The notes beneath the pieces were generated by a model. That model searched no databases. It had not been told where the DNA came from and worked only from the letters and a program-made list of their open reading frames with translations. A program made the translations under genes and the position numbers. Shown here one piece after another: positions 1 to 64,000 of a stretch of 64,000 nucleotides of DNA. This DNA is from Agelas oroides (lineage: Eukaryota > Porifera > Demospongiae > Agelasida > Agelasidae). Location of the stretch: the NCBI GenBank assembly GCA_949130485.1, contig OX422184.1, forward strand, positions 18,166,324-18,230,323, written 5' to 3'. Position 1 is the stretch's first letter. Every line of letters begins with the position of its first letter.

Positions 1-290
1 CCTATAGTTATGTTTAGAGCATTGCTATCTGGCCAGGCCTTTTCACCATGTGCTTATTAGTATGCACATGGGTGTATGCAGTAGGTCTCTCAACAAGAGA
101 CAACAACTGTGTAGTGGCAGAAGCCCTCTGGTCTGAGAGTGTTAACTGATTTAACTTTAGCATAATTGTACAAAGGCACTCACACAGTTTACCAGGGCTT
201 AGTCCTATGTATGTAGGCCCTGGTATAATGATCCTACTATATTGCCCAATATTATACTCAAGTAGAATACATAAAATGACATGTACTCAC

Positions 291-2511
291 TCCATTTGTC
301 CATTTTCTGCAGCAACATGCAGCGGTGTCTTTTCGGCATTATTCTTCTTCATCAGCTGACTATGAAACTCACTATATGGATCCTTCTCCAAATGCTTCTG
401 TACCTCCTCATGAATTTCATGCTTTGTATACACTTTCTTGCTGGCCTCAAATTCCTTCCTAATTTTCAGGTACAACGGATCACTATCCAAAAGCATTTTC
501 ATCAGCTTGATGTTTCCCTTCGAAGCAGCAATGTGAAGTGGAATGTTTCCATCCTTGTCTGCCTTGCACAAGAGATTATCTGGCTCCGTACAACGACGTG
601 TCATGTCCAGGATTTTCTGCAAAAAGCGTACAGGAAGGTTGTCATAAGTTTCTTTCAGTATATGTCATCCAAATTTGGACAACAAATATATCACATTAAC
701 TTTAATTGCCATGCCCACTTTGGTATATCACATGACCAAGTATGACATCACTATTCCCAAAAGGGACTAAAAACATTTCTTCTCCTTCAGGTTGAAAAAA
801 GTGTGAGGCAAACATTTTACCAAGATTCTGGGTGGGAAACAAGACCATGTACCACTAAATGAACTATGGCAAAAAAATGTGATGGTGTGCACTAATTAGA
901 AAGTCACCGTTTTCTCGAAAAATGAATGGATTCCTATTTTCCCATCCAGGATTTTTAGTGAAGATGATGTGCTTTATCTCATAAATGGGGAAAAAATTGG
1001 AAGCTAAGGTGCTAGAAAAGGTTTTCGGCTAAAATTGGCTTGGCCAGCACTGCCTCCGTAATATACAGTCATGATCACCATACTGGGTGTGGTCCGCTCA
1101 TCATTTCTAATGCATGGTGAAGTTTAGTGTCCATTGTGATTATACTTTTTGAGTTATTCGAATCTCTGCATGTCAGGCACTGTTAATGAGCTGCCTGTGC
1201 CTTAATGTTGCTGAGTCTGCCCATAGGCGCTTTTTCGAGAGACTAATACTAAGGTAGAGTTAATTTCTCTAAGTAGTCAAGTAGATTGATGATCTGTCAT
1301 GATTACTTAATCTAGCTACTATGACTATAAGCATAAAAATATTATTTTGATAAAGATGGGCTATGCTCCTTCAGCACAAGAAGATTAAACTTCTTGCATG
1401 TACCTTCACAGCAATGCTGTGTCCAGCTTCCACAGTCAGGAACAAAGCGCTCCTTTGTTGTTTATCTACACGGTCCAACCTGTCTCCACTGCCTTCTGAA
1501 AGGCATTCTATTGCATCTTTCTTCCCATAAGCTGCAGCTGTTAGCAATGGGGTGCGACCCCAGTAGTCAGTAGCATCCACAGCATCTTCGCTTTCACTGT
1601 TACAAAGATATAAATGCATTGAAAATCTTTCGACACTTTTAGGGATGTCACTGCAAGTCACAGTGGTAACGCTAAGCAACAAAAGTTGTGGGGAGAAGGC
1701 CCAAAGAAGTAGCTACACATATCAGAAATTAATCCAAGTGCAAGTATTATCATCAGCACACTGCAAAATCTTATCAACTCCCCTATACATCTATCAGATC
1801 TCCAGGCACATTTGCATGTCACTGTATGCCACATATGTCACTATATACTGCATGCATTTAATCAGGCCTTCTCCTGCTATAGTAGCCTCATACCCAGTCT
1901 CTACCTTGAGGAAAAAAGCCAGCTGGTAACATATGTGAGTGGCACTGGTTATGCCCTACTTTTGAATGTTTCATGTGTTTATGTGTTTTAGATGGTAGAA
2001 AAAAATTGAACATGGTGCTGCAGAAAGCATAAGAAGACAATGGAACATCAAGACTTCTCAGTGTGGAAAAGCTACACTAGCTTTCTCATGCATGATCATA
2101 GCATAAATGATAACGAGCTGGAATAAGTCTGGCCATACATATGTCCAATCTCTCTAATGTCCAGTTTGTGCAACTTTTGGGAAACAAGCACGGGTACAAT
2201 GCTGACACTTTAAATGACTCACAGTACAGGATGCCTACTGATGTATATACCGGTACTTCACAACTTACTCCATTATCAAATCTATCACATCCTCTTTGTT
2301 TAGCTGTGCAGCAAGATGAAGTGGTGTGACACCGTCTTCATTCTTAGCATTCACATCTAGGGGATAATAAAAGGTTTCTCTCCATATATAGGTCATCGCT
2401 GAAGGCAACAGTACCTGACATTAATTGAAGACGTTTTGGACTTAATTCCTTTTTGCATGTAAAATCAAAGCAGCTGAGCTTATGAGTCGTCGCCAGGGTG
2501 TGAAGGAGCAT
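291..2511 (-). CDS. TRPA-like channel gene 0, N-terminal ankyrin exons (partial, continues off left edge)
   Basis: Four minus-strand exons join in phase: 2511-2415, 2356-2269, 1596-1404 and 616-291. All have GT donors and AG acceptors. The last one ends in a phase-2 donor (GA|gtgagt) that would splice to an exon left of the window. The product is the N-terminal cytosolic part of an ankyrin-repeat protein, with repeat signatures such as DGVTPLHLAAQLNKEDVI, GRTPLLTAAAYGKKDAI and KTPLHVAAENGQ. By comparison with the paralogue at 38573-50310, these exons lead into a six-transmembrane TRPA-type cation channel. The ATG at 2511 is the first start in the most upstream exon found, but a pyrimidine tract and TTAG just before it mean it could instead be an internal exon. 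The intron between 616 and 1404 carries a 345-bp insertion not seen in the other copies. Family assignment is by domain pattern; the true 5' end is uncertain. Confidence 0.75.
1039..1383. other. 345-bp insertion private to the left-hand unit
   Basis: Alignment of the same intron in the three units shows AAAATTGG joined directly to ATTAAACTTC in the copies near 33960 and 49085. The first copy has about 345 extra bases between these words. No clear terminal inverted repeat or target duplication is visible, so it may be an insertion of unknown type or the ancestral state lost in the other two. Confidence 0.5.
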
Positions 2512-3436
2512 CTAACTAGTGTGGCCAACTTAAATTGAAAAAGGATTTTAACTTCCTTATGTTTGCATGTAAAATTGCATATATAGTAGTCTTTACTACA
2601 GCACTACAAGGTATTGAGAAGGAAGAAGCCCAACAAACTGTGGAGCAAATAATGGGAAGAAGTCAAAAAGGCTTCATGGACATAAACTCAATTTCTTGAT
2701 TCTAAACTTTAACTCTCTAAGGCGGACCTAGTCTCTTGCCCCACCCGCGCGCGCCTCCCGGCGAGAAACGGTCTGGTGAACGAAGTCGAATTTCTTGGGC
2801 TTATTACCCAAAACGGGTAATGACCAATGAGATCGCGAGATCGGTAATTATTACGTAGCACTCTTCCCTTACAACAGTAAAAGTTGTTCATATCTATTCG
2901 AGTATCTGTACCTTTTTTGAGTGGTGGTCGGTCCAAGCGTACAAGCATACACACATGCGTGCGCAATGCTGTCACGCTAGTGTGGGGCTCGCTCAGGCTC
3001 GCCCCAACTAGTTTCATTAAAATTGGAGTTTGCTATCAGAAGTTATCGACCCTAGAATTTAATTTCCATTTTCATTTACACTTTTGTATTTCTACACTCA
3101 TACCTACCTTACCATGTGCAGTAATAGCCCGTCCGTCCACCATGCATGTAGCTATGATAGCGGTAACATCAAGTACCTAACTGCGGCGCCTACTTTGCCC
3201 ATCTTAGACTACCAGTAGTATACTTAGCTAGCTAGGTGCTTAGTTATCGACATCGTGTGAACAAAAGATATTAGTAGGTCCACTCGATCCTCGGTCTCTT
3301 TCGCCTCTACAACTCGATCCTCGGTGACTCAGCCTCTATCCTCGGTCTTTCTACTATGGTAAGGGCCCCCATTGCATGGAGTTTAATCTAGTAGCAGCCT
3401 ATCACACCAGTAGTATGTAGGCAGTTTGATATCAGA

Positions 3437-3592
3437 GGGGGGGGCCCCATTGTCACGAAGGGGCCCCATCTTACCGGTAAAATAGGCCCCCCTGGGCCCC
3501 ATCTTACCGGTAAGATGGGGCCGGGGGCCCCATTCTACCGGTAAAATGGGGCCGGGGGGCCCCGATTAAGGGGGGGGGGTCATTTTACCGTG
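3437..3592. repeat. GC-rich palindrome cluster
   Basis: Several copies of a palindromic word built around TTACCGGTAA, flanked by runs of GGGGCC/GGCCCC, alternate with poly-G tracts. The block starts and ends with related words (TGTCACG on the left, its inverted counterpart CGTGACA on the right), giving an overall fold-back design. A matching block lies at 51241-51405 with longer G runs. Confidence 0.7.
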
Positions 3593-3910
3593 ACACCGGC
3601 TCTCTAGCCACTGCGAAAACATAAACCTGGGTTACGTCAGGACCATGCAGGGTTACTCCTAGTTTCAGGGTTAGAGTTTGCTTTAGGGCAATCTTGCTTT
3701 GCCTAATTTCAAAAAGGGTTTTAGTAGCTTATTAATATATTCATGAACCCCAAATCGCCACTTGATGGACGCATCTACATGCTCACTGTAGGTACCAATG
3801 TATCTCAAATCAATCTATGCCAGTTTTTGTTCTCAAAGTCAGGCTAGACTCATATTTGTCACTACTCTTGGAATAGAAATCTTTGACTGCACCAAATGAA
3901 TTTCACAGCT

Positions 3911-4373
3911 AGTCCAAATGACTCAAATCTCAAATATGAAAGTTATCCGCCCTATGGTTGATTTTTTAAATATCGTCAAACTTCTATGGTGAGTGGCAAA
4001 AAGTTGCCACTCACCATAGAACTCAATACTCAAATACCCAAGTTTGACGATTTAAAAAAAAAAAATCAACCATAAGGCTGATAACTTTCATACATTCAAA
4101 TTAACCGCTACCCCCGGATAAAACTAGCCTATCAATTTCTCCAGAAAACCTTCGACAAAGCGATAAAGCCAAGGCAGATCACAGAAGGCAAAAACAATCT
4201 AAGCATGACTCCAAAACTAATTAAAGCTTCAAATTTCATGAAGGTGGCACAGAACCCTGTATAGACCTTATGCAGTGGGTGTGGCTTCAAAGTTAGCAAC
4301 TGCTATTTATGTTGCCATGGTAACACCAATTTTATATGACAATTCTTATAGTCCAAATGACTCAAATCTCAAA
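3911..4373. repeat. Fold-back element bracketed by 24-bp direct repeats
   Basis: A 24-bp direct repeat (AGTCCAAATGACTCAAATCT + CAAA) occurs at 3911-3934 and 4350-4373. Just inside the left repeat is a fold-back. Arms near 3940-3976 and 4055-4092 are inverted copies, and at the centre is a perfect 16-bp hairpin (3984-3999 with 4004-4019, loop AAAG). The same arrangement recurs in unit C from about 51722. Confidence 0.7.
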
Positions 4374-4547
4374 GAAAATTTTCACGTTTACGCGACGAAC
4401 TTCCGGAATCGCTAAATTTAAGTTAAATTGCGTATAGAGAGAGTTAAAATCTACATTCGGGGCAATCCCGTATTTTGATTCTCATGAGCTAAGTCCGTAC
4501 GTAAGGAGATTCCCTTTCAGTACTTCGCGTGACTTTGAAAAAACAGA

Positions 4548-4567
4548 TGACGTAAGTGCTATATATA
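4548..4567 (+). promoter_or_regulatory. CRE-like site plus TATA box of 331-aa gene, copy A
   Basis: TGACGTAA (4548-4555) lies just upstream of TATATATA (4560-4567), about 93 bp before the ATG at 4660. The block is identical in all three copies even where everything farther upstream has been deleted (copy B), which fits a core promoter. Function is inferred. Confidence 0.5.
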
Positions 4568-4659
4568 GAGCTACGCACTATAAAACTGTCGCTATTTGGT
4601 GACCACTGTTATTGGTTTTTGTCTGCAATCAGTCTCGAATTAAGTCTTGTCCTGAAAAA

Positions 4660-5655
4660 ATGAGTTCCAAAACATGGAGTACAGAAAATGTCTTGCAATC
4701 TGTCACGAACTCTCCATTTATTGTTCAAATTCCTGAACAGCTCCTCGAACTTGGCAAGAAAATAGATGTTCTGGTAGACGATGTATACGCCGGTTTTTGT
4801 GCCTTGGATGATAGTCGGATTAGTGCAACCTCTCTCGCAAGGCATAGCATACGCGTGAATTTGGGCACTGCTACTAGAAATGCATTCTACTTTGTGAACA
4901 AGATCGACGAATTTATGTGGTATGCACAGGATTCTGAAAGAATGGCGAAGGTGACAGCAGATGTAAGACAAGGAAATTTTGGGGAGCTGGATCTCTTGCT
5001 TCGTCAGTTGTCTGATTGTTTGGAACAAGCAATGGAATACTACGCCATTTTCAAAGAGTCCTGTAATCAAGCCAAAAGAGAGTGTGAAACAGGAGCTGAG
5101 ATATGTGCATCCAAGTCAAGAGAAACTCGGTTTCGCAAGAAAAAAACGCAAATAAAAGGTGGTGTACTGGCAGGAGCAGGATTAAGTGGTGCGGTAGCTG
5201 TTGCAGCAGGAGGTACTGTAGAATCTGTTGTTGCTGGGATTTTTACTGCTGGAATAGGTACAGTTGTTGGCTTAGCTGTCACTGCTGGTGTTACAGCTGT
5301 AACCTTGGGAGGTGTAGGAACCACAGCTGCTATAGCCACTGTGGTGGTTGCAAACAGCTGTGATGACTTACTAAAGAAATTTCAACAATTGGGTAGGGCA
5401 TTTGGTATGGCAGCAGACTCTGCAGATCAGCTGATTGAAACAGTGAGTGATTTCAAGTATTCAGTGGACACAGCCCATTGGCAAGTGTCCACTATTCAAT
5501 GGTCTTACAAGAGGAGAGCATTTGAGAATGTCTGCAGTGTTCTAAATGAACTGAGCACAAAGTGCAGGAGTATCTACTACAATACAACATCTGCAACCCG
5601 AAACAAACTGCAGAAGATTCTAAAAGAGAAAATGAATATAGAGGTTGCCTACTAA
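4660..5655 (+). CDS. 331-aa intronless protein with glycine-zipper-like hydrophobic core, copy A
   Basis: The family is not recognised with certainty. The start is the first ATG of the open frame; codons upstream of it lack an ATG. Residues 1-155 look mostly helical and polar and have no signal peptide. A basic patch (RFRKKKTQIK, about 157-166) precedes a Gly/Ala/Val/Thr-rich hydrophobic stretch (about 167-231) with GxxxG-type spacing. Residues 232-331 are again helical and charged. Helical arms around a Gly-rich membrane-type hairpin resemble apolipoprotein-L-like or alpha-helical membrane-inserting proteins, but this is only shape similarity. Compared with copies B and C, this copy differs by Glu at 188 (Ala in the others) and Lys at 284 (Glu in the others). 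The gene lies divergent from the channel gene in every unit. Confidence 0.8.
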   Translation: MSSKTWSTENVLQSVTNSPFIVQIPEQLLELGKKIDVLVDDVYAGFCALDDSRISATSLARHSIRVNLGTATRNAFYFVNKIDEFMWYAQDSERMAKVTADVRQGNFGELDLLLRQLSDCLEQAMEYYAIFKESCNQAKRECETGAEICASKSRETRFRKKKTQIKGGVLAGAGLSGAVAVAAGGTVESVVAGIFTAGIGTVVGLAVTAGVTAVTLGGVGTTAAIATVVVANSCDDLLKKFQQLGRAFGMAADSADQLIETVSDFKYSVDTAHWQVSTIQWSYKRRAFENVCSVLNELSTKCRSIYYNTTSATRNKLQKILKEKMNIEVAY

Positions 5656-8423
5656 TTTGTGCGTGTTTTTTTTGTTGTTGTTCTTGTCTCAGTATTATTC
5701 ATGCAGTGTGATGAATATACTATAAATAACCTCTTCCGTTTCAAGGTTCCAATTAAGCATAAATATGCTTCCAAGCGACATGATACATGAATACAAATCA
5801 GAGTTAACATGACTAGCTAAAGTTCCATCACCAAAAGCTGCAGCTATATACTGTGAATATTGCTAGCATGTGGTTATAACAAAATGAGAGCAACAACATG
5901 ACTTGTAGAGCCACAAATGAAACAACATTGATTGTAGCTGGCATTTCATGGTATGTTACTGTATGTACCTAGGTAGAGCTACCTCTCACTGACAGAAATT
6001 TCAATGGAAATCTCTTGTCTTTGGTTACACCCCTATGATTCCGAGGCCTTCAATTAGCATCTTGGCAAAATTTTGTGTAATTTCTACATAAGACTGCCTT
6101 GGAGCTGCCACTGGCAATCAAAAGACTGGGGTGCGAGACCTTCATAAGCTCCTGGTCCCACCCATAAGATCTTGTAGTTCGAAAAATGAAAATTTAATAT
6201 TTATTCACTGTATGTCTGTCTTGAAACCAATAAGGTTGTGCTGTATACTTGATCATGAATTGGACTCATATATAGGGGTCCCGACAAAAAATCCAAGAAC
6301 GAACGAACTTGACTCAAGTATGCTGAAATCCAAGAACCAAGTGACCTTGTTTGTAAGCTACAGTTACAATAGTTTCTATGACTTTCGTTCTTCGAAAATA
6401 AATAAAGCGAACGGAGGGTTATGTGCCAAAATATGGCCATTATGGGATTTTTGATTTTATATGGGGGATCATATATGAACATACCTTTAACAGATATCCA
6501 CGCAAGTGGTCCAGCTATTTTAATACTCTACCAATGGTAAATAATCAATTGCACTGGTGCTTGCTAAATTTACATGTCAAAAGTCACTTCAAACTATCAA
6601 TTATTCTTCTATGGGAGAAATGTATTGCAACATAAAATAACAGCTAATATAGTCTCTTGACAGCTATAAACTTGATTGGTCCGGGCATTTTTGCACAAGA
6701 CACATCAAGTGAAATCCATCAGTACCACTAGTTTCATAGCGAAGCTTCAAAAGTCACTTGAACCGAACTGCGCCCAATTTTTGGCACTTAACCCTTTCAA
6801 GTCCAAGACAAATTGACTGAAAATAGCTTTGCAGCACCAACTTTTATAGTTCGGTTTTTATATATCTCAGATAGATACTTAGTTCTAGTACAGCAGATTT
6901 GAAATCGGAGCACCTTCGATTTTTTCGTTGGGAGCCCTATCATATACACTCCAGCAAGAATGCACACCTTCAACTGCTCATAGATACAGTTCTCTGTACA
7001 TTCCAGGTAGTGAGTATTTATTATGTGAGAGAGGTGAAAGTGATATATGCTGGGCACTACGTACAATCCACTTACAATGTCATGCATGCACAACATGCAA
7101 CCAAGTTGCCTCCAGAAAGGATCTGAAGTGATAAACTTTGCAATCTTGATAAAGGTGATAATATTGCTTTTCCTATATTATAGCAACATATCAATTGTTG
7201 CAGTTCTACTACAGTTGCCCTATATAGTAGCTATGTATTCTTTATTCATTACTGAAATACCAGTAAATGTGGCAGTCCCGAATATATAGAAATTGAATAT
7301 TATTCCGTCGCGTATTTCGAGCGCATCACCAATTTTGACGCGCTATAGCGCTGAGCTTCCGCTAAGGGCGGGGCTCATACGCGCTTCATAGACGCATCAG
7401 ATATTCTTGTGTTTACACGTCGCGTAGCGGAAGCCCTGCGCTATAGCGCGTCAAACTTGGTGATGCGCTCGAAATACGCGACGGAATAATATTCGATTTC
7501 TATCCGGGACTGCCACAAATGTATGTCTATCAAATAACAAGACTAGTCATGCAGGATTGCACTAACTTCCATATTTCTTAAGTTGTTATATATACTATCC
7601 TCCTAATGACACTGGTCTGTATAAACAGTGAATCCGCACGAGGCAGTGACAGGCATTATGTCCATATGAGCTTACTAGCAAAATGCTTTGCAATTATATA
7701 GCTTGGTAGTCTGTTTGAAGCCTTCTTGCTAACTGCATACCCGCATGAACAGGACATGAGTCAGGTGGTAAGGTGTGCCTGTAGATATCAATCAGGGGGG
7801 TAGAACATCCCTATATATTGTCAGAAGTTGGAGAAATCCCTGGATATGGGTGAGTCCACCTTCCATGCCAAGAAATCTGCATGTTACCAATTGCAGCAGC
7901 AAACCAAAGTGCATGTTTTAGCTTTAGCAAGGCAAACTATCGTCAAAACTCAATAAGGGCTGCATTACATCATCAGATTGCTGAGTTCATGCACGTGAGC
8001 TTGTCCTACCCAGCTCCCCGGATAACAATAGCAATGATGCTGCAATTGGTAATTTGCATTCAAAAGCTAGGGATTTTTGTTACTAACTCAAAGTGGAAAA
8101 CATCTATCTGTATACCTTTTATATACACCACTTTGGTGGTGGCCCAAAATGGTTCTCAGGTCAAACTCATGAGACATCAAAATAGAACAAATTATGAGAA
8201 ATACTTCAGCTGCAAGCAACATAAGTTCCAACTTTAATGTCTTTCTTACCCAGCAAGAGGTCTTAGCATAAATTCCTGTTGTTAAACATCATCAAAATTC
8301 TCCTGTGTAAAAAGTATCCTTTTATACCTAACACAGCAAACATTAATTGTTACATAAGTATGTATATATAGCTACTAGCACAAAACAAATAAAGCAGCAC
8401 GTTTAAGTCTCATGCTGCTACAG
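5656..8423. other. Noncoding spacer between 331-aa gene A and channel gene 1
   Basis: Apart from the MITE-like palindrome at 7269-7516, no exon or RNA gene is recognised. A 118-codon plus-strand frame at 7881-8237 is kept in unit C and partly in unit B. It has no recognisable domain and probably reflects sequence similarity of the duplicated unit. The two flanking genes are convergent here, so the region should hold both 3' UTRs. Confidence 0.5.
7269..7516. mobile_element. 248-bp MITE-like element with long inverted repeats
   Basis: The ends GTGGCAGTCCCG and CGGGACTGCCAC are inverted copies. Inside them, nearly 90 bp (for example TTCCGTCGCGTATTTCGAGC) are repeated in inverted orientation with few mismatches. 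AAAT flanks both ends as a possible 4-bp target duplication. Older relics of the same family are recognisable by the GGGTGGGGCTCA core at about 13720-13800 and 15160-15262. An orthologous copy is at 55077-55324; unit B lacks it. Confidence 0.75.
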
Positions 8424-11400
8424 TTAATCTGGCTCATCCTCCACATGTATTTCTTGGTGCTGAGCAATGGCTTGCAGGAGGTTCTCCAGACGGCTCATTC
8501 GCTTCTCCAGCTGTTGCTGCAAGTGATCACAAAAATTTACTTCAAAAAAAAAAAAAAGTTAACATCAATTGAACTTTTATTTTTAGCTACTTCGTCAAAC
8601 TCTGCTCAAAGTTTAGCTGTTTGGCTTAATATACATTGTACCTAACTGAATGTTATTCACATCAGCAGTATAAATACTCCATTTTATAAATACATAGATT
8701 TACTGCAGCTGGTGTGTACCTGCCAGGAGTCTGCCTGCTCTTTGGCTGCTGCTTTAGCTTTCTCTTCTTCCTTTTCTTTCTCCTGCAGTAGACATTTCTA
8801 CTGTCAGTAATGTAGCTACTAACAACAACACAGTAACTTTACCTGATTTGCAGCAGCTGTGTCATTAATGATCTCCTTTATCATCTTCATTTCATTCAGA
8901 AGAACTACTGTCTGGTCCTCAACAGTTCGCTAAAAATGTGAATGAGCTTGAATGAGAGCACATATTGGTACGTATACTAGCTGTATTGTATTGTTTATAG
9001 CATAAGGATAGCAGTGAGACTCTCTCATATGTTATTATGTGACAGCAAGTTGACATTAAAACAATGTCAAAAAGGTGGTAAATCATGTACATGAGAATGA
9101 GTTGTGACGCTGAATCTGGTTGCCACTAAAAGGGGAGATGAGTGGTTTCTACACCTGTTTGTGCTAACAAGGTGAAAAATATTCCAGTCAAGGCCTTTCT
9201 ACATCCATCGAAGACAGCCGCCATGTGCATGGCATGTCATGATTATGCCTGCCCACCTCCTCCTATCGCGCAAACCCTATCTTCAAACAGATTGCACCAA
9301 CTGATAACATACGGCCAAAGTCAGACAACAACAAATGGTTAATGGATACAAAAATTCGCTCTCAGGAACCCACCCAACTTATCAATGTTTGTATAGAACA
9401 CAAAAATACAAGCCAAGGAGAGAATACAGTTAGATAATACACAACAATATCTTACCACTGGGGGATTCAGAATGTTGTCAATGTTTTCACGCAACATGTA
9501 GGGCTATCCTCCCCAGATACCATGCAGAAATGACTGCCAGCAGCTCAACTTCCTGACAACTTTAATATTCTGTGATTTTGCAGTGCCAAACCAACTCTGA
9601 AACTTGCTGGGTATGTGTTGCTTCACTGATGACACCAGCTCCTCCACTGATAACACTAGTTCAACCTGAAAAATTCATAATTCCACAATATATACAGATA
9701 TACTGTGTACTGGAAAATATCATGAGTCTGTTGCCAATACAGCCAACAGACGAGTGATATTTCCAGTACAAAAATATAAGGTTTTTATTATGTACTAAAG
9801 TAACTTTATAGCAGGGAGATGATAACATCAGATACTAGTGCATCATACCACTACTCGTTATAAACTAACTGCCTAAAAAAAACTATTTTGTTTACAAACA
9901 GGTTGTGTACCATAACACTGAGCCTGCATAGTCACAGTACATATTTATTGTGTATGTTATGTATTTGTCATTTATCGTATTGCTGCACAAATAGTAATGC
10001 TTAGTTTCTTCAATAACATGGAGCAGGAATGAAAACGCTGAGAGACTAAAAGTAACTGGCCATGGAACCAGCATTAAATAGCTTAGTCACTACTTTTGCA
10101 ATATTCTGTCACAAACAGTATGAACTACTAACTTGCATCAACTGTATCAGTGCAGTGAGTGGAGTAGGCTGAAATTGTGTGCATATACTGTTAATAACAC
10201 CCACAAACTACCTGCAAAGCAAGCTTCTTCAATTCAGCAGCCTTCAATATCTCCATAACATCACCCACAGCGAGACCAGTCTGTATGGTAACAAAACATG
10301 CAATCTCTGATATTGCCAATCTGGAAAAGCAAAACTATCTGTACAAATGTAGAGATCTCTAACACCCACCAGCATGTTAATGAATAAGACTGGCATCACA
10401 GCAATGAAAACGACCCAGATGGCAGTTGTGATTGGCAGGTATGCAAGCTCATCTTGTTCTTCACTTTCTCCACCAGGAGATACATGGAACTGTCCACTGA
10501 AGTCATATTCTCCAGTAGCCATGGCTACAGTTCTCAATATAGCACTTGCCGGAGTGGAAAATGCTGTACGCTACAGGAAAACAGGTGATATTGATAAATC
10601 AAGTCCAGAATACAGATACAACAACGGTACGTGAGAGTGGCATGCATGTACAGTGCACAAAATGTTGCCATGTACAAAATCTCAGGCTTAAATTTCCACA
10701 GTTAATTCTGTAATCGTACATAGTGTATATAATGCAGACAGAGTGACAGGTAATCCTTCCCACAATGATACCAACACCTAAAGATCATACTAACCTTGTA
10801 TACAGGTTCATAGAAAGCCATGTAGAAGGCAAGGCCAAATGCTGTGAGCAGCAAAAGTGAGAGCACCACTGTCCACAGAAACGTGTACACAATCTTCAGA
10901 AACATCACAATGTAAATTCCAATCAAAGGAAACTTTTGGATGAATAGCACAAGATTAATCCATGCCAAGAAGACAGCTAGTATGCCAAATTGCCACTGCC
11001 AGTTCCGTGGACACAAGCAGGGTGCGCCAAACACAAAAACAAAGAGAACTGTAGAGGAGTATAGCACCAACTCCAGCCAATTTGACCAGTCCATCAAGTA
11101 TTTCAGTCTGAACTGAACCATTTGGAGCACCTCAATCCCAAACCGATATACGGTCATCATAATTGTAAAAACAGCGAGAGCAGAAATTGCATTGTATCTG
11201 GATGAGCTGATTCCTTAATAAAAAAGAGAACAAAAGGTGAAGGTTGGTGTGAATTAGGGCAAATTCAAAATTTGTGTTCCAGTAATTAGAACATTCCATA
11301 AATTAGAGCGAGTATGGCAACCTGTTTGACCACAATAAGTTCTCATACTCTGCAGTACATAAATTTCCTCAATCAGATTGATGCTGTCCTCAAATAGTAG

Positions 11401-14184
11401 CCACACATGCAATTGGAAGCTTTGAGTAAAATAATCACCGCCCTTGAACAGTGACCACAGCTAGTACATAAGGCACTTGAACACATCTACATATAAATGC
11501 TAGGACTGTGTCTGTTATATGATTCCTTTCCATGGCTATAACTGCAGCACTGAGATGCTGCCCGTACAACAGTTGTCACACTGTCATTAGCTGCAAAGGA
11601 GCCAAGTGTCAGCAAAGTGACAAAAATGGCTCCGTATCCCTAGGCCTGTCTGTATCACCTGTTTGTATCTTAGCCAGCTCCACAGGAATAGACATTGCTT
11701 TCCAATTGTAACTAAACAAGCGAAAAAACTAGCAGCTGTGGTGTTTGATCGAGGAAATGTAGAACATGGTAGTGCTCAACAGGTCCACAATTGGCTTGCA
11801 ATAAGGTTTGATACAGTTGTTCTCCCTGTCACCCCAGCACAGCTGATAAGGCCTTGTATTGGCCAAAATGCATCCTGCACAGTGGGTGACTTTACATAAC
11901 ACCTATATATAGGCCTATTTGTTTAGAGAGATGTGGTTCGTTGATTGTTCATGCATGAAAACTTATCAAACTCATCAAAATTAATGTACACTAATGTTAT
12001 CATAAAGGGGTTGCGTTGATGTTTCATGTAAACTACAATACTGCCCTTTGTTAATGCTTACCACAATCTCCACATTGTGTGTTTGCAGTTGTATCACAAG
12101 TTTCAGATACACCAGCCAGGATTTCCTTGCCTATTTAAAGCACACATGTAAGTAGCAAACAACTAGTGGAACCAAAATTTGTACAAAGCCATGCACAGCT
12201 CAACAAACTTCCTGTGAATTGTCAACATCACTTGTATACATAAACAAGCAATGAACCAATTTCGCTGGAAGTAGAGCAGACCTAGAAAGTCGGAATGTGT
12301 TCTAGCGTCATCAGGTTCACTGGGAGATGGGGACTGCTATCTCATGCAAGAATTAAAGGCAGTTAGGTAGTGGAAGCTCGAAGGTAACATCTCTTTGTAC
12401 AGCTGTCCTTCAAATATTGCTGCTATATGGGGACTACTACTTATCTCACGCTCAAAATGCAGTCAGATGGCTGATCTTATCCAAAAGGTCGGCAGAAGCT
12501 CCTTGAAGGTATCTTCTCTTCGTGCAGTTGTCCTTGGTGTAGCTGTCTTTCGTTCAAATATCGTAGCTATCATAATCATCACGTGTTGTTGATGTGCAAA
12601 TGCGTGCGTGTGCACGTACAGAAGCGCTGGAGGCACCAGAAGTACTAATGGACAAGGCCTGATTTGAGTGAGGCATAAGTTAGACAGAAAGATGTTAAAA
12701 GCCATGCATGCATAGCATGCAGTCTGTGCATAAGTATCACAGATTTGCACACAGAATCTTGTGTATTATTATAGTAGGTACAAGATTCACAGAACTTAGA
12801 TATATATGCCCTCCATCTCACAAATGCCTACTTAGTAATCTTTCACATACGTACATATTACTTACATATCTTGTATTCAGGGCTCATCACAACAAGAGCA
12901 AAAGTTGTCAGAGAGAGAACAAAAGGAAGATATGTCAGAATGTTGAAGAGGTAGACCCACATCCCAAAATTCTTCCACTTGTAATGCAGGAGACTGCCAA
13001 CCAGTGGATGCTCCAAAAGATCAAGACGACCACTGTCAATCTGTAGGACATAATGTGTACTATACATTTCTGGCTAAATCGTTGACATGCAGTCAGCATA
13101 TTTTTAAATAGAAGTATTTTAATGTGAAGAGCGTGATCAAATAGTAACCAAACATACAATGTGCTTCATTGACTATACTCATGGTAGAGTATGTACTAAG
13201 CATCCGTACACATTTGGGCACATATTAGAAAGATGGGGGGGAGCAATAGATTGGTAAATTGGACGATTGAGCATAGGTGGGCCCTTGCTTTTCAACCTTG
13301 CTAAGAAGTTGAGTAAGGTAGGCACTTGCTAAGTGGTAGCTATAGGTGCTTCACATGTATAAATATACTCCATAGTATTACGTTAGTGATAGGAGAAACA
13401 AAAATGAACTCAACGATTTAATTACTAACTGCAAAGTGTAATTATACCATCATCATGAGTGGGTGAGTAGATTTCTCAAAACCAACTGGTCCCCAAGAGG
13501 ATTGCCATGTACTGTTGTCACGCTTCTTGACAGCCTCCAAGTGCTCAGTCTCACTGTAAGTGCCATCCTCATCCTTGTAGCTCTCCTCCACTCTTTGAGA
13601 CAACAATTCAATGCAGATAGGTAAATGTTTGTTTGGGTAGTCATGTACAATCTCTGCTATATCTGCACATCAAATTGAAAATCATTACTGTGTATTTCCA
13701 TTACATTGCAACGTTCAAAGTGCTGTATTACTAAACTTCTGATAAGGGTGGGGCTCAAATGTGCTATGAAGATGCATCAGATAATAATGCATTTATGAAG
13801 TGCATGTTAGCGCCGATCATAACACAAGTTCAGCAATACAGTATGGAAACACAGCGATGAGATTGAAGTATGTCATAGAATAGTCTTTAATTTCTGTGCA
13901 GGATTGTCACATATCAAATTAGGCTCAGGAAGGAAGCAATAATAAAAATTGGGCTACTTTTCAAAGCCGCTGTACATGACTTTCACATAATGAAAGTTAG
14001 TAAATTTATAATATATATACTTACTTTTGTTTTTCAGGCTTTCCATTGTCTCTTCTGAAGTCCTCCAGAAACTGGTAGTCAAACACAACGGTGTCAGCAT
14101 TGTCAGGGTCATTGAGAGTACAACGATTCAGTACCTTGGCTGCTACATCTGTGCAGAGGTGCCAAGTATATGTAGGGTCAATGC

Positions 14185-14344
14185 GGTATAAGATAGAATT
14201 ACACTCTTTAGTAACTAACCCCTTATATTAAGGGAAAAAAACAGTGTACCCCCTACACAGTTTTTCCCCTTATTATAAGTGAAAAGGTTGTTCAAGGGAT
14301 AGTGTGTCCCACAGTTAGTAAAGAGTGTCATCTTCTACCAAACC
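14185..14344. mobile_element. 160-bp MITE with 9-bp target duplication
   Basis: Inverted ends with the shared words ACACTCTTTAGTAACT and AGTTAGTAAAGAGTGT are flanked by GGTCAATGC on both sides (14176-14184 and 14345-14353). Unit B has the unoccupied site GGTCAATGC once near 44787, which confirms the insertion borders. Confidence 0.85.
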
Positions 14345-14387
14345 GGTCAATGCTAGGAAAGTAAACTTATTAGATTTGAACTAACTA

Positions 14388-14848
14388 CCGTAGTCTCGCG
14401 AAAAAGGGCCCAATATATCAAATATCTGCCCACCCCCCATTATTGCTTCAAAGGTCTAAAGTTTACTCCAAAAAGTGCCCACCCAATTGACCTCGTGCGG
14501 AAAGTTTTCAAATGCAACATGATGCAAGGTTAGTCTATAGTTACACAGAAAATGATGTGATACTAATACAGTATCTAAAAGTCACTGTGGCAGCTTCTGA
14601 AAAATTCTGATTAGCTTTTCCACATGACTAGGTTTGCCAGTAAAATTAAAGATGCATGGAACTTCGAGTCCTTTTCCTGGAATGTTAGAACGCTGCCGCT
14701 TGTCTGTAACTTTGCATGTAATTGTGTTGTTCCTCTCCAAACGCTTTTTCGTGGTAAAATGCAGCAATGTTACAAATATCCGCCCACCCCCTTGTCTGAG
14801 CACAAAGTAATGTGTACCGCCCATCGGCCCTTTTTCGTGAGACTACGG
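14388..14848. mobile_element. 461-bp Tc1/mariner-type MITE with TA duplication
   Basis: Terminal inverted repeats begin CCGTAGTCTCGCGAAAAAGG on the left, with a near-identical inverted copy on the right. Both are bordered by TA. Unit B lacks the element at the matching position (near 44835). TA duplication and size fit a non-autonomous mariner-like element; the superfamily is inferred from the duplication only. Confidence 0.85.
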
Positions 14849-16922
14849 TATATACAGATTACAGAGTCAAGTTTAACCATATTAATATACCTGGCATTCT
14901 CTCTATCATCAATCTGAGGGGCGTAATCTTGCACTCAACTGCTATGCCTCTGTATTTTCTCATTGCTTCTACCCAAACATCACTGTCAATGATGGCACTC
15001 ATGACATCACTATTGGACAACATAGGGAGCATACTAAATATACAGGGTTACGTGAACATTAATGCGCACACTCCCTCTGTTTAATCACAACAGTGAGATA
15101 GGTATATTTGTAATTTTCATTAGTTTTGCTATTTTGGACAGTCCTGACAGAAATTTTGCTATTTTTGACAGAAATCGAAGATAAGTCTGTCGTGCAGTTT
15201 GATCTCACCACCACGCTCGAAGTGAACTGCCACTAAGGGTGGGGCTCACACTTTTTTTACTTTCACCAAGCAGACACAGTTATCAAGTACCTCACTTTCT
15301 TCTAAATTAGATACACATGGTGGAATCACTACCTTTATCACAGGCCATTGCTAACTTACGTGATAATTCCTGTCACTACTTATGATATATACAACAAGCT
15401 GCTCTTCTGGAAAGCTATGGTAAAGTCGGTGTAAATATACTTGTGGAGCATGGGACATATAGTATGAGTCTAACTGAGTCAATGCTACCTTTCCCACAAA
15501 CTTTAGACTCAAGCTAGTGCAAAAAAAGGGGAGAGGAGTATTAGCGAGTATAGGCAATGTACATGTTGTGTATTAAGTGAAACATACTCATGGCCTTTAT
15601 CAATGACTTCTGCAATTTCAACACTTTGAATATCTGCCCCCGACTTCAGCAGTATGTTGATGACTTCAGCCTGATGTTCATCACAAGCACATCGCAGAGC
15701 AGTTCTTTCCTGGAGAGAATGAAGCACACCAGCTTATGCATAGAAGCACAGCAAAAGTAAAGTAGAGTTTCTACTGTAGACTTCAAATTATTTGGCAACA
15801 GGTACATCAACAAAAACTGAAATACATGTTATATTTTGACTATAATGGCATTCTGCATGAACTCTGCAGTATGACCGATAAAAGCAAAACTGGTCTGCTT
15901 TAATGGTTAATTGATTCTACCTGATAATCTCGTAATTCAATGCAGCTTTTATTTACACCAATCAAGTATTCAACCAAATCTGCATGACCATGGCTGGCTG
16001 CAAGGTGAAATGGCGTTTCATCATTCGCATTCCTGAAGAGAAAATGATATTTGGTGTAAAATTGGGTATTTATTTATTTATTCATATCAGCTTCACCATC
16101 CTCACACCTCATTAAAGACTACAATTTTGCACACACAGTTGCGTGCATTCAGTACAATAGCACCTTTGTTATTCGAACATTATTCATCCAAATCCCCAAT
16201 TGTTCAGACATAATGTAGCAAATAATTCTGTAATGGTTAGCTTCCACAGAGTGCCATGGTGGCAAAACTGTATGCTTCTGTCAGTGTATGTATGAATGTA
16301 GGCCATGCAGAGTAGCCTCCTACGCAAGACAAATACATCCCCTGTCATCATGCAATACTATCCACTGCATTCACGATCTAAGCCATCATATGTACAAACT
16401 TGTGCATAGAATGCTTGTTCCACATTGTTCAACAGTTAGTTGATTAAATGACCTTTAGGTCCCAGTGTTACAACATATTGACAGGAAATGGAGGATTTTA
16501 GAACAGTGTTGAGTTACCTTACTTTCAAATTTGCCCTTGCATCCAGCAGAAAGCGCACCACTTTGTCATGCCCTTTGGCACATGCAAGGTGGAGGGATGT
16601 ATTGGAGTTCTGTTCCTCACAGATTCGGAGGATTCTAGGATAAGTGCACATCAACAGCTCCAACACCCTAGTACAGAAACAACAAAACAATGTTATGATG
16701 CCACACTGTACAAGCTACAGCACAAACATCTGAGAACATAAATGTGCACATTTCTACATGCTTATGCAATATAGACTCGGTGTGGAAAAATATCAAATAA
16801 AATGACATGGCTGTTACATAAGTTGAGGCTGAGGTGTTATGTAATCATAAATGAGCGTTTAAATACCAAACTGAGTCTTGTAGTGTTTAGACATAACTAG
16901 GCAACTATCTGAACTTCCAATG

Positions 16923-17115
16923 CCCATACAGAAATCACAAGGTTGTTACAAGGTTGTCACAAGGTTGTGACAACCTTGTAATTTTGGTTGTAACAACCTT
17001 GTGACCAGGTTGTTACAAGGTTGTGACAACCTTGAAAAAACCTTGGATTTGAAACTGTTTCTACCTGGTCACAACCTTGTTACAACCTTGTTACAACCTT
17101 GTTACAACCTTGTTT
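16923..17115. repeat. Left TIR (16923-16979) and subterminal repeat field
   Basis: After the 57-bp terminal inverted repeat, the word ACAAGGTTGT or its complement ACAACCTTGT recurs about a dozen times in both orientations, often as back-to-back palindromes. Such subterminal arrays bind the accessory protein in plant CACTA elements; here the binder is unknown, and the BEN protein is an obvious candidate. Confidence 0.85.
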
Positions 17116-17578
17116 GTAGGTTGTTCACTACCATGCAGGTACAATCACCATGCAACTACTACACAGTGTGTTGACAGTGTGTTGACAACTTAGTAATCAA
17201 GCCAAAGTCATATTTTTCGACAACATATAAATGCATGAATGAGTAACTGTTTCACGGTTCTTTCGGTTCCTTTTTCAGTTCTTCTTCCGTCTACAGTTGG
17301 CACATTTATCGTTAACTGCATCAACCAGTGTTGTTTTCGCAACTTCATATTTTGTCTGCACGTATTCTGTGTTTGCATGAAAGAAAGTGTTGTACAATGG
17401 TCATGCAATAAACAAACATAGGAACTGATAAGAGTCAACTCCCACATGGTTAAAGTGCTTTTTGTCTTGTCATTTCAACCCATGCAGGTAATTAACTCAC
17501 CCAGAACAAGCAGACGGCACAACATTTCCATTACCATGCCATCATATTTATGCAACCCCACAAGCACATATAAGAAAT

Positions 17579-17584
17579 TTTATT
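17579..17584 (-). terminator. Poly(A) signal of BEN gene
   Basis: AATAAA on the minus strand, 7 bp after the stop codon of the BEN-domain gene. Its position supports ending that gene here instead of splicing on into the channel exons. Confidence 0.6.
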
Positions 17585-17590
17585 CTATAC

Positions 17591-20500
17591 TTATAACTTA
17601 CTGATGCAAGCAGACAGGATGTCTCGATCCAGGGCAATGTTATGGCGAGAGCCATAGCAACTGGATATGGCCAGCTGCTCTCTAGTAAAAAACACCGAGA
17701 TGAGGTTTCGGATAAGTCTAGTAGCGGACCCGTTGCTCTCCCTTTCCGCTTCGTCCAGTTGCCTCTGGGTTAAAGTAACACCATACCCTGGCACCAGCTC
17801 AACCTTGCATGGCTCTACCTATATTGACAGAAATTAGAATGTATATGTGTATGCAAATATACATAAAGTTTCAACAATTATAAGAATCAATATAAAGACA
17901 TACCTTAACTGTTTGAAGCGAGGTGAGAGTGCTAAAATGACTGTGTTCTTTAAGCTCAGCAGATGGTGTCTGTAGAATAAGTGTAGGTAATATAACATAT
18001 ACACTGAGTTCCAGTATTTGTAACAATCTAGATACCCACCCTAATTGTTCTAAACGAGGTCGGAGTAGTGATGCAACTGAGTTCTTTGTTCACGGGAGAT
18101 GGTGTCTGAAATTAATGCAGGTATTAAGAAAATGCATATCAAGTTCCAGTATGGTACCTATTATAAATACTCACCTTAACCCTTTTGAACGAGGTGGGAG
18201 TGGTTAAACAACTGCGCTCTTGAACCTCAGCAGATGGTGTCTGTATAATAAGCATAGGTTGGTGATGCAAATGAAATATGCAACAGAAAAATATTTACTT
18301 TTATATCCAGGACTGTGTTAAGTATACCACATACTTACATGAGCCGGTGAGTCAAACTCTACCGATAAAGGACTCCAGGAAGGCTATATGGAATACAAAG
18401 AGCAATAAAGATGGACAAATTACAATTTTCTACTCAGCCCAACCTATACCATACACATATAGTTGCCCTCATAAGCTACCATACACATAGAGTTGTCCTC
18501 ATAAAACTAGTTGATTACTTGAGTCAGTGCATGACTATACAACTTCGTTGTATATAGTCTAGCACATAGAATCTGCTACACCAGGCCACCCAAATATAAA
18601 TATATATACTGTATAGTGGGAAATATATATACTGCATAGTGGGAAACTTTCAAAGGAGAAAACTTTCGCAAATTTTGAGGTTTTTGGCTATTCACGAAAG
18701 TTTTATCCACAGCATGTGTCCAACAACGGTGACAGCATATGGACCATGGATGTTGCAGCCGTGTTCCTACTGGCTAGTGCGGAGAGACTACCTGCTGGCA
18801 TTAAGGCACAACTTGTCCAATGGCAGCACCTGAAACTCCCTTGTACATGTGGTAGTCTCGAACGATCGTCTCTGTTGCACATGTAGCATCTTGTTGGTAC
18901 CAAGTGTTCGCTATCGAGCAGCACATGTGGCGTGAGGTTATTATTAATCTGTGGCCACACCCATGCACAATTGGCAAGTGCTCGAATCTTCCACGAAAAT
19001 TTTCTTCATGAAATCTTATTTTCTATCAATTCGCGAAAGTTTTCTCCCTCGAAAGTTTCCCGCTATACGGTATTCATGTATGTAGGTAAACCAGGAAAGC
19101 ACTAACAGGCCTACTTGTGATCTGGTTTAAGATCTCATAGCAAAAACAGTGCACAAGAACAGGCAGCTTGAGTAAGATAGAGTGTGTAATTTGAAAATGG
19201 TTGGAATTTACAGCCCGTACTAAAAACAGTAACATGCACTGCACCTGGTGCGTTGAAATAATTAAGCCATTGTTGCTAAGCATGTGACCAGGTGTTCAAT
19301 TTTAACCTTTTAACCCTGAGAGTGCCCATATGCGCCCAGAATTTTTACAACCTTTAAACCCGATAGTGCCCGAGATAGCTTCCAGCTATTTATCGCCACA
19401 GCTGCGCGTTTTTGAGTTATAAGCCACAGGAAGTCGATCGAAGCATAATTAGCCGGGGTGTCCTATAGGGACTTTCCCCGGAAATCGCGTTCGAAGTTTG
19501 CCTACCGATTGTGTTGAACTTAGCATTGTCACAGAACAGCTTGCATCCCACGGGCAACTGGTTCTACAGAATTGTTTCTAGCTAATCATCTAAACAACAA
19601 TGAAAACGTACCTTCGCTGGAAGTTTGGTCACGGATTTCCAATCATTTTCATTGGATAGCAAGTACCCGCTCTTCATCCATTTAAGCTTACTTGAACTTC
19701 ACTATCAACTCGTATGACTACTTCCTCAGTGAAGCAGGCTAGTTTTTGATTACGCTAAGCCTAACTGCCAACTTGTGAACTCAGCTAGTTTATAAGATAT
19801 AACGCTATGAATCATCATGATACAAAATCACCATTTTTTCAATATCTTGTTTCATGGCTACGGGGCAAAGGGTTAAGTATGGTTCAATAATTTTGACCAG
19901 ACTATGGGCTTTTATTTACACACCCTTACTCAAGCCTCCCATTCTTATGCGCTCTTGACCCTTAGCCTCGTTCCCAGGCTCTCCCCTCGCCTGGACAAAA
20001 AATAAAAACGGAGGGGGAGAGCCTGGGACCGATTCGCACGTGATATCGCGGCACGACGACTTTGCACTAACCATTAAATAACCAGAAACGTCACTCACGT
20101 GAAGACCGCGAAGGAGCCGCGAAGTACTCTCAGCTCAGGAGTTTGTTACAACAACTCGTTTATTGTTGTGTAGCTATGTTGGAGCTTTAAAATGTGGTTG
20201 TGAGTTTATTTAGTACGCCAGAGTGTAGCGCTAGCCAACTAAAGTCTTTCTTCATAGCCTCGTAGCAATTTTTTTTTAAAGCGGAACATGGTAACAGTAA
20301 ATAGGCAAAGTTTTTCCTACGTACTGGGTACTTCACCGTCACTGCTGTTTGACCCACGCCGAGGTCTCACCGACGCAGTCACAGCTCACTTGTTTCAGTA
20401 GTATATCATAGCTGTTCGAGTCAGCCAATCACATGGCTGCATAATTGCGTCACGACTTTTGTAATTATTGCTGTGACGTCTACATGCCGCGATATCACGT

Positions 20501-22965
20501 GCGAATCGGTCCCAGGCTCTCCCCCTCCATTTTTATTTTTCGTCGGGGCGAGGGGAGAGCCTGGGAACGAGGCTACTTGACCCTACCCTCAGGCATATCC
20601 TGTGATGTACACGGATACTTATATACGTGTACAGCAATGTCCAAAAATGGTAGAAACACTAACTTACTTCCACATGAATGTCGTTCTTCTGCAGGGCTTC
20701 AAAGCTTGAATTTGATACTGTATTTTTCGTGACCATGATGGGCGATGTAGCTGGACATGAATTAAGTGTTTAAAATACCAAATAAGATAGTGTCTTACAT
20801 GCTTTAGTAAATGCTCTGAGTTTTTGTATTCTTATAGAAGCCCATGCGCTAAAATACAACTTAGGCACAAAACCCATACAAGTGCAGAAGCCCACCCTAC
20901 AGCCTAAAGCCCCAACCTGGTCATATTAGGCAGACTTCATTAAAAATGCATAGTTTTCTGCCTACGCATAATTTCCCCTCCAAAAAAGGGCTGTGTCATT
21001 GTGCTGTAGTATAGGTTTTCCGGTATTTAACTACACATTTTGTTCTCTGCAGACCCCTTTTTCTCTGAGCACAAGCTACTTTAGCCACCAACTTTGATAC
21101 AAGGTCACTCACCTCTCTCTTGTAATTGTTTTCTCAGCCTCTCTATGAGCTGTTGCTGTTCCTGCAGTTGTTTGTGAATGCCCATTTGTTCTTCTTCCGA
21201 GTCCGAATCAGAGAGTGGAACCAATCTACGCTTAGCTTTAAAGATTTCCCTCGCTCTCATCTTGGCTGCTTCTATTTTAGCCTGAGCCTCAACCTTTTTT
21301 GCAGCGCTCTTAGATCCAGCAGGCTTCTTAGGTTTTTTGTCTTTGATTTTCGGTCGATCCAACTTAGCCTTTTTCTTGATTGGACTATATGTGTCTTCAG
21401 TTGTTGAATCAACCTCTGATTCACCTAGCTTTAGTAGATCATCTCGTGTGACTTCAAAATTTATGAGTGATGTACATGTTTTATTCAACTGCTGACGATC
21501 ATCTGCGTAATGAACAAAGTACACCACACACAAAACATACACCACCCAATGAAAACTTATGCTCTAATAACAGGTACTTTGGGTTTTAGAAGCTGTCAGG
21601 CTAACCAAAATTGGACCATAAATGTATTTCTTCTACTCTCAATAGTGCGTTCCTGACACCAGTTTGGGACACTGTATAACGCAGCATGGAATAACTTTGA
21701 TTGACCGGAAATTAAAATTGCAAGTGTGTGGAACTGCCATCCAGCGAGGCAGCTCTGCTACCGCACTTTGTATCTGAAGTTGCAGAGGAGCTACAAATAG
21801 TGGGTAAGCCTTGTGGGAGACCTCAATGGTTACAAAGCTAAAAAGCCTTGTATGAGCTAAGAAGGGATGTAGGTGGGCTACACTAAAAAGATTGTCCAGA
21901 TTGACTTACAAAGCGGGGTCCGTTCCCAAGGCTTGAAACTGCCTCCGTGAGCCTGACTTTATGAATGGAAGTCGTTTTATCACGCTCAATATTTGTGCAC
22001 CTAGCATGCATGGGCTGCAAGTGAGTAAAAGACAACTTCGCCACCGTGGCTGGCCCTACTCTTGCGTGGCCACACCCCATTCCGCAGGAGAGGGAAGAGG
22101 TCTGGTAACTTCTTTTACAGAGTTTGTCTTGTCGCTCTGTGCAGTGTGTGGCCAATCACAGCATAGTATTCTGTCACATGAGTGCTGTTATCACAACTTC
22201 AATAGGAAATTACAAGGTGTAAATCAACTGTGAAACCACAAGCAGCTGCTGAGGCAGTCTTCTGCAGCCTTAATGTTGCTGCTTGCACAATGTGAATAAA
22301 TGAAATTCCTGTGCAACAAGTGGCTGTAGTGAAAGTTACCAGACCACTTCCCTCTCTTGCGGAACGGGGTGTGGCCACGCAAGACTAGGCTGGCCCAACA
22401 GTGTTTACTGGATTTAGCCCTCATGCAATCCTATTGTTATTCCCATCAGTGCCTAGTTTTCATATCAACAACTATGATCCACTTCTGCTCGTCCCCTTCT
22501 TACTGGATAGCATGGCATTAATTTTAGCAGCAGGACTAGCTTTAGGGCAACAGTCGAGGTCTTCAACAAATTTTTTAGCATTTGTAGTCCCTCTACAACT
22601 CCAGAATACAAACAGTAGTACCAGCATTGGCTACCTCACCAGATGGCAGTTCAACACGTGCAATGTCGATAATTACAAAGCAATTTCATTTCCGGTCAAT
22701 CAAAGTTATTCCGTATTTCGCGTTTTACAGCGTCCCCACCAACTCGCCTGCCATCAAGGACTCTTACATATACAGTTGGTAAGACAACACACTCACCAGA
22801 TGTTTGCAGTAGCTCGGCATCGTAAAACTTCCGACCGTACTTCACCTTGGCGTTGGCACCAACACACACACGACTGTCCGCGTGTACGGCTGACAGGGGA
22901 ACGACCCCTACACTTTCATCTTCCAGCCAACGCACCAAGACGAATCTCTGTTTTTCGGTTGGCAT
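17591..22965 (-). CDS. BEN-domain protein carried by the transposon (370 aa)
   Basis: Exons join in phase: 22965-22797, 21502-21113, 20750-20668, 18383-18339, 18240-18175, 18105-18040, 17969-17904 and 17818-17591, giving 1113 nt with no internal stop. Residues 1-56 (MPTEKQRFVLVRWLEDESVG...) form a small beta-rich domain typical of the N-terminus of some invertebrate BEN proteins. A lysine-rich region and a Gln/Glu coiled coil follow (about 90-185). Three tandem 22-residue repeats come next, each encoded by its own 66-nt exon (TPSAEV.., TPSPVN.., TPSAEL..). The last exon encodes a BEN domain (GVTLTQRQLDEAERESNG, RLIRNLISVFFTREQLA). BEN domains bind DNA or mediate chromatin contacts. The gene is head-to-head with the transposase, which suggests a partner or regulator role for the element, as TnpA has in CACTA elements. 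The DNA target is not known. Confidence 0.85.
18632..19070. mobile_element. 439-bp TA-flanked MITE nested in BEN intron
   Basis: Left end CTGCATAGTGGGAAACTTTC and right end (inverted) CCGTATAGCGGGAAACTTTC are flanked by TA. The terminal words match the element at 42389-42776, so both belong to one family. A second partial left end (CTGTATAGTGGGAAA) sits just upstream at about 18609. Confidence 0.75.
19314..19872. mobile_element. Possible piggyBac-type MITE with TTAA borders
   Basis: TTAA|CCCTGAGAG at the left and GCAAAGGG|TTAA at the right give the TTAA duplication and CCCT/AGGG ends expected of piggyBac-like elements. The inverted repeat beyond the first bases is weak, so this call is tentative. 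It lies in an intron of the BEN gene. Confidence 0.4.
19963..20575. mobile_element. 613-bp long-TIR element with 9-bp duplication
   Basis: Inverted arms of about 90 bp begin TAGCCTCGTTCCCAGGCTCT at each end with only a few mismatches. CTTGACCCT flanks both sides (19954-19962 and 20576-20584). Long TIRs with a 9-bp duplication fit a Mutator-like non-autonomous element. It is nested in an intron of the BEN gene. Confidence 0.85.
22057..22387. mobile_element. 331-bp MITE with 9-bp duplication in BEN intron 1
   Basis: The ends TACTCTTGCGTGGCCACACC and (inverted) TAGTCTTGCGTGGCCACACC continue as inverted repeats for roughly 60 bp. GGCTGGCCC flanks both sides (22048-22056 and 22388-22396). It is a non-autonomous element by size, without coding capacity. 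Confidence 0.85.
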
Positions 22966-23212
22966 GACGCAGATGTACAAGACCGAAAGACTTGAGATGA
23001 CAAAACCAAGGGCGCCCTTGACAAAACAGACCAACAGTAACTTAGCAGCTGTGATATCGACCGCCTAAACTACACGAGCTTTTAGCGCATGCGCAAAAGT
23101 AGACTTTCACAACGAGTTCCGTACCCAGACTCCCGCGGGTCCCGACTCCCGCACTTTTTCGGGTGGGTCTGGGAACGGGACTGTTCCTCGTCCACATCTT
23201 CAGCCACTGACC
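22966..23212. promoter_or_regulatory. Head-to-head promoter spacer of BEN and transposase genes
   Basis: Only 247 bp separate the two start codons on opposite strands. The spacer includes a GC-rich inverted repeat (CCCAGACTCCCGCGGGTCCC and a partly complementary GGGTGGGTCTGGGAACGGGA). This is consistent with one bidirectional promoter driving both element genes. No TATA box is evident. Confidence 0.6.
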
Positions 23213-26200
23213 ATGAAGTCTACGTACAATGAAAGGTTTACTTTTCCTGATCCACTTGCACTCCAGTCAGCCAGTCGAACTACCAGGTACAGAGCTAAAA
23301 GGAGACGAATGGGCACGGAGGAAGAATCCTCAGTGGCATCAACCTCTAGTGCTAGCCCTGGGTGTTCATTTTATATGGAGGACGGAGAGACTGGAACATA
23401 TAATTACGTTGGAGAATCATGTCAGTTTCAGGATCCAGACTCAGGTGTGTATGACATTACAACTTATCCACAGTCTCTTGAAGCTGAGATACTACCAGCG
23501 GAAACGCTCAGTGATTATCACCTGGGGAACTCTGATGATGAGGAGTCAGAGCACTCCAGTCCTACCAGACCATCTGTGCTAAGTACAGAACCTCTGTATG
23601 AAGGGTCGTCTCTCACAGTACCTACAAGCAGTGTGCTCATCATGAAATATGCACTGAGACACAGTTTAACCCAGGAGGCCCTGGCAGACTTGTTACGACT
23701 TGTAAAATTGCACTGTCCATCACCCAACCAATGTCCGAGCTCTTTGTACCAATTCAACAAAGAGTTTCGTGACTTGCATTACCCAATTGTTTTGCACCAC
23801 TTCTGTAGTGCATGCCTCCATGTTGTTGAAGTTGAAAGCTCTGAAATGGAATCGAAAATGTGTACCAATCCACACTGCAACAGTGAGTTATCAGCTCAGA
23901 ATTCTGTTTCTTCATTCATTGAGGTACCAGTTGACTGCCAACTGAAGACAATTCTTGAACGTGAGTGATGTTAAAGGATTTAGTGTCTCTGCATGCTATG
24001 ACCAAAAAGACTGGCTTCATACATACCAAATTTCGTGTACTTCTGCTAGACGTTTAGAAGCCTAAATAAAATCAACAATTCAGCAGATCCTGCATGCACA
24101 AAGCATTGTTTGGTAGAACAACTAGAACAACTTTAACTATTTAGGAATGATTCAGATGTTGTATTTTTTATGTGTACATATTTCCATAGGTGATGGTATT
24201 TTCAGCACTATCCTTAAGCGCATGAATCTCAGAAAGGGGCAAGATGGATGCTACACTGATATCTATGATGGGAAAGTATATCAGCAACTAGTATCCACAG
24301 GTTTCCTTGCAAATGGAAACAACATCTCACTGATGTTTAACAGTGATGGAATTCCAGTGTTCCGATCATCTGGCTTTGCATTTTGGCCACTCTACCTGTT
24401 GATTAATGAGCTTCCATATCGAATGAGGTATTAAGTGATGGTATTTTGCATGACTGTCTACCCTTAAAGGCATTCAAAGGAGAATCGAATTCTTGCATGA
24501 CTGTGTTCATGGCTCAACCTAGTACACAGTGTGTGTTAGGTTCTTTATTACCACAATTACAGTACTACAATCAGTTCACTGCCCAATATGGACTGTCTAC
24601 AACATTCACATATATCAAGGGTATCACTGTAATTAAGTGACTGTGCTCTGTGCGGTGAACAAATAGTCTTTGTTGTACCCTGTCTACCCCTAAAGGCATT
24701 CAAAGGAGAATCGAATTCTTGCTGGTCTTTGGTATGGCTCTATAAAACCCGACATGACCCTCTTTTTAAAGCCAATGGTGCAGTCACTAAAGAAGATTTA
24801 CGATGAAGGTGAGTTATCTGATAACTGTGTTCGGCAAAAGCAGCAAAACACCTGAGTACTGGCATGTGAATCAATACTACTTTATGCTTTTATGCTACAA
24901 CACTGCATGGCAACGGTTCTATGCTAACTTACCCACAGGAATTTTTCTTCATAGTAACCATGTTCACGTTAAACCCCAAGATGTGAGTTAAGGTTCATTA
25001 AAATGAATGAAGTTAATGTCATTGCCAGGCCATAACCAAAGGACAGTTAAAAGTAGTAATTTAGAAGCTTTAAGGCTTTTGTCCGAAGTTACTACTCAGT
25101 GATTATAGGTATCTTGGGGTGTGGTTTAGTTTATTAGTTGAAGATAATTAGCTTGCTTGGTGTTCTGTAGGTATTTCCCTATCACCACCTGGCCATAACT
25201 CCATTGTGTGCCATGTTGCTCTGGTCGGCACGACATGTGATTTGCCAGCAAAAGCAATGCTATTGAACTTTGTACAGTTCAATGGATTTTACGGATGCTC
25301 CCGTTGTTTGCAAAAAGGTGAGTAAATATAGGACCTGGAATACTACATGTATAATTATGTTATACGCATACTTATTAATAGACTTCAAGTAGGCTGATGT
25401 ACATTGAACTCCTTCCCAAATAGCTATGTCTAATGTACTTCACAGTACATGTATTTGTACTACAGTACCATCTGGATAGCATGACTTGCACACATTTACT
25501 ACATTTAGGGAAGACACTTCACTTAGGGGAACGTAGCCACACCCATGTTTACCCATACAATGAGGTAGACCCATGTGGGCCAACCAGGACACATGTTAAC
25601 ACATGTCAGCACATGGAAGATGCAAGTGCATCCAGTTCACCTGTAAGTTATTATTGAGAGACTGGTATATGTGAAGATATGAAATTCATGTTTGCGTACA
25701 TATTACAATTATGCAGGTTTTTGGAGTGAAGGGGCCATCTTGGCTATGTGTCATTCCTGGGTTTGATATGATTGATGGGATGTCTATGGATTACATGCAT
25801 TGTGTCCTCCTCGGTGTCTGTAGACTTCTTCTCCGCCTGTGGCTGCAATCATGTCATCACAAAGAGCTGTGGTACATTGGTAATCAACTATCAGTTCTTG
25901 ATGATCGTCTTTGTAGGATCAAACCTCCTAATGAGATCCAGCGTACACCAAGGAGTATGGCAGTGACACTGAAGTTTTGGAAAGGTTAGTGTGTCAACTA
26001 TTTGGCTAGCCTTATTAATTATATAATGGACTGACTTTCCCTTCATTAGCACATGAGCTACGAGCTTGGCTCCTTCACTACTCTCCAGCTGTCCTACACG
26101 GTGTCCTTCCGGACTCTTACTACCAACACCACCTGCTGTTGGTAGAAGGAGTCTTTCTTCTAATGAAGGAGCAAGTGTCTGGTGATGATGTTTCTCAAAG

Positions 26201-27503
26201 TTCACAACTTTTGCAGCATTACGTTCTCCTGTTTTCACCACTGTATGGTAAAAAGCTTTACTGTCAGTCTGATGTACTACCATTCTGATGCACTGTAGTA
26301 GTTGTCACAGTCTGTGCACTTCTGTTTGTTTTTCAGGGGAAAGGTACATGTCAATCAACATCCACAGCCTGCTTCATCTTCCCGAAACTGTTAAGAATTT
26401 GGGGCCTCTTTGGGCGCATTCTTGTTTTGCTTTTGAAGCTGCCAATGGGGAACTACTTAACCTTTTCCATGGATCACAAGCAGTGGAAAAGCAGGTACTT
26501 TGAAAAGTCAACAATATACAAAAGTTGTAGGCATTAACTAATGAGAAGGTAGAGTATAATAGCCATCTGTATGTGACATTGGAACCAGGAAATAACTTAG
26601 TCTGGGGATAGTGAATTACTAAGCTGCAAGCAAGTGTGCAGGTGGAACCGATCTATTATTGTAAGACCACCATACAGTGCAGTGGTGAAAACACAGTTTT
26701 ATATCAGTTGTGAAGTGTTACTTCATGATCTCTTACTCTATAGGTTGTCAACCACATCAGTGCACTGCACAAAATGCCTTCTCTTGCCAGCTATGCGTTA
26801 CCACCTAGTAGTCAACAGGAAGATCTGTACAAAAGAATGAATCACACAGGAAGATACTTAAGGTACCTCTACACTGCATATTTTGTATATCAATTAAATA
26901 ACTTGTGTATTCATGCAGGAAAGACCACAACACAAGTGAGGGAAACAGTGTGATAGGAAACCCACAGTGTGGGGTACTTTCACACAGAGAAGAGTCACTC
27001 CTTGAGAAGGCAGGCATTGCTGTTCCCTCTACTGAAGTCTTGTTCTATCCTACCTTACTTTTACCAACTAATATGGTTATCACAGCTCGATCAAAGTCAC
27101 GAATGACAAAACGTGACAACTCATGTCTTGTTTACATTGATCAGACAGATTCTGTTTGCTGGGGGATTCTCCAGAAGATCTTTGTTTTCAAAAACAGTAC
27201 TGCCTCTGGATACTACTGCCTAATATCAGCACTATTACCAACCTCCACTCAGCTGTGTACTGATGACATCACTCATGCACAACTACACAAGCACCTTGTT
27301 GCTTGCGAACCCCCAAGGTGTGTACTTGCACCATCCACCAAAACATAATACATAACTGTTCTGTTTCTTTCTATCCTAGCCTTGAACAGCAGATAATGAT
27401 TTCATGTTCCAAGGTCCGTGATAAGTGTGTGCTAATGGACCTCACCACCAACCTTGGACTAGTGTTTGTGAGCTGCTTCCCAAACACAATTGAGGTTGAC
27501 TAG
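23213..27503 (+). CDS. CACTA/EnSpm-like transposase (Tnp2-type core plus DUF4218-like region), 881 aa
   Basis: Eleven exons join in phase with no stop: 23213-23960, 24190-24427, 24696-24808, 25171-25317, 25509-25642, 25717-25984, 26050-26247, 26337-26494, 26744-26862, 26919-27317 and 27380-27503. The N-terminal 250 residues are acidic and low-complexity, then carry a Cys-rich zinc-ribbon-like segment (CSACLHV...CTNPHCNSE). Recognisable metazoan transposase words follow: NSDGIPVFRSS..WPLYLLINELPYRMR, ENRILAGLWYGS.KPDM, FNGFYGCSRC, MDYMHCVLLGV, HSLLHLPETVKNLGPLWAHS and FAFEAANG. D302, D485 and E649 are plausible DDE-type catalytic residues (inferred, not aligned). The protein should cut and rejoin the element ends in the nucleus. 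Full openness suggests recent activity. The 3' end is convergent with the kinase gene, 111 bp apart. Confidence 0.9.
24455..24496 (+). repeat. 42-bp duplicate of the transposase exon-3 acceptor region
   Basis: Identical but for one base to 24681-24722. It contains the polypyrimidine tract, the AAAG acceptor and the first 27 bases of exon 3, placed 226 bp earlier in the intron. Use of this decoy acceptor would meet TGA after nine codons. Confidence 0.85.
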
Positions 27504-27614
27504 ATTGTGTATCTACATGTCAATCACTATCATTGTACACTGCTTGACAGATACTGTTAAACATAACATGTGAACAGATCTATACATGTGCAAGAATATA
27601 GAATTAAACTACTC

Positions 27615-29115
27615 TTATGTACATGGAATCCTTCGTAGTATAGTCTCTAAAGTGTTTGCTATACTACAGGCAGAAGGTCTCAACTTCAGCTTTTCAGAAG
27701 TACACCTACTAACACAATGTTCTAAAAGCTCCTTCACATCAACCCCAACACTTGTTGCTATGACTACGACGCTCCTATACACCTTGTTTAAAATCTTTCC
27801 TAAAGAGAAAATGTCACTCATCATGGTTCGCTTCATTATTCCATCAATGACCTCTGGTGCAATGTGATGATGTTCACAATAATACTGGTGCTTCTCTAAT
27901 TGTGTGAGTTCATACTTTCTCCCATCATTTTGGCTTGTTGCTTTGCCAAAATCTGTGATGACCACCTGGTAGTCAGATGCAAGACTTGGCAGTGAACTGC
28001 CTTTATCAAGTGATCTTGTCAGTAAGATATTGTCACTCTTGATATCATTGTGGATGATCTTTGCATCTTCATGTAAATATCGTATTGCCTCGACTATTTG
28101 TGCGCATAAAACTAACCACATCTGACATTCAGATATGTTTTCACGATGAATCAGTTCTTTTTGTAGTGTTATAGACTTTCCATCTATACCATAGTATTGC
28201 ATTACTATGCAATATGGCTCAGCCGAAGTACAAACTCCAAAAATAAGAGGTAAATACGGGTGGCAAATTCTCAGTAGAATGCTGGCTTCGTGGTAAACAC
28301 TCTCAGGACGTGTTTGTGGTAAAAACTCCTTCACAGCAACATGGATCCCCCGGTAAAGAAGATGTTTCACTACACTAAATGATCCACGACCAACATACAA
28401 CTCCAAGTCTGAAGCAGTCTCATCCGGGGTGACCAGTAATGACTGATTTATCAATGGAACACCCATTTGGGAGTGGGACACTCTGCATTGTTTTGTACAA
28501 AGTTGAAGTTTTTGTGCTTGTAGCTGCAGTTGCTTTCGCTGATCAAGCTCATACCTCCACCTTTCCCAGAATGATTTAGCCATTTTTCGATTCAGATGTG
28601 ACTGCTGTTCAAGTTCACTTCGATACAACCTTTCCTTAGCTAGTTCCTTTGTCAGTTGATCCTTTTCCATATGTTGAAAATGTCTCTTTCTACGTTTTCT
28701 AGAGTTTCGCATGCAACGTTTTTCAGATAGTGTGTTCTTTCGACTTTTACGGTTGGTGTGCTTCACTGCATAAAGAAAATATGACTGGTTCATTGCATGT
28801 GTCAGTTTTAGGCTACCCATGTGTATCTCTGCTAAGTAGCTGTAGTATTAGACCTGCTTGTAATAGCTGTCACATAAAGAAAGCTAAAAATGCTCTATCT
28901 TTGTATTCCTTTCTTTTTCTCAGGTACGTGTAGGCTGTGAGACTAGTCCTCAACCCGCCCCCCCCCCAACAAACACACACACACAGTCATCCTCTGGCCC
29001 CAAACACAAGCAGGCATCTTCCAACCACAACATGAAAATTACGTCTTAAGTAGCTACCTTTATGTAGGGAATCAGCTTTGCTTCGTAATGTCTCGAATTC
29101 AGACCCGTCCTCCAT
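27615..29115 (-). CDS. Protein kinase carried by the transposon (402 aa)
   Basis: Exon 1 (29115-29058, MEDGSEFETLRSKADSLHK) splices in phase to exon 2 (28765-27615) through GTAGCT...TGCAG. Residues 38-48 are strongly basic (RKRRKRHF). Residues 52-110 are a charged coiled coil. The kinase domain runs from about 140 to the C-terminus: glycine loop VGRGSFSVV, lysine in VAVKEFL (K165), alpha-C glutamate in YHEAS (E179), catalytic loop HNDIKSDN (D260), DFG (D291) and HIAPEV. All key residues are present, but the usual HRD arginine is Asn, making it a non-RD kinase of the Ser/Thr or TKL type. It lies fully between the TIRs, convergent with the transposase, so it is cargo or an accessory regulator. 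No substrate can be read from sequence. Confidence 0.88.
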
Positions 29116-29412
29116 GGTTGCTAACTTCGCGGCCTTTGCCGGCATTGCCTGCAGTCACGTGATCTATGAAAGATCATGCGTTCGTCGTCGGTCATTGTCC
29201 CATGCCAGGTGCGTGCCAAGCATGTGCACACAACTTGAGTGGCTATTCAGCAATCCATCGTAATCCTCTTGAAGGATGACTTTCAGGCACCAAGTGCCTC
29301 TTGGAGTGGATACGTTTTTGGAGTTACTAGGAGGTAGTGGTCGATATTATCTTGTGTGCATGGGCTGACTTCAGCAGTGCAGCAGAATGAGTTACTGATG
29401 CGATAAGATGAG

Positions 29413-29416
<4 letters not shown>

Positions 29417-29461
<45 letters not shown>

Positions 29462-30289
29462 CCCTACTCGTGTGAGACCATTGCTATCAAGATGACACAT
29501 CTTTCGGTAGCATTCTGTCAAGATGACGCATCTTTCGACAGGTGGTCAGCAATCTGTTCCTGCGTTTGTACGTCTGTGTGTGTGTGTGTGTGTGACCCTA
29601 CTCGTGTGAGACCATTGCTATCAAGATGACACATCTTTCGGTAGCATTCTGTCAAGATGACGCATCTTTCGGCAGGTGGTCAGCAATCTGTTCCTGCGTT
29701 TGTACGTCTGTGTGTGTGTGTGTGTGTGTGTGTGACCCTACTCGTGTGAGACCATTGCTATCAAGATGACACATCTTTCGGTAGCATTCTGTCAAGATGA
29801 TGCATCTTTCGGCAGGTGGTCAGCAATCTGTTCCTGCGTTTGTACGTCTGTGTGTGTGTGTGTGTGTGTGTGACCCTACTCGTGTGAGACCATTGCTATC
29901 AAGATGACACATCTTTCGGTAGCATTCTGTCAAGATGACACATCTTTCGGTAGCATTCTGTCAAGATGACGCATCTTTCGGCAGGTGGTCAGCAATCTGT
30001 TCCTGCGTTTGTACGTCTGTGTGTGTGTGTGTGTGTGTGTGACCCTACTCGTGTGAGACCATTGCTATCAAGATGACACATCTTTCGGTAGCATTCTGTC
30101 AAGATGACGCATCTTTCGGCAGGTGGTCAGCAATCTGTTCCTGCGTTTGTACGTCTGTGTGTGTGTGTGTGTGTATGTGACCCTACTCGTGTGAGACATT
30201 GCTATCAAGATGACACATCTTTCGGTAGCATTCTGTCAAGATGACGCATCTTTCGGCAGGTGGTCAGCAATCTTTTCCTGCGTTTGTAC

Positions 30290-30320
<31 letters not shown>

Positions 30321-30585
30321 ACCCTACTCGTGTGAGACCATTGCTATCAAGATGACACATCTTTCGGTAGCATTCTGTCAAGATGAAGTATCTTTCGGCA
30401 GGTGGTCAGCAATCTGTTCCTGCGTTTGTACGTCTGTGTCTGTGTGTGTTTGCCTGTGTGTGTGTGTGTGTGCGACCTTACTCGTGTGTGACCATTGCTA
30501 TCAAGATGACACATCTTTCGGTAGCATTCTGTCAAGATGACGCATCTTTCAGCAGGTGGTCAGCAATCTGTTCCTGCGTTTGTAC

Positions 30586-30619
<34 letters not shown>
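29417..30619. repeat. Compound minisatellite: eight units each ending in a (TG)n tract
   Basis: Units of roughly 135-170 bp start ACCCTACTCGTGTGAGACCA and end GCGTTTGTACGTCTG followed by 9-20 TG pairs. Within each unit the word AAGATGACRCATCTTTCGG occurs twice, and in the fourth unit three times. The array begins with a long (TG)n at 29417 and is followed by a nested element that splits off a degenerate last unit near 31203. Open frames here are by-products of the repeat. Confidence 0.9.
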
Positions 30620-31160
30620 CTTGTCCCCATGCCCCTCCCCCTGAGGAGAGGTCTGGTACTCGCGCATATGCAAAAAATATTCCAGGTTTTTTTAAGGATT
30701 CGTAAAACAACAAATTTTTACTATCCATTAGGTGCGTATACGAACTGTGCATGTTCGTTTCACATAAAGTGAGAGAGTGGCGGCTTCTCAGGTGATTCGC
30801 TGTTGGCTAAGGCTTAATCGCCTGTCATTTCTGTTGTATAGGCAGATCATGTTCAAGATGAAGCCACTACAAGCTGTGTAGGAAGGGAGGTGGCTACCAA
30901 TGGGCTTTTGTTACTTTGCTTGATTGTAAGTTTTGGAAAATGATTACTACCATATCTGAAAGTAGTATTCTGGTAGGATTCTGCAAGTTAAATTGCTTCT
31001 GGAGTCCATTTCAAGGAAACTCAGCATTCATGTTTAGTATAATATTGCGCATATGGATAAGGGAACAAAGCTGTTTACGGAAAATGTAACGGAATTTTTC
31101 CGCATGCACAAACAGTGAGTACAAGGCCTATCGGGGGGAGGGGCCTGGGGACGAGGCTAG
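30620..31160. mobile_element. MITE-like element inserted into the TG minisatellite
   Basis: The right end, read inward, is TAGCCTCGTCCCCAGGCCCC, and the left end CCTTGTCCCCATGCCCCTCC is its imperfect inverted copy over about 60 bp. The terminal word matches the 613-bp element at 19963-20575, so they are probably related. (TG)n lies on both sides, which hides the exact duplication. Confidence 0.6.
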
Positions 31161-31553
31161 TGTGTGTGTGTGTGTGCGTGCATATATTCAAGCCTGTTGT
31201 TACATATCTCTGACCATTGCTGTTGAGACGACTCATCTTTCAGTTGAAAAAGGTTGTTGCTATAGTCTAGGGTTGTGATGAAGCTCAACAGTGTATTTAT
31301 GCACCTACCCCATTACAACATTGTATGAATATTCATCTATTGTATGTACACTTGATCATTTTGGTTATCTAGCTGAAACATCACTGCTTCATGTTGTGTA
31401 TGTGTATATTTAGGTCTGTTGTCTTGGCATGGATCCAGTTTAAGTGGCCATTTAAAGACATACACCGAATCCCTCCAACTGACTCGATCCAGTCAAACTC
31501 ATCTCATATTTCTTTAACATGTCCAACCACCCCATTGTTTTTATACTGTTCAG

Positions 31554-31670
31554 GAGTTGACTTTGCAGGCTCTGGCAGTGAATGGCATGAAAACTAGAAA
31601 CCAAAGAACTGAATATTTTCTAATTGTTGTTGCTGTGGTAGCTATTGCTGTGATGTCCATTTATTTGTAA
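31554..31670 (+). CDS. Candidate terminal exon encoding a C-terminal membrane anchor
   Basis: After a good pyrimidine tract and TTCAG acceptor, 38 codons end in TAA and finish with a single hydrophobic helix (YFLIVVAVVAIAVMSIYL), as in tail-anchored proteins. No convincing upstream exon was found. A phase-compatible open segment at 30842-30925 lies inside the nested MITE. The exon may be chance. The rest of 31161-32193 shows only TG repeats, a degenerate minisatellite unit and AT-rich sequence. Confidence 0.25.
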   Translation, partial: ELTLQALAVNGMKTRNQRTEYFLIVVAVVAIAVMSIYL

Positions 31671-32193
31671 ATTTATTTTATGGCTGAGACAATTACTTGA
31701 TAATTATTTGATTTTTTGATTTGTTGTTAAAAATAATTACTGATACTTCCTGTGACAATACATATTATGTGGTATTCAGTATCAAAAACCAACAGTGCTA
31801 ATATTACATTTGATTCTGCATGACATGCAGTACATTCAGTGATGAACCTTACACAAGAGTATCTGCAGCTACATCGAAGTGGTACGAAGTATTAGTAGCT
31901 TAGTAACACATAAAACTCTATCTTCAGTGTGTCAAAGCCAATACAGACCATTAACTGTCTGTTTCAACCCTATTATTTTACCTCCGGGGTCTCATCAGTT
32001 GGCAGGGAGGATAGCCTAGTCTGGTTTACCTTGTAAGAGAGCTGTAAAGCTCATTCAAAACACATTTCTGGAAAACTAGCTGGACTAGAATTGTGAAAAT
32101 ACAGACTATAATTAAATCTTTCTGACAACCATGCTTTGAAGCTATGTCACAAGATTGTCGTAAGAATGTAGATACACTTCACAACCTTGCACC

Positions 32194-32401
32194 AAGGTTG
32201 TAACCAGGTGGTATATTTATTACCACCTGCGGACAATCACCAAACAAGGTTGTAACCAGGTGGTATATTTATTACCACCTGCCGACAATCACCAAACAAG
32301 GTTGTAACCAGGTGGTATATTTATTACCACCTGCCGACAATCACCAAACAAGGTTGTAACCAGGTGGTATATTTATTACCACCTGTCAACAATTTCCAAA
32401 C
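32194..32401. repeat. Four 52-bp tandem hairpin repeats next to the right TIR
   Basis: Units start at 32194, 32246, 32298 and 32350. Each has AAGGTTGTAACC, then the hairpin AGGTGGTA-TATTTAT-TACCACCT, then GACAATCACCAAAC. They occur only at the right end, so the element's two subterminal regions are asymmetric. Confidence 0.9.
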
Positions 32402-32486
32402 AAGGTTGTCACAAGGTTGTGACAAGCTGACAAGGTTGTCACAACCTTGTGACAACCTTGTAACAACCTTGTGATTTCTGTATGGG
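32402..32486. repeat. Right subterminal repeats and TIR (32430-32486)
   Basis: The last 57 bp are a perfect inverted copy of 16923-16979. Preceding bases repeat ACAAGGTTGT/ACAACCTTGT words. The following TG (32487-32488) is the right copy of the target duplication. Confidence 0.9.
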
Positions 32487-33216
32487 TGGTGCGACAGCTT
32501 GATTTATTGTTGCCAATGCAGCATCTGGCTAATTCAAATCAAAATTTATCAGGGCCCAGGCATATGTGGGGACTGATTTACCATATAGCTGGAAATATTT
32601 TGGTGGTTTGGCCCCAAACCGACCGCAAAAAAATATTGGCGGAATTTAAATTTGGCAGTGGCGTCGTCTCAGGTCTGTTTATCACGGAGCAACGCCGTCT
32701 CTCGCTTGAGGCACTTGAACAAAGCCATGAGTTCGCAAATTTACAAGAAATAAAACTGGCAGCGTCCTAGCGCCGAGCTAGCTACATGTACAGCTCGTGT
32801 AGAGTTGTGCCGGATGGGGCCCGAAGAGTGCTACTGCACGCATTACGTCATTATGCGTTGCATACGAAATAATATTGGCAGATTTTAATTTGGCAGTTTC
32901 AACCTCGACCACCAAACCGCCAAATTTAATTCCCCGTCAAATTTTTTTGGGCTATATGTTATATAGAAATACATAAAGGGGTCGGTCTTTCCCTATAGTT
33001 ATGTGTAGCCCGGACCACCATCCAACACCTTACTGACTGCATGAAGGGCAGGGTGCAGTAATTACTTAACTGGGGATGAGTTAATTTGACTTTAGCATAA
33101 TTGTACAAAGGCACTTGCACAATTTACCAGGGCCTAGTCCTAAGTAGGCCCTGGTATAGTGATGCCACTACTGCACAAGATTATACCCAAGTAGAATCAG
33201 TAATACATGTACTCAC
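32487..33216. other. Intron of channel gene 1 right of the transposon, with a MITE-like relic
   Basis: Noncoding. It matches 46933-47460 in gene 2. Inverted segments rich in TTGGCGGTTTGG (from about 32580) and CCGCCAAATTTAATTCCCCG (to about 32960) suggest an old non-autonomous element that was present before the tandem duplication. Confidence 0.5.
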
Positions 33217-34126
33217 TCCATTTGTCCATTTTCTGCAGCAACATGCAGCGGTGTCTTTCCGGCATCATTCTTCTTCATCAGCTGACTATGAAATTCACTA
33301 TATGGATCCTTCTCCAAACGCTTCTGTACCTCCTCATGAATTTCATGCTTTGTATTCATTTTCTTGCTGGCCTCAAATTCCTTCTTAATTTTCAGGTACA
33401 ACGGATCACTACCCAAAAGCATTTTCATCAGCTTGATGTTTCCCTTCGAAGCGGCAATGTGAAGTGGAATGTTTCCATCCTTGTCTGCCTTGCACAAGAG
33501 ATTATCTGGCTCCATACAACGACGTGTCATGTCCAGGATTTTCTGCAAAAAGCATACAGGAAGGTTGTCATAAGTTTCTTTCAGTATATGTCATCCAAAT
33601 TTGGACAGCAAATATATCACATTAACTTTAATTGCCATGCCCGCTTTGGTATATCACATGACCAAGTATGACATCACTATTCCCAAAAGGGACTAAAAAC
33701 ATTTCTTCTCCTTCAGGTTGAAAAAGTGTGAGGCAAACATTTTACCAAGATTTTGGGTGGGAAACAAGACCATGTACCACAAAACGAACTATGGCCAAAA
33801 AATGTGATGGTGTGCACTAATTAGAAAGTCACCGTTTTCTCGAAAAATGAATGGATTCCTATTTTCCCATCCAGGATTTTTAGTGAAGAGGATATGCTTT
33901 ATCTCATAAACGGGGAAAAAATTGGAAGCTAAGGTGCTAAAAAAGGTTTTCGGATAAAATTGGATTAAACTTCTTGCATGTACCTTCACAGCAATGCTGT
34001 GTCCAGCTTCCACAGACAGGAACAAAGCGCTCCTTTGTTGTTTATCTACACGGTCCAACCTGTCTCCACTGCCTTCTGAAAGGCATTCTATTGCATCTTT
34101 CTTCCCATAAGCTGCAGCTGTTAGCG
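33217..34126 (-). pseudogene. TRPA-like channel gene 1, truncated 5' part (ankyrin exons)
   Basis: Exon 33542-33217 encodes ankyrin repeats (KTPLHVAAENGQM) and ends in the phase-2 donor that fits exon 16667-16518 on the other side of the transposon. The preceding exon starts inside a deletion: homology to the intact exon stops at about 34126, after LTAAAYGKKDAIECLSEG, and the sequence switches directly to the upstream region of 331-aa copy B. The two 5'-most exons and the normal acceptor are gone, about 2.9 kb relative to units A and C. A TTTAG is created at the junction, but no start exon is evident. Confidence 0.75.
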
Positions 34127-34271
34127 CTAAATTCAAGTATATGAAGTTAAATTGCGTATAGAGAGAGTTAAAATCTACATTCTGGGCAATCCCATATTTT
34201 GATTCTCATGAGCTAAGTCCGTACGTAAGGAGATTCCCTTTCAGTACTTCGCGTGACTTTGAAAAAACAGA

Positions 34272-34291
34272 TGACGTAAGTGCTATATATA
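34272..34291 (+). promoter_or_regulatory. CRE-like site plus TATA box of 331-aa gene, copy B
   Basis: TGACGTAA (34272-34279) and TATATATA (34284-34291) are preserved although the upstream intergenic region is deleted about 150 bp away. An 8-bp addition in the leader distinguishes this copy. Confidence 0.5.
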
Positions 34292-34391
34292 GAGCTACGC
34301 ACTATAAAACTGTCGCTATTTGGTGACCACTGTTATTGGTTTAATAGTTTTTGTCTGCAATCAGTCTCGAATTAAGTCTTGTCCTGAAAAA

Positions 34392-35387
34392 ATGAGTTCC
34401 AAAACATGGAGTACAGAAAATGTCTTGCAATCTGTCACGAACTCTCCATTTATTGTTCAAATTCCTGAACAGCTCCTCGAACTTGGCAAGAAAATAGATG
34501 TTCTGGTAGACGATGTATACGCCGGTTTTTGTGCCTTGGATGATAGTCGGATTAGTGCAACCTCTCTCGCAAGGCATAGCATACGCGTGAATTTGGGCAC
34601 TGCTACTAGAAATGCATTCTACTTTGTGAACAAGATCGACGAATTTATGTGGTATGCACAGGATTCTGAAAGAATGGCGAAGGTGACAGCAGATGTAAGA
34701 CAAGGAAATTTTGGGGAGCTGGATCTCTTGCTTCGTCAGTTGTCTGATTGTTTGGAACAAGCAATGGAATACTACGCCATTTTCAAAGAGTCCTGTAATC
34801 AAGCCAAAAGAGAGTGTGAAACAGGAGCTGAGATATGTGCATCCAAGTCAAGAGAAACTCGGTTGCGCAAGAAAAAAACGCAAATAAAAGGTGGTGTACT
34901 GGCAGGAGCAGGATTAAGTGGTGCGGCAGCTGTTGCAGCAGGAGGTACTGTAGCATCTGTTGTTGCTGGGATTTTTACTGCTGGAATAGGTACAGTTGTT
35001 GGCTTAGCTGTCACTGCTGGTGTTACAGCTGTAACCTTGGGAGGTGTAGGAACCACAGCTGCTATAGCCACTGTGGTGGTTGCAAACAGCTGTGATGACT
35101 TACTAAAGAAATTTCAACAATTGGGTAGGGCATTTGGTATGGCAGCAGACTCTGCAGATCAGCTGATTGAAACAGTGAGTGATTTCAAGTATTCAGTGGA
35201 CACAGCCCATTGGCAAGTGTCCACTATTCAATGGTCTTACGAGAGGAGAGCATTTGAGAATGTTTGCAGTGTTCTAAATGAACTGAGCACAAAGTGCAGT
35301 AGTATCTACTATAATACAACATCTGCAACCCGAAACAAATTGCAGAAGATTCTAAAAGAGAAAATGAATATAGAGGTTGCCTACTAA
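34392..35387 (+). CDS. 331-aa glycine-zipper-like protein, copy B
   Basis: Same length and architecture as copy A, with no frameshift or stop. Private differences are Leu at 158, Ala at 179 and Ser at 303. Its 3' flank diverges soon after the stop and leads into a 1.8-kb insertion absent from units A and C. The surrounding unit is the most rearranged of the three, yet this frame stays open, which hints at selection on the gene. Confidence 0.8.
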   Translation: MSSKTWSTENVLQSVTNSPFIVQIPEQLLELGKKIDVLVDDVYAGFCALDDSRISATSLARHSIRVNLGTATRNAFYFVNKIDEFMWYAQDSERMAKVTADVRQGNFGELDLLLRQLSDCLEQAMEYYAIFKESCNQAKRECETGAEICASKSRETRLRKKKTQIKGGVLAGAGLSGAAAVAAGGTVASVVAGIFTAGIGTVVGLAVTAGVTAVTLGGVGTTAAIATVVVANSCDDLLKKFQQLGRAFGMAADSADQLIETVSDFKYSVDTAHWQVSTIQWSYERRAFENVCSVLNELSTKCSSIYYNTTSATRNKLQKILKEKMNIEVAY

Positions 35388-35472
35388 TTTGTGCCTTAAA
35401 TTTATGTACTAGCTTTTTTTATATTTTGTTGTTCTTGTCTCAGTATTATTCATGCAGTGTGATGAATATACT

Positions 35473-36154
35473 ACAAGTCACAAAAAAGTTTGCCAAACGC
35501 AAACAAGCACATGTAGGGATGAAATCCTCAAAAACCAACCAAACAAGACGGGAACGACACCACAATACTTTTACACCATCCCTACATCTTGTGCCATTTT
35601 GCCAAAACTGTGTGTTTGTATTTGTTTTTTAGTTGTGTGTAGAAGAGGGTTGTCTTGTAGATGGAAGGGTGTGGCGTGGGTGTGTTGTGCATAGTGAGTA
35701 TGTTGTGTTGTTGGTGGTTGCTACTGAGTGTAGCAGGTATGGTCCAAGTTGTGTGTAGAAGGTGTGGAGTGAGTGAGGAGTGGTGAGTGTGTGTGTTATG
35801 TTGGAATGTGCATTATGTTGTTAAGTTTTATGCCTGTTTAGCATGATAGATATGGGTTGTCTTGTATACAGGTGGCTGTGAAGTGAGTAGCGGTAATTTT
35901 GTAATGCTTTGTGAAGGATAGGTTATTTTGTGAGATAGTTGAATGGAGTGAAGTACTATGTTTGTTTGTGGTTGGTGTGGGCTAATAAGTACAAATGTAG
36001 AGGGTTTTGTGTTGTGTACAGGTGGCAAAATGGCACAAGATGTAGGGATGGTGTAAAAGTATTGTGGTGTCGTTCCCGTCTTGTTTGGTTGGTTTTTGAG
36101 GATTTCATCCCTACATGTGCTTGTTTGCGTTTGGCAAACTTTTTTGTGACTTGT
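35473..36154. repeat. Perfect 131-bp inverted repeat
   Basis: 35473-35603 and 36024-36154 are exact reverse complements, separated by 420 bp of T/G-rich sequence. Matching open frames on opposite strands are a consequence of this symmetry. It forms the left end of an insertion specific to unit B. Confidence 0.9.
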
Positions 36155-36501
36155 TTCTGTTGTTTTTTTGTTGTTGTTGTGTAACCACACCCCAAGTGAA
36201 ATGACTTGTTATGTAGTTTATTGTTGATGTTGATGGATTTCTGGAGGATGTTAGCTGTTTGCACTTGTCCACTTGACAATGGAATCATGGGTGTAACTGT
36301 TGTCTAATTGGGTATGTGCATGTGTGTGTGAGTGGTTGTTCTAAGGCACTGTGGTATATACATGACTGTCTACCTGTTCTGTTGTATGACAGGGTTGTAA
36401 CACTGTATGTTGTGTGTTGTCCAAGGAACAGTTTCTATAGCTGGTTATACATTGTGGGCAGGTGTGTGTAGGTTGTGTATGGTGGGTGGCAGGTACATAG
36501 G

Positions 36502-36663
36502 TCATAAAGAGGTAAGGCATAACTGTGGTAAAGGAACCCTTGGAGAGTAAGAGTGTTTTTCCGGGTTCTTCCAGTACTTGTTACGGGACGCTTGCCTTTT
36601 GCTTTCTTTGTTTCGCAGATAGTTCTGCTTATCCCGCGCCCGTTTCTTGTGGACGTTACGCAT
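36502..36663 (-). pseudogene. Possible transposon-protein relic, Lys/Arg-rich
   Basis: A 53-codon frame from ATG at 36663 encodes a charged segment (HKKRARDKQNYLRNKESKRQ, then NKYWKNPEK). It resembles the RK-rich N-terminal regions of some invertebrate Helitron-type proteins. No helicase or Rep motif is present, so it is at best a fragment. Confidence 0.25.
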
Positions 36664-37033
36664 ACTGCGTTCCTTGTCAAATCCAGCACAAGTACGTCAA
36701 CTGCTGTATGAAAGTAGCAACATATGCAATCGTTTGGGAATCAATCGATCGTCAAGCTCTCTACGGAAGTAGAATAACCGCAGCTGCATGCCAACTTCAC
36801 GTGCTGTAGCTGTTGAACTTCTGTTGACGTAATCGCTATGAATATTCTATTCTAACAAAATGGCGTATAGCAGCAAGCATAAGCGTGGGGTTACCTGAGA
36901 ATCGCCGATTAATTCGACTTCTTTCTTTGAGAACGATGAGTGGTGGGTATAATACCCAGTAATTTATGCTGATCTTTCGCGTTTGAATTGTTGTAATAGC
37001 TTCAGCCGTTGTCGTGCTATCGTGGTGAGCAAA

Positions 37034-37041
37034 AGAAGAAG

Positions 37042-37071
<30 letters not shown>
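37034..37071. repeat. (GAA)n microsatellite
   Basis: About 12 uninterrupted AAG/GAA triplets within the unit-B insertion. Confidence 0.9.
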
Positions 37072-37072
<1 letters not shown>

Positions 37073-37310
37073 CAGAAGATAGACGATTTGCCTTTTTTAG
37101 CGACTTGACTGTCAGGTACTTAGCGATGCTTTCCAGCAAATTTAACGATCCTGTTGCCCATGGAAGCACTCGATAATGTCTGATATGGCTCATGGAGGCC
37201 GTTGACTTATCTAACGCGGACATTTCGAGCGTGTCATTTGTGCACTTTGAATGTGGCCGCCATTTTTTTTCGGGGTCATCCCTACATATGGCGTACTACC
37301 GTACGCCATG

Positions 37311-38572
37311 ATAAATAATCTCAAGGTTCCAATAAGGCATAAATATGCTTCCAAGCAACATGATACGTGAATACAAATCAGAGTTAACATGAATACCAAT
37401 AGTACACCACCATGAATAAAGGCTAGCTAAAGTTTCATCACGAAAAGCTGCAGCTACTGTGAATATTGCTAGCATGTGCATGGTTAAAAAAAATGAGAGC
37501 AACAACATGACTTGTATATAGAGAGCCACAAATGAAGCAACATTGTATGGTATGTACCTAGGTAGAGGTACCTCTCACTGACAGAAATTTCAATTGAATT
37601 CTCTTGTCTTTTGTTACAACCCTCTGATTCCGAGGCCTTCAATTAGCATCTTGGCAACATTTAGTGTAATTTCTACATAAGACTGACTGCCACTGGCAAT
37701 CAAAAGACTGGGGTGCGAGACCTTCATGTGTCCCACCCATGAGATCTTGTAGTTTGAAAAGTGAAATACTTATTCACTGTATGTCTGTCTTGAAACCAAT
37801 AAGCTTGTGTTGTATATACTTGATTATGATGTGGACTCATATATACTCCAGCAGGAATGCACTGCTCACAGATACAGTTCCCTGTACATTCAAGGTAGTG
37901 AATATTTATTATGTGAGAGAGGTGAAAGTGCATGATAATTTATGCTGGGCACTACAATCCACTTACAATGTCATGCATGCACAACATGCAACTAGTCAGG
38001 ATTGCACAAACTTCCATATTTTCTTAAGTTGTTAACCGATTGCAGCAGCAAACCAAAGTGCATGTTTTAGCTTTAGCACGGCAAACTACTGTCGAAACTC
38101 AAGATGGGCTGCATTACATCATCAGATTGCGGAGTGCATGCACGTGAGGTTGTCCTACCCAGCTCCCCGGATATCAATAGCAATGATGCTGCAATTGGTA
38201 ATTTGCATTCAAAAGCTAGGGATTTTTGTTACTAACTCAAAGTGGAACACATCTATCTGTATACCTTTTATATACACCACTTTGGTGGTGGCCCAAAATG
38301 GTTCTCAGGTCAAACTCATGAGACATCAAAATGGAACAAATTATGAGAAATACTTCAGCTGCAAGCAACATAAGTTCCAACTTTAATGTCTTTCTTACCC
38401 AGCAAGAGGTCTTAGCATAAATTCCTGTTGTCAAACATCATCAAAATTCTCCTGTGTAAAAAGTATCCTTTTATACCTAACACAGCAAACATTAATTGTT
38501 ACATAAGTATGTATATATAGCTACTAGCACAAAACAAATAAAGCAGCACGTTTAAGTCTCATGCTGCTACAG
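37311..38572. other. Noncoding spacer between 331-aa gene B and channel gene 2
   Basis: Shortened version of 5740-8423. The palindromic MITE and several hundred flanking bases present in units A and C are missing here. No gene is recognised. Confidence 0.5.
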
Positions 38573-41500
38573 TTAATCTGGCTCATCCTCCACATGTATT
38601 TCTTGGTGCTGAGCAATGGCTTGCAGGAGGTTCTCCAGACGGCTCATTCGCTTCTCCAGCTGTTGCTGCAAGTGATCACAAAAATTTACTTCAAAAAAAA
38701 AAAAGTTAACATCAATTGAACTTTTATTTTTAGCTACTTCGTCAAACTCTGCTCAAAGTTTAGCTGTTTGGCTTAATATACATTGTACCTAACTGAATGT
38801 TATTCACATCAGCAGTATAAATACTCCATTTTATAAATACATAGATTTACTGCAGCTGGTGTGTACCTGCCAGGAGTCTGCCTGCTCTTTGACTGCTGCT
38901 TTAGCTCTCTCTTCTTCCTTTTCTTTCTCCTGCAGTAGATATTTCTACTGTCAGTAATGTAGCTACTAACAACAACACAGTAACTTTACCTGATTCACAG
39001 CAGCTGTGTCATTAATGATCTCCTTTATCATCTTCATTTCATTCAGAAGAACTACTGTCTGGTCCTCAACAGTTCGCTAAAAATGTGAATGAGCTTGAAT
39101 GAGAGCACATATTGGTACGTATACTAGCTGTATTGTATTGTTTATAGCATAAGGATAGCAGTGAGACTCTCTCATATGTTATTATGTGACAGCAAGTTGA
39201 CATTAAAACAATGTCAAAAAGGTGGTAAATCATGTACATGAGAATGAGTTGTGACGCTGAATCTGGTTGCCACTAAAAGGGGAGATGAGTGGTTTCTACA
39301 CCTGTTTGTGCTAACAAGGTGAAAAATATTCCAGTCAAGGCCTTTCTACATCCATCGAAGACAGCCGCCATGTGCATGGCATGTCATGATTATGCCTGCC
39401 CACCTCCTCCTATCGCGCAAACCCTATCTTCAAACAGATTGCACCAACTGATAACATACGGCCAAAGTCAGACAACAACAAATGGTTAATGGATACAAAA
39501 ATTCGCTCTCAGGAACCCACCCAACTTATCAATGTTTGTATAGAACACAAAAATACAAGCCAAGGAGAGAATACAGTTAGATAATACACAACAATATCTT
39601 ACCACTGGGGGATTCAGAATGTTGTCAATGTTTTCACGCAACATGTAGGGCTGTCCTCCCCAGATACCATGCAGAAATGACTGCCAGCAGCTCAACTTCC
39701 TGACAACTTTAATATTCTGTGATTTTGCAGTGCCAAACCAACTCTGAAACTTGCTGGGTATGTGTTGCTTCACTGATGACACCAGCTCCTCCACTGATAA
39801 CACTAGTTCAACCTGAAAAATTCATAATTCCACAATATATACAGATATACTGTGTACTGGAAAATATCATGAGTCTGTTGCCAATACAGCCAACAGACGA
39901 GTGATATTTCCAGTACAAAAATATAAGGTTTTTATTATGTACTAAAGTAACTTTATAGCAGGGAGATGATAACATCAGATACTAGTGTATCATACCACTA
40001 CTCGTTATAAACTAACTGCCTAAAAAAAACTATTTTGTTTACAAACAGGTTGTGTACCATAACACTGAGCCTGCATAGTCACAGTACATATTTATTGTGT
40101 ATGTTATGTATTTGTCATTTATCGTATTGCTGCACAAACAGTAATGCTTAGATTCTTCAATAACATGGAGCAGGAATGAAAACGCTGAGAGACTAAAAGT
40201 AACTGGCCATGCAACCAGCATTAAATAGCTTAGTCACTACTTTTGCAATATTCTGTCACAAACAGTATGAACTACTAACTTGCATCAACTGTATCAGTGC
40301 AGTGAGTGGAGTAGGCTGAAATTGTGTGCATATACTGTTAATAACACCCACAAACTACCTGCAAAGCAAGCTTCTTCAATTCAGCAGCCTTCAATATCTC
40401 CATAACATCACCCACAGCGAGACCAGTCTGTATGGTAACAAAACATGCAATCTCTGATATTGCCAATCTGGAAAAGCAAAACTATCTGTACAAATGTAGA
40501 GATCTCTAACACCCACCAGCATGTTAATGAATAAGACTGGCATCACAGCAATGAAAACGACCCAGATGGCAGTTGTGATTGGCAGGTATGCAAGCTCATC
40601 TTGTTCTTCACTTTCTCCACCAGGAGATACATGGAACTGTCCACTGAAGTCATATTCTCCAGTAGCCATGGCTACAGTTCTCAATATAGCACTTGCCGGA
40701 GTGGAAAATGCTGTACGCTACAGGAAAACAGGTGATATTGATAAATCAAGTCCAGAATACAGATACAACGGTACGTGAGAGTGGCATGCATGTACAGTGC
40801 ACAAAATGTTGCCATGTACAAAATCTCAGGCTTAAATTTCCACAGTTAATTCTGTAATCGTACATAGTGTATATAATGCAGACAGAGTGACAGGTAATCC
40901 TTCCCACAATGATACCAACACCTAAAGATCATACTAACCTTGTATACAGGTTCATAGAAAGCCATGTAGAAGGCAAGGCCAAATGCTGTGAGCAGCAAAA
41001 GTGAGAGCACCACTGTCCACAGAAACGTGTACACAATCTTCAGAAACATCACAATGTAAATTCCAATCAAAGGAAACTTTTGGATGAATAGCACAAGATT
41101 AATCCATGCCAAGAAGACAGCTAGTATGCCAAATTGCCACTGCCAGTTCCGTGGACACAAGCAGGGTGCGCCAAACACAAAAACAAAGAGAACTGTAGAG
41201 GAGTATAGCACCAACTCCAGCCAATTTGACCAGTCCATCAAGTATTTCAGTCTGAACTGAACCATTTGGAGCACCTCAATTCCAAACCGATATACGGTCA
41301 TCATAATTGTAAAAACAGCGAGAGCAGAAATTGCATTGTATCTGGATGAGCTGATTCCTTAATAAAAAAGAGAACAAAAGGTGAAGGTTGGTGTGAATTA
41401 GGGCAAATTCAAAATTTGTGTTCCAGTAATTAGAACATTCCTTAAATTAGAGCGAGTATGGCAACCTGTTTGACCACAATAAGTTCTCATACTCTGCAGT

Positions 41501-44500
41501 ACATAAATTTCGTCTATCAGATTGATGCTGCCCTCAAATAGTAGCCACACATGTAATTGGAAGCTTTGAGTAAAATAATCACCACCCTTGAACAGTGACC
41601 ACAGCTAGTACATAAGGCACTTGAACACATGTACATATAAATGCTAGGACTGTGATAATTATATGATTCCTTTCCATGGCTATAACTGCAGCACTGAGAT
41701 GCTGCCCGTACAACAGTTGTCACACTGTCATTAGCTGCAAAGGAGTCAAGTGTCAGCAAAGTGACAAAAATGGCTCCGTAGCCCTAGGCCTGTCTGTATC
41801 ACCTCTTTGTATCTTAGCCAGCTCTACAGGAATAGACATTGCTTTCCAATTGTAACTACACAAGTGAAAAAAATAGCAGCTGTGGTGCTTGATCGAGGAA
41901 ATGTAGAACATGGTAGTGCTCAACAGGTCCACAATTGGCTTGCAACAAGGTTTGATACAGTTGTTCTCCCTGTCACCCCAGCACACCTGATAAGGCTTGC
42001 ATGGTATTAGCCAAAATGCATCCTGCGCAGTGGGTGACTTTACATAACACCTATATATAGGCCTATTTGTTTAGAGAGATGTGGTTCGTTGATTGTTCAT
42101 GCATGAAAAGTTATCAAACTCATCAAATGTACACTAATGTTATCATAAAGGGGTTGCGTTTATGTTTGATGTTTGATGTAAACTACAATACTGCCCTTTG
42201 TTAATGCTTACCACAATCTCCACATTGTGTATTTGCAGTTGTATCACAAGTTTCAGATACACCAGCCAGGATTTCCTTGCCTATTTAAAGCACACATGTA
42301 AGTAGCAAACAACTAGTGGAACCAAAATTTGTACAAAGCCATGCACAGCTCAACAAACTTCCTGTGAATTGTCAACATCATTTATATACTGTATAGCGGG
42401 AAACTTTCGCAAGGTCCCAATTTTCGCGATTTTTGCAACCCACGACCGAAAATAAGAACCGCAAAATAAGAACCGCGAAAATCTTGACACGTGAACTTTT
42501 GCATGTACTTTTGAACTCGTGGAAATTTTCACACGTGCGTTTTGTGTGCTAGTCTCACTCGATCTGACGATGGCACTGTATCGCTATTTCAAACCGGCAA
42601 ACAACGTCCTACCCTCTCCCATGGGACATCTTTCATCCTCTGTTAGCCCGGCAACGATAAAGGGTGTGGTCAACAGTTCACGCTAAACGCTAAAATTAAA
42701 ACTGCAAAAATTTCTTTTGGAGGGAAAAAGGGATTTTTGCGAAAATTTGGACCAGCGAAAATTTCCCACTATACGGTACATATACAAGCAATGAACCAAT
42801 CTCGCTGGAAGTAGAGCAGACCTAGAAAGTCGGAATGTGTTCTAGCGTCATCAGGTTCACTGGGAGATGGGGACTGCTATCTCATGCAAGAATTAAAGCC
42901 AGTTAGGTGGCTGGACTTACCCATATAGGGAAGGTAGTGGAAGCTCGAAGGTAACATCTCTTTGTACAGCTGTCCTTCAAATATTGCTGCTATATGGGGA
43001 CTACTACTTATCTCACGCTCAAAATGCAGTCAGATGGCTGATCTTATCCAAAAGGTCGGTAGAAGCTCCTTGAAGGTATCTTCTCTTCATGCAGCTGTCC
43101 TTTGTGTAGCTGTCTTTCGTTCAAATATCGTAGCTATCATAATCATCACGTGTTGTTGATGTGCAAATGCGTGCGTGCGCGCGTACAGAAGCGCTGGAGG
43201 CACCAGAAGTACTAATGGACAAGGCCTGATTTGAGTGAGGAATAAGTTAGACAGAAAGATGTTAAAAGCCATGCATGCATAGCATGCAGTGTGTGCATAA
43301 GTATGGCTTATGAGCACTTGCACAGAGGCACGAGTATCACAGATTTGCACACAGAATCTTGTGTATGTGTATTATTATAGTAGGTACAAGATTCACAGAA
43401 CTTAGATATGTGCCTTCCATCTCACAAATACCTACTTAGCAATCTTTCACATACGTACATATTACTTACATATCTTGTATTCAGGGCTCATCACAACAAG
43501 AGCAAAAGTTGTCAGAGAGAGAACAAAAGGAAGATATGTCAGAATGTTGAAGAGGTAGACCCACATCCCAAAATTCTTCCACTTGTAATGAAGGAGACTG
43601 CCAACCAGTGGATGCTCCAAAAGATCAAGACGACCACTGTCAACCTGTAGGACATAATGTGTACTATACATTTCTGGCTAGATCATTGGCATGCATCAGC
43701 ATATTTTTAAATAGAAGTATTTTAATGTGAAGAGCGTGATCAAATAGTAATCAAACATACAATGTAGTTAATTGACTATACTCATGGTAGAGTATGTACT
43801 AAGCACCCACACATATTTGGACACATTAGAAAGATGGGGGTGGGTGCTATATTGATAAATTGAACAATTGGGCATAGGTGGGCCCTTGATATATTGCTTT
43901 TCAACCTTGCTAAGAAGTTGAGTGAGAATAGGTAGGTAGGCACTTGCTAAGTGGTAGCTATAGGTACTTCACATGTATAAATATACTCTATAGTATTACG
44001 TTAGTGATAGGAGAAACAAAAATGAACTCAACGATTTAATTACTAACTGCAAAGTGTAATTATACCATCATCATGAGTGGGTGAGTAGATTTCTCAAAAC
44101 CAACTGGTCCCCAAGAGGAATGCCATGTACTGTTGTCACGCTTCTTGACAGCCTCCAAGTGCTCAGTCTCACTGTAAGTGCCATCCTCATCCTTGTAGCT
44201 CTCCTCCACTCTTTGAGACAACAATTCAATGCAGATAAGTAAATGTTTGTTTGGGTAGTCATGTACGATCTCTGCTATATCCGCACACCAAATTGAAAAT
44301 TATTACTGTGTATTTCCATTACATTGCAACGTTCAAAGTGCTGTATTACTAAACTTCTGATAAGGGTGGGGCTCAAATGTGCTATGAAGATGCATCAGAT
44401 ATTTGAAGTGCATGTTAGCGCCGATCATAACACAAGTTCAGCAATACAGTATGGAAACACAGCGATGAGATTGAAGTATGTCATAGAATAGTCTTTAATT

Positions 44501-47500
44501 TCTGTGCAGGATTGTCACATATCAAATTAGGCTCAGGAAGGAAGCAATAATAAAAATTGGGCTACTTTTCAAAGCCGCTGTACATGACTTTCACATAATG
44601 AAAGTTAGTAAATCTATAATATATATACTTACTTTTGTTTTTCAGGCTTTCCATTGTCTCTTCTGAAGTCCTCCAGAAACTGGTAGTCAAACACAACGGT
44701 GTCAGCATTGTCAGGGTCATTGAGAGTACAACGATTCAGTACCTTGGCTGCTACATCTGTGCAGAGGTGCCAAGTATATGTAGGGTCAATGCTCGGAAAG
44801 TAAACTTATTAACTTACATTAGATTTGAACTATAAACAGATTAGAGTCAAGTTTAACCATATTAATATACCTGGCATTCTCTCTATCATCAATCTGAGGG
44901 GCGTAATCTTGCACTCAACTGCTTTGCCTCTGCATTGTCTCATTGCTTCTACCCAAACATCACTGTCAATGATGGCACTCATGACATCACTATTGGACAA
45001 CATAGGGAGCATACTAAATATACAGGGTTATGTAAAACATTAATGCGCACACTCCCTCTGTTTAATCACAACAGTGAGATAGGTATATTTGTAATTTTCA
45101 TTAGTTGACATTTGCGACAGTCCTGTGTAGAAATCAAAGATAACTCGGTCGTGTATTTTGATCTCACCACCATGTTCAAAGTGCCATATTGCTGAACTTC
45201 CACACACTTTCTTTACTTTCACCAAGCAGACACAGTTATCAAGTACTTCACTTTCTTTTAAATGCAGATACACAAGGTGGAACCACTAACTATATTCATT
45301 CCATTGCTAACGTGATCATTCCTGTCACTACTTATGATATACAACAAGCTGCTCTTCTGGAAAGCTATGGTAAAGTCAGTGTAAATATACCTGTGTTGGA
45401 GCATGGGACATATAGTAGAGTCTAATTGAGTCAAAGCTACCCTTCCCACAAACTTCAGACTCAAACTAGTGCAGAAAAAGGGGAGAGGAGTATTAGCGAA
45501 TACAGGCACTTTGTACATGTAGACTTATTATTAACTAATTAAAACTTTAAGTATCATACTCATGGCCTTTATCAATGACTTCTGCAATTTCAACACTTTG
45601 AATATCTGCCCCCGACTTCAGCAGTATGTTGATGACTTCAACCTGACGTTCATCACAAGCACATCGCAGAGCAGTTCTTTCCTGGAGAGAATGAAGCATA
45701 CCAGCTTATGCATAGAAGCACAGCAAAAGTAAAGTTTCTACATGTAGAGTTTCTACTGTAGACTTCAAATTATTTGGCAACAGGTACATCAACAATACGC
45801 AGTAAACTGAAATACATGTTATTCTGACTATAATGGCATTCTGCATGAACTCTGCAGTACGACTGATAAAAGCAAAACTGGTTGGCTTTAAAGGTTAATT
45901 AATTCTACCTGATAATCTCGTAATTCAATGCAGCTTTTATTTACACCAATCAAGTATTCAACCAAATCTGCATGACCATGGCTGGCTGCAAGGTGAAATG
46001 GCGTTTCATCATTCGCATTCCTGAAGAGAAAATGATATTTGGTGTAAAATTGGGTATTTATTTATTTATTCATATCAGCTTCACCATCCTCACACCTCAT
46101 TAAAGACTACAATTTTGCACACACAGTTGCGTGCATTCAGTACAATAGCACCTTTGTTATCCGAACATTATTCATCCAAATCCCCAATTGTTCAGACAAA
46201 ATGTAGCAAATAATTCTGTAATGGTTAGCTTCCACAGAGTGCCATGGTGGCAAAACTATAGAGAGCAAAGTGGGAGGCAAGCTTCTGTCAGTGTATGTAT
46301 GAATGTAGGCCAGAGTAGCCTCCTACGCAAGACAAATACATCCCCTGTCATCATGCAATACTACCCACTGCATTCACGATCTAAACCATCATATGTACAA
46401 ACTTGTGCATAGAATGCTTGTTCCACATTGTTCAACATTAAGTTAGTTGATTAAATGAACTTTAGGTCCCAGTGTTACAACATATTGACAGGAAATAGAG
46501 GATTTTAGAACAGTGTTGAGTTACCTTGCTTTCAAATTTGCCCTTGCATCCAGCAGAAAGCGCACCACTTTGTCATGCCCTTTGGCACATGCAAGGTGGA
46601 GGGGTGTATCGGAGTTCTGTTCCTCACAGATTCGGAGGATTCTAGGATAAGTGCACATCAACAGCTCCAACACCCTAGTACAGAAACAACAAAACAATGC
46701 TATGATGCCACACTGTACAAGCTACAGAGCAAACATCTGAGAACATAAATGTACACATTTCTACTTATGCAATAGACTCAGTGTGGAAAAATATCAAATA
46801 AAAGTGACATGGCTGTTACATAAGTTGAGGCTGAGGTGTTATGTAATAATAACTGAGCATTCAAATACCAAACTGAGTGTTTAGTGTTTAGACATAACTA
46901 GGCAACTATCTGCTTAACAAGCAACTTCCAATGGTGCAACAGCTTGATTTATTGTTGCCAATGCAGCATCTGGCTAATTCAAATCAAAATTTATAAGGGC
47001 CCAGGCATATGTGGGGACTGATTTACCATATAGCCGGAAATATTGGCGGTCTTTTTGGCGGTTTGGCCCCAAACTGACCGCAAAAAAATATTGGCGGAAT
47101 TTAAGTTTGGCAGTGGCGTCTCAGGTCCGTTCATCAAGCAGCAACGCCGTCTCTCGCTTGAGGTACTTGAACAAAGCCATGAGTTCGCAAATTTACAAGA
47201 AATAAAACTGGCAGCATCCTAGCGCCGAGCAAGCTACACGTACAGCTCGTGTAGAGGGGTGCCGGATGGGGCCCGAAGAGTGCTGCTGCATGCATCACGT
47301 CATTACACATTGCATACGAAATAAATTGGCGGATTTTAATTTGGCGGTTTCAACCTCGACCACCAAACCGCCAAATTTATTTCCCCGTCAAACTTTTTTC
47401 GCCTATAGGGTATATAGCTACGCCACTGTCAAAGAAATACATAAAGGGGTCTTTCCCTATAGTTATGTTTAGAGCATTGCTATCTGGCCAGGCCTTTTCA

Positions 47501-50310
47501 CCATGTGTTTGTTAGTATGCACATGGGTGCACATAGTAGGTCTCTCCACAAGAGACAGCAACTGTGTAGTGGTAGAAGCCCTCTGGTCTGATTGCGTTCA
47601 CTGACCCTGAGGTTAACCAAGGTTAACGAGGGTCCGGGCCATGCGGCAAAATGCGAGGCGGGCGGCGAACGGGAGCATGCGCACATCGAGGGCAGACCTC
47701 ATGCAGCTACGTCCTGAGCAGTCAGTAGTCAAGTCAGTGTTCTTCCCTCCCACCAACAACCCCTAATAAATCAGAACATCAGTTAGCCTGATAACCGCAG
47801 TTTTTTCTTTTTCACTCGAGTTTTGGTTCTTAAACATGTACACGTAGTACTTAACCTTGGCACTGGTAGCCTTGTGATCACTGTTTCTATAATTCACGTT
47901 CATTCAGTCTGTAGGTGTTGCCAGATCGTTTTCCACCCAAGATGGATGCGACTGGGTCCGGGCAGAGGGTGGGGCCCCAGGTGGACCCACCCCTCTAAGG
48001 ATACCCCTAATACTGGGAATGGCGTAATGGAAATATAAATACCAGTGAGGGTAGGGCAGAGGTCAAAAGGTCAAACAGTGGCCGATTGCATCCTGATAAT
48101 GATATTGATAAAGGCACGTAGCCCGGACCACCATCCAACACCTTACTGACTGCATGAAGGGCAGGGTGCAGTAATTACTTAACTGGGGATGAGTTAATTT
48201 GACTTTAGCATAATTGTACAAAGGCACTTGCACAATTTACCAGGGCCTAGTCCTAAGTAGGTCCTGGTATAGTGATGCCACTACTGCACAAGATTATACC
48301 CAAGTAGAATCAGTAATACATAAAATGACATGTACTCACTCCATTTGTCCATTTTCTGCAGCAACATGCAGCGGTGTCTTTCCGGCATCATTCTTCTTCA
48401 TCAGCTGACTATGAAATTCACTATATGGATCCTTCTCCAAACGCTTCTGTACCTCCTCATGAACTTCATGCTTTGTATTCATTTTCTTGCTGGCCTCAAA
48501 TTCCTTCTTAATTTTCAGGTACAACGGATCACTACCCAAAAGCATTTTCATCAGCTTGATGTTTCCCTTCGAAGCGGCAATGTGAAGTGGAATGTTTCCA
48601 TCCTTGTCTGCTTTGCACAAGAGATTATCTGGCTCCATACAACGACGTGTCATGTCCAGGATTTTCTGCAAAAAGCGTACAGGAAGGTTGTCATAAGTTT
48701 CTTTCAGTATATGTCATCCAAATATGGACAGCAAATATATCACATTAACTTTAATTGCCATGCCCACTTTGGTATATCACATGACCAAGTATGACATCAC
48801 TATTCCCAAAAGGGACTAAAAACATTTCTTCTCCTTCAGGTTGAAAAAAGTGTGAGGCAAACATATTACCAGGATTCTGGGTGGGAAACAAGACCATGTA
48901 CCACAAAATGAACTATGGCAAAAAAATGTGATGGTGTGCACTAATTAGAAAGTCACTGTTTTCTCGAAAAATGAATGGATTCCTATTTTCCCATCCAGGA
49001 TTTTTAGTGAAGATGATGTGCTTTATCTCATAAACGGGGAAAAAATTGGAAGCTAAGGTGCTAAAAAAGGTTTTTGGATAAAATTGGATTAAACTTCTTG
49101 CATGTACCTTCACAGCAATGCTGTGTCCAGCTTCCACAGTCAGGAACAAAGCGCTCCTTTGTTGTTTATCTACACGGTCCAACCTGTCTCCACTGCCTTC
49201 TGAAAGGCATTCTATTGCATCTTTCTTCCCATAAGCTGCAGCTGTTAGCAATGGGGTGCGACCCCAGTAGTCAGTAGCATCCACAGCATCTTCACTTTCA
49301 CTGTTACAAAGATATAAATGCATTGAAAATCTTTCCACACTTTTAGGGATGTCACTGCAAGTCACAGTGGTAACGCTAAGCAACAAAAGTTGTGGGGAGA
49401 AGGCCCGAAGAAGTAGCTACACATATCAGAAATTAATCCAAGTGCAAGTATTATCATCAGCACACTGCAAAATCTTATCAACTCCCCTATACATCTATCA
49501 GATCTCCAGGCACATTTGCATGTCACTGTATGCCACATATGTCACTATATACTGCATGCATTTAATCAGGCCTTCTCCTGCTATAGTAGCCTCATACCCA
49601 GTCTCTACCTTGAGGAAAAAAGCCAGCTGGTAACATACGTAAGTGGCACTGGTTATGCCCTACTTTTGAATGTTTCATGTGTTTATGTGTTTTAGATGGT
49701 AGAAAAAAATTGAACATGGTGCTGCAGAAAGCATAAGAAGACAATGGAACATTCTCAGTGTGGAAAAGCTACACTAGCTTTCTCATGCATGATCATAGCA
49801 TAAATGATAACGAGCTGGAATAAGTCTGGCCATACATATGTCCAATCTCTCTAATGTCCAGTTTGTGCAACTTTTGGGAAACAAGCACGGGTACAATGCT
49901 GACACTTTATTACTCCAAGCAACAACAATTTGGGTGAAGGACTGGGTACAACAGGCTACATAAACTGACTAACAACATCTCTATAAGATTTTTTTTTACT
50001 ATACATGTGTAAATGACTTACAGTACAGGATGCCTACTGATGTATATACCGGTACTTCATAACTTACTCCATTATCAAATCTATCACATCCTCCTTGTTT
50101 AGCTGTGCAGCAAGATGAAGTGGTGTGACACCGTCTTCATTCTTAGCATTCACATATAGGGGATAATAAAAGGTTTCTCTCCATATATAGGTCATCGCTG
50201 AAGGCAACAGTACCTGACATTAATTGAAGACGTTTTGGACTTAATTCCTTTTTGCATGTAAAATCAAAGCAGCTGAGCTTATGAGTCGTCGCCAGGGTGT
50301 GAAGGAGCAT
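38573..50310 (-). CDS. TRPA-like ankyrin-repeat cation channel, gene 2 (most complete copy)
   Basis: Nineteen exons: 50310-50214, 50155-50068, 49300-49108, 48665-48340, 46674-46525, 46020-45909, 45681-45560, 45013-44871, 44756-44633, 44210-44066, 43644-43470, 42280-42212, 41357-40939, 40717-40517, 40427-40359, 39812-39603, 39076-38990, 38929-38867 and 38665-38573, about 960 aa. Ankyrin repeats fill the first half. S1 (WVYLFNILTYLPFVLSLTTF), S2-S5, a pore loop with MATGEYDF, S6 (FIAVMPVLFINML), GLAVGDVMEI and a coiled-coil tail (EKEKEEEKAKAAA; QQLEKRMSRLENLL) follow. TRPA-type channels are plasma-membrane cation channels gated by chemical or physical stimuli. All junctions are in phase, but the acceptor of exon 50155-50068 reads TAT where copy A has TAG, so normal splicing there is doubtful. 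The intron 46674-48340 carries no transposon and preserves the empty site. Confidence 0.78.
42389..42776. mobile_element. 388-bp TA-flanked MITE private to unit B
   Basis: Ends CTGTATAGCGGGAAACTTTC and (inverted) CCGTATAGTGGGAAATTTTC lie between TA dinucleotides. Units A and C lack the element at the matching intron position (near 12215 and 60012). It belongs to the same family as 18632-19070. Confidence 0.88.
46923..46942. other. Paralogous empty target site of the 15.6-kb element
   Basis: AACTTCCAATGGTGCAACAG equals the left flank of the element (AACTTCCAATG) merged with its right flank (TGGTGCGACAG) over one TG. The surrounding intron aligns on both sides, so this is the unoccupied state. 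Confidence 0.92.
46943..48339. other. Large intron of channel gene 2
   Basis: Noncoding. It holds a MITE-like relic (about 47028-47420, with TTGGCGGTTTGG arms) shared with 32580-32960. It also contains a stretch (about 47590-48117) that differs in structure from the two other units and includes GGTTAACC and GC-rich words. No exon is seen. Confidence 0.5.
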
Positions 50311-52359
50311 CTAACTAGTGTGGCCAACTTAAATTGAAAAAGGATTTTAACTTCCTTATGTTTGCATGTAAAATTGCATATATATAGTAGTCTTTACTAC
50401 AGCACTACAAGGTATTGAGAAGGAAGAAGCCCAACAAACTGTGGAGCAAATAATGGGAAGAAGTCAAAAAGGCTTCATGGACATAAACTCAATTTCTTGA
50501 TTCTAAACTTTAACTCTCTAAGGCGGACCTAGTCTCTTGCCCCACCCGCGCGCGCCTCCCGGCGAGAAACGGTCTGGTGAACGAAGTCGAATTTCTTGGG
50601 CTTATTACCCAAAACGGGTAATGACCAATGAGATCGCGAGATCGGTAATTATTACGTAGCACTCTTCCCTTACAACAGTAAAAGTTGTTCATATCTATTC
50701 GAGTATCTGTACCTTTTTTGAGTGGTGGTCGGTCCAAGCGTACAAGCATACACACATGCGTGCGCAATGCTGTCACGCTAGTGTGGGGCTCGCTCAGGCT
50801 CGCCCCAACTAGTTTCATTAAAATTGGAGTTTGCTATCAGAAGTTATCGACCCTAGAATTTAATTTCCATTTTCATTTACACTTTTGTATTTCTACACTC
50901 ATACCTACCTTACCATGTGCAGTAATAGCCCGTCCGTCCACCATGCATGTAGCTATGATAGCGGTTTAATTAACATCAAGTACCTAACTGCGGCGCCTAC
51001 TTTGCCCATCTTAGACTACCAGTAGTATACTTAGCTAGCTAGGTGCTTAGTTATCGACATCGTGTGAACAAAAGATATTAGTAGGTCCACTCGATCCTCG
51101 GTCTCTTTCGCCTCTACAACTCGATCCTCGGTGACTCAGCCTCTATCCTCGGTCTTTCTACTATGGTAAGGGCCCCCATTGCATGGAGTTTAATCTAGTA
51201 GCAGCCTATCACACCAGTAGTATGTAGGCAGTTTGATACAGAGGGGGGGCCCCATTGTCACGAAGGGGCCCCATCTTACCGGTAAAATAGGCCCCCCTGG
51301 GCCCCATTTTACCGGTAAGATGGGGCCGGGGGCCCCATTCTACCGGTAAAATGGGGCCGGGGGGCCCCGATTAAGGGGGGGGGGGGGGGGTCATTTTACC
51401 GTGACACCGGCTCTCTAGCCACTGCGAAAACATAAACCTGGGTTACGTCAGGACCATGCAGGGTTACTCCTAGTTTCAGGGTTAGAGTTTGCTTTAGGGC
51501 AATCTTGCTTTGCCTAATTTCAAAAAGGGTTTTAGTAGCTTATTAATATATTCATGAACCCCAAATCGCCACTCGATGGACGCATCTACATGCTCACTGT
51601 AGGTACCAATGTATCTCAAATCAATCTATGCCAGTTTTTGTTCTCAAAGTCAGGCTAGACTCATATTTGTCACTACTCTTGGAATAGAAATTTTTGACTG
51701 CACCAAATGAATTTCACAGCTAGTCCAAATGACTCAAATCTCAAATATGAAAGTTATCCGCCCTATGATTGATTTTTTAAATATCGTCAAACTTCTATGG
51801 TGAGTGGCAAAAAGTTGCCACTCACCATAGAACTCAATACTCAAATACCCAAGTTTGACGATTTAAAAAAAAAAAAAATCAACCATAAGGCTGATAACTT
51901 TCATACATTCAAATTAACCGCTACCCCGGATAAAACTAGCCTATCAATTTCTCCAAAAAACCTTCGACAAAGCGATAAAGCCAAGGCAGATCACAGAAGG
52001 CAAAAACAATCTAAGCATGACTCCAAAACTAATTAAAGCTTCAAATTTCATGAAGGTGGCACAGAACCCTGTATAGACCTTATGCAGTGGGTGTGGCTTC
52101 AAAGTTAGCAACTGCTATTTATGTTGCCATGGTAACACCAATTTTATATGACAATTCTTATAGTCCAAATGACTCAAATCTCAAAGAAAATTTTCACGTT
52201 TACGCGACGAACTTCCGGAATCGCTAAATTTAAGTTAAATTGCGTATAGAGAGAGTTAAAATCTACATTCGGGGCAATCCCGTATTTTGATTCTCATGAG
52301 CTAAGTCCGTACGTAAGGAGATTCCCTTTCAGTACTTCGCGTGACTTTGAAAAAACAGA
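50311..52359. other. Intergenic region of unit C between divergent genes
   Basis: Near-copy of 2512-4547, including the CpG-rich patch, the GC palindrome block (51241-51405), the 24-bp direct repeats (from about 51722) and the 16-bp hairpin near 51795-51830. No coding exon is recognised. Confidence 0.55.
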
Positions 52360-52379
52360 TGACGTAAGTGCTATATATA
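52360..52379 (+). promoter_or_regulatory. CRE-like site plus TATA box of 331-aa gene, copy C
   Basis: TGACGTAA (52360-52367) and TATATATA (52372-52379), with the same spacing to the ATG at 52472 as in copy A. Confidence 0.5.
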
Positions 52380-52471
52380 GAGCTACGCACTATAAAACTG
52401 TCGCTATTTGGTGACCACTGTTATTGGTTTTTGTCTGCAATCAGTCTCGAATTAAGTCTTGTCCTGAAAAA

Positions 52472-53467
52472 ATGAGTTCCAAAACATGGAGTACAGAAAA
52501 TGTCTTGCAATCTGTCACGAACTCTCCATTTATTGTTCAAATTCCTGAACAGCTCCTCGAACTTGGCAAGAAAATAGATGTTCTGGTAGACGATGTATAC
52601 GCCGGTTTTTGTGCCTTGGATGATAGTCGGATTAGTGCAACCTCTCTCGCAAGGCATAGCATACGCGTGAATTTGGGCACTGCTACTAGAAATGCATTCT
52701 ACTTTGTGAACAAGATCGACGAATTTATGTGGTATGCACAGGATTCTGAAAGAATGGCGAAGGTGACAGCAGATGTAAGACAAGGAAATTTTGGGGAGCT
52801 GGATCTCTTGCTTCGTCAGTTGTCTGATTGTTTGGAACAAGCAATGGAATACTACGCCATTTTCAAAGAGTCCTGTAATCAAGCCAAAAAAGAGTGTGAA
52901 ACAGGAGCTGAGATATGTGCATCCAAGTCAAGAGAAACTCGGTTTCGCAAGAAAAAAACGCAAATAAAAGGTGGTGTACTGGCAGGAGCAGGATTAAGTG
53001 GTGCGGTAGCTGTTGCAGCAGGAGGTACTGTAGCATCTGTTGTTGCTGGGATTTTTACTGCTGGAATAGGTACAGTTGTTGGCTTAGCTGTCACTGCTGG
53101 TGTTACAGCTGTAACCTTGGGAGGTGTAGGAACCACAGCTGCTATAGCCACTGTGGTGGTTGCAAACAGCTGTGATGACTTACTAAAGAAATTTCAACAA
53201 TTGGGTAGGGCATTTGGTATGGCAGCAGACTCTGCAGATCAGCTGATTGAAACAGTGAGTGATTTCAAGTATTCAGTGGACACAGCCCATTGGCAAGTGT
53301 CCACTATTCAATGGTCTTACGAGAGGAGAGCATTTGAGAATGTCTGCAGTGTTCTAAATGAACTGAGCACAAAGTGCAGGAGTATCTACTACAATACAAC
53401 ATCTGCAACCCGAAACAAACTGCAGAAGATTCTAAAAGAGAAAATGAATATAGAGGTTGCCTACTAA
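52472..53467 (+). CDS. 331-aa glycine-zipper-like protein, copy C
   Basis: Open frame of the same length as copies A and B. It is almost identical to copy A but has Lys at 140, Ala at 188 and Glu at 284. At 188 and 284 copies B and C agree, so copy A carries the derived states. Helical polar arms flank a hydrophobic Gly/Ala/Val core at about 167-231. There is no signal peptide and no recognised catalytic motif. Confidence 0.8.
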   Translation: MSSKTWSTENVLQSVTNSPFIVQIPEQLLELGKKIDVLVDDVYAGFCALDDSRISATSLARHSIRVNLGTATRNAFYFVNKIDEFMWYAQDSERMAKVTADVRQGNFGELDLLLRQLSDCLEQAMEYYAIFKESCNQAKKECETGAEICASKSRETRFRKKKTQIKGGVLAGAGLSGAVAVAAGGTVASVVAGIFTAGIGTVVGLAVTAGVTAVTLGGVGTTAAIATVVVANSCDDLLKKFQQLGRAFGMAADSADQLIETVSDFKYSVDTAHWQVSTIQWSYERRAFENVCSVLNELSTKCRSIYYNTTSATRNKLQKILKEKMNIEVAY

Positions 53468-56232
53468 TTTGTGCGTGTTTTTTTTGTTGTTGTTCTTGTC
53501 TCAGTATTATTCATGCAGTGTGATGAATATACTATAAATAACCTCTTCCGTTTCAAGGTTCCAATTAAGCATAAATATGCTTCCAAGCGACATGATACAT
53601 GAATACAAATCAGAGTTAACATGACTAGCTAAAGTTCCATCACCAAAAGCTGCAGCTATATACTGTGAATATTGCTAGCATGTGGTTATAACAAAATGAG
53701 AGCAACAACATGACTTGTAGAGCCACAAATGAAACAACATTGATTGTAGCTGGCATTTCATGGTATGTTACCATATGTACCTAGGTAGAGCTACCTCTCA
53801 CTGACAGAAATTTCAATGGAAATCTCTTGTCTTTGGTTACACCCCTATGATTCCGAGGCCTTCAATTAGCATCTTGGCAAAATTTTGTGTAATTTCTACA
53901 TAAGACTGCCTTGGAGCTGCCACTGGCAATCAAAAGACTGGGGTGCGAGACCTTCATAAGCTCCTGGTCCCACCCATAAGATCTTGTAGTTCGAAAAATG
54001 AAAATTTAATATTTATTCACTGTATGTCTGTCTTGAAACCAATAAGGTTGTGCTGTATACTTGATCATGAATTGGACTCATATATAGGGGTCCCGACAAA
54101 AACAAGAACGAACGAACTTGACTCAAGTATGCTGAAATCCAAGAACCAAGTGACCTTGTTTGAAGGTACAGTTACAATAGTTTCTATGACTTTCGTTCTT
54201 CGAAAATAAATAAAGCGAACGGAGGGTTATGTGCCAAAATATGGCCATTATGGGATTTTTGATTTTATATGGGGGATCATATATGAACATACCTTTAACA
54301 GATATCCACGCAAGTGGTCCAGCTATTTTAATACTCTACCAATGGTAAATAATCAATTGCACTGGTGCTTGCTAAATTTACATGTCAAAAGTCACTTCAA
54401 ACTATCAATTATTCTTCTATGGGAGAAATGTATTGCAACATAAAATAACAGCTAATATAGTCTCTTGACAGCTATAAACTTGATTGGTCCGGGCATTTTT
54501 GCACAAGACACATCAAGTGAAATCCATCAGTACCACTAGTTTCATAGCGAAGCTTCAAAAGTCACTTGAACCGAACTGCGCCCAATTTTTGGCACTTAAC
54601 CCTTTCAAGTCCAAGACAAATTGACTGAAAATAGCTTTGCAGCACCAACTTTTATAGTTCGGTTTTTATATATCTCAGATAGATACTTAGTTCTAGTACA
54701 GCAGATTTGAAATCGGAGCACCTTCGATTTTTTCGTTGGGAGCCCTATCATATACACTCCAGCAAGAATGCACACCTTCAACTGCTCATAGATACAGTTC
54801 TCTGTACATTCCAGGTAGTGAGTATTTATTATGTGAGAGAGGTGAAAGTGATATATGCTGGGCACTACGTACAATCCACTTACAATGTCATGCATGCACA
54901 ACATGCAACCAAGTTGCCTCCAGAAAGGATCTGAAGTGATAAACTTTGCAATCTTGATAAAGGTGATAATATTGCTTTTCCTATATTATAGCAACATATC
55001 AATTGTTGCAGTTCTACTACAGTTGCCCTATATAGTAGCTATGTATTCTTTATTCATTACTGAAATACCAGTAAATGTGGCAGTCCCGAATATATAGAAA
55101 TTGAATATTATTCCGTCGCGTATTTCGAGCGCATCACCAATTTTGACGCGCTATAGCGCTGAGCTTCCGCTAAGGGCGGGGCTCATACGCGCTTCATAGA
55201 CGCATCAGATATTCTTGCGTTTACACGTCGCGTAGCGGAAGCCCTGCGCTATAGCGCGTCAAACTTGGTGATGCGCTCGAAATACGCGACGGAATAATAT
55301 TCGATTTCTATCCGGGACTGCCACAAATGTATGTCTATCAAATAACAAGACTAGTCATGCAGGATTGCACTAACTTCCATATTTTCTTAAGTTGTTATAT
55401 ATACTATCCTCCTAACGACACTGGTCTGTATAAACAGTGAATCCGCAAGAGGCAGTGACAGGCATTATGTCCATATGAGCTTACTAGCAAAATGCTTTGC
55501 AATTATATAGCTTGGTAGTCTGTTTGAAGCCTTCTTGCTAACTGCATACCTGCATGAACAGGACATGAGTCAGGTGGTAAGGTGTGCCTGTAGATATCAA
55601 TCAGGGGGGTAGAACATCCCTATATATTGTCAGAAGTTGGAGAAATCCCTGGATATGGGTGAGTCCACCTTCCATGCCAAGAAATCTGCATGTTACCAAT
55701 TGCAGCAGCAAACCAAAGTGCATGTTTTAGCTTTAGCAAGGCAAACTATCGTCAAAACTCAATAAGGGCTGCATTACATCATCAGATTGCTGAGTTCATG
55801 CACGTGAGCTTGTCCTACCCAGCTCCCCGGATAACAATAGCAATGATGCTGCAATTGGTAATTTGCATTCAAAAGCTAGGGATTTTTGTTACTAACTCAA
55901 AGTGGAAAACATCTATCTGTATACCTTTTATATACACCACTTTGGTGGTGGCCCAAAATGGTTCTCAGGTCAAACTCATGAGACATCAAAATAGAACAAA
56001 TTATGAGAAATACTTCAGCTGCAAGCAACATAAGTTCCAACTTTAATGTCTTTCTTACCCAGCAAGAGGTCTTAGCATAAATTCCTGTTGTTAAACATCA
56101 TCAAAATTCTCCTGTGTAAAAAGTATCCTTTTATACCTAACACAGCAAACATTAATTGTTACATAAGTATGTATATATAGCTACTAGCACAAAACAAATA
56201 AAGCAGCACGTTTAAGTCTCATGCTGCTACAG
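53468..56232. other. Noncoding spacer between 331-aa gene C and channel gene 3
   Basis: Aligned with 5656-8423 almost base for base, including the MITE at 55077-55324. No gene or RNA is recognised. Confidence 0.5.
55077..55324. mobile_element. 248-bp MITE-like palindrome, unit C copy
   Basis: Same ends (GTGGCAGTCCCG / CGGGACTGCCAC) and same flanking AAAT as at 7269-7516, so the insertion predates the duplication that made units A and C. Confidence 0.75.
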
Positions 56233-59200
56233 TTAATCTGGCTCATCCTCCACATGTATTTCTTGGTGCTGAGCAATGGCTTGCAGGAGGTTCTCCAGAC
56301 GGCTCATTCGCTTCTCCAGCTGCTGCTGCAAGTGATCACAAAAATTTACTTCAAAAAAAAAAAAAAGTTAACATCAATTGAACTTTTATTTTTAGCTACT
56401 TCGTCAAACTCTGCTCAAAGTTTAGCTGTTTGGCTTAATATACATTGTACCTAACTGAATGTTATTCACATCAGCAGTATAAATACTCCATTTTATAAAT
56501 ACATAGATTTACTGCAGCTGGTGTGTACCTGCCAGGAGTCTGCCTGCTCTTTGGCTGCTGCTTTAGCTTTCTCTTCTTCCTTTTCTTTCTCCTGCAGTAG
56601 ACATTTCTACTGTCAGTAATGTAGCTACTAACAACAACACAGTAACTTTACCTGATTTGCAGCAGCTGTGTCATTAATGATCTCCTTTATCATCTTCATT
56701 TCATTCAGAAGAACTACTGTCTGGTCCTCAACAGTTCGCTAAAAATGTGAATGAGCTTGAATGAGAGCACATATTGGTACGTATACTAGCTGTATTGTAT
56801 TGTTTATAGCATAAGGATAGCAGTGAGACTCTCTCATATGTTATTATGTGACAGCAAGTTGACATTAAAACAATGTCAAAAAGGTGGTAAATCATGTACA
56901 TGAGAATGAGTTGTGACGCTGAATCTGGTTGCCACTAAAAGGGGAGATGAGTGGTTTCTACACCTGTTTGTGCTAACAAGGTGAAAAATATTCCAGTCAA
57001 GGCCTTTCTACATCCATCGAAGACAGCCGCCATGTGCATGGCATGTCATGATTATGCCTGCCCACCTCCTCCTATCGCGCAAACCCTATCTTCAAACAGA
57101 TTGCACCAACTGATAACATACGGCCAAAGTCAGACAACAACAAATGGTTAATGGATACAAAAATTCGCTCTCAGGAACCCACCCAACTTATCAATGTTTG
57201 TATAGAACACAAAAATACAAGCCAAGGAGAGAATACAGTTAGATAATACACAACAATATCTTACCACTGGGGGATTCAGAATGTTGTCAATGTTTTCACG
57301 CAACATGTAGGGCTGTCCTCCCCAGATACCATGCAGAAATGACTGCCAGCAGCTCAACTTCCTGACAACTTTAATATTCTGTGATTTTGCAGTGCCAAAC
57401 CAACTCTGAAACTTGCTGGGTATGTGTTGCTTCACTGATGACACCAGCTCCTCCACTGATAACACTAGTTCAACCTGAAAAATTCATAATTCCACAATAT
57501 ATACAGATATACTGTGTACTGGAAAATATCATGAGTCTGTTGCCAATACAGCCAACAGACGAGTGATATTTCCAGTACAAAAATATAAGGTTTTTATTAT
57601 GTACTAAAGTAACTTTATAGCAGGGAGATGATAACATCAGATACTAGTGCATCATACCACTACTCGTTATAAACTAACTGCCTAAAAAAAACTATTTTGT
57701 TTACAAACAGGTTGTGTACCATAACACTGAGCCTGCATAGTCACAGTACATATTTATTGTGTATGTTATGTATTTGTCATTTATCGTATTGCTGCACAAA
57801 TAGTAATGCTTAGTTTCTTCAATAACATGGAGCAGGAATGAAAACGCTGAGAGACTAAAAGTAACTGGTCATGGAACCAGCATTAAATAGCTTAGTCACT
57901 ACTTTTGCAATATTCTGTCACAAACAGTATGAACTACTAACTTGCATCAACTGTATCAGTGCAGTGAGTGGAGTAGGCTGAAATTGTGTGCATATACTGT
58001 TAATAACACCCACAAACTACCTGCAAAGCAAGCTTCTTCAATTCAGCAGCCTTCAATATCTCCATAACATCACCCACAGCGAGACCAGTCTGTATGGTAA
58101 CAAAACATGCAATCTCTGATATTGCCAATCTGGAAAAGCAAAACTATCTGTACAAATGTAGAGATCTCTAACACCCACCAGCATGTTAATGAATAAGACT
58201 GGCATCACAGCAATGAAAATGACCCAGATGGCAGTTGTGATTGGCAGGTATGCAAGCTCATCTTGTTCTTCACTTTCTCCACCAGGAGATACATGGAACT
58301 GTCCACTGAAGTCATATTCTCCAGTAGCCATGGCTACAGTTCTCAATATAGCGCTTGCCGGAGTGGAAAATGCTGTACGCTACAGGAAAACAGGTGATAT
58401 TGATAAATCAAGTCCAGAATACAGATACAACAACGGTACGTGAGAGTGGCATCCATGAACAGTGCACAAAATGTTGGCATGTACAAAATCTCAGGCTTAA
58501 ACTTCCACAGTTAATTCTGTAATCGTACATAGTGTATATAATGCAGACAGAGTGACAGGTAATCCTTCCCACAATGATACCAACACCTAAAGATCATACT
58601 AACCTTGTATACAGGTTCATAGAAAGCCATGTAGAAGGCAAGGCCAAATGCTGTGAGCAGCAAAAGTGAGAGCACCACTGTCCACAGAAACGTGTACACA
58701 ATCTTCAGAAACATCACAATGTAAATTCCAATCAAAGGAAACTTTTGGATGAATAGCACAAGATTAATCCATGCCAAGAAGACAGCTAGTATGCCAAATT
58801 GCCACTGCCAGTTCCGTGGACACAAGCAGGGTGCGCCAAACACAAAAACAAAGAGAACTGTAGAGGAGTATAGCACCAACTCCAGCCAATTTGACCAGTC
58901 CATCAAGTATTTCAGTCTGAACTGAACCATTTGGAGCACCTCAATTCCAAACCGATATACAGTCATCATAATTGTAAAAACAGCGAGAGCAGAAATTGCA
59001 TTGTATCTGGATGAGCTGATTCCTTAATAAAAAAGAGAACAAAAGGTGAAGGTTGGTGTGAATTAGGGCAAATTCAAAATTTGTGTTCCAGTAATTAGAA
59101 CATTCCATAAATTAGAGCGAGTATGGCAACCTGTTTGACCACAATAAGTTCTCATACTCTGCAGTACATAAATTTCCTCAATCAGATTGATGCTGCCCTC

Positions 59201-62200
59201 AAATAGTAGCCACACATGCAATTGGAAGCTTTGAGTAAAATAATCACCGCCCTTGAACAGTGACCACAGCTAGTACATAAGGCACTTGAACACATGTATA
59301 GACTGTGTCTGTTATATGATTCCTTTCCATGGCTATAACTGCAGCACTGAGATGCTGCCCGTACAACAGTTGTCACACTGTCATTAGCTGCAAAGGAGTC
59401 AAGTGTCAGCAAAGTGACAAAAATGGCTCCGTATCCCTAGGCCTGTCTGTATCACCTGTTTGTATCTTAGCCAGCTCCACAGGAATAGACATTGCTTTCC
59501 AATTGTAACTAAACAAGCGAAAAAACTAGCAGCTGTGGTGTTTGATCGAGGAAATGTAGAACATGGTAGTGCTCAACAGGTCCACAATTGGCTTGCAATA
59601 AGGTTTGATACAGTTGTTCTCCCTGTCACCCCAGCACAGCTGATAAGGCCTTGTATTGGCCAAAATGCATCCTGCACAGTGGGTGACTTTACATAACACC
59701 TATATATAGGCCTATTTGTTTAGAGAGATGTGGTTCGTTGATTGTTCATGCATGAAAACTTATCAAACTCATCAAAATTAATGTACACTAATGTTATCAT
59801 AAAGGGGTTGCGTTGATGTTTCATGTAAACTACAATACTGCCCTTTGTTAATGCTTACCACAATCTCCACATTGTGTGTTTGCAGTTGTATCACAAGTTT
59901 CAGATACACCAGCCAGGATTTCCTTGCCTATTTAAAGCACACATGTAAGTAGCAAACAACTAGTGGAACCAAAATTTGTACAAAGCCATGCACAGCTCAA
60001 CAAACTTCCTGTGAATTGTCAACATCACTTGTATACATAAACAAGCAATGAACCAATTTCGCTGGAAGTAGAGCAGACCTAGAAAGTCGGAATGTGTTCT
60101 AGCGTCATCAGGTTCACTGGGAGATGGGGACTGCTATCTCATGCAAGAATTAAAGGCAGTTAGGTAGTGGAAGCTCGAAGGTAACATCTCTTTGTACAGC
60201 TGTCCTTCAGCTATATGGGGACTACTACTTATCTCACGCTCAAAATGCAGTCAGATGGCTGATCTTATCCAAAAGGTCGGCAGAAGCTCCTTGAAGGTAT
60301 CTTCTCTTCGTGCAGTTGTCCTTGGTGTAGCTGTCTTTCGTTCAAATATCGTAGCTATCATAATCATCACGTGTTGTTGATGTGCAAATGCGTGCGTGTG
60401 CACGTACAGAAGCGCTGGAGGCACCAGAAGTACTAATGGACAAGGCCTGATTTGAGTGAGGCATAAGTTAGACAGAAAGATGTTAAAAGCCGTGCATGCA
60501 TAGCATGCAGTGTGTGCATAAGTATCACAGATTTGCACACAGAATCTTGTGTATTATTATAGTAGGTACAAGATTCACAGAACTTAGATATATATGCCCT
60601 CCATCTCACAAATGCCTACTTAGTAATCTTTCACATACGTACATATTACTTACATATCTTGTATTCAGGGCTCATCACAACAAGAGCAAAAGTTGTCAGA
60701 GAGAGAACAAAAGGAAGATATGTCAGAATGTTGAAGAGGTAGACCCACATCCCAAAATTCTTCCACTTGTAATGCAGGAGACTGCCAACCAGTGGATGCT
60801 CCAAAAGATCAAGACGACCACTGTCAATCTGTAGGACATAATGTGTACTATACATTTCTGGCTAAATCGTTGACATGCAGTCAGCATATTTTTAAATAGA
60901 AGTATTTTAATGCGAAGAGCGTGATCAAATAGTAACCAAACATACAATGTGCTTCATTGACTATACTCATGGTAGAGTATGTACTAAGCATCCATACACA
61001 TTTGGGCACATATTAGAAAGATGGGGGGGAGCAATAGATTGGTAAATTGGACGATTGAGCATAGGTGGGCCCTTGCTTTTCAACCTTGCTAAGAAGTTGA
61101 GTAAGGTAGGCACTTGCTAAGTGGTAGCTATAGGTGCTTCACATGTATAAATATACTCCATAGTATTACGTTAGTGATAGGAGAAACAAAAATGAACTCA
61201 ACGATTTAATTACTAACTGCAAAGTGTAATTATACCATCATCATGAGTGGGTGAGTAGATTTCTCAAAACCAACTGGTCCCCAAGAGGATTGCCATGTAC
61301 TGTTGTCACGCTTCTTGACAGCCTCCAAGTGCTCAGTCTCACTGTAAGTGCCATCCTCATCCTTGTAGCTCTCCTCCACTCTTTGAGACAACAATTCAAT
61401 GCAGATAGGTAAATGTTTGTTTGGGTAGTCATGTACAATCTCTGCTATATCTGCACATCAAATTGAAAATTATTACTGTGTATTTCCATTACATTGCAAC
61501 GTTCAAAGTGCTGTATTACTAAACTTCTGATAAGGGTGGGGCTCAAATGTGCTATGAAGATGCATCAGATAATAATGCATTTATGAAGTGCATGTTAGCG
61601 CCGATCATAACACAAGTTCAGCAATACAGTATGGAAACACAGCGATGAGATTGAAGTATGTCATAGAATAGTCTTTAATTTCTGTGCAGGATTGTCACAT
61701 ATCAAATTAGGCTCAGGAAGGAAGCAATAATAAAAATTGGGCTACTTTTCAAAGCCGCTGTACATGACTTTCACATAATGAAAGTTAGTAAATTTATAAT
61801 ATATATACTTACTTTTGTTTTTCAGGCTTTCCATTGTCTCTTCTGAAGTCCTCCAGAAACTGGTAGTCAAACACAACGGTGTCAGCATTGTCAGGGTCAT
61901 TGAGAGTACAACGATTCAGTACCTTGGCTGCTACATCTGTGCAGAGGTGCCAAGTATATGTAGGGTCAATGCGGTATAAGATAGAATTACACTCTTTAGT
62001 AACTAACCCCTTATATTAAGGGAAAAAAACAGTGTACCCCCTACACAGTTTTTCCCCTTATTATAAGTGAAAAGGTTGTTCAAGGGATAGTGTGTCCCAC
62101 AGTTAGTAAAGAGTGTCATCTTCTACCAAACCGGTCAATGCTAGGAAAGTAAACTTATTAGATTTGAACTAACTACCGTAGTCTCGCGAAAAAGGGCCCA

Positions 62201-63818
62201 ATATATCAAATATCTGCCCACCCCCCATTATTGCTTCAAAGGTCTAAAGTTTACTCCAAAAAGTGCCCACCCAATTGACCTCGTGCGGAAAGTTTTCAAA
62301 TGCAACATGATGCAAGGTTAGTCTATAGTTACACAGAAAATGATGTGATACTAATACAGTATCTAAAAGTCACTGTGGCAGCTTCTGAAAAATTCTGATT
62401 AGCTTTTCCACATGACTAGGTTTGCCAGTAAAATTAAAGATGCATGGAACTTCGAGTCCTTTTCCTGGAATGTTAGAACGCTGCCGCTTGTCTGTAACTT
62501 TGCATGTAATTGTGTTGTTCCTCTCCAAACGCTTTTTCGTGGTAAAATGCAGCAATGTTACAAATATCCGCCCACCCCCTTGTCTGAGCACAAAGTAATG
62601 TGTACCGCCCATCGGCCCTTTTTCGTGAGACTACGGTATATACAGATTACAGAGTCAAGTTTAACCATATTAATATACCTGGCATTCTCTCTATCATCAA
62701 TCTGAGGGGCGTAATCTTGCACTCAACTGCTATGCCTCTGTATTTTCTCATTGCTTCTACCCAAACATCACTGTCAATGATGGCACTCATGACATCACTA
62801 TTGGACAACATAGGGAGCATACTAAATATACAGGGTTACGTGAACATTAATGCGCACACTCCCTCTGTTTAATCACAACAGTGAGATAGGTATATTTGTA
62901 ATTTTCATTAGTTTTGCTATTTTGGACAGTCCTGACAGAAATTTTGCTATTTTTGACAGAAATCGAAGATAAGTCTGTCGTGCAGTTTGATCTCACCACC
63001 ACGCTCGAAGTGAACTGCCACTAAGGGTGGGGCTCACACTTTTTTTACTTTCACCAAGCAGACACAGTTATCAAGTACCTCACTTTCTTCTAAATTAGAT
63101 ACACATGGTGGAATCACTACCTTTATCACAGGCCATTGCTAACTTACGTGATAATTCCTGTCACTACTTATGATATATACAACAAGCTGCTCTTCTGGAA
63201 AGCTATGGTAAAATCGGTGTAAATATACTTGTGGAGCATGGGACATATAGTATGAGTCTAACTGAGTCAATGCTACCTTTCCCACAAACTTTAGACTCAA
63301 GCTAGTGCAAAAAAAGGGGAGAGGAGTATTAGCGAGTATAGGCAATGTACATGTTGTGTATTAAGTGAAACATATTCATGGCCTTTATCAATGACTTCTG
63401 CAATTTCAACACTTTGAATATCTGCCCCCGACTTCAGCAGTATGTTGATGACTTCAGCCTGATGTTCATCACAAGCACATCGCAGAGCAGTTCTTTCCTG
63501 GAGAGAATGAAGCACACCAGCTTATGCATAGAAGCACAGCAAAAGTAAAGTAGAGTTTCTACTGTAGACTTCAAATTATTTGGCAACAGGTACATCAACA
63601 AAAACTGAAATACATGTTATTCTGACTATAATGGCATTCTGCATGAACTCTGCAGTATGACCGATAAAAGCAAAACTGGTCTGCTTTAATGGTTAATTGA
63701 TTCTACCTGATAATCTCGTAATTCAATGCAGCTTTTATTTACACCAATCAAGTATTCAACCAAATCTGCATGACCATGGCTGGCTGCAAGGTGAAATGGC
63801 GTTTCATCATTCGCATTC
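56233..63818 (-). CDS. TRPA-like channel gene 3, partial (N-terminal exons beyond right edge)
   Basis: Exons: 63818-63707, 63497-63376, 62821-62679, 61936-61813, 61380-61236, 60828-60654, 59927-59859, 59022-58604, 58379-58179, 58089-58021, 57474-57265, 56738-56652, 56591-56529 and 56325-56233. The order is ankyrin repeats, linker, S1, S2-S5, pore and S6, post-S6 helix and coiled-coil tail, as in gene 2. The codon that is TAG in gene 1 is CAG here. The donor after exon 63497-63376 reads ATATGT where the other copies have GTATGT, so the exon would not splice normally unless a nearby GT (4 bp on, changing frame) is used. Sequence is nearly identical to gene 1 and shares both of its MITE insertions. 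Confidence 0.75.
61973..62132. mobile_element. 160-bp MITE with 9-bp duplication, unit C copy
   Basis: Same borders and GGTCAATGC flanks as 14185-14344; absent in unit B. Confidence 0.85.
62176..62636. mobile_element. 461-bp TA-flanked MITE, unit C copy
   Basis: Same element and same TA site as 14388-14848; absent in unit B. Confidence 0.85.
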
Positions 63819-64000
63819 CTGAAGAGAAAATGATATTTGGTGTAAAATTGGGTATTTATTTATTTATTTATATCAGCTTCACCATCCTCACACCTCATTA
63901 AAGACTACAATTTTGCACACACAGTTGCGTGCATTCAGTACAATAGCACCTTTGTTATCCGAACATTATTCATCCAAATCCCCAATTGTTCAGACATAAT

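Follow-up and report, generated by a model that had tools for sequence, protein, structure and literature searches.

A segment of 15.6 kb (positions 16923-32486 of the window, the 64,000-nucleotide stretch of Agelas oroides DNA analysed here) sits in a repeated gene cluster, and the question it raises is whether it is a complete mobile element, to which group of transposons it belongs, and how the genes that it carries beside a transposase are to be understood.

Ends of the element and its empty sites

The first 57 bases from 16923 and the reverse complement of the last 57 to 32486 are identical at 57 of 57 positions, and we infer that so perfect an inverted repeat in 64 kb is not due to chance. 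The junctions read ...CCAATG/CCC on the left and GGG/TGGTGC on the right, and with the TG duplication these ends sustain the preliminary description of a complete TIR transposon defined to the base. All 22 exact sites of the subterminal 9-mer begin within element positions 16-182 or 15259-15541, with none between these two end regions, and the right array lies partly inside a 52-bp tandem repeat (32193-32417). The features of the element are collected in Table 1.

Table 1. Features of the element and its flanks, in window coordinates
Feature	Position	Strand	Basis or remark
Left TG target-site duplication copy	16921..16922		confirmed against L029 empty site
Left TIR, 57 bp, starts CCCATACAGAAATCACAAGG	16923..16979	+	57/57 identity to right end
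Left subterminal 9-mer array, CAAGGTTGT / ACAACCTTG, 11 sites	16938..17112		exact matches
BEN-like exon, taken as accessory gene end	17591..17818	-	exon linkage assumed
Nested high-copy repeat, ~613 bp, ~91-93-bp inverted ends, MITE-like	19963..20575		genome copies
Second exon of accessory gene, lysine-rich, with coiled-coil-like stretch	21108..21497	-	open frame 21105-21563
First coding exon of accessory gene (MPTEKQRFVLVRWLEDESVGVVPLSA..)	22696..22965	-	fragments in relatives
Multi-exon transposase gene	23213..27348	+	exon borders approximate, hand-placed; splice-like donors/acceptors seen
Motif I, ISLMFNSDGIPVFRSSGFAFWPL	24324-24392	+	in transposase gene
DLPAKA..CSRC (D-PA-K..CxxC)	25239-25307	+	in transposase gene
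MDYMHCVLLG (box A)	25786-25815	+	in transposase gene
HSLLHL	26363-26380	+	in transposase gene
FEAANG (FExxNG)	26432-26449	+	in transposase gene
Protein kinase gene, single intact 410-aa open frame	27615..28847	-	Pfam Pkinase
Minisatellite, ~1.2 kb, unit 134-140 bp with TG runs	29417..30618		repeat analysis
Second nested repeat, ~542 bp, ~60-bp inverted ends, MITE-like	30618..31159		genome copies
Right subterminal 9-mer array, CAAGGTTGT / ACAACCTTG, 11 sites	32181..32471		exact matches
Right TIR, 57 bp, finishes ..CTGTATGGG	32430..32486	-	57/57 identity to left end
Right TG target-site duplication copy	32487..32488		read from sequence
Empty site of paralogue B, ranking second	46923..46942		1 base different within 20

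The best empty site lies in copy C of the repeated unit, at coordinate 64707/64708 in L029, 708 bp past the end of the window. Window positions 2211-16922 match 50010-64708 at 99.35% identity (49 substitutions and 47 gap letters in 14,729 columns), positions 32487-35476 match 64707-67692 at 99.37% (15 substitutions and 4 gap letters in 2,990 columns), and the two matched segments overlap by exactly two bases, TG. When the flanks of the element are joined, they follow copy C unbroken for 66 + 101 bases (167 bp across the join) with a single TG, and with 5 mismatches in 600. This is clean evidence of a recent insertion into unit A: the near-identical empty duplicate shows the recent move of a 15.6-kb animal CACTA element, and it fixes the ends of the element and its 2-bp duplication without a consensus. 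The site in paralogue B, on which the empty-site evidence had been based, is indeed unoccupied and has the one-base difference claimed for those 20 bases, but it is not the best such site, B being only ~88-90% identical over longer matches, with 10 extra bases (CTTAACAAGC) just upstream, as against ~99.35% for C. The paralogous site is empty in four of four units (B at 46932, C at 64708, D at about 77715 and E at about -530), so that a secondary deletion at 46933, the event by which the first account might have been overturned, is not needed and was rejected.

Next to the site, units A and C share a 10-base difference not seen in B, D and E, which makes them recent sisters, and C could thus have lost the element by precise excision or gene conversion if the element were older than the A/C duplication. 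This we regard as very improbable: each of the four other sites lacks the element and has one TG, C is unbroken over the 167 bp that span the join, CACTA excision usually leaves footprints, and a single insertion into A accounts for everything. It is also conceivable, if unlikely, that the assembler placed in tandem, as A and C, both haplotypes of a single locus, the element then being a heterozygous insertion. Between them, 64 substitutions were counted over about 17.7 kb of alignment, a level at which the alleles of many animals also differ, and no other two units of the array are as close to each other; however, a single 26-Mb contig carries both, and the more divergent unit B separates them. 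Such an arrangement would leave the nature and the ends of the element unchanged.

Transposase and membership of the CACTA superfamily

Pfam Transposase_21 (PF02992) matches the hand-spliced exons of the multi-exon gene with 36.8 bits (E=3.2e-9, cut-off 28.6), while single exons gave no Pfam match. Motif I, D-PA-K..CxxC, box A and FExxNG are arranged in order, and each was matched a single time over all six frames of the whole window, in a pattern search for which box A was widened to allow M as first residue; MDYMHCVLLG fits the form L/V/I-D-X-L/M-H-X3-L-G everywhere except at that first position. The H-x3-4-H pattern, with 77 matches in the six frames, is too common to count. The arrangement given for the CMCT clade (PMC12730594), with C(2)C and then H(3-4)H lying between the second D and the last E, is found in the window transposase as CSRC, then HSLLH, then FEAANG, the E of FEAANG being taken as the catalytic one.

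The preliminary description had also set the CCC terminus and 2-bp duplication apart from textbook CACTA ends. This holds against plant CACTA elements, which have CACTA ends and a 3-bp duplication (PMC4158355), the ends here reading CCCAT; but among animals the same combination is a published signature, described in 2006 for the CACTA-related TRC elements (PMC1636069) and in 2015 for Spongebob of Hydra (PMC4298943). That the ends represent a new type of terminus, fitting no known CACTA pattern, is suggested by the contrast with plants and scarcely credible in the light of these two animal papers, on which it was rejected. The best explanation, to which we give a probability of roughly 0.86, is the recent insertion of a complete cut-and-paste DNA transposon belonging to the TRC branch that the CACTA (En/Spm) superfamily has in animals.

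SmTRC1 and the other animal TRC elements (PMC1636069) resemble the element in their first bases CCC, in their 2-bp duplications, in a 54-bp TIR with an internal repeat, to which the window TIR may be likened, and in a transposase with Transposase_21, motif I, CXXC and the D-X-L/M-H-X3-L-G box. At about 5.2 kb in Tribolium and 9.2 kb in Aedes, the elements named there fall well short of the 15.6 kb seen here, their box A begins with L/V/I where the window transposase has M, and that paper nowhere uses the word kinase. Alternatively spliced transcripts are a further feature of the family. Spongebob_HMa / EnSpm-4N1_HM of Hydra (PMC4298943) likewise has CCC ends and 2-bp duplications, but its consensus is 5.8 kb and its transposase was not exactly definable by its authors. 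Plant CACTA elements (En/Spm, PMC4158355), for all the difference in their ends and duplication, share a CACTA-type transposase accompanied by a second protein. The fungal TET/JBP transposons, some of them of the CMCT clade (PMC12730594), are CACTA-related and also have C(2)C, H(3-4)H and an additional enzyme gene, the cargo there being a dioxygenase rather than a kinase.

Relatives in the genome and the accessory gene

Among the 21 copies examined, both ends are in hand for 13 (the window copy, L010, L011, L014-L018, L020-L022, L026 and L027) and a single recognised end for the other 8. A 2-bp target-site duplication flanks 13 of 13 both-end copies, the window copy included, reading AT/AT in L018, and none of the nine copies checked for it fits a 3-bp duplication. 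The other 12 both-end copies all start with CCC and end with GGG, so that copies with different ends, which would have told against the first account, are absent from this set. Genome-wide, the terminus pattern has 41 sites, against 0 for the same pattern read backwards, and 26 of the 41 form 13 convergent pairs. The shorter CCC-ended relatives in the same genome measure 2.8-6.4 kb, and the 15.6-kb element may be the autonomous partner on which they depend; at E 0.001 the 20 CCC-ended loci L009-L028 gave no kinase or transposase match. Genome searches found no second full-length copy, and the movement of the whole 15.6-kb unit is accordingly read from one insertion. The C17 place, 95% identical over the first 101 bases, was rejected as a second full copy, matching only element positions 1-863, 1782-2083, 3654-3981 and 3982-4041.

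Three exons on the minus strand are assumed to form one putative accessory gene. Fragments of the first (20-27 residues, 56-76% identity) occur in the CCCATATAG elements L016, L018, L024, L025 and L027, with weaker matches in L014 and L015; these fragments were too weak to attain E 0.001 in the genome-wide search. The second exon, searched genome-wide, found only the window's own place, and has weak DUF4550 matches under cut-off. The third matches Pfam BEN with 17.3 bits (E=0.0055), below the curated cut-off of 23.2 bits, and independently but weakly the NAC1 chains 8yzs and 7bv9 (E 0.041 and 0.053), for which reason it is named BEN-like. Against the C17 copy it shows pN 0.050 and pS 0.211 over 57 codons. 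A multi-copy host gene as the identity of the BEN-like gene was rejected, only its own place being found in the genome.

To judge by its sequence, the product of the accessory gene is probably a DNA-binding protein. Transposase and BEN-like protein would assemble on the element ends, the latter reading the CAAGGTTGT arrays and so playing the part of TNPA in maize Spm; the element would be cut out and then inserted at a target site opened by cuts staggered by 2 bp.

The kinase frame and the size of the element

The 410-aa open frame matches Pfam Pkinase (PF00069) with 92.7 bits (E=3.3e-26, cut-off 31.7), and contains the kinase motifs VAVK, HND, DFG and APE, HND replacing HRD. Together with the BEN-like gene it makes up the two genes beside the transposase that had been reported earlier. 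This cargo, a BEN-like gene and an intact 410-aa kinase frame, is what is new here; among the literature matches listed, 10-15 out of 17-276, there was no kinase in a CACTA element. We know of no transposon-encoded signalling enzyme from CACTA elements.

With 102 of 150 candidates scored, one genome kinase stands above the general-kinase background as a close relative, at L037 (44% identity), the next best having 31% (E=4e-9). A transposase match (E=1.25e-7) of another CACTA-type lineage, 27% identical to the window transposase, is found 1.9 kb away from this relative, which agrees with the window kinase also outside the kinase domain, in short stretches of the N-terminal region (14 residues at 64%, 30 at 43%). 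The L037 kinase is decayed, being spread over three frames and lacking the stretch that matches residues 107-182, the ATP-binding part included. The transposase fragment beside it has no Pfam match and is absent from the 61 genome matches of the transposase search, so its kinship is drawn from other sequence matches; element ends at L037 were not found. A further transposase search gave 74 matches, which are not 74 transposases, most of the weaker ones covering only about query residues 136-179, apparently an unrelated repeat. Relatives of the transposase lie also at C11:3161298, C2:14706167 and C1:23817000.

Most likely, on these comparisons, the kinase is a passenger or regulator long carried by CACTA elements of the Agelas oroides genome. 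It is quite possible, at somewhat less than even odds, that it is instead a host gene captured by the window copy alone, as Pack-type cargo that plays no part in transposition, the neighbouring of kinase and transposase at L037 reflecting coincidence or a second capture: the gene is a single open frame within the element, only one intact copy was found among the candidates scored, none of the 20 CCC-ended loci matches it, and the L037 copy is decayed. Against capture, no close parent gene was found among those same candidates, and the one close relative adjoins a CACTA-type transposase and has the N-terminal stretches in common. In the stronger form of long carriage, the kinase would be resident in the CACTA-type transposons of this animal lineage, would have been retained while two transposase lineages diverged, and would serve the element; this seems doubtful, its odds slightly lowered by the missing residues at L037 and by the absence of the L037 transposase from the 61 matches. 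A resident kinase might switch the activity of the transposase or the BEN-like protein, the first candidates as substrates, or act on host repair. Were the kinase a true element gene, phosphorylation control of the element's own movement or of host repair would become testable; were it mere cargo, animal CACTA elements would be moving an intact enzyme gene.

The element had been called very large for a cut-and-paste element in an animal. The 15.6 kb stand, but are less exceptional than they seemed: the length is inflated by two nested repeats and a minisatellite, and En/Spm elements of the red alga Chondrus crispus, likened here by size and ORF count alone, reach 16-20 kb with 4-5 ORFs (told in PMC6431247). 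The first nested repeat occurs in at least 42 other genome places at 93-97% identity (best 40 of 3866 candidates scored), and the second in at least 39 others at 68-76% (best 40 of 274 candidates scored).

Assignment to the CACTA superfamily

On the features examined here, the element belongs to the animal TRC branch of the CACTA superfamily. Its transposase exons, which were spliced by hand and show splice-like sites at several borders when read by eye, match Pfam Transposase_21 at 36.8 bits (cut-off 28.6); the best relatives of the last 216 residues elsewhere in the genome are 40–43% identical. A set of transposase motifs for animal TRC elements is given by DeMarco and colleagues (PMC1636069). 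Of these, the transposase contains motif I in full, D-PA-K followed by CxxC, and box A save for its first residue; H(3)H and then FExxNG lie downstream. Across the six frames of the whole window there is a single match each to motif I, box A, the CxxC pattern and FExxNG, as against 77 to H(3-4)H, which on its own carries no weight.

The 9-mer CAAGGTTGT or its complement has 22 exact sites in the element, 11 by each end, and no exact CAAGGTTGT site falls between element positions 191 and 15258. Maize Spm has subterminal binding arrays, which these clusters resemble. They also resemble the internally repeated TIR of SmTRC1 (PMC1636069).

Insertion into a tandem array

The inverted ends of the element (16923–32486) are perfect over 57 bp, start with CCCATACAGAAATCACAAGG and are flanked on either side by TG. 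The window lies within a tandem array, with units A, B and C in or across it and more units on both sides. The nearest sister of unit A, which holds the element, is unit C, partly past the window end: 2211–16922 matches 50010–64708 at 99.35% and 32487–35476 matches 64707–67692 at 99.37%, and the two matches overlap by exactly 2 bases, TG. When the flanks are joined with one TG, they agree with unit C over 167 unbroken bases and differ from it at 5 of 600. The element is also missing from the site in units B, D and E, and the simplest explanation of the empty sites is a single insertion into A that followed its split from C. That unit C instead lost an element, when three further units also have none, is very improbable; that A and C are two haplotypes is unlikely.

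The array, which covers window 1–64000 together with about 20 kb upstream and 30 kb downstream, consists of five or more related units, and these contain ankyrin repeats. Pfam Ank was matched at 33216–33590 on the minus strand (E=7.4e-11). A hydrophobic frame at 40849–41358, which we take to be reminiscent of TRPA-type channels, gave no match in a Pfam search.

Genes and repeats carried by the element

Features within the element (window positions)
Feature	Position	Strand	Description
Transposase	about 23213–27348	+	hand-spliced exons; Pfam Transposase_21
Kinase	27615–28847	−	410-aa frame; Pkinase E=3.3e-26
Accessory gene exons	22696–22965, 21108–21497	−	frames
BEN-like exon	17591–17818	−	Pfam BEN below cut-off; weak NAC1 match
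High-copy repeat	19963–20575		about 613 bases; long inverted ends; at least 42 other places at 93–97%
Second nested repeat	30618–31159		about 542 bases; at least 39 places at 68–76%
Minisatellite			about 1.2 kb

In carrying a kinase and a BEN-like gene, the element differs from the animal TRC elements described in the literature consulted. Its length of 15,564 bases is not by itself remarkable, since it includes nested repeats and a minisatellite, and En/Spm elements of 16–20 kb are described from a red alga (PMC6431247). The high-copy repeat, with 3866 candidates at first look, is probably recently active, being so abundant and so alike at its many places.

The three accessory exons are treated as one gene on the grounds of strand, order and BEN-protein architecture. 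A genome search with the first two found no other place. The third scored 17.3 bits against Pfam BEN, under the cut-off of 23.2, and gave weak PDB matches (E 0.041 and 0.053) to NAC1, which has a BEN domain; against a truncated copy on contig C17 it has pS 0.211 and pN 0.050 over 57 codons.

In the PDB the kinase resembles BTK, TAK1 and MLK kinases, at best at 5e-12. Among the best 102 of 150 genomic candidates, its closest match is 44% identical (C2:8074763), and the second-ranked is 31% identical (E=4e-9). The reverse search with this relative at E 0.001 returned only itself and the window kinase, and short N-terminal stretches beyond the kinase domain are common to both. The relative is decayed, lying in pieces in three frames and without the part matching residues 107–182. 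Over the 166 codons compared between the two, pN is 0.373 and pS, at 0.794, is saturated; such values would be expected had the protein been maintained by selection for much of the time.

A transposase fragment lies 1.9 kb upstream of the decayed kinase (27% to the window transposase, E=1.25e-7), and a weaker C-terminal piece, with a stop inside, 1.3 kb away (E=0.039). The fragment had no match in a Pfam search and was absent from the places found by genome search with the window transposase; it matches places, for example on C23, C2 and C9, that this search also found. Inspection by eye placed none of the remaining 48 kinase matches among those best 102 of 150 candidates near a place matched by the window transposase or by this fragment. 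The locus (C2:8072219–8075326; L037:1220–4330) holds a fragment of a CACTA-type transposase and, after it in the same orientation, a decayed kinase belonging to the window kinase's family; beyond it, at 4209–4607 of L037, is a stretch that appears helicase-like by eye. Elsewhere, C7:9.2–9.8 Mb, with 19 of the 50 kinase matches (best 102 of 150 candidates), is a probable cluster of kinase genes.

Relatives of the element ends

A genome search with the first 101 bases gave 83 matches, of which only that of the truncated C17 copy is 95% identical across the whole query. Twenty loci (L009–L028), comprising weaker matches and C17, were read; both ends were recognisable in 12 and one end only in 8. 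All 13 copies with both ends, the window copy included, have 2-bp duplications: TG in the window copy, TA in L014, L015, L016, L020, L022 and L026, AT in L018 and L021, GA in L017, TT in L027, CT in L010 and CA in L011. A 3-bp duplication was absent from all nine copies checked for one. The outer-end pattern occurs at 41 places genome-wide, against 0 for the pattern read backwards, and by hand count 26 of these form 13 convergent pairs, the window's among them. The 12 relatives that were read with both ends have computed lengths of 2.8–6.4 kb.

None of the 20 loci matched the window transposase or kinase at E 0.001, and five hold a piece, 20–27 residues long, of the first accessory-gene exon, with weaker ones in others. 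We infer that these loci are non-autonomous relatives of the element. L014–L022 and L027 form a CCCATATAG element family of 4–6 kb, apparently non-autonomous, some members of which keep a piece of the accessory gene. Two further convergent CCC-end pairs lie on contig C11, one enclosing about 12.95 kb (5048239–5061191) and the other, with unequal ends, about 9.9 kb (3296830–3306757).
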